Assembly (NCBI GenBank): GCA_963930775.1
Contig: OZ005695.1
Coordinates: 682,001-746,000, forward strand
Source of the DNA: Cliona cf. orientalis
Lineage: Eukaryota; Porifera; Demospongiae; Clionaida; Clionaidae
Length of the DNA stretch: 64,000 nt
Direction of reading: 5' to 3'
Position 1 is the stretch's first letter, and the number at the start of each line of letters is the position of its first letter. Under the pieces are notes generated by a model. The model saw only the letters and a list, made by a program, of their open reading frames with translations, was not told the origin of the DNA and made no database searches. A program made the position numbers and the translations under genes. This document shows, one piece after another, positions 1 through 64,000 of this stretch.

Positions 1-1217
1 TGCAGTTCCAATAGCTCTATCTGTGAAAAACTTTCTCTGCATCCATGCAGGTCACATACATGTATGGTTGGCGGAGTTATAGGCTTTATCACCTTCTTCT
101 TTGGAGGAGCAGAAATGCTTGCCTTCACTGCACTAGTACTGTTACTTGTAGTACCCTTATGTACACTTTCGCTACTAGTAGCTGTCTTGCCGCTGCTTTT
201 ATTCTGAGCTGAACTACTGCTTAATCTTGGTATAGCTGTAGTAAGCGTAGACTTCAAGTGGGCGGAGCTTGAAGCGGTGGGGGCGGGGCTTGAAGTGGAA
301 TGGGCGGAGCTTAGAGTTGAATGGGTGGAGGCTGAAGTGGGGAAGGCGGAGCCTATTCTTGGTTGGTTTCTCGCACCACTACTCAACGGTATCAAGGCTG
401 TGGATTCAGGTACTAACTTGGCTATGTATCTCGGTAAAGGTGGAGTGACAGAGGTATCCATGACAGTAAAAAGCTGGATGTCACGTTTCGATCCCTTGTC
501 AAACCATGAAGTACCAACCTTACCAAAGCTATCGTGTTTGCGTTTCATGGGAGCAGTAATCTTACTGGTCTCTGAAGCACTGTGCATCTTATGTGCAAGG
601 CCAGATGTTACCTTATTGGTTCCTGAAGCACTCGGCACTTTATGCTTACGTACAGGGGGTGGAGTCTCCCTGGGGAGTACCAATGGTGATGTCATAGGAG
701 CAACACTTGACGGAATGGGCACGGCTGTATTGCTACTTTTCGTGGGCTTCTTTTGAGCTGGTTTACCAGCAGCAAGTATGGCATCGATACCATCCTCTGT
801 GCCACATTTTGCTGTGGGTGACAAAGGAGTCAAATATGTTCCTGGAAGAGCCTGGGATTTTGAGTCTGTCTTGGCTTTGTGTACATCCTTTTGCTTGGTT
901 GATAGCTTGGATGCTGACTTACTTGAAGACCCGCCTTTACTAACTCCACTTTTGCTAGCTATCGTGTGTCCTCCCTTTTCAACTAAAAGCTGCTTTTTCG
1001 GGCGCTTCTTCTTTTCGCCGGTCACGTGACTAGACGCCAGCTCGTTAGGCAGCGCCTTCACCGTCCGAAATTCTTTGTCTATACACGAATAAAAATCGTG
1101 GTTGTAGACCCGCACTTCGGCCACCAGCTCGCGATACTCGGTCTCGGCAGAACGAATCGACTGTTCGATAGACCCTTTCCTTTTTTGAAGGGCTCTTTCG
1201 GAAATTTCGAAATCCAT
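1..1217 (-). CDS. Unidentified Lys/Ser/Thr/Pro-rich protein, N-terminal part (runs off window)
   Basis: The frame starts at the ATG at 1217 and stays open to base 1, giving 405 codons with no stop and no clear splice site. The first 60 residues look helical and charged (starts MDFEISERALQKRKG). Then comes a basic patch (GEKKKRPKK, about residue 70) and a long low-complexity stretch rich in Ser, Thr, Lys and Pro. The last visible residues hold a close cysteine pair in CDLHGCRESF, which could begin a small zinc-binding module. The composition suggests a nuclear regulatory or chromatin protein, but this is inference from composition only. I do not recognise the family. The 5' flank carries E-box, CRE and NRF1-like sites. 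Confidence 0.6.
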   Translation of the reverse strand, partial: MDFEISERALQKRKGSIEQSIRSAETEYRELVAEVRVYNHDFYSCIDKEFRTVKALPNELASSHVTGEKKKRPKKQLLVEKGGHTIASKSGVSKGGSSSKSASKLSTKQKDVHKAKTDSKSQALPGTYLTPLSPTAKCGTEDGIDAILAAGKPAQKKPTKSSNTAVPIPSSVAPMTSPLVLPRETPPPVRKHKVPSASGTNKVTSGLAHKMHSASETSKITAPMKRKHDSFGKVGTSWFDKGSKRDIQLFTVMDTSVTPPLPRYIAKLVPESTALIPLSSGARNQPRIGSAFPTSASTHSTLSSAHSTSSPAPTASSSAHLKSTLTTAIPRLSSSSAQNKSSGKTATSSESVHKGTTSNSTSAVKASISAPPKKKVIKPITPPTIHVCDLHGCRESFSQIELLEL

Positions 1218-1535
1218 ATTGAATTCGCGGTCGGTCAGGTTCAGCTGTGTTTTTCGTTCGCGTATTAAAGCGCTATGGATTCGATTGGCTTCAGTATATC
1301 ACAGTACAAACTACTGACTTCTGACACCGTTTACATTTACCTGCGTGGACGTGGAAATGTATCATATAGCGAGACTACTAAAGTACAAGGCTTTCTCTCA
1401 CCTCTCCATCAAATGCAGATTATTTTTACACCAACGAAGGCGTTCTCGCTTCGTTTTTCTAGGACAGACCCCACCGTTTTCAACGTCTTCCCGTTTGACA
1501 CGAGAGCGCCAAAAGGATTTTTGCACTACTTGAGT

Positions 1536-1591
1536 CACGTGCATGACGAATTTTTGCATTATTTGACGTCACAAATCACTACTGCGCATGC
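1536..1591. promoter_or_regulatory. Cluster of E-box, CRE and NRF1-like sites
   Basis: CACGTG lies at 1536-1541, TGACGTCA (a perfect CRE) at 1564-1571 and TGCGCATGC (NRF1-like) at 1583-1591. They sit between the stop of ADSL and the start of the minus-strand gene at 1217, so they most likely serve that gene. The rest of 1218-1659 shows no coding signal. Confidence 0.4.
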
Positions 1592-1659
1592 TCAATCAAA
1601 GAAATAACTTCCGGTGTGGTAAAAGGTAGGTATATTACATGAACACTCCAATACAAACT

Positions 1660-3737
1660 TCAAATTTCTATTTTGGCTAAATGACTAAGTTTGTCCTTAT
1701 ACTGTTTCAGAGCAGGTTCCACTTCAACAGCGAGAAACTTTTCCACCTACATGTATACAATAGCAACACAATTTAAAAATGAGGAAAAGAAATTTTCAGC
1801 CTAACCTGTTGTGGAGCTCTCCCAGTAAAAGTGGCAGGATCCAATAGCTCAGAAAGCTTGTCATGTACTGACACAAAATAGGCTTCATTTTTTATCCTTT
1901 CCACAAGGTCATTTTCCTTTCCATGCTGCTTTACTTGTGCTGCTGCTTCTTGGGATAATACTCGTATCTTTTCATGACATTCCTAATGGAGTGGGCTTTA
2001 ATTAGAATAAAACAGACAGTCAAAGGTGCACTACTTACCTGCCTGTTGGCTCCAGCTTTAACCATGGCCATGATAATATTTTCAGATGTCATGAAAGGCA
2101 GCTCTTGACTAATATGCTTCTCTATGACCTAGAAAAAGGTAATTAAATCAGTTGTGCCCCCTTTCATTTTTAGTTAATCACCTTTGGGTATACTACCAAC
2201 CCTTCGCAGATGTTTTGAAGAGTGATAAGAATAGCATCTGAAGCTAAAAAGGCCTCTGCAAGGCTAATCCTTCTGTTGGCAGAGTCATCTAGTGATCGCT
2301 CTAACCATTGCACTGCTGCAGTGTGCTGGGTATCAGCGACTAGTACCATCAGGTGTCGAGCCAGGCTGCAGCACCTGTTGTTTTTTTCCCAAGCATGAAG
2401 GTATGCAGAGAATAATCTCTTTTTTTTACCTTTCACTTCGCATGGGATTCCGTTTATACGGCATGGCACTGGAACCTACTTGGTCTTTTTCAAAAGGTTC
2501 CTCCAGCTCTTTTTGGTTTGAAAGAAGGCGGATGTCTGTACAGATTTTATGAACCGATGCCCCAAGACTCCCCAGGACTGAGACTATGTCCAAATCGACC
2601 TTGCGCGTATATGTTTGACCAGTGATAATAAATGACCTAATGAGGAGGGGGGGGGGAAGTGGGACGTGGATGGGGTACCGTAGATGTAATTTAACGTACT
2701 TTGAAAATCCTGCTAATTTTGTGACTTTCTCATCTAATTCCTCAACCTGTATAATTATAAAGATCGTCTTAGTTGTAACACAATGATAAAAAGGCAGGTC
2801 ACCATACCTTAGAGTGATCACCATTGAAAAGTGCTAAAAATGAAGCTTGTGTACCCGTCGTCCCCTTTACGCCACGAAACCTCAGCTCTGATCTAACTCG
2901 CTCAAGATTATGCAAATCAATGAGGAGATCATTAAGCCATAGGCATGCTCTTTTCCCTACTGTTGTCAGCTGAGCTGGTCTAGAGAAAGGGAAAAATTTT
3001 TCACCAACATGAGATTGACATGTTATTCGCCAAAATATAAGTCCTAGAGCTTACTGAAAGTGAGTAAATCCTAACGTTGCTAGATTTTTGTACTCATCAG
3101 CAAACTTTGCAAGCCTATTGATACATCGTGCCACCTATGTTAATAGACAATTCACATGGGTTAGCTACTAAGTAGCGATGTGATTCGGACCCACCTTTGG
3201 TAATAGAATATCTAATCCATCCCGAAGAGTAATTAGATCCTATAATTGATGGTGCATGTTCATAATTTGAATAATTTATAAAAATTTTATTATTGGTTTA
3301 TTAAAAATCACATACACCATTATCTCCAACATAACACGAGGTGGCACCAAGGTGGATGATTGGTGCTGCCTTTGGACAGCACGCACCAAACGTGTGCACA
3401 TGTGCCATTACGTCATGTCGTCGCTTTTTCTCTTCTTTGGCGGCTAGATTAAAATCGATGTTGGCAACGTTCTTTTCCATCTCCTCAAGCTGCTCTTCCG
3501 ATATTTCCAAACCAAGCTCCTATAGTGACAGTAAAATTACGCTAAAATACTTATGGCTCAGTCATGAATGACGCCTGGCTACAAACGACTGACCTTTTGA
3601 GCTTTAGCTAAGTAAAACCAAAGCAGCCGCCACGTTGAAAATTTCTTCATTTCTGAAAAGTTATACTGCATCTCCTGGCTGGCGTATCTACTAGTTAGCG
3701 GGCTACGATACGAGCACTTAGGATTGCTGGGATCCAT
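1660..3737 (-). CDS. ADSL: Adenylosuccinate lyase, complete, 11 exons
   Basis: Cytosolic purine enzyme that cleaves adenylosuccinate to AMP and SAICAR to AICAR. Exons in transcription order: 3737-3594, 3519-3316, 3239-3195, 3134-3055, 2979-2808, 2746-2700, 2636-2430, 2374-2182, 2128-2039, 1982-1806, 1746-1660. Together they make 1446 nt, 481 residues; the human enzyme has 484. Landmarks: [12 protein letters not shown] near the N-terminus, [24 protein letters not shown], the [10 protein letters not shown] segment, and the fumarase-superfamily signature [16 protein letters not shown] with its flexible loop. The start at 3737 fits the human N-terminus; an in-frame ATG at 3794 would add 19 residues. 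All introns are short with normal GT-AG ends. It lies 118 bases upstream of the end of the first TPMT-like gene. Confidence 0.95.
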
Positions 3738-3855
3738 TTCTCCTGCTCGTGTTTGGTCAAGTCTCGGCTCGATTTCGCGCGCAACGTTGACCAAGCCTTC
3801 AAATTTTTCACAAAGATTTACATATAATTAGAACAGCTTAATTATTGTCCTAAAC

Positions 3856-4608
3856 CTAATTTAGGGTAAGAAGAGTCACTGGATTTGTCCAATTACCACT
3901 TCCAAACTTCCTGTTATGAAAGGGGGACACGGGGTTCTCTATCACCTCCACTTTGAAATTTGGAAACAGTTCAGTGATACGAGACACCGATACAGGAGCT
4001 GGGCCAGGTCCCTTATGATCATCACAGTCGAGAGTGGAAAAGAGCATTCGACCTCCTGGTTTGAGGAATTTGACTACCTTCTCAGCATATTGGCCATGCA
4101 AGTTTGTTGGGACGGAAATTATTCCATGGCAATCCCAGATACAGTCGAATGTACCAGTCATGTCTGGGCTTAGTGCACCAAAGAAATCTCCAACATACAC
4201 CTTTAGTTTCTTTCCATCGGTGGCCGAATAGATTTTGACTTCCCCTTCCTCCTTCACCTCGTACTCAATCTTCCCGCCAAGCACCCGATTTTCGAAAAGT
4301 TGCTCCACCGCTTTTGCTGACAGCTCACATCCGACAACTTCGCATCCTTTTTCGCACAGCCACGCTAAGTCTGGCGAGTTACCACAGAGAGTCACGAAAA
4401 TAGACAAATTGTCCTTGTCCTCGGTAAGGCGGCTTAGGTGCTTTTGAAGGTACGTATCAACCGCCGTTCCGTGGTGGCCTGGACCGCTCGCGCGCGGCTT
4501 CTCCGCGCTTTCCTGATGATCGCCTTGCCCTGGTTGTTGCTGATCATCTCCGTGGTGGTGATGAAAGCCATCCTCCCACATTTTCAGCCATTGTTCTGCA
4601 CTAGCCAT
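3856..4608 (-). CDS. TPMT-family S-adenosylmethionine methyltransferase 1 (intronless)
   Basis: 250 residues in one exon, close to the usual TPMT length of about 245. It shows the N-terminal QWLKMWEDGF segment, SAM motif I as VTLCGNSPDLAWL (about 72-84), VVGCELS (91-97), the GDFFGAL acidic loop and FLKPGGRMLFST in the late strand. Family members methylate thiopurines in vertebrates, and selenium, tellurium or thiol compounds in bacteria and plants. The substrate here is unknown. The Arg of the usual WDRG substrate-site motif is replaced: the sequence reads IWDCHG (157-162). An insertion at 16-46 holds HHHHGDDQQQ and more His. Member of a five-gene cluster, on the same strand as the next copy at 4875. 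Confidence 0.88.
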   Translation of the reverse strand: MASAEQWLKMWEDGFHHHHGDDQQQPGQGDHQESAEKPRASGPGHHGTAVDTYLQKHLSRLTEDKDNLSIFVTLCGNSPDLAWLCEKGCEVVGCELSAKAVEQLFENRVLGGKIEYEVKEEGEVKIYSATDGKKLKVYVGDFFGALSPDMTGTFDCIWDCHGIISVPTNLHGQYAEKVVKFLKPGGRMLFSTLDCDDHKGPGPAPVSVSRITELFPNFKVEVIENPVSPFHNRKFGSGNWTNPVTLLTLN

Positions 4609-4874
4609 TATCTACCAAGCGATAGCGAGGCCACTGAAAACGTAAGAGTACAGAGTCTGCCGATCAAGCCTCAGACCGTCGACCCTGGCCTGCGCACTGT
4701 GTTCTGACGACCTTTACCTAAGAATATCCTGCCCCCGCTAAATTTCATACTACTTGTACCGGTATCTGCACTTGCATTATTCACCAATAATATTATTTTT
4801 GAAACTGAGCAGAATACTGTTCAAAATAAGTAATAACAAAAGTAAAGCGTTCATTTTCTTGGGATGCTAACTAG

Positions 4875-5636
4875 CTAATTTTCTTTTTGGGTGAAGAGAG
4901 TAACAGGGTTGGTCCACAGCCCATCGAGATTCTTGTGCCATGGTGACTCCAGGTTTTCCAATTCTTCCACGTTAAAGCTGGGAAATAGTTGCACGAGATG
5001 AGCTGTTGACATATTCGGATGAAAATTCAGTGTAGCTTTTTTTTCTACAGGAATTTCACTGTCAATAGTAGAAAAGAGCATTCGACCTCCAGGCTTCAGG
5101 AACTTAATTACTTTCTCCGCATATGTGGCATATAGATTTTCTGGGACAGAAATTATTCCATGGCAATCCCAGACACAATCAAATGTACCAGTCATATCGG
5201 GGCTTAGTGAACCAAAGAAATCTCCAACATACACCTTCAGTTTCTTTCCATCAGTGGCCGAATAGATTTTGATCCCTCCTTCCTCTTTCACCTCGTAATC
5301 AATCTTCCCACCGTGAACCCGATTTTCAAACAGCTGCTCCACCGCTTTTGCAGAAATTTCACAGCCGACAACACTGTAGCCCTTTTCGCAGAGCCACACT
5401 AAATCTGGAGAGTTACCGCAGAGCGTTATGAAGATGGAGAGATTCTCTTTGCCTTCGGTAAGGCTGTCGAGATGTCTTCGGAGGTATACATCCACCTGCG
5501 ATCCATGAGGCCCAGGACCGCTCGCATGATGCGAGTCTTCATGTTGGGGAGCTTTGTGCTTTTCTGGATCCGGCCCAAGATTCAAGTGATGAAATCCATC
5601 TTCCCACGATTTCAACCACAGCTCTGGAGTTGCCAT
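4875..5636 (-). CDS. TPMT-family methyltransferase 2 (intronless)
   Basis: 253 residues in one exon, the closest relative of the copy at 3856-4608. It shares VTLCGNSPDL-like motif I (ITLCGNSPDLVWL), GCEISAKAVEQLFENRV, KIYSATDGKKLKVYVGDFFG and FLKPGGRMLFST. The substrate-site motif reads VWDCHG, again without the Arg of vertebrate and bacterial WDRG/YDRA. The N-terminal insertion is milder, with scattered His residues. A TATAAAAG box lies about 100 bases upstream. It is divergently arranged with the plus-strand copy at 5996 across 359 bases. SAM dependence is well supported; the acceptor substrate is not. Confidence 0.88.
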   Translation of the reverse strand: MATPELWLKSWEDGFHHLNLGPDPEKHKAPQHEDSHHASGPGPHGSQVDVYLRRHLDSLTEGKENLSIFITLCGNSPDLVWLCEKGYSVVGCEISAKAVEQLFENRVHGGKIDYEVKEEGGIKIYSATDGKKLKVYVGDFFGSLSPDMTGTFDCVWDCHGIISVPENLYATYAEKVIKFLKPGGRMLFSTIDSEIPVEKKATLNFHPNMSTAHLVQLFPSFNVEELENLESPWHKNLDGLWTNPVTLFTQKEN

Positions 5637-5733
5637 TATTAAATTTTTGAATTTTGCTTTTCTTCCTTTGCTTCTTGATTTGATTTCTTTTTCTTCTCTT
5701 CTTTGCTTGATATGGAGAGCTTGTGTATCCCCA

Positions 5734-5741
5734 CTTTTATA
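5734..5741 (-). promoter_or_regulatory. TATA box upstream of TPMT-family gene 2
   Basis: Reads TATAAAAG on the minus strand, about 100 bases upstream of the ATG at 5636. It lies in the 359-base spacer between the divergent TPMT-like genes. The spacer also has a TGACGTAA motif near 5886. No coding signal is seen in 5637-5995. Confidence 0.5.
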
Positions 5742-5995
5742 CTTGTCGCGGGGCCATTAGTCAGGGGGGAAGTGCTGAGTTGTACGGATCCCCCCATATA
5801 CACGCAGCAAATTTTAGGTGAATTCCTGTACGTGCTCGGGTTCGCGTCAATAGTCTAGTGCTGTTGTATTTTTAGGTCAGTGGTATGACGTAATCAAAAG
5901 TTAGTGGGCGTGGTGATAGATCGTCCACGGGGGAAGTACATCGACCCCTCAAATCACAAGCATCCCGATCGCGCGCACATCGCGTATCGATAGAC

Positions 5996-6808
5996 ATGGC
6001 TACACCTCAAGATGAAGAAAAAGTCGGCATAGCCCCACAGCAGTGGGTGAAGATGTGGGATGAATGGAATACGCCTGGAGGAGGCGAGTGTGAACACGGC
6101 GCAAGCGACGGCGATCACCAGCACCATCATGGAGACGCCGGGAAATGCGGCGAAAGTGAGCAGTGTGAAACGAGCGGCGGCCACGGATCTGAAGTCGATA
6201 AATACCTCAAGAAACACTTGAATCGTTTGACAGGAGGGAAAGCTAACTGCACGATCTTCGTGACATTCTGCGGGAACTCGCCCGATCTAGCGTGGCTGTG
6301 CGAGCAGGGACACACCGTGGTTGGCTGTGAGATATCCGAGGCGGCAGTGAAGGAACTGTTCCAGAACAAGGTGCTGGGTGGGGCAATACCCTACGAAGTC
6401 CAAGAAAAGGGTGATGTGAAGATCTATTCAGCTACGGATGGAAAGAAGCTCAAAGTGTATGTGGGTGATTTCTTTGGATCGCTGAGTCCAGAATTGACGG
6501 GAGAGCTCGACTGTGTTTGGGACTCCCACGGAATTGTTTCCATTCCCATTCCACTGCACGATCCTTTCGCCAAGAAAGTGGTGAAATTCTTAAAGCCGGG
6601 TGGTCGAATGTTCTTCTCTACTTCAGATTATGACATCACCAAGCTAAGAACGGGACCAGCGCCTTGCCCAATGTCAACATCACGTCTTGCAGAGCTTTTC
6701 CCTGATTTTGACGTAGAGCTTCTCGATAAATCGGAGGAAGATCCCTCGACAATGGATGGTCTCGACCGCTTCACCAACCCTTATAATCTTCTCACTCCCA
6801 AAAATTGA
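5996..6808 (+). CDS. TPMT-family methyltransferase 3 with His/Cys-rich insertion (intronless)
   Basis: 270 residues in one exon. It has the family core: APQQWVKMWDEW at the N-terminus, motif I as VTFCGNSPDLAWL (about 89-101), VVGCEIS, VYVGDFFGSLSPELTG, VWDSHG in place of the usual WDRG, and FLKPGGRMFFST. Between the first helix and the core it carries an extra segment (about 28-65) rich in His, Cys, Asp and Glu, including CEHGASDGDHQHHHGD. No such segment is found in human TPMT. It could bind metal ions, but that is inference. First of three same-strand copies, 127 bases before the next. The start at 5996 is supported by similarity to MAT/MAS starts in the other copies. Confidence 0.88.
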   Translation: MATPQDEEKVGIAPQQWVKMWDEWNTPGGGECEHGASDGDHQHHHGDAGKCGESEQCETSGGHGSEVDKYLKKHLNRLTGGKANCTIFVTFCGNSPDLAWLCEQGHTVVGCEISEAAVKELFQNKVLGGAIPYEVQEKGDVKIYSATDGKKLKVYVGDFFGSLSPELTGELDCVWDSHGIVSIPIPLHDPFAKKVVKFLKPGGRMFFSTSDYDITKLRTGPAPCPMSTSRLAELFPDFDVELLDKSEEDPSTMDGLDRFTNPYNLLTPKN

Positions 6809-6934
6809 TTTCTTACGCAATAATTATTTAGTTATCATGTATTCATTATCATTTTTTCGGTTAATAGGGTATCACGCAGAAATTTAATTACCGGAAACGA
6901 GTGGTAATGATCGTCATGCAGCCTGCCTTGCAAA

Positions 6935-7642
6935 ATGGCCTCTCGAGAAGATCACTTGATTGGAATGTCCCACGAGCAGTGGACGCAGGTTTGGGAGAAA
7001 GGAACCCTGGGGTGGCACAGTGACGAAGTGGATGACATTCTCCAAAAATACTTGAAGCAGCTTTGTGGAGACAAGGAGAGCATCTCGATCCTGGTCACTC
7101 TTTGCGGGAAGTCTCTGGATTTGCCCTGGCTGGCTGATCAAGGCCACAGCGTAGTCGGCTGCGAGTTAGCTGAGCTAGCTGGGAAGCAGCTATTTGAAGA
7201 AAATAACATTCCCTTCTCCCTTACAACGATTGACAATTTCAAGGTATTCTCGGCTACTGACAACAAAAAGCTCAAATTTTATGTTGGTGACTTTTTCAAA
7301 GTGAGTGCATCACTCATCGGAACATTTGATGTCATTTGGGATCACAATGCTTTTGGTGCTATAAATCCGAGTGATCGTTCACACTATATTGAGCTCCTGG
7401 GCTCTCTTCTTGTGCCTGGTGGGAAGATTCTGCTCTCAAACTTGGAGTTCGATTATGACCAAAGCAAACGAAATGTTGCCCCGGGCCCCTATTCTTTGAA
7501 CTCAAAGCAGATTAAGGAATACTTTGGGGCCCAGTTTGAAGTAGAGCTACTGGAAAGGATGGACTATAATGATTCTCTTTTCACCAAAGAGTTCGATCTA
7601 GATTGGGCATATCGACCGATACACTTGCTCACATTGCATTGA
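6935..7642 (+). CDS. TPMT-family methyltransferase 4 (intronless)
   Basis: 235 residues in one exon, without the His-rich insertion. Landmarks are EQWTQVWEKGTLGWH (about 14-28), motif I VTLCGKSLDLPWLADQGH (54-71), VVGCELAE, FYVGDFFKV, and IWDHNAFGAINPSDR, where vertebrate TPMT has WDRGALVAINPGDR. The Arg of the substrate site is therefore His-Asn here. LVPGGKILLSN marks the late strand. It is closer to classical TPMT than copies 1-3, and nearly identical to the next gene along its whole length, including both flanks. Confidence 0.9.
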   Translation: MASREDHLIGMSHEQWTQVWEKGTLGWHSDEVDDILQKYLKQLCGDKESISILVTLCGKSLDLPWLADQGHSVVGCELAELAGKQLFEENNIPFSLTTIDNFKVFSATDNKKLKFYVGDFFKVSASLIGTFDVIWDHNAFGAINPSDRSHYIELLGSLLVPGGKILLSNLEFDYDQSKRNVAPGPYSLNSKQIKEYFGAQFEVELLERMDYNDSLFTKEFDLDWAYRPIHLLTLH

Positions 7643-7886
7643 TGATTAGATCTTATAGATTAAAAATAGTAACGTATTTATTGTTATTAAATTTTAATGG
7701 AAAGTATACTTAACATTGTACATTATGGTAATGGCTTAAATTTTCACAAAAATTATCGTTAGCTAATTTTATAATCATGAGTAGTTTTTATAGTAATTAC
7801 CAAACAGAATGCAGAAATTTAATTGCCGTACCAGAAAGAGTGGTAATGATCGTCACTCAGTCAGCTGCATGTGCCTTATCATCAAA

Positions 7887-8582
7887 ATGGCCACTCAACA
7901 AGATCACTTGATTGGAGTATCCCACGAGCGGTGGACGCAGGCTTGGGAGAAGGGAACCCTGGGGTGGCACAGGGACAAAGTGGACGCCATTCTCCAAAAA
8001 TACTTGAAGCAGCTTTGTGGAGACAAAGAGAGCATCTCTATCCTGGTCACTCTTTGCGGAAAGTCTCTGGATTTGCCCTGGCTGGCTGATCAAGGCCACA
8101 GCGTAGTCGGCTGCGAGTTGGCTGAGCTAGCTGGGAAGCAGCTATTTGAAGAAAATAGCATTCCCTTCTCCCTTACGACGATTGACGATTTCAAGGTATT
8201 CTCGGCTACCGACAACAAAAAGCTCAAATTTTACGCTGGTGACTTTTTCAAAGTGAGTGCATCTCTCATCGGAACATTTGATGTCATTTGGGATCACAAT
8301 GCTTTTGGTGCTGTGAGTCCGAGCGATCGTTCACGCTATGTTGAGCTTCTGGGTTCTCTTCTCGTGCCTGGTGGGAAGATTCTGCTCTCAAACTGGGAGT
8401 ATGACCAAAGCAAACGAAATACCGCCCCCTATTCTCTGAACTCGGAGCAGATCAAGGAATACTTTGGGGCCCAGTTCGAGGTGGAGCTACTGGAAAGGAT
8501 GGACTATAACGATTCTTTTTTCACCAAAAAGTTCAATCTAGATTGGGGGTATCGTCCGATACACTTGCTCACATTACGTTGA
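7887..8582 (+). CDS. TPMT-family methyltransferase 5 (intronless)
   Basis: 231 residues from the ATG at 7887, in one exon. The frame is open upstream to an ATG at 7809. The 7887 start is preferred because MATQQDHLIG aligns with MASREDHLIG of copy 4. Motif I is VTLCGKSLDLPWLADQGH and the substrate motif is IWDHNAFGAVSPSDR. Compared with copy 4 it lacks about three residues around the YDQSKRN segment and one more near TAPYSL. The flanks match those of copy 4, so this is a recent tandem duplicate. Its 3' end faces the minus-strand membrane-protein gene ending at 8751. Confidence 0.9.
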   Translation: MATQQDHLIGVSHERWTQAWEKGTLGWHRDKVDAILQKYLKQLCGDKESISILVTLCGKSLDLPWLADQGHSVVGCELAELAGKQLFEENSIPFSLTTIDDFKVFSATDNKKLKFYAGDFFKVSASLIGTFDVIWDHNAFGAVSPSDRSRYVELLGSLLVPGGKILLSNWEYDQSKRNTAPYSLNSEQIKEYFGAQFEVELLERMDYNDSFFTKKFNLDWGYRPIHLLTLR

Positions 8583-8750
8583 CGATTAGATTAAAAATAG
8601 TAATGTATTTATACTAGCATACAATAAGCAATATTATTATTACAGGGAGTATATTTGACATTGTACATTGTGGTAATGGCTTAATTATTTTCGAGAAATT
8701 CACAAAAGTGGGGGAACAACTATCATTAGCTAATTCTGATGCAATAACTA

Positions 8751-10266
8751 TTATAATCGTGAATAGTCAGATAAAGATTCATAGGTGTGCTCAAGCTGTC
8801 TTCTCTCGAGAGTGGTGGTAGCAACCTCTGCTGATGGTGCGACGGTGTGTGGCTGGTACCTGGAATCATAAGCTGGGTTCTCCCTCAACCTCATAACTGC
8901 TGGGTACTTGTTCACAACTCCAACAACTACAATAATGTATAGCATCATTGCAGTTTTATTGTCATAAAGTAGTAAAAAAAAATTGTTGAACGTACCATAA
9001 TGTGCACTCTGGAATCCGTACATATCATTGTACTCCATATCTGCACCATGATCACCAGCTGTTGGTGGAATTCAAATAATGTATTAATGACCAAACAGAA
9101 TTAGCTATTTATGGTTACCTGATAGGTTTTTGGTAGATGATGGTTTAGATTTACATTTGACGTAGGCGATCAGAGCTATCACAGTGATTATCAAGACCAC
9201 GGTGACACCAACAGCGATGATGAGGCTGATTGCCAGGGGGAGTACTCCAATGGTGGCACTGGTCGACGTCGCTGGTTGCTGATCTGTGGCTGGCACCTGT
9301 GGTGGTGGGGTCGACTCCACTGCAGGGAGATTTATCATCGAGCTGGTGGAGCGGCTGGGAATTATTGAAGGGTAAATCCAATCTGCATCTGAAGGAGGGG
9401 GAGGAACAATCAAAAACGTTACGAAGTCAGCTGGCACAATAATGCAGTCCTGTATTATTATACCATAAATAGAGTATCAAAATTCTTATTATTATGTATA
9501 CATACGTACCTATCTCTGCTCTCAAAAGAGCACTGCCTGATGGAGGATTGACAGGTCTCAACTCTGAATCCTTTAAATAAGACGTGAACCCTGTCACGTC
9601 TCTCACTCTCAATAGCTGGTCAAGTTCTGAGTCTTCATCGACCACAGAGAGAGCTGGGAGTAGACCCGAGTCTGGAACATAGAAACCAATGTAGTCCCCT
9701 GCCTCCACTTCTATCACATCCGCCGGATTCGAAGGTACAAAGTCTCGACATCTGAACTCCTCTCCATCTCCGGGAACAACAATGAACCTGTTACATCCAA
9801 CGTTTTCATAGCCAGGTTCAGACTCGTTTGAATTCAATCCGGATCTTCTCCACACACAGGGCCAAATACCAGAGGATGCATTGCGAAATCCAATGATGTA
9901 GTGGCAGTATTGCCAACTGATGATGGCACCGGAGCAATTGATGGGCTTAGAGAGATCCAGATAAATCTTACTTGTTCTGATAATCACATTTCGAAACTCC
10001 TCAGTATCTGGACCAGACCAGCAAATATTTGGCGTTAATGGAGAAGGCGTGGGTGCAGGAGAGCTACTAAAAACTGAGGCATAAGACTTAGTAGTAGTTG
10101 GTGAGACGCGCCCAGAAGGTGAAACAGTTTGATTCGACAATGTGGCCACTTTTTGTCCAAATTCAATCACAAGGATGAAGAAAATCAGTAAACTTGCTCT
10201 CCCAACAATAATTTTGTGCCCCTTCAACATTCTTAGTGAGAGAAAGAGCTCCAGTTTCAGCCTCAT
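8751..10266 (-). CDS. Single-pass membrane protein with tyrosine-motif tail, family member A
   Basis: Exons: 10266-9510, 9388-9119, 9058-8996, 8926-8751; all introns phase 1; 421 residues. A hydrophobic N-terminus suggests a signal sequence, with alternative starts nearby. The ectodomain (about 75-250) has conserved cysteines and the motifs IYLDLSKPINCSG, WQYCHYIIGF, PCVWRRS, VGCNRF and GDYIGFYVPDSG. A Thr/Pro-rich stalk leads to one membrane helix (about 300-327, LPLAISLIIAVGVTVVLII) and a YVKCKSK stop-transfer. The tail carries MEYNDMY on one exon, then ENPAYDS and LEHTYESLS on the last. NPxY motifs bind PTB domains and YxN/YxxM-type sites bind SH2 domains in known receptors. I do not recognise the ectodomain family; a receptor role is inferred. 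Confidence 0.78.
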
Positions 10267-10673
10267 GATTGACGAATGCTAACTACAACTGATATTATCA
10301 CGTTCTACTGTGAATTGAGAGCGCTAGCACATGATTATCACAACATGCAGGATGGCCATATTCGATGAAAATGCTTATTATAGCAAACAATGAGATTAAG
10401 CAAAAGGTCAATATGCATTCCGCACGCCTGATAATCATTTGCTAGGAAATAAAAAAAAACCGCATGCATGCTGGGTGAGCTGCTATTCAAAATATTATGC
10501 CTAGTCCAGCCAGGATAGGAAAGATTTCTGTTGTTGCTACTGGCTTTGCAAGTTTAATCACTGGCCACAGAACATCACACATAACATGTATAATTATTAT
10601 TATAGCTAGCACATGAACATTGAAATCACAGACAAAAACAATGGGGTATGCTACACAATCATGTCCATTCGTG
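10267..10673. other. Spacer between membrane-protein genes A and B
   Basis: No gene seen. AT-rich, with the presumed promoter of gene A next to 10267 and the 3' flank of gene B next to 10673. Confidence 0.5.
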
Positions 10674-12334
10674 CTACTGAATGTTAATATTTGTAGCGTG
10701 AATGTGAAAGTTTGAAAGTGATTCATAGGTGTGCTCCAGCTGCCTCCTGGTCACAGATCTCGCCACTTCCTCTGTGGCCCCTCCTGGGGGCTGATTCCCA
10801 TGGCTCTGGGTCGGTGACATCGAATCATAGGCAGGATTTTCACTCAAACTCACAAATGTTCGCTTATTTCCCACAACAACTGTGAAATAGATATTCATAA
10901 TAATAGTATGGGAAGATACTAAATTTTGTGGATAATAATAGCATTATGTCATCATTGTGTAATGGTTGTTTATTCCATAATTATCGTACCGTGATTTGCA
11001 CTCCTGAATTTGTACATATCATTGTATTCCATGTCATTGTTGCCTGAGAGAGAACAATGGGAAGAAAACAAAGTAAGATTAATTAATGACATTACAATGC
11101 TTCTCTTGCTGAATTCACTAATAATAGCATTAATATTTATACCTGATTGAAATCTGTCATATCCCGAGAAGCATCTATGCTTGCAGTTGACATAGGCGAT
11201 CAGTGCTATCACAGTGATGGTGAGTACCACAGTGACCCCAATGGCGACGATCAGACTGACTGCCAGTGGGAGGACAGCTAGTGTGGAGGTTCTGGGTTTT
11301 GTGGTGGTTGACAGGGAAGATGGCCCGGGGGCTGTTATTGGAGGGGTGGGCGTGGGAGTAGGGGACAGGCGAGAGACTGTCACTGATGGATGCACCCAGT
11401 CTGCATCTGAAGGAAAGATATTATTACAGCAGATGTTCATTCAGCTCAATATGCATGGTATTGACTAATGATTAGTCTCATAACCCTGACCTTCACCTCT
11501 CAGTCTACATACATGTGAAATGACTGACTATGTGGACAAGCATGTGATCGTTGTTGAACTTAATTACTGACCTATTTCTGCACTCAGCAGTGCTCGTCCA
11601 GGTGTATCAGTGGTATTTCTCAATTCAGAGTCTTCAATGAAATCAGAGAATCCAGTCACATTCCTTTCCAGTTGATAATTGCCTTCGTCGTAGATAGAAG
11701 AAGAGAGACCGACAAAGAGACCAACGTCAGGAATGTAGAAACCAATGTAGTCCCCCTCCTCCACCGATATGAAATCAGATGGATTGGAGGGAACAAACTG
11801 CCTACATTTGAGTTCATTTACCTTTCCACCGGGCAAAAGTTGAATCTTATTGCAGCCAATTTTTTCGTAGCCGCTCGAGTCATTCGACCTTCTCCACACG
11901 CAAGGCCATAGCCCAGATGGTATGTCACGATATCCAATAATGTAGTGACAGAAATACCAACTGGTGATCACTCCAGTGCAGTTGACTGGTTGTGAGAGGT
12001 CAAGGTAGATGCGATCGGTAGTGGTAATAGTTCCACTTGCTCGAATAAACTCTGGCCCACTGGTGCATGTGTGTTGAATCGGCAGTGGTGAAATAGTTGG
12101 CTGAACAGCTGCAGGAGAGCTGCTCTGGCTGGTGGTGAAGGCAGCAGCATAAGAGGAAGAGAGAGAAGGAGATGGATCTATCATAGCTTGAATCGATGAA
12201 GAAGGAGACACTAGTAGACTTAAGCTTGCTCCAGGAGATACTATAATCATGAATACTGTGAGGAGCTCTCCTAGACTGGTGAGACTCGTGATCTGTGGAG
12301 ATCTCGGGACAAAAGCACTGATTTTCTTCAGCAT
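10674..12334 (-). CDS. Single-pass membrane protein with tyrosine-motif tail, family member B
   Basis: Exons: 12334-11572, 11406-11143, 11043-10990, 10879-10674; all introns phase 1; 428 residues. Same plan as member A: hydrophobic N-terminus; Ser/Pro-rich lead; ectodomain with IYLDLSQPVNCTG, WYFCHYIIGY, PCVWRRS, IGCNK, RQFVPSNPSDF and GDYIGFYIPDVG; Thr/Pro-rich stalk; one membrane helix (LPLAVSLIVAIGVTVVL...); basic stop YVNCKHR. The tail has MEYNDMYKF on the third exon, and SENPAYDS and LEHTYESLSN on the last. Exon sizes and splice phases match member A, so the two arose by tandem duplication. Ligand and partners are unknown. Confidence 0.78.
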
Positions 12335-12762
12335 GGCTGCCTTCTTGCTTGATTCAACTCAAACTCTCAGCTACTCAAAATCAAAGGTGAGTTAGCCCAT
12401 GCACTGAGCTATCTGATGATGCAGAATCAGCTGCACATAATGCCCTGACCAAGTATGGTCAATTGCATATTAAGTACTGTACTGTATGAGGCATGATGTA
12501 ACCTCATGTCCTGTACAATCTGTCATGTGCAACCATGCATGTGTTTGTCACTGTCAGTTTTTGTGTGATGTGTATATTACAGGTTTCTTTCCTGGTGGCC
12601 AAATAGCACACTTGTACAGGTTCATGCATCTGTGTACACATTAATTTTAACATGCAGGCTGGAATAATCCACCACAAAGTAACGGCAAAAATTAAATTTT
12701 ATGAGTGAGGGATTTTTTTTATAATTATGTGATCCGATCTTCATGATGACATAATTTTGTTT
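12335..12762. other. Spacer between membrane-protein genes B and C
   Basis: No gene seen. It would hold the promoter of gene B. AT-rich, with several ATGCATG-type runs and no clear repeat structure. Confidence 0.45.
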
Positions 12763-14595
12763 TCAGCTGAGCTTATGGTAGGGGTATGCATAGTGTGGCG
12801 ACAGTGATTCGTAAGTGTGCTCTAGTTGTCTCAATCCTGCCGAGCTTGCGATGCTCGTTGGCCGCTGATCACGAGTCTTGCTCTTTGGCTGCCCCGCCAT
12901 TCTGGGGCGGGTCGTAGGGTCATATGCTGGATTTTCACTGAGATCCACTGTAGTTTGCTGCCTCCCAATTATGACTGCAGGGTATAATATATGCAGGACC
13001 ATCATTAGTACACAAACTATGTGTATGCCACTTGCTTACTGTGATTTGCAGATAAAACGTTATAAGCCTGATTTTTCACTTGAACAACTGTTTGAAGCTT
13101 ACCAACCATACCTGCATAATAACAGAACACTTGTGACATAATAGTATAGTGAACAGATTTATACCGCAGCCTACCATGATTGTAGGCTTGGTTGCTAGTG
13201 CAGTCTATCAGTGTCAGCTGATTCCCTATCATGACTGTAAAATTTAATGCCTATAATTTAACTACATGCATGTATGGAACAATTGCAAATTGTACCATGG
13301 TTTTGAGAGACCATACTGTATGCTGGATTTTCCAAAAGCTTTGGTAGAAGTTCAGCAGTATCTAGAATAGAGGCAGGCACATAGCTAATACTAAATTTCA
13401 CAGTATAGACTATAATATTATACTACACACCTGAATGAAATCTCTTATACTTCAAATACTTCTTGCAGTAGACACAGATAATTAAAGTTGTCACCATGAT
13501 GACGATGAGAGCGATTGCACTGGGGACCACCACACCCACAGTCAAAAGAACAGTGGAGGCAGTCGCTACTCTGGCTGTAGTAGTCACTGGCTCTGCTGGT
13601 GTGGTAGATATTGATTCTATTGCAGCTGTTGGCCATGACTGAGCTGTTGGACTATCAATAATCCACGGTATCATAGAGCTAGCTATTGCAGAGGTACGGG
13701 GAACTGGATCTGGGGTAGGTGTCAGTGCAGAGTTGGAAGAGCTGGAAAGAGTGGCTGAAGGGAATATGTAGGAAGTATCTGAAGGAAAAAAAAATAAAAC
13801 ATCTTAGTGTATATAATCCCATGAATCTATTTCTAGTTCTCAAAACTAGGCCTTAATAATGTGATCGTGCGTCAAAAGTATTATTATACCTATTTCTGCA
13901 CTCAAGAGTGCTCTCCCAGGCTGGGTAGTGGCATTTCTCAATTCCGAGTCTTTAATGAAGGGGGCAAACCCCGTTGTAATTCTCTTTTGTTGAAAGCTGT
14001 CAGTATCATCTTCAGGAGGGGAGAATGGAAGAAAAAGACCAGAATCTGGAACATAGAAGCCAATATAGTCACCCTCCTCTACTCTTATGAGATCAAAATG
14101 ATTCAAAGGGGCAAAAGACTGGCACTGTAACCCATCTCTCTCTCCAGGGATGATACTAATTTCATTGCAACCGATTTTTTCATACCCGGCATTTGAATCG
14201 CTAGGATTTGATCTTCGCCATACACACGGCTGTAAACCTGAAGATACATTATGAAACCCCAAAACAACGTAGCAGTAATGCCATCTTGTGATCACTCCAG
14301 AGCAAGGTGCAGGTTCAGAGTTATCAAGATAGATATGATCCGTCACGGCAATCCTATTGGCATTAATGCCATTATCTGCAACATCTGGCCAGCTTGAGTT
14401 ATCAAATTGCGGCCCTGTTCTGCACAGGTTATTACGAAGTGGGGGTGGGGTTGGCACGGCCGCACTGACAGAGCTAGTGGTAGAACTGCTGGTGATAGAG
14501 GTACTGGTTTGAGTGGATGATGATGTCATTGCTACACCAACTCCAGGTCCCAAGACTAACCATAAACACCGGAGAAATAGCATTTTTAAGCTCAT
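12763..14595 (-). CDS. Single-pass membrane protein with four NxAY tail exons, family member C
   Basis: Exons: 14595-13890, 13778-13431, 13361-13296, 13234-13175, 13111-13040, 12974-12763; all introns phase 1; 487 residues. N-terminal signal-like segment (FLRCLWLVLGPGVGVAM), Ser/Thr-rich lead, ectodomain with IYLDNSEPAPCSG, WHYCYVVLGF, PCVWRRS, IGCNE and GDYIGFYVPDSG, a longer stalk, and one membrane helix (about residues 310-335) ending VYCKKYLKYKR. The tail lacks the YNDMY exon of A and B. Instead it has repeated NxAY modules: LENPAYSM, SNQAYNH, KNQAYNV and SENPAYDP, one per exon. It ends with LEHTYESLSP. The exon boundaries have good GT-AG signals, but the three tiny exons need transcript support. 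Confidence 0.7.
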
Positions 14596-15351
14596 AGTAT
14601 ATTATTATCTCTTGATTGCAATGATTAGAGGGTCCTTTCTCACTTACAATTTGCCAAACTGCATGGCTGATAAACCACAATAACAATAATATTATTAACT
14701 AAGCATGGTGACCAAATATGATTTGAGGTATGTCCCGGAAGCCCCTTTATGTCATCTTTAGCATGAACAGGATATAACAGGATGTGGTGGTCACAACCAC
14801 TGACTTTCCCGAAGTGCGTGGAGCTAAAATGATTACCTCAATCAGCATAATCCAGAATTCTCAAGCCAAAAAAAATGATTATAGTCTGGAGGATACCTAG
14901 CTAGATGATGTATGGGGAAATTAGCTACATGCTAGCAAGTTGTAGCAATACCTCATTATCTGTTCAGAAGAGCTTTCCCCATAAATAGTCTATGGGTATT
15001 TTTGAGTAATAAATATAAAATCCTACTCATCCATAGCATGACACCCGGATGCATTATTAAGTGCAATAATAATATTGTATGAGTGTAGGCAACATGAAAG
15101 CAAATGGGAACAAGCAATTGGACCCATTGTCAAGAGCATGAATAGCTGAATGTCCAAGCACTAAAAGTTTCTATCCATAATCAGACGGTACTGACTTATA
15201 TGTACAGATTTAATATTAGCTAGATTAGCTGTATGGCATACTTATGGATATGACCTGATCTGTAATGCAGTAACAATACATGCAAGTGAATTTCTATACA
15301 GCTGCTGATGATGATGATGCTAGCATTTGATGTGAAAACTTGAGAAGTGAG
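14596..15351. other. 756-base spacer between membrane-protein genes C and D
   Basis: No coding region seen. AT-rich. A 10-bp inverted pair, TATGGGGAAA at 14911-14920 and TTTCCCCATA at 14974-14983, could be a small foldback element. Confidence 0.4.
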
Positions 15352-17124
15352 TTAGCGAATAGTGTCAATCATTTCATAGGTGTGTTCCAGTCCCCTCGTT
15401 ACCTCGGCAACACCACTGTCTGCTGCTCTGTCAACCTCATCAATGCCTGTATATAGACGGCAGCAATAATTACCATGGATGGACGAGTTGTGCATTGATT
15501 GCAGACAATTATGGCATATACATAGCTCTGAGCACATCACATAATATAATATCATGCAGTTAACATACTGCTTGCTTTAGCCACATCTCCAGGTGAGTAT
15601 GCTGGATTTCTATGTAGCTCGCCCCTACACTGTGATACTCTATCCCCTATAGCAAAATTAATGCATGAGTTAATGTATTCTTTCTGGTATACTAGCTAGT
15701 AGCTACTACTAGTCCTAAATTAAATCTTACTTTTGTTGGGCCTGGGCCTGGGGGTGCTGGGCACATACAATTCATTGTACTGCATACTCTGCTCCAAGCC
15801 AACAGACATAGGCTCCACTTTGATGGTGTGAACCACTATAATATTATAAACATGTATTATTAAAATTAGTTTTATTGACATCATCAAATCAGTCATTACA
15901 TGGATCCGGATTTTAATCTTATTGTATAATACCTTGGTTTTTCCTATGACAGGAGAGAAAGAGACCACTACAGCAGCAGTGTAGCTTGTAGCAGCACGAG
16001 AACTTCATTTTACAAAGACAGCAGGCCAAGATGAACACTAATACCAGCAGGAGTAGGATGATGACAGAAGCAGTGACCAACACAGCGATAAAGATGGTGT
16101 TTCTGAATAAATCTCCTACATCTGCCGAGCAGGGGGTGGCAGTGGGATGGATGGTTGTAGGGAGTTCACTAGTTGTACTGGTATCATTTGTCACATCTAT
16201 TAAAAATATTTTCACTCATATCAGACGATAACTAATTATAAATTGCTTACTCATTATGACTCTTAATAACGAGGTCACCGAAGCATTAATCAATTCAAAT
16301 CGATCTTCTTGAATGGGATTCATTCCTATCAGGTAGCTTGCTCTATCTCCCGCTGAAGTATCTTGTTGCATTGAGGAAATATTAAGCACTCTGATCGTAT
16401 CACCCACCCCAGACTTAGGTTGACTTTGGAACAGTGATTCAGATCTCATAAAGATCGTCCTAACTGTTTCTCCACATATGAAACCCAGGAGGTCTCCGCG
16501 CTCCATATACATTGCATCTTCAGAATCAATGGAATCACATGCAGTTAGATATCCATCACTTGACCCTCTAGAACCATCAATGTTGATGTTGTAGACATTA
16601 ATGATTCGATATGATTCTTGGGTGCCCTGAGTGGTGTCTCTCCTAAGTACGACTGCAGTGATCGCGTTCTGGTCAGAATTCCGGGTACTAGATCTGGGGC
16701 TAGATTGAACCGCTAGTGCTATATAGCAAAATTCCCATCTGATGACCTCCCCTGAGCACTGTGCAGGTTGCCCGAAGTCCACGTAGAGGCGGCCCGCGTC
16801 AGCATATTGCGATGCATCGAAGATGGATGAGTTCACAATACCAACGTCGCATTGTCCTTCCCCAAGTACCTGCAATTGCAATGTATAGCATAGCGTATGG
16901 CAAAAATCATTTTTCTATAATATTATGACAACCTGCGGCGTGTTGTTGGGAAGATGTGGCTTGGGAGGAGGCGGCGGGCGCGGTGATGGGGCTGGGGGAG
17001 CTCGAGCGCGAGCTGGAATACGGCTGCTTTCATTGGATGGTGGTTTCGTCGGGGCCTCTTCAGTTGCTGCTAAAGCGGCTAGAGAAATGCTAAGAATCAC
17101 GAAAACGAGCCTTCTTCCCTCCAT
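15352..17124 (-). CDS. Single-pass membrane protein with tyrosine-motif tail, divergent family member D
   Basis: Exons: 17124-16933, 16869-16251, 16196-15933, 15835-15731, 15646-15569, 15446-15352; 450 residues. The signal peptide is clear (MEGRRLVFVILSISLAALAA), followed by a Pro/Arg-rich segment. The ectodomain keeps the family frame in divergent form: LYVDFGQPAQCSG, WEFCYIALAV, VVLRRD, and GDLLGFICG where A-C have GDYIGFY. One membrane helix follows, then an unusual cysteine-rich juxtamembrane stretch (CCLCKMKFSCCYKLHCCC). The tail has MQYNELYVPS, HRNPAYSPG and LEHTYEMID on three separate exons. The first intron is phase 0; the rest are phase 1. It shares a 178-base divergent promoter with CCZ1. 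Confidence 0.75.
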
Positions 17125-17302
17125 AGCGAGCGAGCTGCAACTCTTGGGCGGAGCTAACATCGGCGAAGCGATCGCCGCGCGCGATCGACGATAATGCAAT
17201 GGGTGTGTCATCTCTATTTATCCGAAACATAGAGAAATATTGAAAATCACGAATGAAGGGAGGAGGTCCTCGATACAACAGCCAGCACAGGTCTCTCGCA
17301 TC
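17125..17302. promoter_or_regulatory. Divergent promoter between membrane-protein gene D and CCZ1
   Basis: The start codons of the two genes are 178 bases apart on opposite strands. The stretch near 17160-17195 is GC-rich (GCGATCGCCGCGCGCGATCG), unlike the AT-rich surroundings. Confidence 0.5.
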
Positions 17303-21032
<3,730 letters not shown>

Positions 21033-21852
21033 TCCGAAGTGTGTGTGAGATGTGAACATGTTTATTTCTTTCTCTCCCTCCCTCGATCCTTGTCCTCTCT
21101 CTCTTTCTTCTCTCGTTGACTTTCTATTCGTTCCGATTGTTAGAGAAGTCACTATATACCCTCTACCCTACCCCCTTATGTTTCTGATGGCATCAGACTC
21201 CTCGTAATAATTAATTAATTATTATTTTTGCACCTGTTTTATTGTGTATAATACATGCACCTCCAGCACCTAATTTATTTATGATAATTATTATGTGATA
21301 TGAGCAATGATTGATTTGCATTCATAGCCTTGTCTCCAGCTTTCAGCGAATGTTGCATGCTAATTAATTTTCGTTATACACAATCATATATAGTTATATA
21401 ATATTATTACAAGGTTTTTCTCAGAGGAGCTGTGCATGATAATATATAATAATATAATATCATCATGATTTTCATATTCAAGTCATAAATATTCAATGAC
21501 CTGTAGACTCCATGAGTGGTCTGGGGATGAGCTAGGCTATAGGGGACAACATGAAATTCTCCAATAAGCATGAAGTCAAGGATACTTCAAAGGGTATTCT
21601 AGCCACTAATTCTGATTTTGACACTTAGAAATTTCATAAAGTTACCTGTTTTGAGATATTTGGATATTTGTAATATTATATTATGTATATGGAGTGTCTG
21701 GGCCATCCCTACTTTCATATCATGATAATATCATGACATTGTAATTGTTATAATTATTATCATGATGGGACTTAAGTTGATGAGAAAGTTAAGAATTTCG
21801 GCTACAATATCATCTACACAACTATGACATTGTGTACATAGATCTTGTCCCG
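21033..21852. other. 820-base spacer between convergent CCZ1 and ACTR8
   Basis: No gene seen. AT-rich with TAATAATTATT-type runs; it should hold the two 3' untranslated regions. Confidence 0.5.
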
Positions 21853-24800
21853 TCACCACGAAAACGGTGCCCTCTCCCTGAGCAGCCTGACGCCAGAGAA
21901 CTCCCACTCGGGTCTCTCTATCCAGAGCTCCTGCCCTGTGTCCAGGCAACTCAGCACAGCACCACCCTTCCACACGACGAAGGAGGACTCAAGATCCTTG
22001 GGGGAGGGGGAGAGGGGGGGGGGGAGGGAGAGGAAGAAAGAGAGAGAGAGAAGGGGAATCATGTACTAAATTTACTAGATCTGTATTCTGTACCCCTTCT
22101 ATGTATGTATCTTGATTGGTGATCAGTGGACTAAAAATTTTCATCAGAATGTATTCATAGGTCATCGTACTATTATCATCAGTTTAATTCTGTGTTACGA
22201 TCGACCTATGGTGTGTATATTATAGGCTTTTTGCTTTTATCCTACATATCCTAGAACGTTTCAATATAACTATAACTGATTGAACTCTCACCCTTGGGTT
22301 GGCGAAGACTTCAATGTTGTTGCCCGTCCTTGGGAAGATGGTGAGGGGCTTCTGCTCCAGCCTCGACTGGAGAAGATTGGCAGCTCCAGGAAAGGCCAGG
22401 CCCCCTCCAACCATCACGATGCCACCGTAGAGCTTCTGCTTCATCTCAAGGGATGCTGTGACAGTGTTCAAGTATATATATATTTCCTACATTACTTAAC
22501 ATTATTCAACATTACCTTACAATACCTTACATTACTCAACATTACCCTACATTACCTTACAATACCTGGATTACCTTACATTACAAAACAAGTATGTTTG
22601 ATGTAACAATGATGGGATAATATGCATGAGTTATTCATAGTAATGCCCTCCAGGTATTAAGGACACTGATTGTCTGAAAAATAATTTTCATTAGATTATG
22701 AGCTACATTTTGGTCTTTGTTCCAGCTCCATAACTATTACCATTACCGAAATACGTTTGGTCTGAGTATATATAAACGTGACAATCATACATGTATTGAA
22801 GAAGCTTGGTATGTATACCATGGTATAGTCTAACATGTTCAGGACCATGGTAGCTGCTTTCATCTGCTCAAGAGCTACATTTTGGTTGTTGTTCCAGCTC
22901 CATAGCTCTTTCCGTTGCCGAGATACACTTTGGCGCGCGCCGCGGTATAGAATTAATGATATTCATAGCTTTTAATTAATTACGTCACGGTCTGTACATT
23001 CCAACGTGAAAACCATACGCGTTTTGCTACCCCCTGTCCCAGCTCAATAAATAGCATTTTCTGGGAGGTACTATCGATAACGGGGCTAGACGGTGTCAGG
23101 GGTATCCCCTCTGGCACCTGCAGCTGAAAACTGCACATGGTCCTGGGCATATATGGCTTAGGGGTCGCCCAGGTTCCTCCCTTGAATACCCCCCATCCCT
23201 GGAAGTATGGCCAATTGCGGTAATGTCCGCAGTGTCACTCCCAAACGGATCACCGAAGCTGCGGCACCTCGGCCCGGGGGGAGGGATGATTGGGACTATT
23301 TTTTTTTTTTTTTCACTTGTCGAAATTACGTATGTAGTACAGCGTGCATGCCAGCTGCAGCAGCACGAACTGACCAATCGGATCACAGTATATTATATTT
23401 GTTACAACTATAGGGTAATGTAGGTATTGTAGGTATTATAAGGTATTGTATGGTATTTTAAGGTATTGTAAGGTATTGTAGGGTAATGTAGGTCAGGAAT
23501 CTGATTGGTCAGTTGGAGGTCCACTATTTTACAGCCTCAGGCCTCTGAGTGACCAATCGGATCACAGTATTTGTTACAATAATCATAGGGTAATGTAGGT
23601 ATTGTAGGTATTGTAAGGTATTGTAAGGTATTGTAGGGTAATGTAGGTCAGGAATCTGATTGGTCAGTTGGAGGTCCACTATTTTACATTGCTTTGCTCG
23701 GGATGCTACAGCCTCGGGCCTCGAGTGACCAATCGGATCACAGTATTTGTTACAACTATAGGGTAATGTAGGTAATGTAGGTATTGTAAGGTACTGTTTT
23801 TCACAAGTAGCTTAGGTTTGATGTAACAATCATGAATTATTCACAGTATTGCCATCCTTCCCTCTTTATTATTAATTTTACTCTTGCACCACAGCCAGTT
23901 ACACTGTATCATAGCCCAAGGGGGGACCATTGGTGGACATCACGATAGCCAGTTACACTGTATCACAGCCCAAGGGGGGACCATTGGTGAACATCACGAT
24001 AGCCACTTACTGTATCGCAGCCCAAGGGGGGACCATTGGTGAACATCACGATAGCCAGTTACACTGTATCACAGCCCAAGGGGGGACCATTGGTGGACAT
24101 CACGATAGCCAGTTACACTATATCACAGCCCAAGGGGGGACCATTGGTGAACATCACGATAGCCACTTACTGTATCACAGCCCAAGGGGGGACCATTGGT
24201 GGACACTACCATGGCCACTTACTGTATTGCAGCCCAAGGGGGGACCATTGGTGGACACTACCGCAGCCACTTACTATATCACAGCCCAAGGGGGGACCAT
24301 TGGTGGACATCACGATAGCCAGTTACTGTATCACAGCCCAAGGGGGGACCATTGGTGATATCACGATAGCCAGTTACTGTATCGCAGCCCAAGGGGGGAC
24401 CATTGGTGGACATCACGATAGCCAGTTACTGTATCACAGCCCAAGGGGGGACCATTGGTGGACATCACGATATATAGCCAGTTGCTGTATCACAGCCCAA
24501 GGGGGGACCATTGGTGAACATTACCGCAGCCAGTTACTGTATCGCAGCCCAAAGGGGGGACCATTGGTGGACATTACGATAGCCAGTTAGATTTCTGTAT
24601 CACAGGGACCATTGGTACAGTGCTCGAGCTCCAGCATTGTAGCCTAGGAGACTAAATAATTATGTCACAGGATGTAAGCTATAGAGCAATGAGAGCAAGA
24701 TAAAAGAAATTTTGGTTGATTATTACTACGGAGAGACCACAGATATTGCAGAGCATAGTTAACACAGCCACAAACGATACTTGGCCATCCTCACACAACC

Positions 24801-27800
24801 ATTCAGCCATGCATGATATCCGAGCATGAGCACCTACAGCCCGGACGGGAGAGATACGACTCGGCCCAGGGGAGGGATGATTGGGACTATTTTTATTTAT
24901 TTATTAATTTTGTTCACAAGTATGTTTGATGTCACAATCATGGGATAATGTGACTGAACACTACTAACAGCATGCTATAGTACAATTGAGTGCCAGTTAG
25001 TATAGTGCGCATGCGCAGATGAAGACCATACCCTCACTGGAGGCCAAGAGTAGCTGATCAAACTCATCGTGTAATGGCGAAGTTCTCACTCCGCTCGAAC
25101 GTCGAATCTACCACCAGACCATGACAAAGAGCAGACATCGCCTCTCGCTTCGCTTGAGGCTCGGTGGCCTGCTGAGCAGGCCTGTCGAAACGCGCGGCGC
25201 TTGCGCCGCTCGCTCGAGCTCGAGAATGCATCTCTATGGCCCCTAGGCCTTGGCAACCTCGTTTGTGCACACGGCACAACAATTCTGACCAATCGTGAGT
25301 CTTCTGAACTTGTAGGAGAGCGCATCTTTTATGCCCTCCAGGTTAGGATACGGACTATATAAGAAAATTGATCGTCTGAAAAATATTTTTCGTTGTATAT
25401 ATATAATTATCCTACATTACTCAATATTACCTTACAATACCTTACATTACCCTGCATTACTCAACATTACCCTGCATTACCTTACAATACCTGGATTACC
25501 TTATATTACCCTGCATTACCTTACATTACCAAATACCCTAGCTTACATGCACAGTCGATGCTGAGGTGTACAGCTTGGTCTAGGCCGAATACAAGCCCCT
25601 CCCCCTTGTCCGCACCCTGCAGCCTCTTGGTGACCTCCGGCAGTTCCCCCAGCCCCCCTGCACCACCCACGCCCCCCACTCCATCAGCATCTGGGGGGAG
25701 GAAGGAATATTGAAAAAAAGAGGGGATTAGTGTCAACACTCAGCAATAAAATTAATTTTTCTTTGTTCTCACTAGTGATCTTGTTCTGAGCTCCGCCCCC
25801 AGCTCCACCCATTTCTGCCATCCAGTGTGCCTCATCAAAGAGATCCTCATTATCAGCGGGGGACACCTCCTGCCCCCGCATTAGGGCCACGTTAGGGGGG
25901 AGACAAAAAATTTGAGGGAAAAACACCCCCAAGGGGGCCAGAATTGCCTCATCGGAGAGTTTGATCTCATAATCATGTAGGATGCCAGGGGTGGGGGTCA
26001 TGACTGAAAATTGGTAGTCCTTTACCCCCCAGAGTGTGGGGTCCATGTGGCAGATTGATTCCTTGAGGTGCTGGACGAGGACACCACTCAGTCTGCTCTC
26101 CTCGCTACATTCCTTGTATGGAAAATTCGTCTGAAAGAGAGAGAACACACAAAAGTTTGATGCAGGAAAAAAGATTAGAGCTGGGAGTAGGTGTGACCTG
26201 GGACAAGGCTAGATTTTTTTTTACTGACACAATAACATAATTATGGACTATGGGTGAATATGAATGATATTGTTTATCAATCAACAGAACTTCTATCTTA
26301 CCTGTTGCAGAAGCCAGTGTAGCAATCTGGAGATATCACTACCTCCATAGCGCAGCATAAGCCTGCATGATAATATAATAATATTTACCTAAGTCATGTG
26401 ATCACTACCATGGCAACCTGTTGACTAGCTGACTGACCTTGTGTTGGGGTTTGACATGCCGTCTTCCACGCAGCAGATGCTGGTCGCCTCATCACCAGTG
26501 TTGACGATACAGGCACTGCTCAGACCAGCGCAGTAGGCGGCACACACCGATTCCTGAGGGGAGAGGGAGGGAGGGAGAGAGAAGGAGGGAGGGAGGGAGA
26601 GGCCGGGAGCCTGTAAAGTCATTTCTATAGAGAGTAGAGTTTTTATAAATGGACTCCTAGGGAGAGAGGGAGAGTACTGTAGGTATTATAGGGTAATCTC
26701 GGGTATTGTAGGTAAAGTAAGGTATTGTAGGGTACCGTAATTTGCGTTAATTTCGTTTGCAAAATTTTTGAGCTAGAAATTTTCGTTTTCATCTATATCA
26801 AAGCATGTGCCATATATTCGCTGTATACATTAGTACAGGTAAAATCTACTTTTGCATAAAAAATTTTGTTTAACAATGAAATATTTGTGAATTACGTGTA
26901 GGGTATTGTAGGGTAATGTATGTAGGTGATACTTGAGTATCTGTGACTTGCCTGGTGCAGAAAGGCAGCAGCAAACTCCATTCTCAACAAAAGTAGATTC
27001 ATCAGCTCCTTCAAAACAGGTCTCTCGATGATATCAGGAATGATAAGAATGACACGATAAAATTTAAACTCTTTTCTAGGGATTTCTAGGTAGTCTTCCA
27101 AGGCTTTGGTCCAGAGATCTTCAAGCATACTCAAGACGTTGGAGCGGGAGAGAGAGAGTGAGGTCTCTTTGAGGGTCAGGTGACGCATAGGCTTAAGGAG
27201 GGAGTAGTCCGCTCCAGAAGGAAGATAGAGAGCCTGAGAGAGAGGGAGAGAGAGAGAGAGAGAGAAGAGGGTCAGGGAGGGAGGAAAGGATGAAGGGAGG
27301 ATGACATACATGTACATGCAGCTATCAAATCCACTTATCCAAAATTGGACCTACTAAAAACTTTTCAACTTACATCATTCCCGATGACAAATTTTGGTTT
27401 AGCTGTGACATCAGTGAGTGTGAGGTCGTCGCTGTCCCTGGCAACGGGCTGGACACGCCCATTATGGGAGACATACTCCGCCCGATCGATGTTGTAGTTG
27501 ATCATTGAGGCAGCCACCCGACAGTCGTCCAGGTAGGTCATGATGGCCGCCAGCCCTTCCTCTCGCTGAATCTCGGTCTCGGGCTGGATCAGTCAGATGA
27601 GCATACAATATTATGATTACTGTAGATCGTGAAATTTTCACCATTAAATATTTTTCGTCGATGACTTTTTCCGACGAAAATTAAACACGCAAAATATTTT
27701 GTGTAACGTACGTCGACCTATACCTATTTAGTCACTGAAGTCTGGCGATGAAATTTAGACTACACGAAAAATTTAAAAGTGAAATATTTTACCAGCGAAA

Positions 27801-28176
27801 ATATCTGAGATGTTAATCATCTCTGGAGCCCCTTTAATTAATAATTAATTTTTATGACAAATAGTAACACATTACTCACAGTTATCTCCACGCTATATTT
27901 GAGAACCAAGCTCTCGTCCACACTCTTTAATCTATTCTCCATTCCATTCTGTGTCTCACTCCCATTCCCGGTTCCACCAGCCCCAGCCTCCTGTACATTC
28001 CTATAGGCAATGATGTGTGGAATGGAATGGGGAGTGGGGTCCGTGGAGAGGCCCAGGTGTAGCGTGGAGGAGCCTGGGTGAAGAATGATGATGGCCTGGC
28101 GGACATTCTCCTCTTCCTCCTCTTCCTCGTCTCCTTCGCCCATTTCTTCCTCGCGAAATTCACCATCCAAGGCCAT
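21853..28176 (-). CDS. ACTR8: Actin-related protein 8 (INO80 complex subunit), 9 exons
   Basis: Nuclear actin-related protein of the INO80 chromatin remodeller. Exons: 28176-27880, 27583-27374, 27233-26952, 26553-26438, 26362-26302, 26130-25773, 25690-25547, 22455-22292, 21996-21853; 591 residues against 624 in human. Landmarks: ILHPGSSTLHLG (human VIHPGSTTLRIG), NGRVQPVARD region, YRVILIIPDI, ESVCAAYCAGLSSACIVNTGD, CCVEDGMSNPNTR, YGGSDISRLLHWLL, FPYKECS, LHSIDC-like LSIDC, GGIVMVGGGLAFPG and the C-terminus VWKGGAVLSCLDTGQELWI...RLLRERAPF. The exon ending at 26952 uses a GC donor (CAG|GCAAGT). A CTCAG acceptor sits just before the ATG at 28176, so a 5' untranslated exon is likely. The N-terminus is acidic. 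Confidence 0.93.
22487..22585 (+). repeat. Degenerate TTACATTACC/TTACAATACC array
   Basis: Short units such as CCTTACAATA and CATTACCCTA follow each other. A related array in the same orientation lies at 25411-25543, and arrays in the opposite orientation lie at 23413-23797. Confidence 0.75.
22793..23310 (+). repeat. Dispersed repeat, copy 1
   Basis: About 400 bases match 53040-53425 in the same orientation. Shared marks: CCAGCTCCATAGCTCTTTCC, GCTTTTAATTAATTACGTCA, CGCGTTTTGCTACCCCCTGT, GAAAACTGCACATGGTC and CATATATGGCTTAGGGGTCG. A partial copy of the left part lies at 22680-22770, and of the right part at 24846-24960. No coding capacity is seen, so it may be a SINE-like or other non-autonomous element. 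Confidence 0.75.
23371..23797 (+). repeat. Tandem repeat of about 178 bases (2.4 copies)
   Basis: Copies begin at about 23371, 23550 and 23724 with TGACCAATCGGATCACAGTA, continue with GGGTAATGTAGGTATTGTAG arrays, and end with ATCTGATTGGTCAGTTGGAG. CCAAT motifs in opposite orientation (TGACCAATC and GATTGGTCA) flank each array. Confidence 0.8.
23893..24616 (+). repeat. Minisatellite, unit about 48-55 bases, 13 copies plus a partial one
   Basis: Each unit contains CAAGGGGGGACCATTGGT, followed by a GACATCACGATAGCCAGTTAC-like segment. Frames through it stay open (repeating HSPRGDHWW) only because unit lengths are often multiples of three; this is not treated as a gene. Confidence 0.92.
25411..25543 (+). 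repeat. Degenerate TTACATTACCCTGCATTACC array
   Basis: The same pentamer-like repeat as at 22487-22585. It reaches to within a few bases of the ACTR8 exon ending at 25547. Confidence 0.75.
26733..26900. mobile_element. MITE-like element with TACCGTA-type ends, 168 bp (degenerate)
   Basis: The left end TACCGTAATTTGCGTTAATT and the right end (complement TACACGTAATTCACAAATAT) form imperfect inverted repeats about 40 bases long, including a shared CAAAATTTTT. It lies in an ACTR8 intron. Confidence 0.5.
27238..27266 (+). repeat. (GA)n run at a minus-strand 3' splice site
   Basis: On the sense strand this is a CT tract just upstream of the ACTR8 exon that starts at 27233. Confidence 0.8.
27618..27812. 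mobile_element. Degenerate inverted-repeat element in ACTR8 intron
   Basis: Begins TACTGTAGATCGTGAAATTT. Its arms share AAATTTTCACC...TTTTTCGT with the complement of the right arm. Resembles the TACCGTA-ended elements but is weaker. Confidence 0.35.
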
Positions 28177-28673
28177 CTGAGACACACAAAAGGTACAGGG
28201 TCGTCAAGCGCGTAATGAGCGTTACAATTATAAAGTTGTAAGTTTGTATTTACTTTGACGTCTCAGATGCGTTATGACTTCGTTTGATTCTCTATTCGTT
28301 GTTCTTGCCTCGAAGTAGCCTCCCTTTCCCCACTTTCTTTTTAAATAATAGCGTACTCCGAGTGCATGTACGTACTCCAATATTCGGCACGGGGTCGTCA
28401 AACACAAGCGCATCTTGTCGACCCTTTACCATACACATCCCTGTCCAGTCACAATTCAAAGGCGGAGTGCATAATACAAAAAATCCAAGAAAGCATGTAC
28501 AGTTTAATTCCTACTTCAGTTTTGACAACTGTTGACACTACTGAGCACTGCAATTAAGAATTTAGCTAGCTATCAACGAAATAAATTATTAACAGAACAA
28601 AAAAAAAAAAAAAACAAGGAGAGGAAGTCCCTGTCAATCAATATATAATTATTAATTATCGGCAGTCGCACCG
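28177..28673. other. Spacer between ACTR8 start and RhoGDI end
   Basis: No coding sequence seen. It should hold the ACTR8 promoter and any 5' untranslated exon, and the RhoGDI 3' tail. A run of 16 A lies near 28598. Confidence 0.5.
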
Positions 28674-30832
28674 CTAAGCCCAGTCTTTCTTGATTTCCAG
28701 ACACCACTCCCACTCCAGGTAGATGTTCTTGTCGTCATCAGTGAATTTACTCTTTACGTTGTATTTGCCACGGGCAATCATTCCTGAGGGGGCCTCATCG
28801 GTAGGAGTGGTGAAGCCATGAGCCTCGGTCTTAGGCCCGTAGCTACCCACCATGAAGTTGCCCTTATCAACTGTGGGAGGGAGGAGGAGAGGGAGAGAGA
28901 GAGAGAAAGGGAGAGGGAGAGAGAGAAAATAAGGGACTTTCCCAGCAATAAATATTCTGCCAACTATCAAAATTATTATATTATGCCAATTGAGCGATTC
29001 TTTGATACAGATGCATACACCTCATAATTAAGTTTTATGACATACCTTTTATTCCCTTCCTGTGAAACGTGTGGAAGTATCTCAGACCAGAGACGATCTC
29101 CCTTTGCACACGGAACTCAATCCTAAGCTTATAGCTCACTCCTTCCTTAATGGTTATAGGATTCGCCTTAAACTTTGAGAGATCGCCTATAAATTATAAA
29201 GAACAGCTATAATATAATATTATAGTAGTGGCAATCTCCAATTTATAGAACCATATCAAATAAAATTATTAATATTGATAGCCTTAAGAGCAGCTCTGTA
29301 CAATACCGTAGTTAATCGAATACTACGTACGATCCAATTTAACGTAAGAAACTAGCATTTTTCGAATTCTCATAACGTTCATGTATGGAGTAACTGATGA
29401 CCTTTACCAGGAAAACGTGTTTTTCAAAATTGAAATCATTTTTTTCATACGTTGTATTAGATTTAAGTACGGTATATTATACCATTCTGGGCTTTACTAA
29501 AATGTTAACTTGCCAGTAAGATCCAGCTCAATATCAGGTCTTCCGTCAACCACTAAGACCATCTTCTTCAAGAGAACATTATTGCCACCCTCATCTGTAG
29601 GGTAATGAGAGTACATGCTGATGACCCTTGACCTCTTGGAGACGGGCATTAATTAGAATAACCACACGCGTACATATAATATTATATATACATGTAGTAT
29701 AGCTTAATTAAAGTGAAAGTACACAATAAACGTTTATAAATCACAAAAACAGCATAAAGTACGAAATCTGCTTCAACACACAATACTGTAGACTATGCTT
29801 GGCTAAAATGGCATCCAGGTAGGCATGCGTCTGCATGGGAGTTGATTGGCTCATTACACAGTGGAATTAAAGCTAATTACTGGGCGAAAGTCTATCATAT
29901 CTTTTGTCAAAATTCAATGATAGACTTTTACTAACTAAAGAGTATGATACATGAACCCGATAGGTGCAACAGTTTAATGAATTGCTACTACGAGTCAAAT
30001 TCAATAATTGAAGGTTTGAAAACAAGCAAGTATAATAATAATAATTGTAATTACTGATGCCCCACAAACACGAAACACACAGAAATATATAGTACTTTCC
30101 TTGTTTCAAATACTATTTTGCAGCAATACCACGGGACACACAGATTAAAAAAGAACACTGTTCACTTGACATTTGTGTATTGAAGTGATCGCACAGCTGT
30201 AGCAGACAGCGTTCAAGATGGCTTCACAGCTGTACACAAAGCACAAATGGAGTGACACACACAATAGCTTCCTAGCTTTCTTAAGTCTCTACTGCTGATG
30301 TACATGTACAGGGATAGTGAAGTACATGTAACTGCAGGTGTCCAACAGAGCTTCCTCTGTCTCAGGGTGTTCACGTTACAACACTCACACTTCTGCCCTT
30401 GTCCAGGTGACCACAAGATTTCGATACTCATGCTCTCTCTCCCTCCACCCCCCTCTCTCCCTTTCTTTCTCTCTCCCTCTCCCTCCCCCCCCTCTCTCTC
30501 TAGCACACACACAACACGTGTAAAACATGATCCAAATGTGTACACACACCGAACGCTTATGGGCTTATGGACAATATGCATGCTGGCAGCAGTAGTCCTG
30601 CTGATCCCAAATAAGGCCCACCATTGTCAAACCTGCCCTGTTGAAATGGGCCAAGCTTCTTTGGGGAAAACGCTTCTAAATAACACTAGATAAAGAAGGT
30701 GAGAAAGCAAAATACACACACGCTCACTCATACACAGACTAAGACACAATTATTGATTTTGTCCATAAACCATACTTTGCCCTTGATAAACAAGAATGCA
30801 GGCCACTTACTGTTAGATCTGTACACATCATG

Positions 30833-30872
<40 letters not shown>

Positions 30873-32372
30873 CAGAGGAATAAGTACTCACAACTTTAAA
30901 TCAACATCCTATGTATCTATAGGACTTGTTTTCTTTCCAAAGCTATGCCAAGAATAAAAACAGACCCTTCGCCCTGTTTTGGCTTCACAACACAAACAAC
31001 CCACGTACAAAAGAAAGGTAAAAATGAGTGGTTTTTAACTACACATAGGTCCACCACAATACGTACACACGACTACGCTACATGTACATGCCCTATAATA
31101 CAGAAACACTCTTATACATATGTAACTATTGTAAGCCTACCCCACTCACACATACTTGCACACACACATGGAGAGGGCCAATAAAATTAGCATATTTCAT
31201 GAAACCAAAGATGTATCGGATGATGGAGACCGTTACGAAAGGGGGGAGGGGGGAGAGGGAGAGGGAGGGACAGAGATGGACTTGACTAGGGGCAGACAGC
31301 GCCTGGGCCCTCTTAATTCAGACACATGTGACAGCTCAACAAAACAATACACAACCTAACTTGGTTCGGTGATATAATATTAAATAGCAGAAGGCACTCC
31401 ACTACAGTCCACACTTCTCTCACATACCACACATGGCCAAAACTGAAACAGCGAAATACTGAAATACTAGAACAAATATTGTCAACACAATCGCCCCCCC
31501 CCCTCACTCCACTTACTCAACACATACACACTCCATCATGAATGTACATGATGAGATGAAGGGTCTGTGGTGGTCTAGTACAGTTTCACCGCTATCAATA
31601 TGGCAAAGATAATGAATGCAAAGGCCTCCATTTATGTCAGCGTCAGTCTGAACTATCTATCATGCACGTATGCAATCAACCTATACCTGTTATGAATCTG
31701 CCGAGCAACTATGGAGTATATAATATTATCACACGTACGTACCAAGGACATCTTTTGTTTGTCCGAGCAGTGCAGCTTTGTACTTGACCAATGCCTCGTC
31801 GTCTGCGTCCAGCTGCTGGATAGTCGCCAGATCGACCTTCGCCGGAGCCTTGTAGCCAGGCGTTTCTTCATCGTCATCCTGTCAAAGAAAAAGAGATTAT
31901 AACTAGTTAGTAAATCAGCCTTGAGAAATTTTAAATTTCGTGCAAGAGCCACTTGTCTAGTATAGTAAAACACAGCAAAAAAAAAAACCACAACATATGT
32001 TAAGATGTTAGTAAAATTAATTTTAATAATCACTGATAATAATAATTATGGACAGTTAGCTGTATAATAGAAACAGGTCTTCATTATTTGATTAAACACG
32101 CACACGCCACTGTGAGGTGCAGTCCACACTTCAAAAATTCTGTTGATACACTTGAAAGGCTAAATAACTCGGGAGAAAAGGAAATTCCAGGTGACATTTT
32201 CAAATGAGAAAAATTCCACCAAATGTCGGACAGCTAGAGATATTTTATGGAGAGGGACTGTCTGTGTTTATTGATTCTATAAATAGATACAATTAAGGTG
32301 GTATTTATATCTCACTGCGTCGGTGGCGGCAGTGGCTCCAGCCGGTACTTCTTCTGGCTTATCATCGGCCAT
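28674..32372 (-). CDS. ARHGDI: Rho GDP-dissociation inhibitor, 5 exons
   Basis: Extracts prenylated Rho GTPases from membranes and keeps them in the cytosol. Exons: 32372-32316, 31878-31743, 29594-29514, 29186-29046, 28870-28674; 203 residues against 204 in human RhoGDI-alpha. Landmarks: [12 protein letters not shown] start, [91 protein letters not shown] and C-terminal [13 protein letters not shown]. The third exon ends at a GC donor (ACTG|GCAAGT). The intron 29595-31742 is unusually long for this window. A single family member is visible here, so no paralogue letter is assigned. Confidence 0.94.
29304..29474. mobile_element. MITE-like element with TACCGTA ends, 171 bp
   Basis: The left arm TACCGTAGTTAATCGAATAC pairs with the right arm, whose complement begins TACCGTACTTAAATCTAATA. 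The element lies in a RhoGDI intron and its TA ends could be a TA target duplication. Confidence 0.65.
29595..31742 (-). other. 2.1 kb RhoGDI intron, no gene seen
   Basis: Contains C/T-rich stretches (about 30430-30500), a GA run (30836-30870) and CA-rich patches. I find no conserved coding sequence. Confidence 0.5.
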
Positions 32373-33032
32373 GTTTCACACGAAGTCGCTTCTCTGACGG
32401 AGCAAAAAGACGAAAACTGAAAGAAGGTAGGGAGAAGGGAGAAAATGAGAGAGAGAGCTTCGCTTTATACAACACACGGTCACCCAACCCTTGCCCCTGT
32501 AAAGAAAATTTGTCACGCTCTTGTACTAGACAGAAAAAATTTGACTAGCCCCAAGATTTCTAGTCTACCGAATTCGGTAGAGGGATACGCAGAGAAGTGG
32601 GAATAAAGATAAACACGCTCACCTTTCTCGATTGAGTAGACGCGGCTTGATCGAGCGAGTTGTTATCCCTCGGCTCTCCCAAAAATGGATACCGATCACC
32701 AGGAGTTGCACTGAGCATGCGTAGTCCAAATTGAGCTGAGGGGCGTGGCTCGTTCGTGGAGGTGTGCTCCAATAAGAAACAACGTGCGCTCACTTCCTGG
32801 TCATTATTATGCATCAATATCCTGTAGACAGAGGAAGCGATATCAATATCACAATTTTAGGCCAGGGTACGGGTACCGGGTACAGGTGTACGTTGAACAA
32901 GGACGTTACAAGTTTAGCCAGCTGCGTCGAAGCTTTAGGTGACTGACTGGTACACGAACAGCCGGCCAGTGAGAGAGCGCGGATCGAGGCAACCACGACC
33001 CTCATCAGTACCGTATCGGCAGGGTTTCGGAA
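32373..33032. promoter_or_regulatory. Divergent promoter region between RhoGDI and the R7 RGS gene
   Basis: The start codons lie 660 bases apart on opposite strands. No coding region is seen. GC content rises toward 32900-33030. Confidence 0.45.
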
Positions 33033-35258
33033 ATGAGCAACGGTGCGATCGACGCCGCGGCGAGACGGGCCACTCTGCCAACCAAATTCGCCACCGGTAG
33101 AGCTGCGCAGCAGAACGCACAGGCACCTCAGAAAAAGTGGACGATCTCTAATCCTGCTCCTGCTGCCGGGAATTCGGGCAGACAATCGCCTTCGCCGTTG
33201 AAAGGCCACGCAGTCTCTCCGGTCGTCAACTCTGCTACGAACACAGCACCGATATACGCAAGGGTAGGTCCTGTGGGGTATAATAATATTATTATACATA
33301 CCTCGTAAATTTGCGTTTTGATAAAATTTGTATAGGTTGCACGTACAGTGTACAGTATCATCAGCTGAGAGGTATATATACGTAGCTAGAGGCGATATTT
33401 ATTGCGTGATATTGGATGTCACTTTGGATTTTGCTGGCAGCCCGCTGTCAGTTGATATAGCCAGATTCATGATAGATCATGAATAAGTAAAGATAATACT
33501 GAGCTAGCTATGTATTTTATTATTGCTACACTCCAAAAAAATTAATGTGCGGCAGAGATTTAGTATTAATTTTTATCTAAACTCAAGAATATTAATTATC
33601 AACTGAAAGCCTGGATTTTTTTTTTTTTTACTTTATCGTTAATCTTATAAGCTAAAGCCAAAAAACTGTACTAGTCGGATAGTGTGAAATTACCAACAAT
33701 CCTACCAATTTATAGAACAGTATATCATCATCTCAGCATTAACAAGCGTGGCAAATTACCTCTTTATGATACATTTCACGTCGAAGTGTTTCTACGCCAC
33801 ACTAATGCAGTAGCATCTGCTAGCTACTAATTGTCCTAATGGGTAGGGAGAGGGTCCTTACTGGCCGCTCGCGACATGCCTGCCTGCAAGATTGACCCGC
33901 TTGTTTGAAAACACCATATGCTGTGAGGAATAGCTGTCCCAGGCATATTTTCCAAGAAACAGGTAGCTACGATATAAGATTAACATACCTGGTAAAATCA
34001 TTACCGTTTGTATAGTCAGTGGTGCAAGTGGGAGAGGTTTATTACATTGTATGCGAACAGGATTACAACTGTCTGTGACAGCGCTACCGTTGTACGAAAA
34101 TTAATAACAGTTGCGTGCCCCCGAGGAAGGGTGAGCATGCGTGCACGGAAGAGAAGCTCGTTATTTTGATCAATGTTTACAAAAACTGTTCGGTATGTTT
34201 AGGAACTCTAGTTAGATAGATAGGCCTAAATCGGAATTTGTATTAAATAATCAGAGGTATGTTGTAGTAAAATATTTATAGTTGTAGTTGACCCATTTAT
34301 AAGACGGCAAAGTAAAATTGAATTTGCTAATATTTTCAGCCATCATGAAGTTTTGTTTGTAAAATACTGTATATTGAAAGTGCAATTCGTCTGAAACAAT
34401 GACATCCATTATCTTGATATGGACATTGTAAGCATTTGATGTAGATATAATATTATTGATGTATACAATATCATGGGTTCCCGAAGCTTACAAAACCATG
34501 TAGCCATTTCCCAAGATATTACTGACTAGTGGTGACCTTTAAAAGCAGGTTGTATAGGAAAGGATTGGCTACTCAGTAGTGGCCAAAGTGAAGGAGACTA
34601 CAATAGCAAATGACTAATTTGGCTAGTGTGTGGGGAACCCCTGAATGTAGGTTATAGGTTTTGCCCCCTATGCTGGTACATAATATGTATCTATGGTGCA
34701 GTTTTCTGGTAGAGGATGACATATAATAATATTGTATAAGTTTCGTGAAACTTTCAGTGTCAAAATATATAATGATCTAATATCATGACTTGGTTTCACT
34801 ATTGTGATATTAGTATTAGCTGCATCCCCAGGGGCTCCCCCCTCGTTATTTCATACGCATGAAAACATTGAAAAACTGGAATGGGTCAAGGAAAGCTTTT
34901 TTGGACAAAATTTTAATTTTTTGTTGTTCTAATTATGCAGATGCAAGCCGTGGTGCAGAGAATGTTGCACTCGGAGGACGGCGTACCGATCCGCTCTCAC
35001 AAGCGTCGACTCATCTCGGCCATCCCCTCAGCCTTCACGGGTAAGCCCCTGGTAGTTAAGACTCTATCAATAATGGACATACACCTGTTATGTTACACAT
35101 AAGCAATAAAAAGATGTCTGTGTATTGTGTTGTAGCTAGCAGTAGCTTGCGTAGTTACAGCTGCCTTTCAATAGTCCTGCCATCTGCTCTATGCAAAGAA
35201 TTGTAGCTGTTAATTGCATTAGGGTCTTATTATGTAATTTGCCCTCTCCCTCTCTCTC

Positions 35259-35324
<66 letters not shown>

Positions 35325-36924
35325 CCTCCTTGTAGAGAGCAGTACTACACATCTGTGCAAACACATTAATTTTTTTGTTTCCTTTCCTCAGGGGCTGACG
35401 TTGTGACTTGGCTCATGAAGAACCTCTCCATTCAGTCAAAAGGTACAAACATGTTGCCATATCTGTCATCACTGCTGAGTGCTCATTGTGTGTGCATGTA
35501 CCTTGTACCTACGTGCTCTGAAATAATAATATAGCCTGCAGCAGAGGCATAATATTATATTCATGTGCATGAGATTTGACTTTAATCGGGCCTTAAGTGT
35601 TCACTTTCTTGGCTGATAATAATATTGCAATAGTACAGCTAGCTAGTGCTGGTACATTGAAGGCAGTCAAGATAACTGTCGGAGACACAGTACAAGTACC
35701 GCAGGATCTATTGACATTGTATGTCAACACATCCTCACACATGCACACTGTCTGACGTACATGTACATGGCACGCAGCACTTTCAACACATATATACAAT
35801 CATTCGCTCACACATACACACTTTCAACACAGCATCTATTGTGTAGCCTCGTATCCAGGCCTCCAGGCCTCCTGTTTTAATTTTTGCGTGCAACATTAAA
35901 ATAAAAGCTGGGAGATCAAGAGAGAGAGAGTGCTTGGGGACGAGGCTATCTATTGTGTACACACTTTCGACACAATACATACAAACGTACCTACAGCGGA
36001 GGCGATCCACCTGGCCACCATGCTGAGTAAGCATGGCTTCTTCTTCTGCGTTGAAGGACTCGAGACTCCAATGAGAGACGACGGGACTCTCTTCAGATTC
36101 CAGGTCAGCACATCGTCGTACGTGTACCTTATTGCAGCAGCTAACGTAACTAACTGTATAATATTATGCCATCATCCTTCCGTAATATTAGATGTGCATG
36201 TATAATGAGTTGTGAACTAAATATAGGAGTGCTGTTGTGTATTTAGTCTAGAGGTGGCCAGGGATCCCAGGCCCTTGATAACCTTGGCTTGTGCTAGCCG
36301 TTAGAAAAGGCAACAGATTGTGCTACCTATACATGCAGGAAGTCCATGAGGGCATGTGTCCCTTATTAGTATGGACACGTATTGTATGTGTGTCTTTGTT
36401 TGAAAGCATGGCTCAGCTCAGGTTGTAAATTGGCCTGGTGGTACATGGTTCAGCTTTGTTAGCGGGTTTGTCATGTGATGCGCTGGACAAATGGTGGCTT
36501 TGTAAGGACATGTACCATTGTTCTGGTACTCATCAAATTGTCTCTCTCCTTCTCTCTCTCTCTCTCTCTCTCTCTCCCCCTCCCTCCAGACTCCATACTA
36601 CTGGCCATCTCAGAACCCTGTGGACAATGACGTGGAGTATGGTAAGCCATGAAGGTTTTTGTTTTTACTCACACACACTACAGCTACTGGTCCACAAAAG
36701 TAGTTCTAGGGTGAGTCTTAATTGACTCACTTTTCCTCCAATTAGCTACTCTAATTAGATCAAATGCCCACCCTTCAGTCGGCTGCAAGTTGAGCCCATG
36801 AGCAGCAGTACAGGGTTTTTTTTAATGTACCTGTATCATGCAAAGCATGGCATGTACGCATGTTTGGCATGTGGGGATAATTAGCATAATCAGAATTATG
36901 TGCCACAGATTCATGATCAATGTG

Positions 36925-36964
<40 letters not shown>

Positions 36965-38641
36965 CCCATCAGGTGTCTATCTGGTGAAGCAGGTTTTGCG
37001 AAGCAAGCATCGTATCCGTCTCCTTGACTACGAACTGAACAACCTTCACAAGCTCAAGCTCCGGCTGGCGAAGGAGTGGAAGAACATCACAGAGAAGGCA
37101 GACATGGACGTAAAGTAAGGCAGAGAGAGAGAGAGAGGGAGAGAGAGAGGAGGGGAGAGCTGTATCCTAGCTAGAAACCGGGTTACCTATCAGTTGTTCT
37201 TTTCTCAGCCACGAGCCGTTGATCAACTATAAACCAACTCCTGAAGGCTATTGACTAGATGTATAAACATGTACAGTGTACCTCCAATAACAATTATTGA
37301 GCCCCTAGGGCACTAATGAATCAAAAGAGTCAGCCCCTAGCTCATGTAGGGTACTAATGAAATCAAAAAGAGTCAGCCCCTCTTGTAGGGCACTAATGAA
37401 TCAAAAGAGTCAGCCCCTAGCTCTTGTAGGGCACTAATGAATCAAAAGAGTCAGCCCCTAGCTCATGTAGGGTACTAATGAAATCAAAAAGAGTCAGCCC
37501 CTCTTGTAGGGCACTAATGAATCAAAAGAGTCAGCCCCTAGCTCTTGTAGGGCACTAATGAAATCAAAAGAGTCAGCCCCTCTTGTAGGGCACTAATGAA
37601 TCAAAAGAGTCAGCCCCTAGCTCTTGTAGGGCACTAATGAATCAAAAGAGTCAGCCCCTAGCTCTTGTAGGGCACTAATGAAATCAAAAGAGTCAGCCCC
37701 TCTTGTAGGGCACTAATGAAATCAAAAGAGTCAGCCCCTAGCTCTTGTAGGGCACTAATGAAATCAAAAGAGTCAGCCCCTAGCTCTTGTAGGGCACTAA
37801 TGAAATCAAAAGAGTCAGCCCCTAGCTCTTGTAGGGCACTAAGGAAGTCAAAAAGAGTCCCCTAAATCACTGGCAGACTATGTGTGTGTGTGTGTGTGTG
37901 TTTTACTGTAGTTTCTATTATTGTAGTATTTCCTCGGTTTCTTTGATACTATCTGGGAAAGAATACACGAAGTTTGCATGTTGTCGATTGCGAGGAAGTA
38001 ATCTTATGTATGCACTTTCTAGTTCCAGTTTCCTGGTGATGATTAACTCGTCCCTATAATTAGCATGCTATTTTTAGATATAACATTTCCAATAAACATG
38101 AGTAGACCACCCCTTTGCTTTAATTGGACTAATTGGCTAGGGTTACCACTGCCCGGATACCCCCTAGCTTAATCTTAACCTTCGAGTATTATAATATATT
38201 AATATCATGTCTGTACATACAGATTATTGATTATTAATTTTTTCTTATACGTAGGATCTTTCGAGAACAGAAGAGAGTTGCCAAGGCGATCATCAGCAGC
38301 CAGGAGGAAGCGTTCTGGAGACTGAGACGACCTCCAGTGAGTCATGTGACTACACCCAAAATTAATTAAAAAATACAATATTAAGCAGCATTACTAACTA
38401 ACTATTGACGGCGAGAGAGTACAGAATCTACATGCATTAGTGATGTCACTATGATAATGTTTGGAGTGGCATGGGCTGTATCTTGCGATGGGTTATTTCA
38501 GGGATTATTAGTTGCAATAGAAACAGTCCATTGTGGCAGCCGTGCGATTTGTTTTCTTTACTAATGGCCGCCATTCACTTAATAACTGCGTTATGCAATT
38601 TTATCAATAACTAGTTTTTTTAGTATGCTGTATTATGACCT

Positions 38642-38683
<42 letters not shown>

Positions 38684-41600
38684 CCCCCTCTCTCTCTCTC
38701 TCTCTCCCTCGCCCCCTCTTCCTGCTAGCCTGGTGAGACTAGCATGTGCGATGCCACTCTGACCAGACTCTGTACGAAACGACCAGAAGAATACATGGCA
38801 GAAGTAAGCATACAATGTACTTGTGTGTTTAGCGTTAATACATGCATGTACATGTACATGTACATGTGCATGTGTTTCAAAGGAGGCCATATCTTCACAC
38901 GTACAGCAGCCCACTAAACAAGGTCACAGAGGTGACCAACAACATTGATGCGGCTTCAACTGTAACACTACATACTATCATTCAGAAGCCCCCAAAATAT
39001 TCAATACTGTGTATGTCATCCTATGTTCACTATATGACGTCATTGCGCATGTAGATCGATATCTAACCATTTCCTCTACTATACCATAGTCTGTGCATCC
39101 TCCAATCCTTGCTCAGTGTGACATCATATGATGTCATTGTTATCTGTCTATATCTATGCCATGCCGTACTTACATGAGCCGAATGATAATATTATGAATA
39201 AATTGTATGTCTGTTTTATGTTGTCAGGAGTGTACCCTGAAGGCGCTACGAGGGGAAATGCTCTTCCTCCAGCGCACATCAAAGAAGACCCGGGTCCGTC
39301 TCTCAACCTCGTTAGAGAGGTAACGCCCTTACTCATTGGATTATAATTAGTAATTAGAGCAGATAATTATCATACATAGTTCCGATAGCAAGGATTCCAA
39401 GTTCTTGTCTCCAATTAAGTGAACTGAGTGTAATATGAGAATTGCTAGCGATCATGACATTGTGTGTGTATCTTCTTTACAGTGCCGTTAACTTTTGTCA
39501 GCGATATCATGAATTTGACCCCATGCTGACCTCTCCATTGCCCAGCAACCCCTGGGTGTCCAACGACAATACACTGTGGACCATAGAGAAGTCGCTGTAA
39601 GTCAATTTCATACCGTATAGCGGGAAATTTTCGAGGGTAAAAACTTTCGCGGAATGTTAAAACTGGTCGCATAATGGGCGTGGCATGCCTAGAATTTCGT
39701 GGAGAAAACTTTAGCGGATGGCTGAAAAATCGCGAAATTCGTGAAAGTTTTCTCCCTCGAAAGTTTCCCGCTATACGGTACATGCTGGCTGTCACGTCAT
39801 GTATATCTTAATCTCTCTCCCTCCCTCCCTCCCATAGTCTTGAGAACCCCACAGAGCGCCAAGCTAAGAAGTGGGCGTGTTCCTTCCAGGACCTGCTCAC
39901 CGACGTCACCGGAAGATTCAAATTTGAAAAGTTCTGCAAGAATCAGTTTTGCTTGGAGAACGTTCGGTTCTGGCAGGCTTGTCGCGATCTCAAGTTCATC
40001 CCTCTCATGGCCGTGGAAGGCTCCGTCAAACTAATCTACGAGTGAGTGCAGACTTGAGAGTAGATTGGTTGTGCTGTATTTGTGATTTTGTTTACTATAA
40101 CGTGGTATTCTAGATTAATTATTATAACTCGAATGTAGCTCAAGGAAATACAGTTCCTACTTTCTGTATTTAGCTACTCTCTCTCTCTCTCTCTCTTCCT
40201 TCTCTATCTTTCTCGCTCCCTTTTTTCTTTCATTTACTCTCACACACAGTGAGTTTCTCCAGCGTGGTTCAAGCAGTGAAGTGAACGTCAGTGCCAACGT
40301 CCAGGATGAGATCGAGCGAGACACAAAGGACCCTTCCCGCTATGCCTTCACCGCCGCCCAGGAGCAAATCTACCAGCTCATGCAGAAGGACATCTATCCA
40401 AGATTCCTCAACTCCCAGGAATACCGGATGATGCTGAAGAAGGGGAAAGAGGTTCAGCCGGGGGGCAAGGGGTTCTTCTCCAAGCTGCAGTACGGATTGA
40501 GGAAGAGTCGGCTGGAGGCTAACTTGAAGGACGCCACTGGAATCAGCCCAAATTTACCTCAGAGATACGCAAGAAGACAGGTATAAATTATTATTGTACG
40601 GTAGATGGCAGTAAGAATTTGGTTGGCTGGTACAGGGTCGTCATACGTACGTGTACCCAATATGTCCGCTTCAGTAATTCTCTCTCTTCCCCTTCCTTTC
40701 TTTAGCTGAGTATCTCTCGTCGTATGAGTGGTCCCAGCTCTGGTTCTCTTGATGACATCTTTCTCTCTACCAGTGCCTCCACACCAAACTTCCTCGCAGA
40801 CCCAAAAAGAAGGTCAGTCAGCAGAGCTGCATAAAAATGATAATATAATATTACCGTAGATCGGATTTTAATAGCGAGTATTTATTAATTGTGAATTGCG
40901 AGTTTTTGTTTCGCAATTAATAGATATAAACGTGCACATATACTACAGTACGGTACGGGGTCGTCCATCGCAATTATTGGATTTTCGCAATTTGGCCTGA
41001 CTTGACTAGAACGCAATTAAAACCCGTCCTACGGTATTGTTATTGTTCATTATGTTGCAGGTCGGCCTACACTGAAGCTTTCATAGACACGATCACGGCA
41101 CCAGTACCAGAGAAATGTGAAGTGCCAGATCAGCAACGAGTGCGTCGCGTCTCCGCCCCAATCAACCCTCCCTACCGCAAGTCCGGGTCCTCGGGCAACT
41201 CCTCGCTAGACCAGGTGTTCGAAGAGGGAGGAGGGGGAGGGGGAGGGGATAAGGGAGGACTACTCAGCCCCGTCTCTGTCGATAGCACGATACCGATGTC
41301 GTACAGTGCCGATGATCTGAAACAGCTGCAGGAGGACGCTGACTCACTCGGGCCCTCCAAGTGGAAGAAGTATGGCATTGCTGCAAGGTATATTATATTA
41401 TTATGTAGGTCTATAGATGCTCAGATTGTTTCTGTAGCCTCATCTTAGTTGTATGATATGAGCTTCATGTCGATATGAACATGAATGTGTAATAGCGAGT
41501 CATTTTTACATGTGCCATTTATGACTCCTTATTTTTTTCCTTCTTGTATATATTATGTCTCTCTCTTCCTTTCTCTCTCTCTCTCTCCCTGCATAGCTTC

Positions 41601-41882
41601 ATAGCTGATGCTCTCTCCTCCCCTCATGACAGTGGTGCACCTGATCATCAATCCCACCTCCTTGGGGCTCCCTGTAACGGCAGCATCCACCCCAGTCGAA
41701 GCATGTCACATGACCTCAAAGACCAAGCTCACGAGATTCTACAAGTGCCCACGTTTGAGTTGGTGAGGTCTCCAAAGTGTGGGGCGTATGAGTTTGAGTC
41801 TTTCAGCCCGACGTCGCCTGGGGTCAAAGGTCTGCTCAGCGTGGGGAGCAGGGAGAGCCTACACTCCACATCAAGTCAATAG
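33033..41882 (+). CDS. R7-family regulator of G-protein signalling (DEP-DHEX-GGL-RGS), 15 exons
   Basis: GTPase-activating protein for Gi/o-type alpha subunits; R7 proteins work with Gbeta5 through the GGL domain and are membrane-anchored through DEP/DHEX. Exons: 33033-33263, 34941-35040, 35392-35442, 35997-36103, 36590-36641, 36973-37114, 38255-38336, 38729-38803, 39228-39319, 39483-39596, 39838-40041, 40250-40580, 40706-40812, 41061-41387, 41597-41882; 766 residues. DEP (about 85-180) shows DGVPIRSHKRRLISAIPSAF, ADVVTWLMKNL, DDGTLFRFQTPYYWPS. DHEX has SSQEEAFWRLRRP. GGL ends in YHEFDPMLTSPLPSNPW. RGS (about 360-485) has FKFEKFCKNQFCLENVRFW and YPRFLNSQEY. A Ser/Gly-rich C-terminal extension of about 250 residues exceeds human RGS7 (about 490 total). 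An N-terminal Ala/Pro-rich lead of about 77 residues is also unusual. Confidence 0.9.
33264..34940 (+). other. 1.7 kb first intron of the R7 RGS gene, no gene seen
   Basis: AT-rich, without recognised coding sequence or clear repeat. Confidence 0.5.
35238..35325 (+). repeat. (CT)n microsatellite in RGS intron 2
   Basis: A nearly pure CT run about 65 bases upstream of the exon that starts at 35392. Confidence 0.9.
35844..35948. mobile_element. MITE-like element with TAGCCTCGT ends and 9-bp target duplication
   Basis: Perfect 9-bp terminal inverted repeats: TAGCCTCGT at the left end, ACGAGGCTA at the right. Both sides are flanked by TCTATTGTG (35835-35843 and 35949-35957), a perfect direct repeat. 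Length 105 bp, in an RGS intron. A 9-bp duplication fits Mutator-like or related elements; no transposase is encoded. Confidence 0.75.
37296..37860 (+). repeat. Minisatellite in RGS intron, unit 36-43 bases, about 14 copies
   Basis: Units contain TTGTAGGGCACTAATGAA followed by TCAAAAGAGTCAGCCCCT. Variants with and without the CTAGCT segment alternate, and two units read GGTACTAATG. The array lies in the intron between 37114 and 38255. Confidence 0.92.
38641..38715 (+). repeat. (CT)n microsatellite before an RGS exon
   Basis: A CT run close upstream of the acceptor of the exon starting at 38729. Confidence 0.9.
39611..39780. mobile_element. MITE-like foldback element with TACCGTATAG ends, 170 bp
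   Basis: The left arm TACCGTATAGCGGGAAATTT and the right arm (complement TACCGTATAGCGGGAAACTT) match over about 40 bases with few changes, including CGAGGG and AAAACTTTC blocks. It lies in an RGS intron and ends at TA dinucleotides. This is the clearest member of the TACCGTA group here. Confidence 0.82.
40852..41036. mobile_element. MITE-like element with TACCGTAG ends, 185 bp
   Basis: The left arm TACCGTAGATCGGATTTTAA pairs with the right arm, whose complement reads TACCGTAGGACGGGTTTTAA. It lies in the RGS intron before the exon at 41061. Confidence 0.75.
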
Positions 41883-42122
41883 TGGTCTTGGAAAATGGGT
41901 GGGGCATCATTCTTGATGTAACTAACATTAATAATTATTACTACAAACCGAGTGCTGTTCAAGTCCAGTTTATGTGTGAATATAATAATATTATTGTATT
42001 TATAAATTTGTATTACGGTGTGAAATCACGTGAAATGTGTTCAGAAACTAGTATTAAAACTATAAAAGTGAAACCTATACAAATTCTATAAAACGTTAAC
42101 CATTAAAATATTATTATGACAA

Positions 42123-43444
42123 CTAGCTTTGATACGTGATCCGGAACTTCAGGCAATCATTTTGTAGATACACTGGTTTCAGCTCACTATGAGGGATAAA
42201 TCTAGAGTCACCAAAAACCTCTCTAGCTAGTTCTCCATCTACTACTCTTCTACAACATGCATCATCTACACTACCATCGTAGATGATTGTTTTTACCCAT
42301 ACCCTCTCATCTCCATTCTGGCTCAACAACTGAACTTTGAATGTACCTCGAAGTGGCCACTTGAGCTGGTCATCGTATTCTCCTTTCATAAGCCTAAGAA
42401 ATACTGATACGTGCGTGTTAGAATCATGATTAAAACCACCAGGATAAACCATCAAACACAACTTATAGCCCATAGGGTGGGTGTAGAAGGGTGGAGACCA
42501 GATATTACGATCTTCCTTGTGCTGTTTAAAGTTGGTCATAGTCAGTTCTATAGGATACAGTGGAATTCCTACTTGGTACTGCTCAATCTTTCTTGTCAAT
42601 ATTTCAATTGCCTGCTTCAGTTGCTTGTTTTCTTCTTTAAGATTCATAACTTCCTGCTTGAGCGGTTTGAGCTGCTCATTCTCTACTGTTAAGTGCATCA
42701 ACTGCTTTTTTTGCAGGGACACATGGGCTACTAGACCTTCAGTGAGATGAATGGGTAAGTTCTTACGAGGGAGCCTCACTTTACAGCCAACACCTTTGAA
42801 TTCGCAGTCAACAACAGTCAATGGGCAGTCATTGGCGACATGGCTGTTGATTTTTCGGCGCGCCATGATTTCATCGCATTTGTTGGGGCACGGTACAGGG
42901 TAGCTACCGCACACAGGCCAGTGCTTGGCTATCACATCTTCACAAGTCGAGTTGTATTCTTTGCAGTACAGACAGGCAAAAGGCCTCTTATGACACCGGA
43001 TATTCTGATGAACTTCTATACCAGAACGCAGAATAGGCTTGGAGCAGTGAAGACACTGAACTCGTGTAAATTGGCAGCCTTCCAGCTGCTTGTCTTGAGG
43101 TGGCTTGAAATTGAGATGACTTTCAAGCCGTGTTCTCCTAGCTCTCCCACCCACTGGCAGCCTTGCTTCTTGTTGGCGCAGTGAACTTGATAGTCGTTCA
43201 GTAATCGCTTCCGCCCCTTATCCTCAAAGCAATCAAAACGGTAAGCCTTGCAACAAGGGCAGGGCTTGCCACGGTTGTTCGCCCTCACTCGCTCAATGCA
43301 CACTCGACAAAAACCGTATCCACAGCAGGTGACTTGGTAGGGCTCCTTCAGAACGAGAAGACAGACAGGACACTCACTTTGAACCCCTTTGGCCGGTTTC
43401 TCCACAAATTCGCAGTCGAATCCACCCTCTGCATGGTCAGCCAT
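42123..43444 (-). pseudogene. TRAF-like RING/zinc-finger/MATH gene with an internal frameshift
   Basis: Intronless. From the ATG at 43444 the frame encodes MADHAEGGFDCEF and a RING-like region (CPVCLLVLKEPYQVTCCGYGFC), then runs to GELGEHG. From there the homologous sequence continues in another frame: TRAF-type zinc fingers (CPNKCDEIM, CEFKGVGC), a coiled coil (EENKQLKQAIEIL), a MATH domain and the C-terminus. The switch is near 43115-43130, where alignment with the intact neighbour suggests about 5 extra bases, or a net one-base loss with a codon insertion. The rest is undamaged. Recent pseudogene, assembly error, or two separate products are all possible. Two thirds of the protein resembles the gene at 43769-45025. 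Confidence 0.75.
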
Positions 43445-43768
43445 CTTGGGAGCTACATGAGCGTGATGAGCGTGCCCACCAGGGCCACCGCGTACGGGGG
43501 GAATAAAGTCCTTTCCGGTGATCATGCACCACCCCTCTGGGATGAACATATCAGTGCTGCATCAAAACCCATATCAATCAAAATTATTAGCCTCTACAGT
43601 ATTATAGAAATGTTATAAAAATCACATTGTTATGAAATATAGCTATAATTATTATACACTATCAGGGCCCCACAAAATGTAGTATAATTATTATAAGTAG
43701 CTACCCAAAAGGAATGTCACACTCCAACACTAATTCAGTACTTAGGAAAAGAAAGCTCTACAATTCTA
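43445..43768. other. Spacer between the two TRAF-like genes
   Basis: No gene seen. AT-rich; an in-frame ATG at 43549 would extend the upstream gene by 35 residues. Confidence 0.4.
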
Positions 43769-45025
43769 CTAGATTGCTTGTTTGATGCAAAACTTGATAC
43801 AGTCATTTTGTAGGTACTTTGGCTTCACCTCAGCGTGAGGGAGAAACATATGATTTCCTCTACCTATCTCAGCTCGTTCTCCATCCATTACTCTATTGCA
43901 AAATGCACCGTCATCAAAGGTAGCTGTGGTCATGTGATCCTTCTTGTCTTCGGCAATCTGGCTCAGTAGATGGACAGTGAAGTTACCTCGAAATGGCCAG
44001 TTGAGCTGCTCATCATACTCTCCTTTCATCAAGTTAAGATACAGTGATACGTGGGTGTTGAGACCGTCACCATTTCCTCCGGCAAAAACTGCCAAGGATA
44101 GTTTGTATCCATTGGGACTGGTATAGAATGGTGGAGAGTACCACCTATCGCAATCTTTTCTGTGTTGTTCAAAGTTTGTCATAGTCAATTTGACAGGACA
44201 AAGTGGAATATTTCTTTGGGTTGGCCAAAGGGCTTCGGTCAACTTTTCAACCTGCTGCTTCAGTTGCTTATTTTCTTCTTTCAGTTCCATCAATTGCCTA
44301 TTCTGTAGCGACATGTGGGCTACAACACCTTCTTTGAGATGGTTAGGTAAACGTTTGCGAGACAGACGCACTGCACAGCCAATGTGTTTAAATTCACAGT
44401 GAACAATTGTCAGTGGACAGTCATTATCGATATGGCTCTTGAGATTTCGACGCTCCATAGTTACATCGCTACATGTTTTAGGACACTGTACGGGAAAGCT
44501 ACCACATTCAGGCCAGTGCTTCTCGATCATATCTTCATGAGTCGAGTTATAATCCTTGCAGTATCTGCAACTAAATGGCCTCTTTGGACATTCATTACTC
44601 TGGTGGATCTCTATAGTGGATCGCTGAAAACGCTTTGAGCAGTAGACACACGGGATGTTAGTGTATGGGCATCCGTCTAGCTGCTTATCTGGGGATGGTT
44701 TGGAATTGACATGGTCTTCGAGTTTTCCTAATCTTCCTATCCACTGGCAGCCTTGATTCTTATTGGTGCAGTAGACGTCATACTCATTCAGTGACCGACT
44801 CCTCCCTTTATCCTCAAAGCAGTCAAAATTCTCAACATTGCAACAAGGACAGGGCTTGTTGTCTGCCCTCACTCGCTCAATGCACACTCGACAAAATCCG
44901 TATCCACAGCAGGTTGCTTGGTAGGGCTCTCTTAGCACAAGCAGACACACAGGGCAGTCGCTTTGAATCCCCGGTGGTAGCTCTTTCACAAATTTACAAT
45001 CAAATCCACCCTTCTGGTCCGCCAT
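43769..45025 (-). CDS. TRAF-like protein: RING, TRAF-type zinc fingers, coiled coil, MATH (intronless)
   Basis: 418 residues in one exon. The RING-like region is at about 20-60 (CPVCLLVLREPYQATCCGYGFC, then CPCC). TRAF-type zinc fingers run from about 90 to 235 (CPYTNIPCVYC, CPKRPFSCRYC, CPKTCSDVT, CEFKHIGC). A short coiled coil (MELKEENKQLKQQVEKL) is followed by a MATH domain (about 275-418; LTMTNFEQH, YTSPNGYKLSL, THVSLYLNLMKGEYDEQL). TRAF proteins link receptors to ubiquitin-dependent signalling. The RING lacks the usual Cys-Gly-His order (it reads CCGYGFC), so ligase activity is uncertain. The lack of introns and the nearby copy suggest a locally expanding, possibly retrocopied, family. 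Confidence 0.9.
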   Translation of the reverse strand: MADQKGGFDCKFVKELPPGIQSDCPVCLLVLREPYQATCCGYGFCRVCIERVRADNKPCPCCNVENFDCFEDKGRSRSLNEYDVYCTNKNQGCQWIGRLGKLEDHVNSKPSPDKQLDGCPYTNIPCVYCSKRFQRSTIEIHQSNECPKRPFSCRYCKDYNSTHEDMIEKHWPECGSFPVQCPKTCSDVTMERRNLKSHIDNDCPLTIVHCEFKHIGCAVRLSRKRLPNHLKEGVVAHMSLQNRQLMELKEENKQLKQQVEKLTEALWPTQRNIPLCPVKLTMTNFEQHRKDCDRWYSPPFYTSPNGYKLSLAVFAGGNGDGLNTHVSLYLNLMKGEYDEQLNWPFRGNFTVHLLSQIAEDKKDHMTTATFDDGAFCNRVMDGERAEIGRGNHMFLPHAEVKPKYLQNDCIKFCIKQAI

Positions 45026-45460
45026 AATTATTGCTATTCAATGTTTCTAGACAATCACAGGATTTTTAAGTTTAATGGGGCACCTGATTTTATAGACTAC
45101 TTTATAGGATCAAATTCATTGCCTATAGTTATTACTGGCATTCAAGTATGGAGCTGAGAATGTCATGTTGTTACCATTAATAACATTCACAAAAGTGACC
45201 GTGCAGATTTCAGGAGCCTAGCTATATAAGCAACTATGATTCCGGGAAAATCCAGTGGAGACATATTGACCTGGTTGCATTATGAATAGCTACACTGAAA
45301 TTGTAATTCATACTGCAGAGGCAGCAAATATCAAAATTAGGAAATTAGTGAATACTCAACATTAAACCATCATTATAATTATAGTGATCAGATGACATCA
45401 ATAGAGGAAAAGCTACCAGAGTTTTAAGAAAGAGAATAGTGCCGATTCTTAAAGAATAGT
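45026..45460. other. Spacer between the TRAF-like gene and the espin-like gene
   Basis: No gene seen; AT-rich. It should contain the TRAF-like promoter and the espin-like 3' tail. Confidence 0.45.
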
Positions 45461-47310
45461 TCATAGTTTAGTTGTTGTATTCTGCAAATCGAGAAGACAT
45501 CTTACTTATTTGTGGTTAGCAATGCCAGATATTTACATACCTTAGCTTTCTTCTTCCCACCAAGAAAGCCACCTAGTGTTCTCTTCTTCTTTGTTTTTGA
45601 AGGATTCTCTTTGCCATAGTTTGGACTGATAAGCAGCTTCAACTCAGCATTCTACGAAGAATCAGCATAGAATCACTTTAGTTGATGTATTTCAGTTAAT
45701 CATACTAGCTACTAACCTTCGCCTCACGATGTTGTTTCTTTGCAGTGTCAAATGCCTTTCGTGGATTCTTAAGAAACTCCACACACTCCTGGTGTCCCTT
45801 TTCGATTGCAAAATCACTATATTAAACAATGAGTCAGATCATAGCTATGTATACGTATACTATATTGTTTGCATACTGTACTATGCATAGGTGAACTCAC
45901 AGAGGTGTTAATCCATCACAGTCTCTGTAGTTGAGGTCCACTGAGTGGCTGTAGAAGACATGGAGGCACTTGAGTTGCCCCTGCTCGGCTGCATCGTGGA
46001 TCGGTGTGGCTCCGTAGTCATCCTGCTCCACCCCAGAGGCCAGGGAGTGGTGCAACAACCACTCCAGAATAGCAACATGACCTACGCAAATAATAATAAT
46101 TAGTAATGATTTGTATGGAATTCCAGTATGTTCCTTAGGCATAGACTATCCCTTCAAGCTTCCTTATATGGGCTCAGGATAGCTGTTTATACATAATAAT
46201 AATAATTTTTATACCAGTACTCACATGAGAAATATAATAAGGGTAAGCTCCTAATCACCGGACTCATTAATTAGATTTGCGAGCGTATGTTTATGATTAG
46301 CACACATAACATAGATTCATGAAATTATTATATACCTTTAGCAGCAGCAAAATGAACAGGTGTTGCTCCATCACACGTTCGACAGTTGATGGGGCACTTA
46401 GCCGACCGGACGAGCCAGTGGGTGACGTTTAATCGCCCAGTCTGAGCAGCTGCATGGAGAGGGGTCATCCCATCGTTAGAGGCCAATTGAGCGTCAGCGT
46501 GACCATGCTCCACTAGCCAATGGACACAGTCCAGGTGACCTTCTTGAGCAGCGAAGTACACTGTAGAAAAGTATAATCATGGTGATAAAAAAAACTGTCA
46601 GATTTATGTGCATATCATCATTTAACAAACTTTAGTAACATTGACTGTGGATTTATAAATTAATTAACTCAAACCAATTTTTTTGCTAGTATAATTGTTA
46701 AAAAGATACCTGGAGTTTCTCCACTCTCTGTTTGTGCATTTGGGTCACCATTTCCTTTTTCCACAAGCTGTTTGAGGCATTCCAAGTGACCAGAAGCAGC
46801 TGCAAAATGCACTGGCGTGGCTCCATCAAAATCTCCAAGAGTGGCCTCCGCACCGCTCTCCAGCAGGCAGCTAAGGCAGTCCAGGCGGCCGTGGTAGGCG
46901 CAGACGTGCAGTGGCGTTGCGCCCCTGATGTCTCCCACCTCGCACAGGGACACCTCAGCAGATATGATAGCTTTTAGTGACTCGAGGTCTCCCTTCCTCG
47001 CGGCGATGTGAGCTAGAGTAGCCCCGTTTTCGGAAAGGACTGAGGTCAGATCGATCTCGTCCAAGTTTCTTTCTAGCAACTCCTTAAAGCAGCCTGTGTG
47101 CCCGCTTGTCACAGCAAAAATCATCGGTGAAGTTCCCGCGCGACACTCCACGCAAGCATCTCCAAAATCCAGAGATATTTCGTCCGATTCTTGACCTTTT
47201 TCCTCCTCTTCGCCTCCGACGCCCGAGAGAAAGGTATCAAGATCGTTCAATACTTCTGCTGCTCCTTTCAGAGCAGGGTTACTAGCAATGCTTGGCCTCG
47301 CTTTTGCCAT
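45461..47310 (-). CDS. Espin-like ankyrin-repeat protein, 6 exons
   Basis: Exons: 47310-46710, 46560-46336, 46081-45901, 45816-45717, 45651-45541, 45481-45461; 412 residues. About eight ankyrin repeats follow an acidic N-terminus. The later ones match vertebrate espin closely in order: VYFAAQEGHLDCVHWLVE, DGMTPLHAAAQTGRLNV, DGATPVHFAAAKGH, YGATPIHDAAEQGQLKCL, DCDGLTPLDFA. Espins bundle actin in stereocilia and microvilli. This protein ends soon after the repeats with a basic tail (KTKKKRTLGGFLGGKKKAK, then six residues), lacking the proline-rich and C-terminal actin-bundling parts. The last exon is tiny and rests on a 59-base intron with a TGCTAAC branch-like site. Without it the frame ends 12 residues after KKKAK. 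Confidence 0.8.
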
Positions 47311-47979
47311 CTTTGTAGCCAGCTAAAAGTGTGGGAGGGGCTGATTAGCGATTTTACGCATGCGCAATCGAAACCAGATTCATAATCACTTTGTTTATCG
47401 CGGTTTTGGCTGAACTCTTTGTCCAGTTCATATGGCACACCGGCACCGGATGCATGCAGCGTCTGTCTGCCACCCTTTACCAACCATCACGAATTAGCGA
47501 TCTTGGATGTGAGCTATGTGGCCGTGGAGGTTTGTTTCCCTGCTGGTTGTCAGAGGCAACCTCGTATCATCGACGTCTCGTCCTCTCTCTATCTCTACGC
47601 TCAACAGCAGCGGTGAGTTTCAGAAAATTTATACGTCGAAAGCTACTATTCTATGGCTACTATAAATTCTGTACGGAAACTGTTGAAAGTTTTTTTTATT
47701 CCAAGTATACATGGAGAATAACTTGCGCGCCATATCTGACGGTTTACAAAAACAAAGCTCCTATCTCCATTGTTCACGTACCATGCCATTTATAGTACTG
47801 TACTGTATGGTCACGCCTTCGCCACGCCCAACCGCCTATTGCGCATGCGCAGTATTCGAACTCGTCAGGAATTTTGAGGTCACGCCCAGCCCACGAGTTG
47901 CCCACAAACTCGAAGGGCGAACCTCACAGAAGTCTTTGACTTTCAGGATCTAGGGCGGTTCATTGCTGTGTGCGTGAGA
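47311..47979. promoter_or_regulatory. Divergent promoter region with two NRF1-like palindromes
   Basis: Separates the espin-like and kinase-SIS start codons. TACGCATGCGCAA lies at 47355-47367, close to the espin-like start, and TGCGCATGCGCA (a perfect NRF1-type palindrome) at 47840-47851, 130 bases before the other start. A short open frame at 47419-47612 ends at a donor-like CG|GTGAGT and could be a 5' exon, but splicing it to the acceptor at 47946 meets a stop. Confidence 0.5.
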
Positions 47980-49323
47980 ATGGCGGCTCTAACCAATGGC
48001 TTCGCGAGTTTCGAGGGCGAGATTCGTCGCCCGCTGCCCAGAGAAGCCTCGACCGACAGCGTCTTCAGCGCGGCACTGCCACACGTCCCAGAACTTGAAA
48101 TCGCCAAACACTCGCACCCGCTACTCGGAAAGAACGGCACTGTAGTTCACAGTAAGAGTACAGCACCCGCTGCTAGTAGTTCGCTGGAAAATCGTTCTGG
48201 AGCGGCCAGAGAGTGTCTTGGTACAAAAATTATCTTTTGAAAAATCATATTATTATGGTGTTTAATGTGGAATCCTGTTTGTTATTGACAGCTTATCAAG
48301 GTGGGAAGAAAGTGTTGGGCTGTGGAAGTAATGTCGTCGACCACATTTACAACGTGAAGGGTAAGCTGAATGAAAGGCTTGGTGACTGTCGAGCATGTAT
48401 TCACAAAAGAATTTGAATCATTTAATACTTCCAAGGAGGATCCGGTGAAATTTGAGCAATATGTGTAGCCCACAAGTTGTTTGAACCAAAGTACTTCCCC
48501 ACATCACTGTAATCACAATTAAATCTTGTTTGACTCTTTCTTGTTTCTGTGCAGCCGTACCAAAGCCTGGACAGAAGACCTTCTTTCATAGGTGAGGGGC
48601 AAGCTTTTGGTCCAATTTTACCACACTTAACATTAATTTTTTTCTCCCTGTCTACGAAACGGCATGTAACTGCCTGCAGTCCATTCAAGGCTCTCGAGGC
48701 AAAGGTGATTGGAGGGGTCACTCTTAATCATCTGTCATGGGCGGCCTTGGGAGGAGGTATGTACATGTCATTGTGTACGTGTGTGTACAGAAGATGTTTT
48801 ATTGTGCCCTATGGTTGCTATAGCAATGGCGCACAAACGCACACCCATGTGTGATGATTTTTTTTTACCTGATGGTCTGTTTTGAACAGTGCACACTGGG
48901 CTGCTGGCCCTACAGGGCAAGGATGAGCTAGGGAAATACCTACGATCCAATTTGAAGAAACTAGGAGTGTCCACTGAATTCATAAAAGGTGAGTGGATGA
49001 ATTTTTAACAAAATCGCTTCAAAGTAAAATTTAGCCAAAATTTGGGGCGTTCAGTTTTTATTGCATAATTTTCTGTATGGGATTGTTTGGCAGGGCTGTC
49101 TCGACTTTAGCTGGGTGTGTAAAAATAGTAATCAGGGATGCTTTGAACACATTAATATTCCACCACAATCTAGTAATAATCTGCGTTATAATGCCATTCA
49201 TTGGTTGCCAGGTCAAATTATTGTGCTAAACTTTGCTACTTTTTTTGTCTCTCCACAGCTCAGTCAGACTACACTACAGCACAGGTGAGCTGTTTACTTT
49301 TGTCCCCACCCCTCCCTCCCTCC

Positions 49324-49357
<34 letters not shown>

Positions 49358-52300
49358 TATCATAACTTACCTTCCTCAAGCTGTGCGTTTGTATGGTGCC
49401 TAACTGTACATGTGTGGGCTACCAGAGGCGTGGCATTGTGGGAAAGTGGGGTGATGCCTATTAATAGTATGTCTTTCTGCTCTAGGAAGTGAGGCTGTGC
49501 ATGACTTATTGTGTGACACAGAAAGGTCATCATGTTGTGTATAATGTTAGAGGATATGTATACTATAGCTTAGACACTGTTTTTATATGAGGTACATAAG
49601 ATTTATGAACATTAGAGATATCAATGTCAATTGTGTATGTATTGTAGTTTGCTTTGCTTGGGTAAAAGTTATGAGTTTTTCCCTTTCATTTTGCTACAGT
49701 GCCATGTGTTCATCCAAGAGGGTGGAGAGAGGAGTATTGTCATGGCACCAGCTGCCACTTCACTCCTCAACCAGAAGACAGTCACTGACAACTTTGGTAA
49801 GCGCACCCCATATGTAGCCTCTATACTAGCGATTGGTATATTTACTTTATGGGATGGGGGGGGGATTACAGATAGTGTAGACTCAGTCCCCAGACTCCTG
49901 ATTATAGACCATCTCAGTATGATTGAAATTTATTCCAGATGAGACTATAGTGAAGGAGGCGTCCATGGTGACCACTGAGATATCCCAGGTACCTCTCTCT
50001 GGTGTCATGGCTCTGCTGAACTCGGCAAAGTAAGTTTATCACCACTCCTATTCGTTTCAAGGATAATTAATTTTAGTCATGTAAATTATTATCCAGATTA
50101 AAAGGAGGTGTCCTCATTTTCAGTAATAATTTTTATACAATTCTATAGGGATCTCATTAATTTTGGGAGGGGGGGACATCTTAACCACTGTAGATTCTGC
50201 TTCAGTGTCTGTTTTCGTTGGCAGGAAAGCCAAGGTTCTCTCGATATTGGATCTGGATGTTCCTCCATCCATAGCAGTAGGGGAGGCTAGTCTGGGGACG
50301 ATAGAGGAGGTGATCGACTGCGTCAAGAATGCTGACGTCTTGAAGCCAGCTCATGAGGCAGCAGAGGAACTGCTCCAGGTCATGTCTGGAGACAGCAGCG
50401 AAGAGGGGTAGGGAGACACGCTCGCTTATTTCTCTCTCCCTCTTCCCTCTCTCTTTCTCTCTGTCTCTTTTCCTCTCTCCCTCCCTTACTCTCTCTCTCT
50501 CTCTCTAATTGTTTTATCATTGGCCATTTGCTGTGTGTATATAAGTGGATGTAAAGTTGTGAGTAGTATACATTGTAGACATGTATAATACATTTATGCT
50601 ATCTACCTTCCTACAAGTCATTCGATCTGTAGCTTATATATTTTGTGCTTTTATTACCCTACTAGCTTACAATTCTCTCTCTCTCTCTCAGGCTCTCCCT
50701 CCCAGAGATTGCTCGTAGACTTGTTGAACTCTGTGGCTCTAAGCTGGTGGCCATCACTGATGGTAGCCGGGGCAGTGTGCTCGCAACCAAGGACAATGTA
50801 AGCATAATATTAGAGTACAGAGGTCACCTCTAACAATATTCATAATACCATGAGTACACAACCATACTCTCAAGCTAAGTTCTGCTTGATTACGCAATTC
50901 CGATGTTACTATGCTAATGCATAATGTATATAATTGCTATGTACAAGTAATGATGACTGACGTACAATTCTAGATTGTGGAGGTCGCTCCTCCAGAGGTC
51001 AAAGGTCTCAAGGACACTACGGGAGCTGGTGATGCCTATCTCGGAGGGATGATCGTTGGCCTGGTTCACGATGGACTCCCGAAGACAAGAGAGGAGCTGA
51101 GGTCAGCAATTTTTTTTATTAACCCTGGTGCTATGTATATATATTGATCTAGTATTGTTGTCTCTCTGCAGTAAACTCGGTCGTATTGCTAATGCATTTG
51201 GAGCCACCTGTGTCCAATCAGTGGGTGGAGTTCCAGTTGATTCATCGAGGTATGAATCTCTACTGAGCTGTAGGCCCTGGTACAATAGTCCTCATACATC
51301 GCTTACCTATGCCTTGGTTTAAAATCTCAATCTCTCAAACTAATTTGCATCATAATGACATAATGTATTTCATCTCATTTTGTGCAGTAATCTACTGAAC
51401 AGCTATCTTCCTGATGTTGAGTTTTTCTGTGGTCATCGTTTTGAGTCCGGTGCCGACATTCCTCTCAAGGCCTTCCACCAATCCGTTCGCAACGACATCA
51501 TGGCAGCGAAGGGCGTCACCGATAACCTCAACCCCAACAAGCTGAGGGAGTTTGTCAAGGCTATTGACGAGTGCCAGGGACAGATACTCATCTCAGGAAT
51601 CGGTGAGTTTACAGCGTTTTGGGGTGTTACTGTACAATGTCGTCATTAATTTAGCAAAATAATTTATTTTCATTTTTTTAAGCTGGAACTGTTTCTAACC
51701 TTCTGGTAATAGTACTTATTGTAGATCAACGAGGGGGCAAGCCTTTCAAGGAGGTATACAAGGGGAAGGATTAGGTTGCCCCTACTATCTATGCTCATAG
51801 TGAACTTGTGATGCTGATGTACATTATGTCTATTTCTTCTCTCTTATAGGTAAGTCTGGTCTTGTTGGTGAGAGGTTTGCCAGTTCCCTGAGTTCAGTGG
51901 GGATCATCTCACACTACGTCCATGCCTGTGAATGGGTCCATGGAGATCTAGGTACAATACGCCATTTCTCTTTATTAAAATTACTATTTGATTACCTTTA
52001 CTGCATTATTGTTGGTTTTGACGACCCTTACCATGTTGTTGGTCTCTCTATGCAGGGAAGGCGGTGCCTGGTCGTGATGTGGTTGTGTTTGTGTCTCACA
52101 GCGGCAACACATCAGAGTGTGTGGCAGCTGCCACTCAGCTAATCAGGAGAGGAATCACCACACTGGCCCTCACGGGAAGACCAGGTATGATAGCAATTAA
52201 CTAATTCTCTATAATTGTAATTGAAACTGAATAAAGATACTGGCTGATATAATTTTCTCTCTTTCTCTCTCATTTACTCTCACTCTCAGATTGTAAGCTG

Positions 52301-52712
52301 AGCAAGCTATGTATGCTGACCCTGAGCTATAACTCTGAAGGCATCTGTGAACCCTTTGGCTGCCTACCCACCTCCAGTGTTGTCCTGCAGGTATATATAG
52401 CCATCAGGGATTATCGATTATCAGTGCTTTAGTACTATGTACACAATAGAAATTCTAGGGAGGGCTGAGAATTATCCCTGGCCATCGACAGTAAAGTGCA
52501 TAAAGTTGTGATAGTAATAGTCATAGGTGGTCTGAAATTTGGCACTACTGATATTTTTTTCATCATAGAATTGATAATCTCGCTCTATTCAGGAAATGTT
52601 CTTCAATGCTGTTCTGTCGGAGCTGGTGGCCAGGAAGGGCGTGTCCAAGGAGTCGTTTAAGCTCAATCACCCCGGGGGCTCCATCGGCATCAAACTATCA
52701 ACCTCCTCCTAG
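47980..52712 (+). CDS. Fusion protein: PfkB-type sugar kinase plus KpsF/GutQ-type SIS isomerase domain, 17 exons
   Basis: Exons: 47980-48220, 48292-48360, 48555-48591, 48680-48756, 48890-48988, 49259-49284, 49700-49796, 49939-50029, 50225-50407, 50692-50797, 50974-51101, 51172-51249, 51388-51602, 51850-51951, 52056-52184, 52290-52390, 52593-52712; 632 residues. The N-terminal half is a ribokinase/PfkB fold: VLGCGSNVVDHIYNV, GGVTLNHLSWAALGG, and the catalytic motif DTTGAGDAYLGG (356-367). The C-terminal part (about 470-632) matches arabinose-5-phosphate isomerases: GIGKSGLVGERFASSL, HACEWVHGDLG, VSHSGNTSE, LTGRPDCKLSKLC, LPTSSVVLQ, and NHPGGSIG with HPGG at 619-622. It may phosphorylate and isomerise related sugars. 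The substrates are unknown, and the Kdo link of bacterial KdsD need not apply. An in-frame ATG at 47968 would add four residues. Confidence 0.9.
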
Positions 52713-54094
52713 CCAGACCAACGTGTATGTGTGTGTGTGTTCACACATCTTTATCCTAGGGACTGTATAATAACGTCTAGGTAGCATCATTGATGTTATT
52801 GATTCATCCATCCATCACCCTCCAGTCCTATTGTTACCTCCTCCCAAAAGTTTAAGTTTTCATGTGTATTTTCAATTAATTTTTATCATCTACAGTAACA
52901 AGTATTATTAAATTTTCCCTGAGTAATTATTAATTTTGCTGACATCAACATAATAATTATTATACTGATATCTATGACTGCATGCATGAATTGTCATGAA
53001 TCTATGAAGACTATAGCCATATTGATTTTTATGTGCACTGTGGTATAGTCTAGATATAAAGTAGTACCTTCAGGACCATGACAGTTACTTCCATCTGGTT
53101 ATGAGCTACGTTCTGATTTTTGTTCCAGCTCCATAGCTCTTTCCGCTACCGAGATGCGCGCCGCGGTGTAGTTAATGATATTCATAGCTTTTAATTAATT
53201 ACGTCACGGTCCGTACATTCCAACGTGAAACCCATACGCGTTTTGCTACCCCCTGTCCCAGCTCAATAAAATTAATAGCGATTTCCGGGAGGGACTATCG
53301 GGGCTAGAGATGTCAGCGGTACCCCCTCTGGCATCCGCAGCTGAAAACTGCACATGGTCTTGGGCATATATGGCTTAGGGGTCGCCCAAGTTCCTCCCTC
53401 GAATACCCCCCATCCTGGACAAAGCCTGGTAATCCACCATAGGCTGACTTCGGTCCCCTGTGGCTGTGACACAGAAGCCTAACTGGCTGCAGTAGTCTGC
53501 AGTGTACCCTGACCAACGTTCCAGCCTAGAGCTCGGAAGGTCGACGGGAGGATGGGGTTTAATTTTTTTCATTTGATCAGTGAAATAATATATTTTGAGA
53601 TTTTTTTTGTATGGGTATTATTTTGGTCTAAGTAATAATCAATAATTTCTTGCATGCATGATTGCTGTATACTATAGACTGTCCCCCCAGGTTCCTCCCT
53701 TGAACACACCCCATCCATACGGAAATCTAACTGGCTGTGGTAACGTCCACAGTCTAGCTTCCTTACAAGTGTTCCAGCATCAGGTATATTATAGGAATTT
53801 TTTGATGTTGTCCCAACCCTTTCTCGCAGCATAAAACTATTTTCAGTTTCAGTTTGTTATTTCTTTATTGAGAGAGAGACAAGCATAACATGGCATGACC
53901 AAAACACATAAAAAGGAACATATTTGACCAACCAAAACAATGTACGCAACACAAAGCAAAGGTCAAAGGGCACATAGAGACCGAACCCAGCAAAGACCAT
54001 GCCCAAGCTAGCTAAAGCCAGGCCAATTAAATTTGGGATTGCATGTCATGTGATTTTTTCCTTTATATTTTTCTGTTTTGTAAATTTGCATTTT
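52713..54094. other. 1.4 kb repeat-rich spacer
   Basis: No gene seen. Contains the second dispersed-repeat copy (53040-53425), a partial related piece (53685-53780) and an AT-rich remainder next to the CNOT3 stop. Confidence 0.6.
53040..53425 (+). repeat. Dispersed repeat, copy 2
   Basis: Matches 22810-23205 in the same orientation with moderate divergence and small gaps. After about 53425 the copies differ, but ACTGGCTG...GT(A)GT-type segments recur at 53685-53780. Not protein coding. Confidence 0.75.
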
Positions 54095-63044
<8,950 letters not shown>

Positions 63045-63168
63045 GGTCTACTGTGTGTGTTACTCTGCAGAGCGGCATTGAAAAAGCTTTCTACAAGCTA
63101 CCAAGGCGTCGCTATCTCTTCGACTCTGTCTCGACTCTATGCCTCGTGCACTCGGCCATTGACTGAAT

Positions 63169-63178
63169 GTCACGTGAC
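63169..63178. promoter_or_regulatory. GTCACGTGAC palindrome in divergent CNOT3 promoter
   Basis: A perfect E-box palindrome of the CLEAR/USF type. It lies in the 202-base gap between the CNOT3 start (63044) and the plus-strand start at 63247, so both genes could share it. A TGATGACGTCA-like CRE follows at about 63184-63192. Confidence 0.5.
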
Positions 63179-63246
63179 CCGTTGATGACGTCATTTGGCG
63201 GGAGCTCGTCACAACTTGAACGGACACGAAGGAAGACGGCAGAGAG

Positions 63247-63942
63247 ATGGACTTATCTGGGGCGCTTACGACCAAGAAGATAGTCGAAAAACGGCCTCCA
63301 GGATCAAGAGCAAACAAGGTAAGCTTTTAAAGAGTAGCACCAACGTTTTTATAGCTTTCCCTGAAAGAAAAAGGCTGGTTTTCAAACACAAAGCTTGGCG
63401 GTTGACTCCGAGCTGTTTCTATGGTAGCTTTGGGTTGTAAACAAACCCTACTATTTCCTGTCCAAGTACTTTTCTCTATTCCAAGCTGCATACCTCTGTC
63501 ATTCACACGTGCACATGACTTGCACATGTACACATAATTTTATTATACTCTTTTCAAATAATATTTTTACACTCACTAACACAACACATAGGCTAGGCCA
63601 GCCACCACCTCATTTTCAAAGCGGCAGAGAGAAGGGCCCCCTCACCACCAAATTAGCAGGGTCCCACCCTTGCCTCTATTTGATGGAGGTGGCAGTAGCC
63701 CCAGCTTGGAGCTGCACTCCAGTCCAGTGCACTTGGCAACCCGCTCACTTAGTGCTCGCACTCTACACACATCGGCTGCAGCTACTGGTGGTAGTGGCGG
63801 TGGTGGTTTGCGATCCTCTTCAACTGTGTCTCTTCCTTCGAGTTTGAAACGATCTTCACTGGGTGCTCAACAAGTTAATGTGGCAGACAAGTCAGCACAG
63901 AGGAGGCAGAGTGAGAGAGGACATTCAGCAGCAAAGAAGAAG
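63247..63942 (+). CDS. Unidentified Ser/Gly/Arg-rich protein, first two coding exons (runs off window)
   Basis: Exon 1 is 63247-63318 (starts MDLSGALTTKKIVEKRPP). Exon 2 is 63592-63942 (begins ARPATTSFSKRQREGPPHH and ends in SAAKKK before GTAAGA). The junction keeps frame, giving 141 residues so far. The sequence is low in hydrophobic residues and rich in Ser, Arg, Gly and Lys, with a GGSGGGG stretch. It looks disordered and probably nuclear or cytoskeletal. I do not recognise it. The remaining exons lie beyond the window. It is divergent from CNOT3. Confidence 0.6.
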
Positions 63943-64000
63943 GTAAGAAAAGGAAGTTATGTTTGCTGGAATTAAGTCTTTGTCAACTAGTGGGGGCGTA

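What the first reader, a model, noticed from the sequence alone, without database searches (positions are those of the whole stretch)
8751..17124. Four-gene tandem family of single-pass membrane proteins with modular phosphotyrosine-type tails
Four adjacent same-strand genes share a cysteine-bearing ectodomain (IYLDxSxPxxCSG, WxxCxxxxG, RR, GDYIGFY), a Thr/Pro-rich stalk, one membrane helix, and tails with three recurrent boxes: YN[DE][ML]Y, NPAY and LEHTYE. The three boxes survive in the very divergent member D, although its ectodomain has drifted, so the tail is under stronger constraint than the outside. This is the pattern of a diversifying surface-receptor family wired to SH2/PTB adaptors. 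I know of no named family with this plan. Receptor or allorecognition function is inference.
Basis: partly seen in the sequence, partly recalled or inferred. Interest (0 to 1): 0.88.

Follow-up and report, generated by a model that had tools for sequence, protein, structure and literature searches.

The report
Docking-only relatives of receptor tyrosine kinases

Summary
The four genes are real, but the reading changes. A-D (8751-17124, minus strand) have phase-1 exons, an unnamed cysteine-bearing ectodomain, a stalk, one membrane helix and tyrosine-box tails. LEHTYE and NPAY occur in 4 of 4, YN[DE][ML]Y in 3 of 4.

The ectodomain is not private: about 90 loci in this genome encode it, 49 in one array on contig C15. 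Pfam, NCBIfam, PDB sequences and Foldseek give no significant match; the model is a beta-sandwich.

Array members carry either a tyrosine kinase or a kinase-less tail of N-x-A-Y boxes. Of seven genes traced in a row, three are kinase receptors and four docking-only; two kinase/docking pairs have ectodomains 98-99% identical. On an ectodomain tree, 20 kinase and 20 docking labels need 13 changes, as many as shuffled labels.

The boxes have hydrophobics at -8 and -6, not -5, as I recall for IRS-type PTB ligands; the genome has IRS-type PTB exons.

Best reading: A-D are docking-only members of a receptor-kinase superfamily, phosphorylated in trans. Transcripts, ligand and polymorphism are untested.

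The parts
9510..10266 (-). Gene A exon 1: signal region and complete ectodomain
   Evidence: ORF
9119..9388 (-). Gene A exon 2: Thr/Pro stalk and membrane helix
8996..9058 (-). Gene A exon 3: box MEYNDMY (phase 1-1 exon)
8751..8926 (-). Gene A exon 4: boxes MRLRENPAY and LEHTYESL, stop
11572..12334 (-). Gene B exon 1: signal region and ectodomain
11143..11406 (-). Gene B exon 2: stalk and membrane helix
10990..11043 (-). Gene B exon 3: box MEYNDMY
10674..10879 (-). Gene B exon 4: boxes VSLSENPAY and LEHTYESL, stop
13890..14595 (-). Gene C exon 1: signal region and ectodomain (structure predicted, mean pLDDT 79.4)
13431..13778 (-). Gene C exon 2: stalk and membrane helix
13296..13361 (-). Gene C exon 3: box LLENPAY
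13175..13234 (-). Gene C exon 4: box SNQAY
13040..13111 (-). Gene C exon 5: box VKNQAY
12763..12974 (-). Gene C exon 6: boxes VDLSENPAY and LEHTYESL, stop
16933..17124 (-). Gene D exon 1: signal peptide and Pro-rich linker (phase 0 intron follows)
16251..16869 (-). Gene D exon 2: divergent ectodomain
   Evidence: joins the family by profile
15933..16196 (-). Gene D exon 3: stalk, membrane helix, Cys-rich juxtamembrane
15731..15835 (-). Gene D exon 4: box MQYNELY
15569..15646 (-). Gene D exon 5: box ELHRNPAY
15352..15446 (-). Gene D exon 6: box LEHTYEMI, stop

Best explanation
A-D are kinase-less, docking-only receptors of a large superfamily whose other members include receptor tyrosine kinases with the same ectodomain. 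Shown from sequence: the shared ectodomain (predicted as a beta-sandwich), the modular phase-1 exons of A-D, kinase-bearing and kinase-less forms side by side in one array, and tails with [hydrophobic]-x-[L/M]-x-x-N-x-A-Y boxes. Inferred: a ligand or neighbouring cell engages the ectodomain and clusters docking-only receptors with kinase-bearing relatives (or with a Src-type kinase). The tail tyrosines are phosphorylated in trans. N-x-A-pY boxes then recruit IRS/DOK-type PTB adaptors, YNDM in A and B could recruit a YxxM-reading SH2 such as PI3K p85, and the C-terminal pYESL/pYEMI could recruit a Src-type SH2. The kinase receptors would supply catalysis and the docking-only receptors the platform, as in ErbB2/ErbB3.
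For: Superfamily: 59 merged ectodomain loci in the branch of the window and C15 (49 within C15:6.68-7.07 Mb) and 32 in a divergent branch; profile searches join D and L022. Kinase link: tyrosine-kinase exons (glycine loop, HRDLAARN, DFG, WTAPE) follow ectodomain, TM and juxtamembrane exons on the same strand in the C14 gene (L043+L066) and in g51 (L051+L068). 15 of 91 loci have a PF07714 match downstream on the same strand with no ectodomain between (the kinase list is capped). On C15 28 of 29 listed kinase exons of this class have an ectodomain upstream within 7 kb, against 0 of 44 other kinase hits. Trace of C15:6684700-6715400, minus strand (with two kinase exons placed): docking g37, kinase g56, docking g49, docking g55, kinase g54, docking g52, kinase g51. 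Ectodomains of g51 (kinase) and g52 (docking) are 99.0% identical (dS 0.015), of g54 and g55 97.9% (dS 0.033). On the ectodomain tree 20 kinase and 20 docking labels need 13 changes, at least 10 forced by starred branches, shuffled mean 13.6-13.7. Docking boxes: 47 N-x-A-Y in 15 further tails against 0.93 in shuffles; LIVMF at -8 in 33 of 46 and at -6 in 33 of 46, against 9 at -7 and 6 at -5; after collapsing near-copies 16 of 24 and 14 of 24. IRS-type PTB (PF02174): 17 exon matches in the genome, three in one 924-aa frame on C13. IRS-1 PTB bound to an NPApY peptide is a solved structure (PMC3507883, passage).
Against: No transcript joins any of these exons; gene models are hand-made or by proximity. 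Within tandem arrays proximity is weak evidence: 27 of 95 class kinases also have an ectodomain downstream on the same strand and 8 one on the other strand, and 60 of the 95 have no ectodomain found upstream. The traced stretch has gaps that were not fetched. A scan for four kinase motifs found none in the window (motifs split by introns would be missed), so no kinase partner of A-D was found adjacent; the nearest class kinases found on the contig are at C7:240-485 kb, about 200 kb away. Shared ancestry of ectodomains does not show that partners co-assemble. The -6/-8 rule for IRS-type PTB and -5 for Shc/Dab is recalled; the one passage I saw gives influence at -9, -8 and -7 for IRS1/2 (PMC5962649). 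37 of the 46 boxes lack the Pro of NPXY at -2, two of the seven in the window among them. No binding was tested.
Confidence: 0.6

Rival explanations
1. The tails are endocytic sorting signals. Unphosphorylated NPxY/NxxY boxes recruit clathrin or SNX17-type adaptors, and A-D are uptake receptors rather than signalling receptors.
For: NPxY and NxxY serve sorting in LDL-receptor-like proteins (recalled). [quoted passage not shown]
Against: The hydrophobic residue at -5 expected for Dab/ARH/SNX17-type readers (recalled) is not enriched: 6 of 46, background 19%. The boxes occur beside other tyrosine boxes (YNDMY, LEHTYE; YEYI/YDYI in 8 of 12 C15 tails seen), and kinase-bearing relatives share the ectodomain.
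Confidence: 0.15
2. A-D and the other kinase-less members are decoys or inhibitors that compete with the kinase receptors for ligand or for adaptors, like inhibitory members of paired-receptor families.
For: Kinase and docking members share almost identical ectodomains (99.0% and 97.9%) and are interspersed in one array. YESL is a YxxL sequence.
Against: No ITIM: position -2 before YESL is His, not I/V/L/S (sequence; ITIM rule recalled). A pure decoy would not need conserved docking boxes. Tail omega is 0.18-0.39 in 7 pairs.
Confidence: 0.2
3. The array is an allorecognition or immune recognition locus. The ectodomains are polymorphic between individuals, and kinase and docking forms read self or non-self.
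For: Large young tandem array (dS from 0.015), ectodomain omega up to 0.86 and above the tail in 6 of 7 docking pairs, frequent exchange of inner parts.
Against: No omega above 1 in the pairs listed. One genome only, so no polymorphism data. A-D themselves are old duplicates with saturated or nearly saturated dS. Tandem expansion also fits environmental or symbiont sensing.
Confidence: 0.3
4. The kinase exons belong to separate neighbouring genes, so the ectodomain family has no kinase members and the apparent switching is an artefact of gene order.
For: Tandem arrays put every exon type near every other: 27 of 95 class kinases have an ectodomain downstream too. No transcripts.
Against: In the traced stretch three genes read ectodomain, TM, juxtamembrane, kinase on one strand, and in the other four a TM plus N-x-A-Y tail stands in that place before the next ectodomain. 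The C14 copy lies outside the array and shows the same order. 0 of 44 kinase hits of other classes have an ectodomain upstream.
Confidence: 0.07

Closest known systems
Receptor tyrosine kinases, ErbB2/ErbB3 as a division-of-labour analogue (recalled)
   Same: A kinase-bearing receptor and a relative with little or no catalysis share an ectodomain type; the latter carries docking tyrosines.
   Different: ErbB3 keeps a kinase fold; A-D have none. Here kinase and docking tail seem to have been exchanged many times, and the ectodomain is of another, unnamed family.
IL-4 receptor alpha / insulin receptor I4R-type NPXY docking site read by IRS PTB domains (PMC5962649 and PMC3507883, passages)
   Same: N-P-A-Y core with hydrophobic residues upstream; the NPApY peptide bound to the IRS-1 PTB domain is a solved structure.
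   Different: Up to six N-x-A-Y boxes per tail (g55), most with another residue than P at -2 (37 of 46); binding not tested.
Paired activating/inhibitory immune receptors (KIR, Siglec and the like; recalled)
   Same: Near-identical ectodomains on different signalling tails in one young tandem array.
   Different: One form here has its own tyrosine kinase domain; no ITIM or ITAM was seen in A-D.
TNF/C1q-like jelly-roll domains
   Same: The predicted ectodomain is an all-beta sandwich; RANKL, CD40L and TNF dominate the 50 Foldseek matches shown.
   Different: No match at E<=0.001, TM-scores about 0.3; the second-ranked match is a cyanophage capsid protein (TM 0.42); no sequence match.

Membership tests
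Receptor tyrosine kinase | Ectodomain, single membrane helix | tested here: met
   Gene models of A-D; TM hydrophobicity in relatives
Receptor tyrosine kinase | Intracellular tyrosine kinase domain in A-D | tested here: not met
   Tails of A-D end in a stop soon after the LEHTYE box; no kinase motif in a six-frame motif scan of the window. Hence A-D are relatives of RTKs, not RTKs.
Receptor tyrosine kinase | Intracellular tyrosine kinase domain in ectodomain relatives | tested here: met
   PF07714 at E 4.6e-18, 1.3e-15, 7.5e-26 in three exons of the C14 copy; g51 kinase exons. Joined to the ectodomain by exon order only, not by transcripts.
IRS/DOK-type PTB ligand | N-x-x-Y core | tested here: met
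   7 N-x-A-Y in four tails against 0.12 in shuffles
IRS/DOK-type PTB ligand | Hydrophobic at -6 and -8 rather than -5 | tested here: met
   33/46 and 33/46 against 6/46; window boxes 5/7, 5/7 against 2/7. The rule itself is recalled.
IRS/DOK-type PTB ligand | Phosphorylation-dependent binding | not testable with these tools
   No binding data
Shc/Dab/SNX17-type NPxY ligand | Hydrophobic or aromatic at -5 (recalled) | tested here: not met
   LIVMF 6/46 overall, 2/7 in the window
ITAM/ITIM receptors | ITAM: YxxL/I x6-12 YxxL/I; ITIM: [IVLS]xYxx[LVI] (recalled) | tested here: inconclusive
   Read by eye from the A-D sequences, no script: H at -2 of YESL/YEMI argues against an ITIM; no correctly spaced pair was noticed.
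TNF/C1q-like jelly-roll | Significant fold match | tested here: inconclusive
   Model mean pLDDT 79.4; 0 Foldseek matches at E<=0.001; best RANKL 5.9e-3 with TM about 0.3
Any Pfam/NCBIfam ectodomain family | Profile match | tested here: not met
   Pfam: none at E<=0.001 in A-D or in any of 23 aligned ectodomains; NCBIfam best 0.052
Allorecognition locus | Ectodomain polymorphism that predicts fusion or rejection | not testable with these tools
   One genome, no population data

The most novel reading that the evidence does not exclude
A recognition repertoire in an early-branching animal in which one unnamed beta-sandwich ectodomain is repeatedly exchanged, through phase-1 exons, between a tyrosine kinase cassette and a multi-site PTB docking cassette. 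Receptors with the same specificity would then come as catalytic and docking-only partners. This would be a paired-receptor system with split kinase and scaffold, possibly for allo- or symbiont recognition, and A-D would be an old docking-only branch of it.
Probability: 0.4. Interest if true: 0.87.

Novelty: new variant of a known kind. Interest (0 to 1): 0.74.

Why it matters
How early animals without adaptive immunity built large recognition repertoires, and how tyrosine-kinase signalling diversified near the origin of animals, are open questions. A genome in which one recognition domain seems to have been swapped some ten times or more between a kinase and a docking tail gives a concrete testable system: which adaptor reads the tail, whether matched kinase and docking receptors co-assemble, and whether the array is polymorphic. 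The ectodomain, with about 90 loci here and no Pfam match, also deserves a family of its own.

Tried and rejected
Rejected: 'a family of four' (searches show about 90 ectodomain loci). 'Three boxes in all four' (C lacks YN[DE][ML]Y). 'Tail more constrained than ectodomain' for A-C. dN/dS on A-D (synonymous sites saturated or nearly so). A bacterial or archaeal origin of the ectodomain: one genome-contig scan with C, 40 pattern matches, none confirmed. Pfam near-misses (NleE 0.003 in one member, Zn_ribbon_PADR1 in three, PRIMA1 in A and B) are below the cut-offs. The g55 tail as query finds its C15 neighbours, a broken piece on C18 and four weak rows (E 0.2-0.9), so docking tails are not found by whole-tail similarity; the box pattern is the common feature. 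Literature: six library searches on the subject listed no paper that by title or abstract describes this family; only open-licence papers are held, and the Amphimedon genome paper is not held. Papers seen: passages of PMC8662651, PMC3507883 and PMC5962649; search listings for the rest.

Limits of the counts: the genome search scores only the best candidates (119 of 2511, 150 of 482). In one search I used the ectodomain rows (rows matching only stalk, TM or tail, and some weak rows, left out), the 34 strongest of 68 rows, and the kinase rows on the relevant contigs plus a sample of the others. Some of the 91 merged loci may be fragments of one gene, and 34 weaker rows are not in them. In one search I used 139 of the 150 rows (11 fragments, mostly second halves of split exons, left out), sorted by eye into 95 and 44, and the ectodomain rows with a few fragments left out. 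The trace of C15:6684700-6715400 lacks 6693168-6695077, 6704945-6705104 and 6708669-6709798, which were not fetched; class kinase hits fall in the first and third. Tree labels were assigned by me by the nearest downstream module before the next ectodomain; 6 of 46 rows were left unlabelled. The tree is of the quick kind with long branches (D among them), whose starred branches are less sure, and its place for D is unsure. The 15 tails from outside the window were chosen because they contain at least one N-x-A-Y (16 of 39 TM+tail ORFs, one of them a partial C tail), so the enrichment in that set is partly by selection; the -6/-8 pattern was not selected for. One search prints only the 40 closest pairs, one of which is the same gene cut twice.


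Full report
What is there. The minus strand at 8751-17124 encodes four complete genes. Exon 1 of A, B and C (exons 1-2 of D) gives the signal region and the whole ectodomain, the next exon gives stalk and membrane helix, and the tail is built of small exons in phase 1 with one or two tyrosine boxes each. All introns are phase 1 except the first of D. A and B have MEYNDMY, ENPAY and LEHTYESL; D has MQYNELY, HRNPAY and LEHTYEMI; C has no YN[DE][ML]Y and instead runs NPAY, NQAY, NQAY, NPAY before LEHTYESL. The claim of a tail more constrained than the ectodomain fails for A-C: tails are 31-44% identical, ectodomains 50-56%.

The ectodomain is a large family. Searching the window's own genome (216.8 Mb, 149 contigs; the window is C7:682001-746000) with C gave 46 matches, many on contig C15. 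A profile grown from A-C joined D, 17 C15 loci and, by the second round, L022 from C4. A C15 member as query gave 58 matches, and the divergent C4 member gave 68. After merging and dropping weak rows there are 59 loci in the branch of the window and C15, 49 of them within C15:6.68-7.07 Mb, and 32 in the divergent branch. In an alignment of 23, C6, C46, G48, W53, C56, R75, Y86, C106, G123, D124 and G127 are nearly invariant. No Pfam family reaches E 0.001 in A-D or in the 23; NCBIfam best is 0.052; PDB sequences best are 0.43 and 0.87. AlphaFold2 on the alignment gives a beta-sandwich for C, mean pLDDT 79.4, pTM 0.79. Foldseek finds nothing at E<=0.001; among the 50 matches shown RANKL, CD40L and TNF dominate at E 0.006-0.065 and TM about 0.3, with a cyanophage capsid protein second, a lead and no more.

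Relatives include receptor tyrosine kinases. PF07714 matches lie in the C15 array and behind the isolated C14 copy (a capped list). The C14 gene reads ectodomain, TM, juxtamembrane tyrosines, then glycine-loop, HRDLAARN, DFG and WTAPE exons on one strand; Pfam confirms three of its kinase exons. Fifteen of 91 ectodomain loci have such a kinase downstream with no ectodomain between. With a kinase exon as query, 28 of the 29 class kinases listed on C15 have an ectodomain upstream within 7 kb, 35 of 95 in the genome, and 0 of 44 hits of other kinase classes. As control, 27 of the 95 have an ectodomain downstream and 8 one on the other strand, as expected in tandem arrays. The remaining 60 of 95, mostly on C5, C7, C11 and C16, may have ectodomains too divergent to be found, or others.

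Kinase and docking-only forms share ectodomains. I traced C15:6684700-6715400 (three gaps not fetched, two of them holding class kinase hits). In order of transcription it reads: docking gene g37 (three N-x-A-Y), kinase g56, docking g49 (three), docking g55 (six), kinase g54, docking g52 (five), kinase g51. g52 still seems to hold a broken copy of the kinase-type TM exon upstream of its docking-type TM exon. The ectodomains of g51 and g52 are 99.0% identical (dS 0.015) and those of g54 and g55 97.9% (dS 0.033), though their inner parts differ; g37 and g49 share tails (dS 0.33) with far older ectodomains (dS 1.76). On a tree of 46 ectodomains, 20 kinase and 20 docking labels need 13 changes, at least 10 forced by starred branches, and shuffled labels need 13.6-13.7 on average: inner type says nothing about ectodomain ancestry. 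A-D fall together (support 83), all docking-only; the place of the long branch D is unsure. On contig C7, class kinases lie at 240-485 kb and divergent ectodomains at 239-629 kb and further on, with A-D at 691-699 kb, so the window sits near the edge of a receptor region.

In the four window tails N-x-A-Y occurs 7 times against 0.12 in shuffles, and in 15 other tails 47 against 0.93 (these 15 were picked for having at least one). Over 46 distinct boxes, hydrophobic residues (LIVMF, background 19%) stand at -8 in 33 and at -6 in 33, but at -7 in 9 and -5 in 6. After collapsing near-copies the counts at -8, -6, -7 and -5 are 16, 14, 5 and 4 of 24, and in the seven window boxes 5, 5, 1 and 2. Alternation at -6 and -8 is what I recall for IRS-type PTB domains; Shc, Dab and SNX17 want -5 (recalled). 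The IRS-1 PTB structure holds an NPApY peptide (PMC3507883, passage), and the I4R motif review names positions -9 to -7 (PMC5962649, passage). The genome has 17 IRS-type PTB exon matches, three of them in one 924-aa frame on C13. Of 12 C15 docking tails seen, 8 have YEYI or YDYI at or near the end, and A-D have YESL or YEMI, which would suit a Src-type SH2 (recalled).

Selection. In the array, ectodomain omega is 0.29-0.86 in the closest pairs listed. It exceeds tail omega in 6 of 7 docking pairs (for example 0.78 against 0.18; the exception is 0.22 against 0.23), and exceeds juxtamembrane omega in 2 of 3 kinase-gene pairs (exception 0.39 against 0.48). This is fast evolution of the outside, not proof of positive selection.

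Verdict. Family membership, the kinase link and the repeated exchange rest on sequence and gene order and are strong, short of transcripts. Docking by IRS-type PTB adaptors after phosphorylation in trans is a specific inference with moderate support. Recognition of self, kin or symbionts is open.

Noticed in passing
G000:C17:2316562-2324877 (minus): One open frame of 2925 aa holds ten consecutive PF07714 kinase matches; C2:7894805-7897624 (a 1326-aa frame) has three, and C6:5771139-5774296 has four in a row in separate frames. Tandem polykinase proteins of this size look unusual.
   Followed up: no
G000:C13:173090-174343 (minus): A single 924-aa frame with three tandem IRS-type PTB domain matches, a candidate multivalent reader of the N-x-A-Y arrays; a further run of IRS-PTB exons on C9:5667220-5698799.
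   Followed up: no
L065 (G000:C7:1590001-1594500): Divergent-branch gene with ectodomain, TM and tail in one 492-aa frame; the tail carries ten x-A-Y repeats (NQAY, NEAY, CVAY, NAAY and others) and YDYP near its end.
   Followed up: partly
window 3859-8579: Five thiopurine-methyltransferase-like frames in tandem (two minus, three plus), directly beside the receptor cluster (named from memory of the family; no profile was run).
   Followed up: no
window about 17200-17760: Plus-strand gene that begins within a few hundred bases of the start of D, divergently oriented, and resembles CCZ1 (from memory).
   Followed up: no
window 42126-45037: Two adjacent minus-strand genes with RING/TRAF zinc fingers and TRAF-like ends (from memory), probably duplicates.
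   Followed up: no
window 23915-24587: Open frames made of a repeated unit reading SQPKGGPLVDITIAS, a coding-length minisatellite.
   Followed up: no
L052 (G000:C15:6689613-6693167): Docking gene g52 seems to keep a truncated copy of the kinase-type membrane exon (GDLGPGAIVVGFMIILKSKLIL, then stop) before its docking-type membrane exon: a possible trace of the exchange.
   Followed up: partly
L026 and L061 (C15): Very long Thr-rich stalks, some 300 residues of T/E/P repeats, much longer than in other members.
   Followed up: no
G000:C18:4936572-4937436: A broken, stop-ridden piece of a g55-like docking tail far from the array.
   Followed up: no
L047 (G000:C15, strand + 554-766): A reverse-transcriptase-like fragment upstream of the g47 ectodomain; a retroelement relic inside the array, seen only in an ORF listing.
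   Followed up: no
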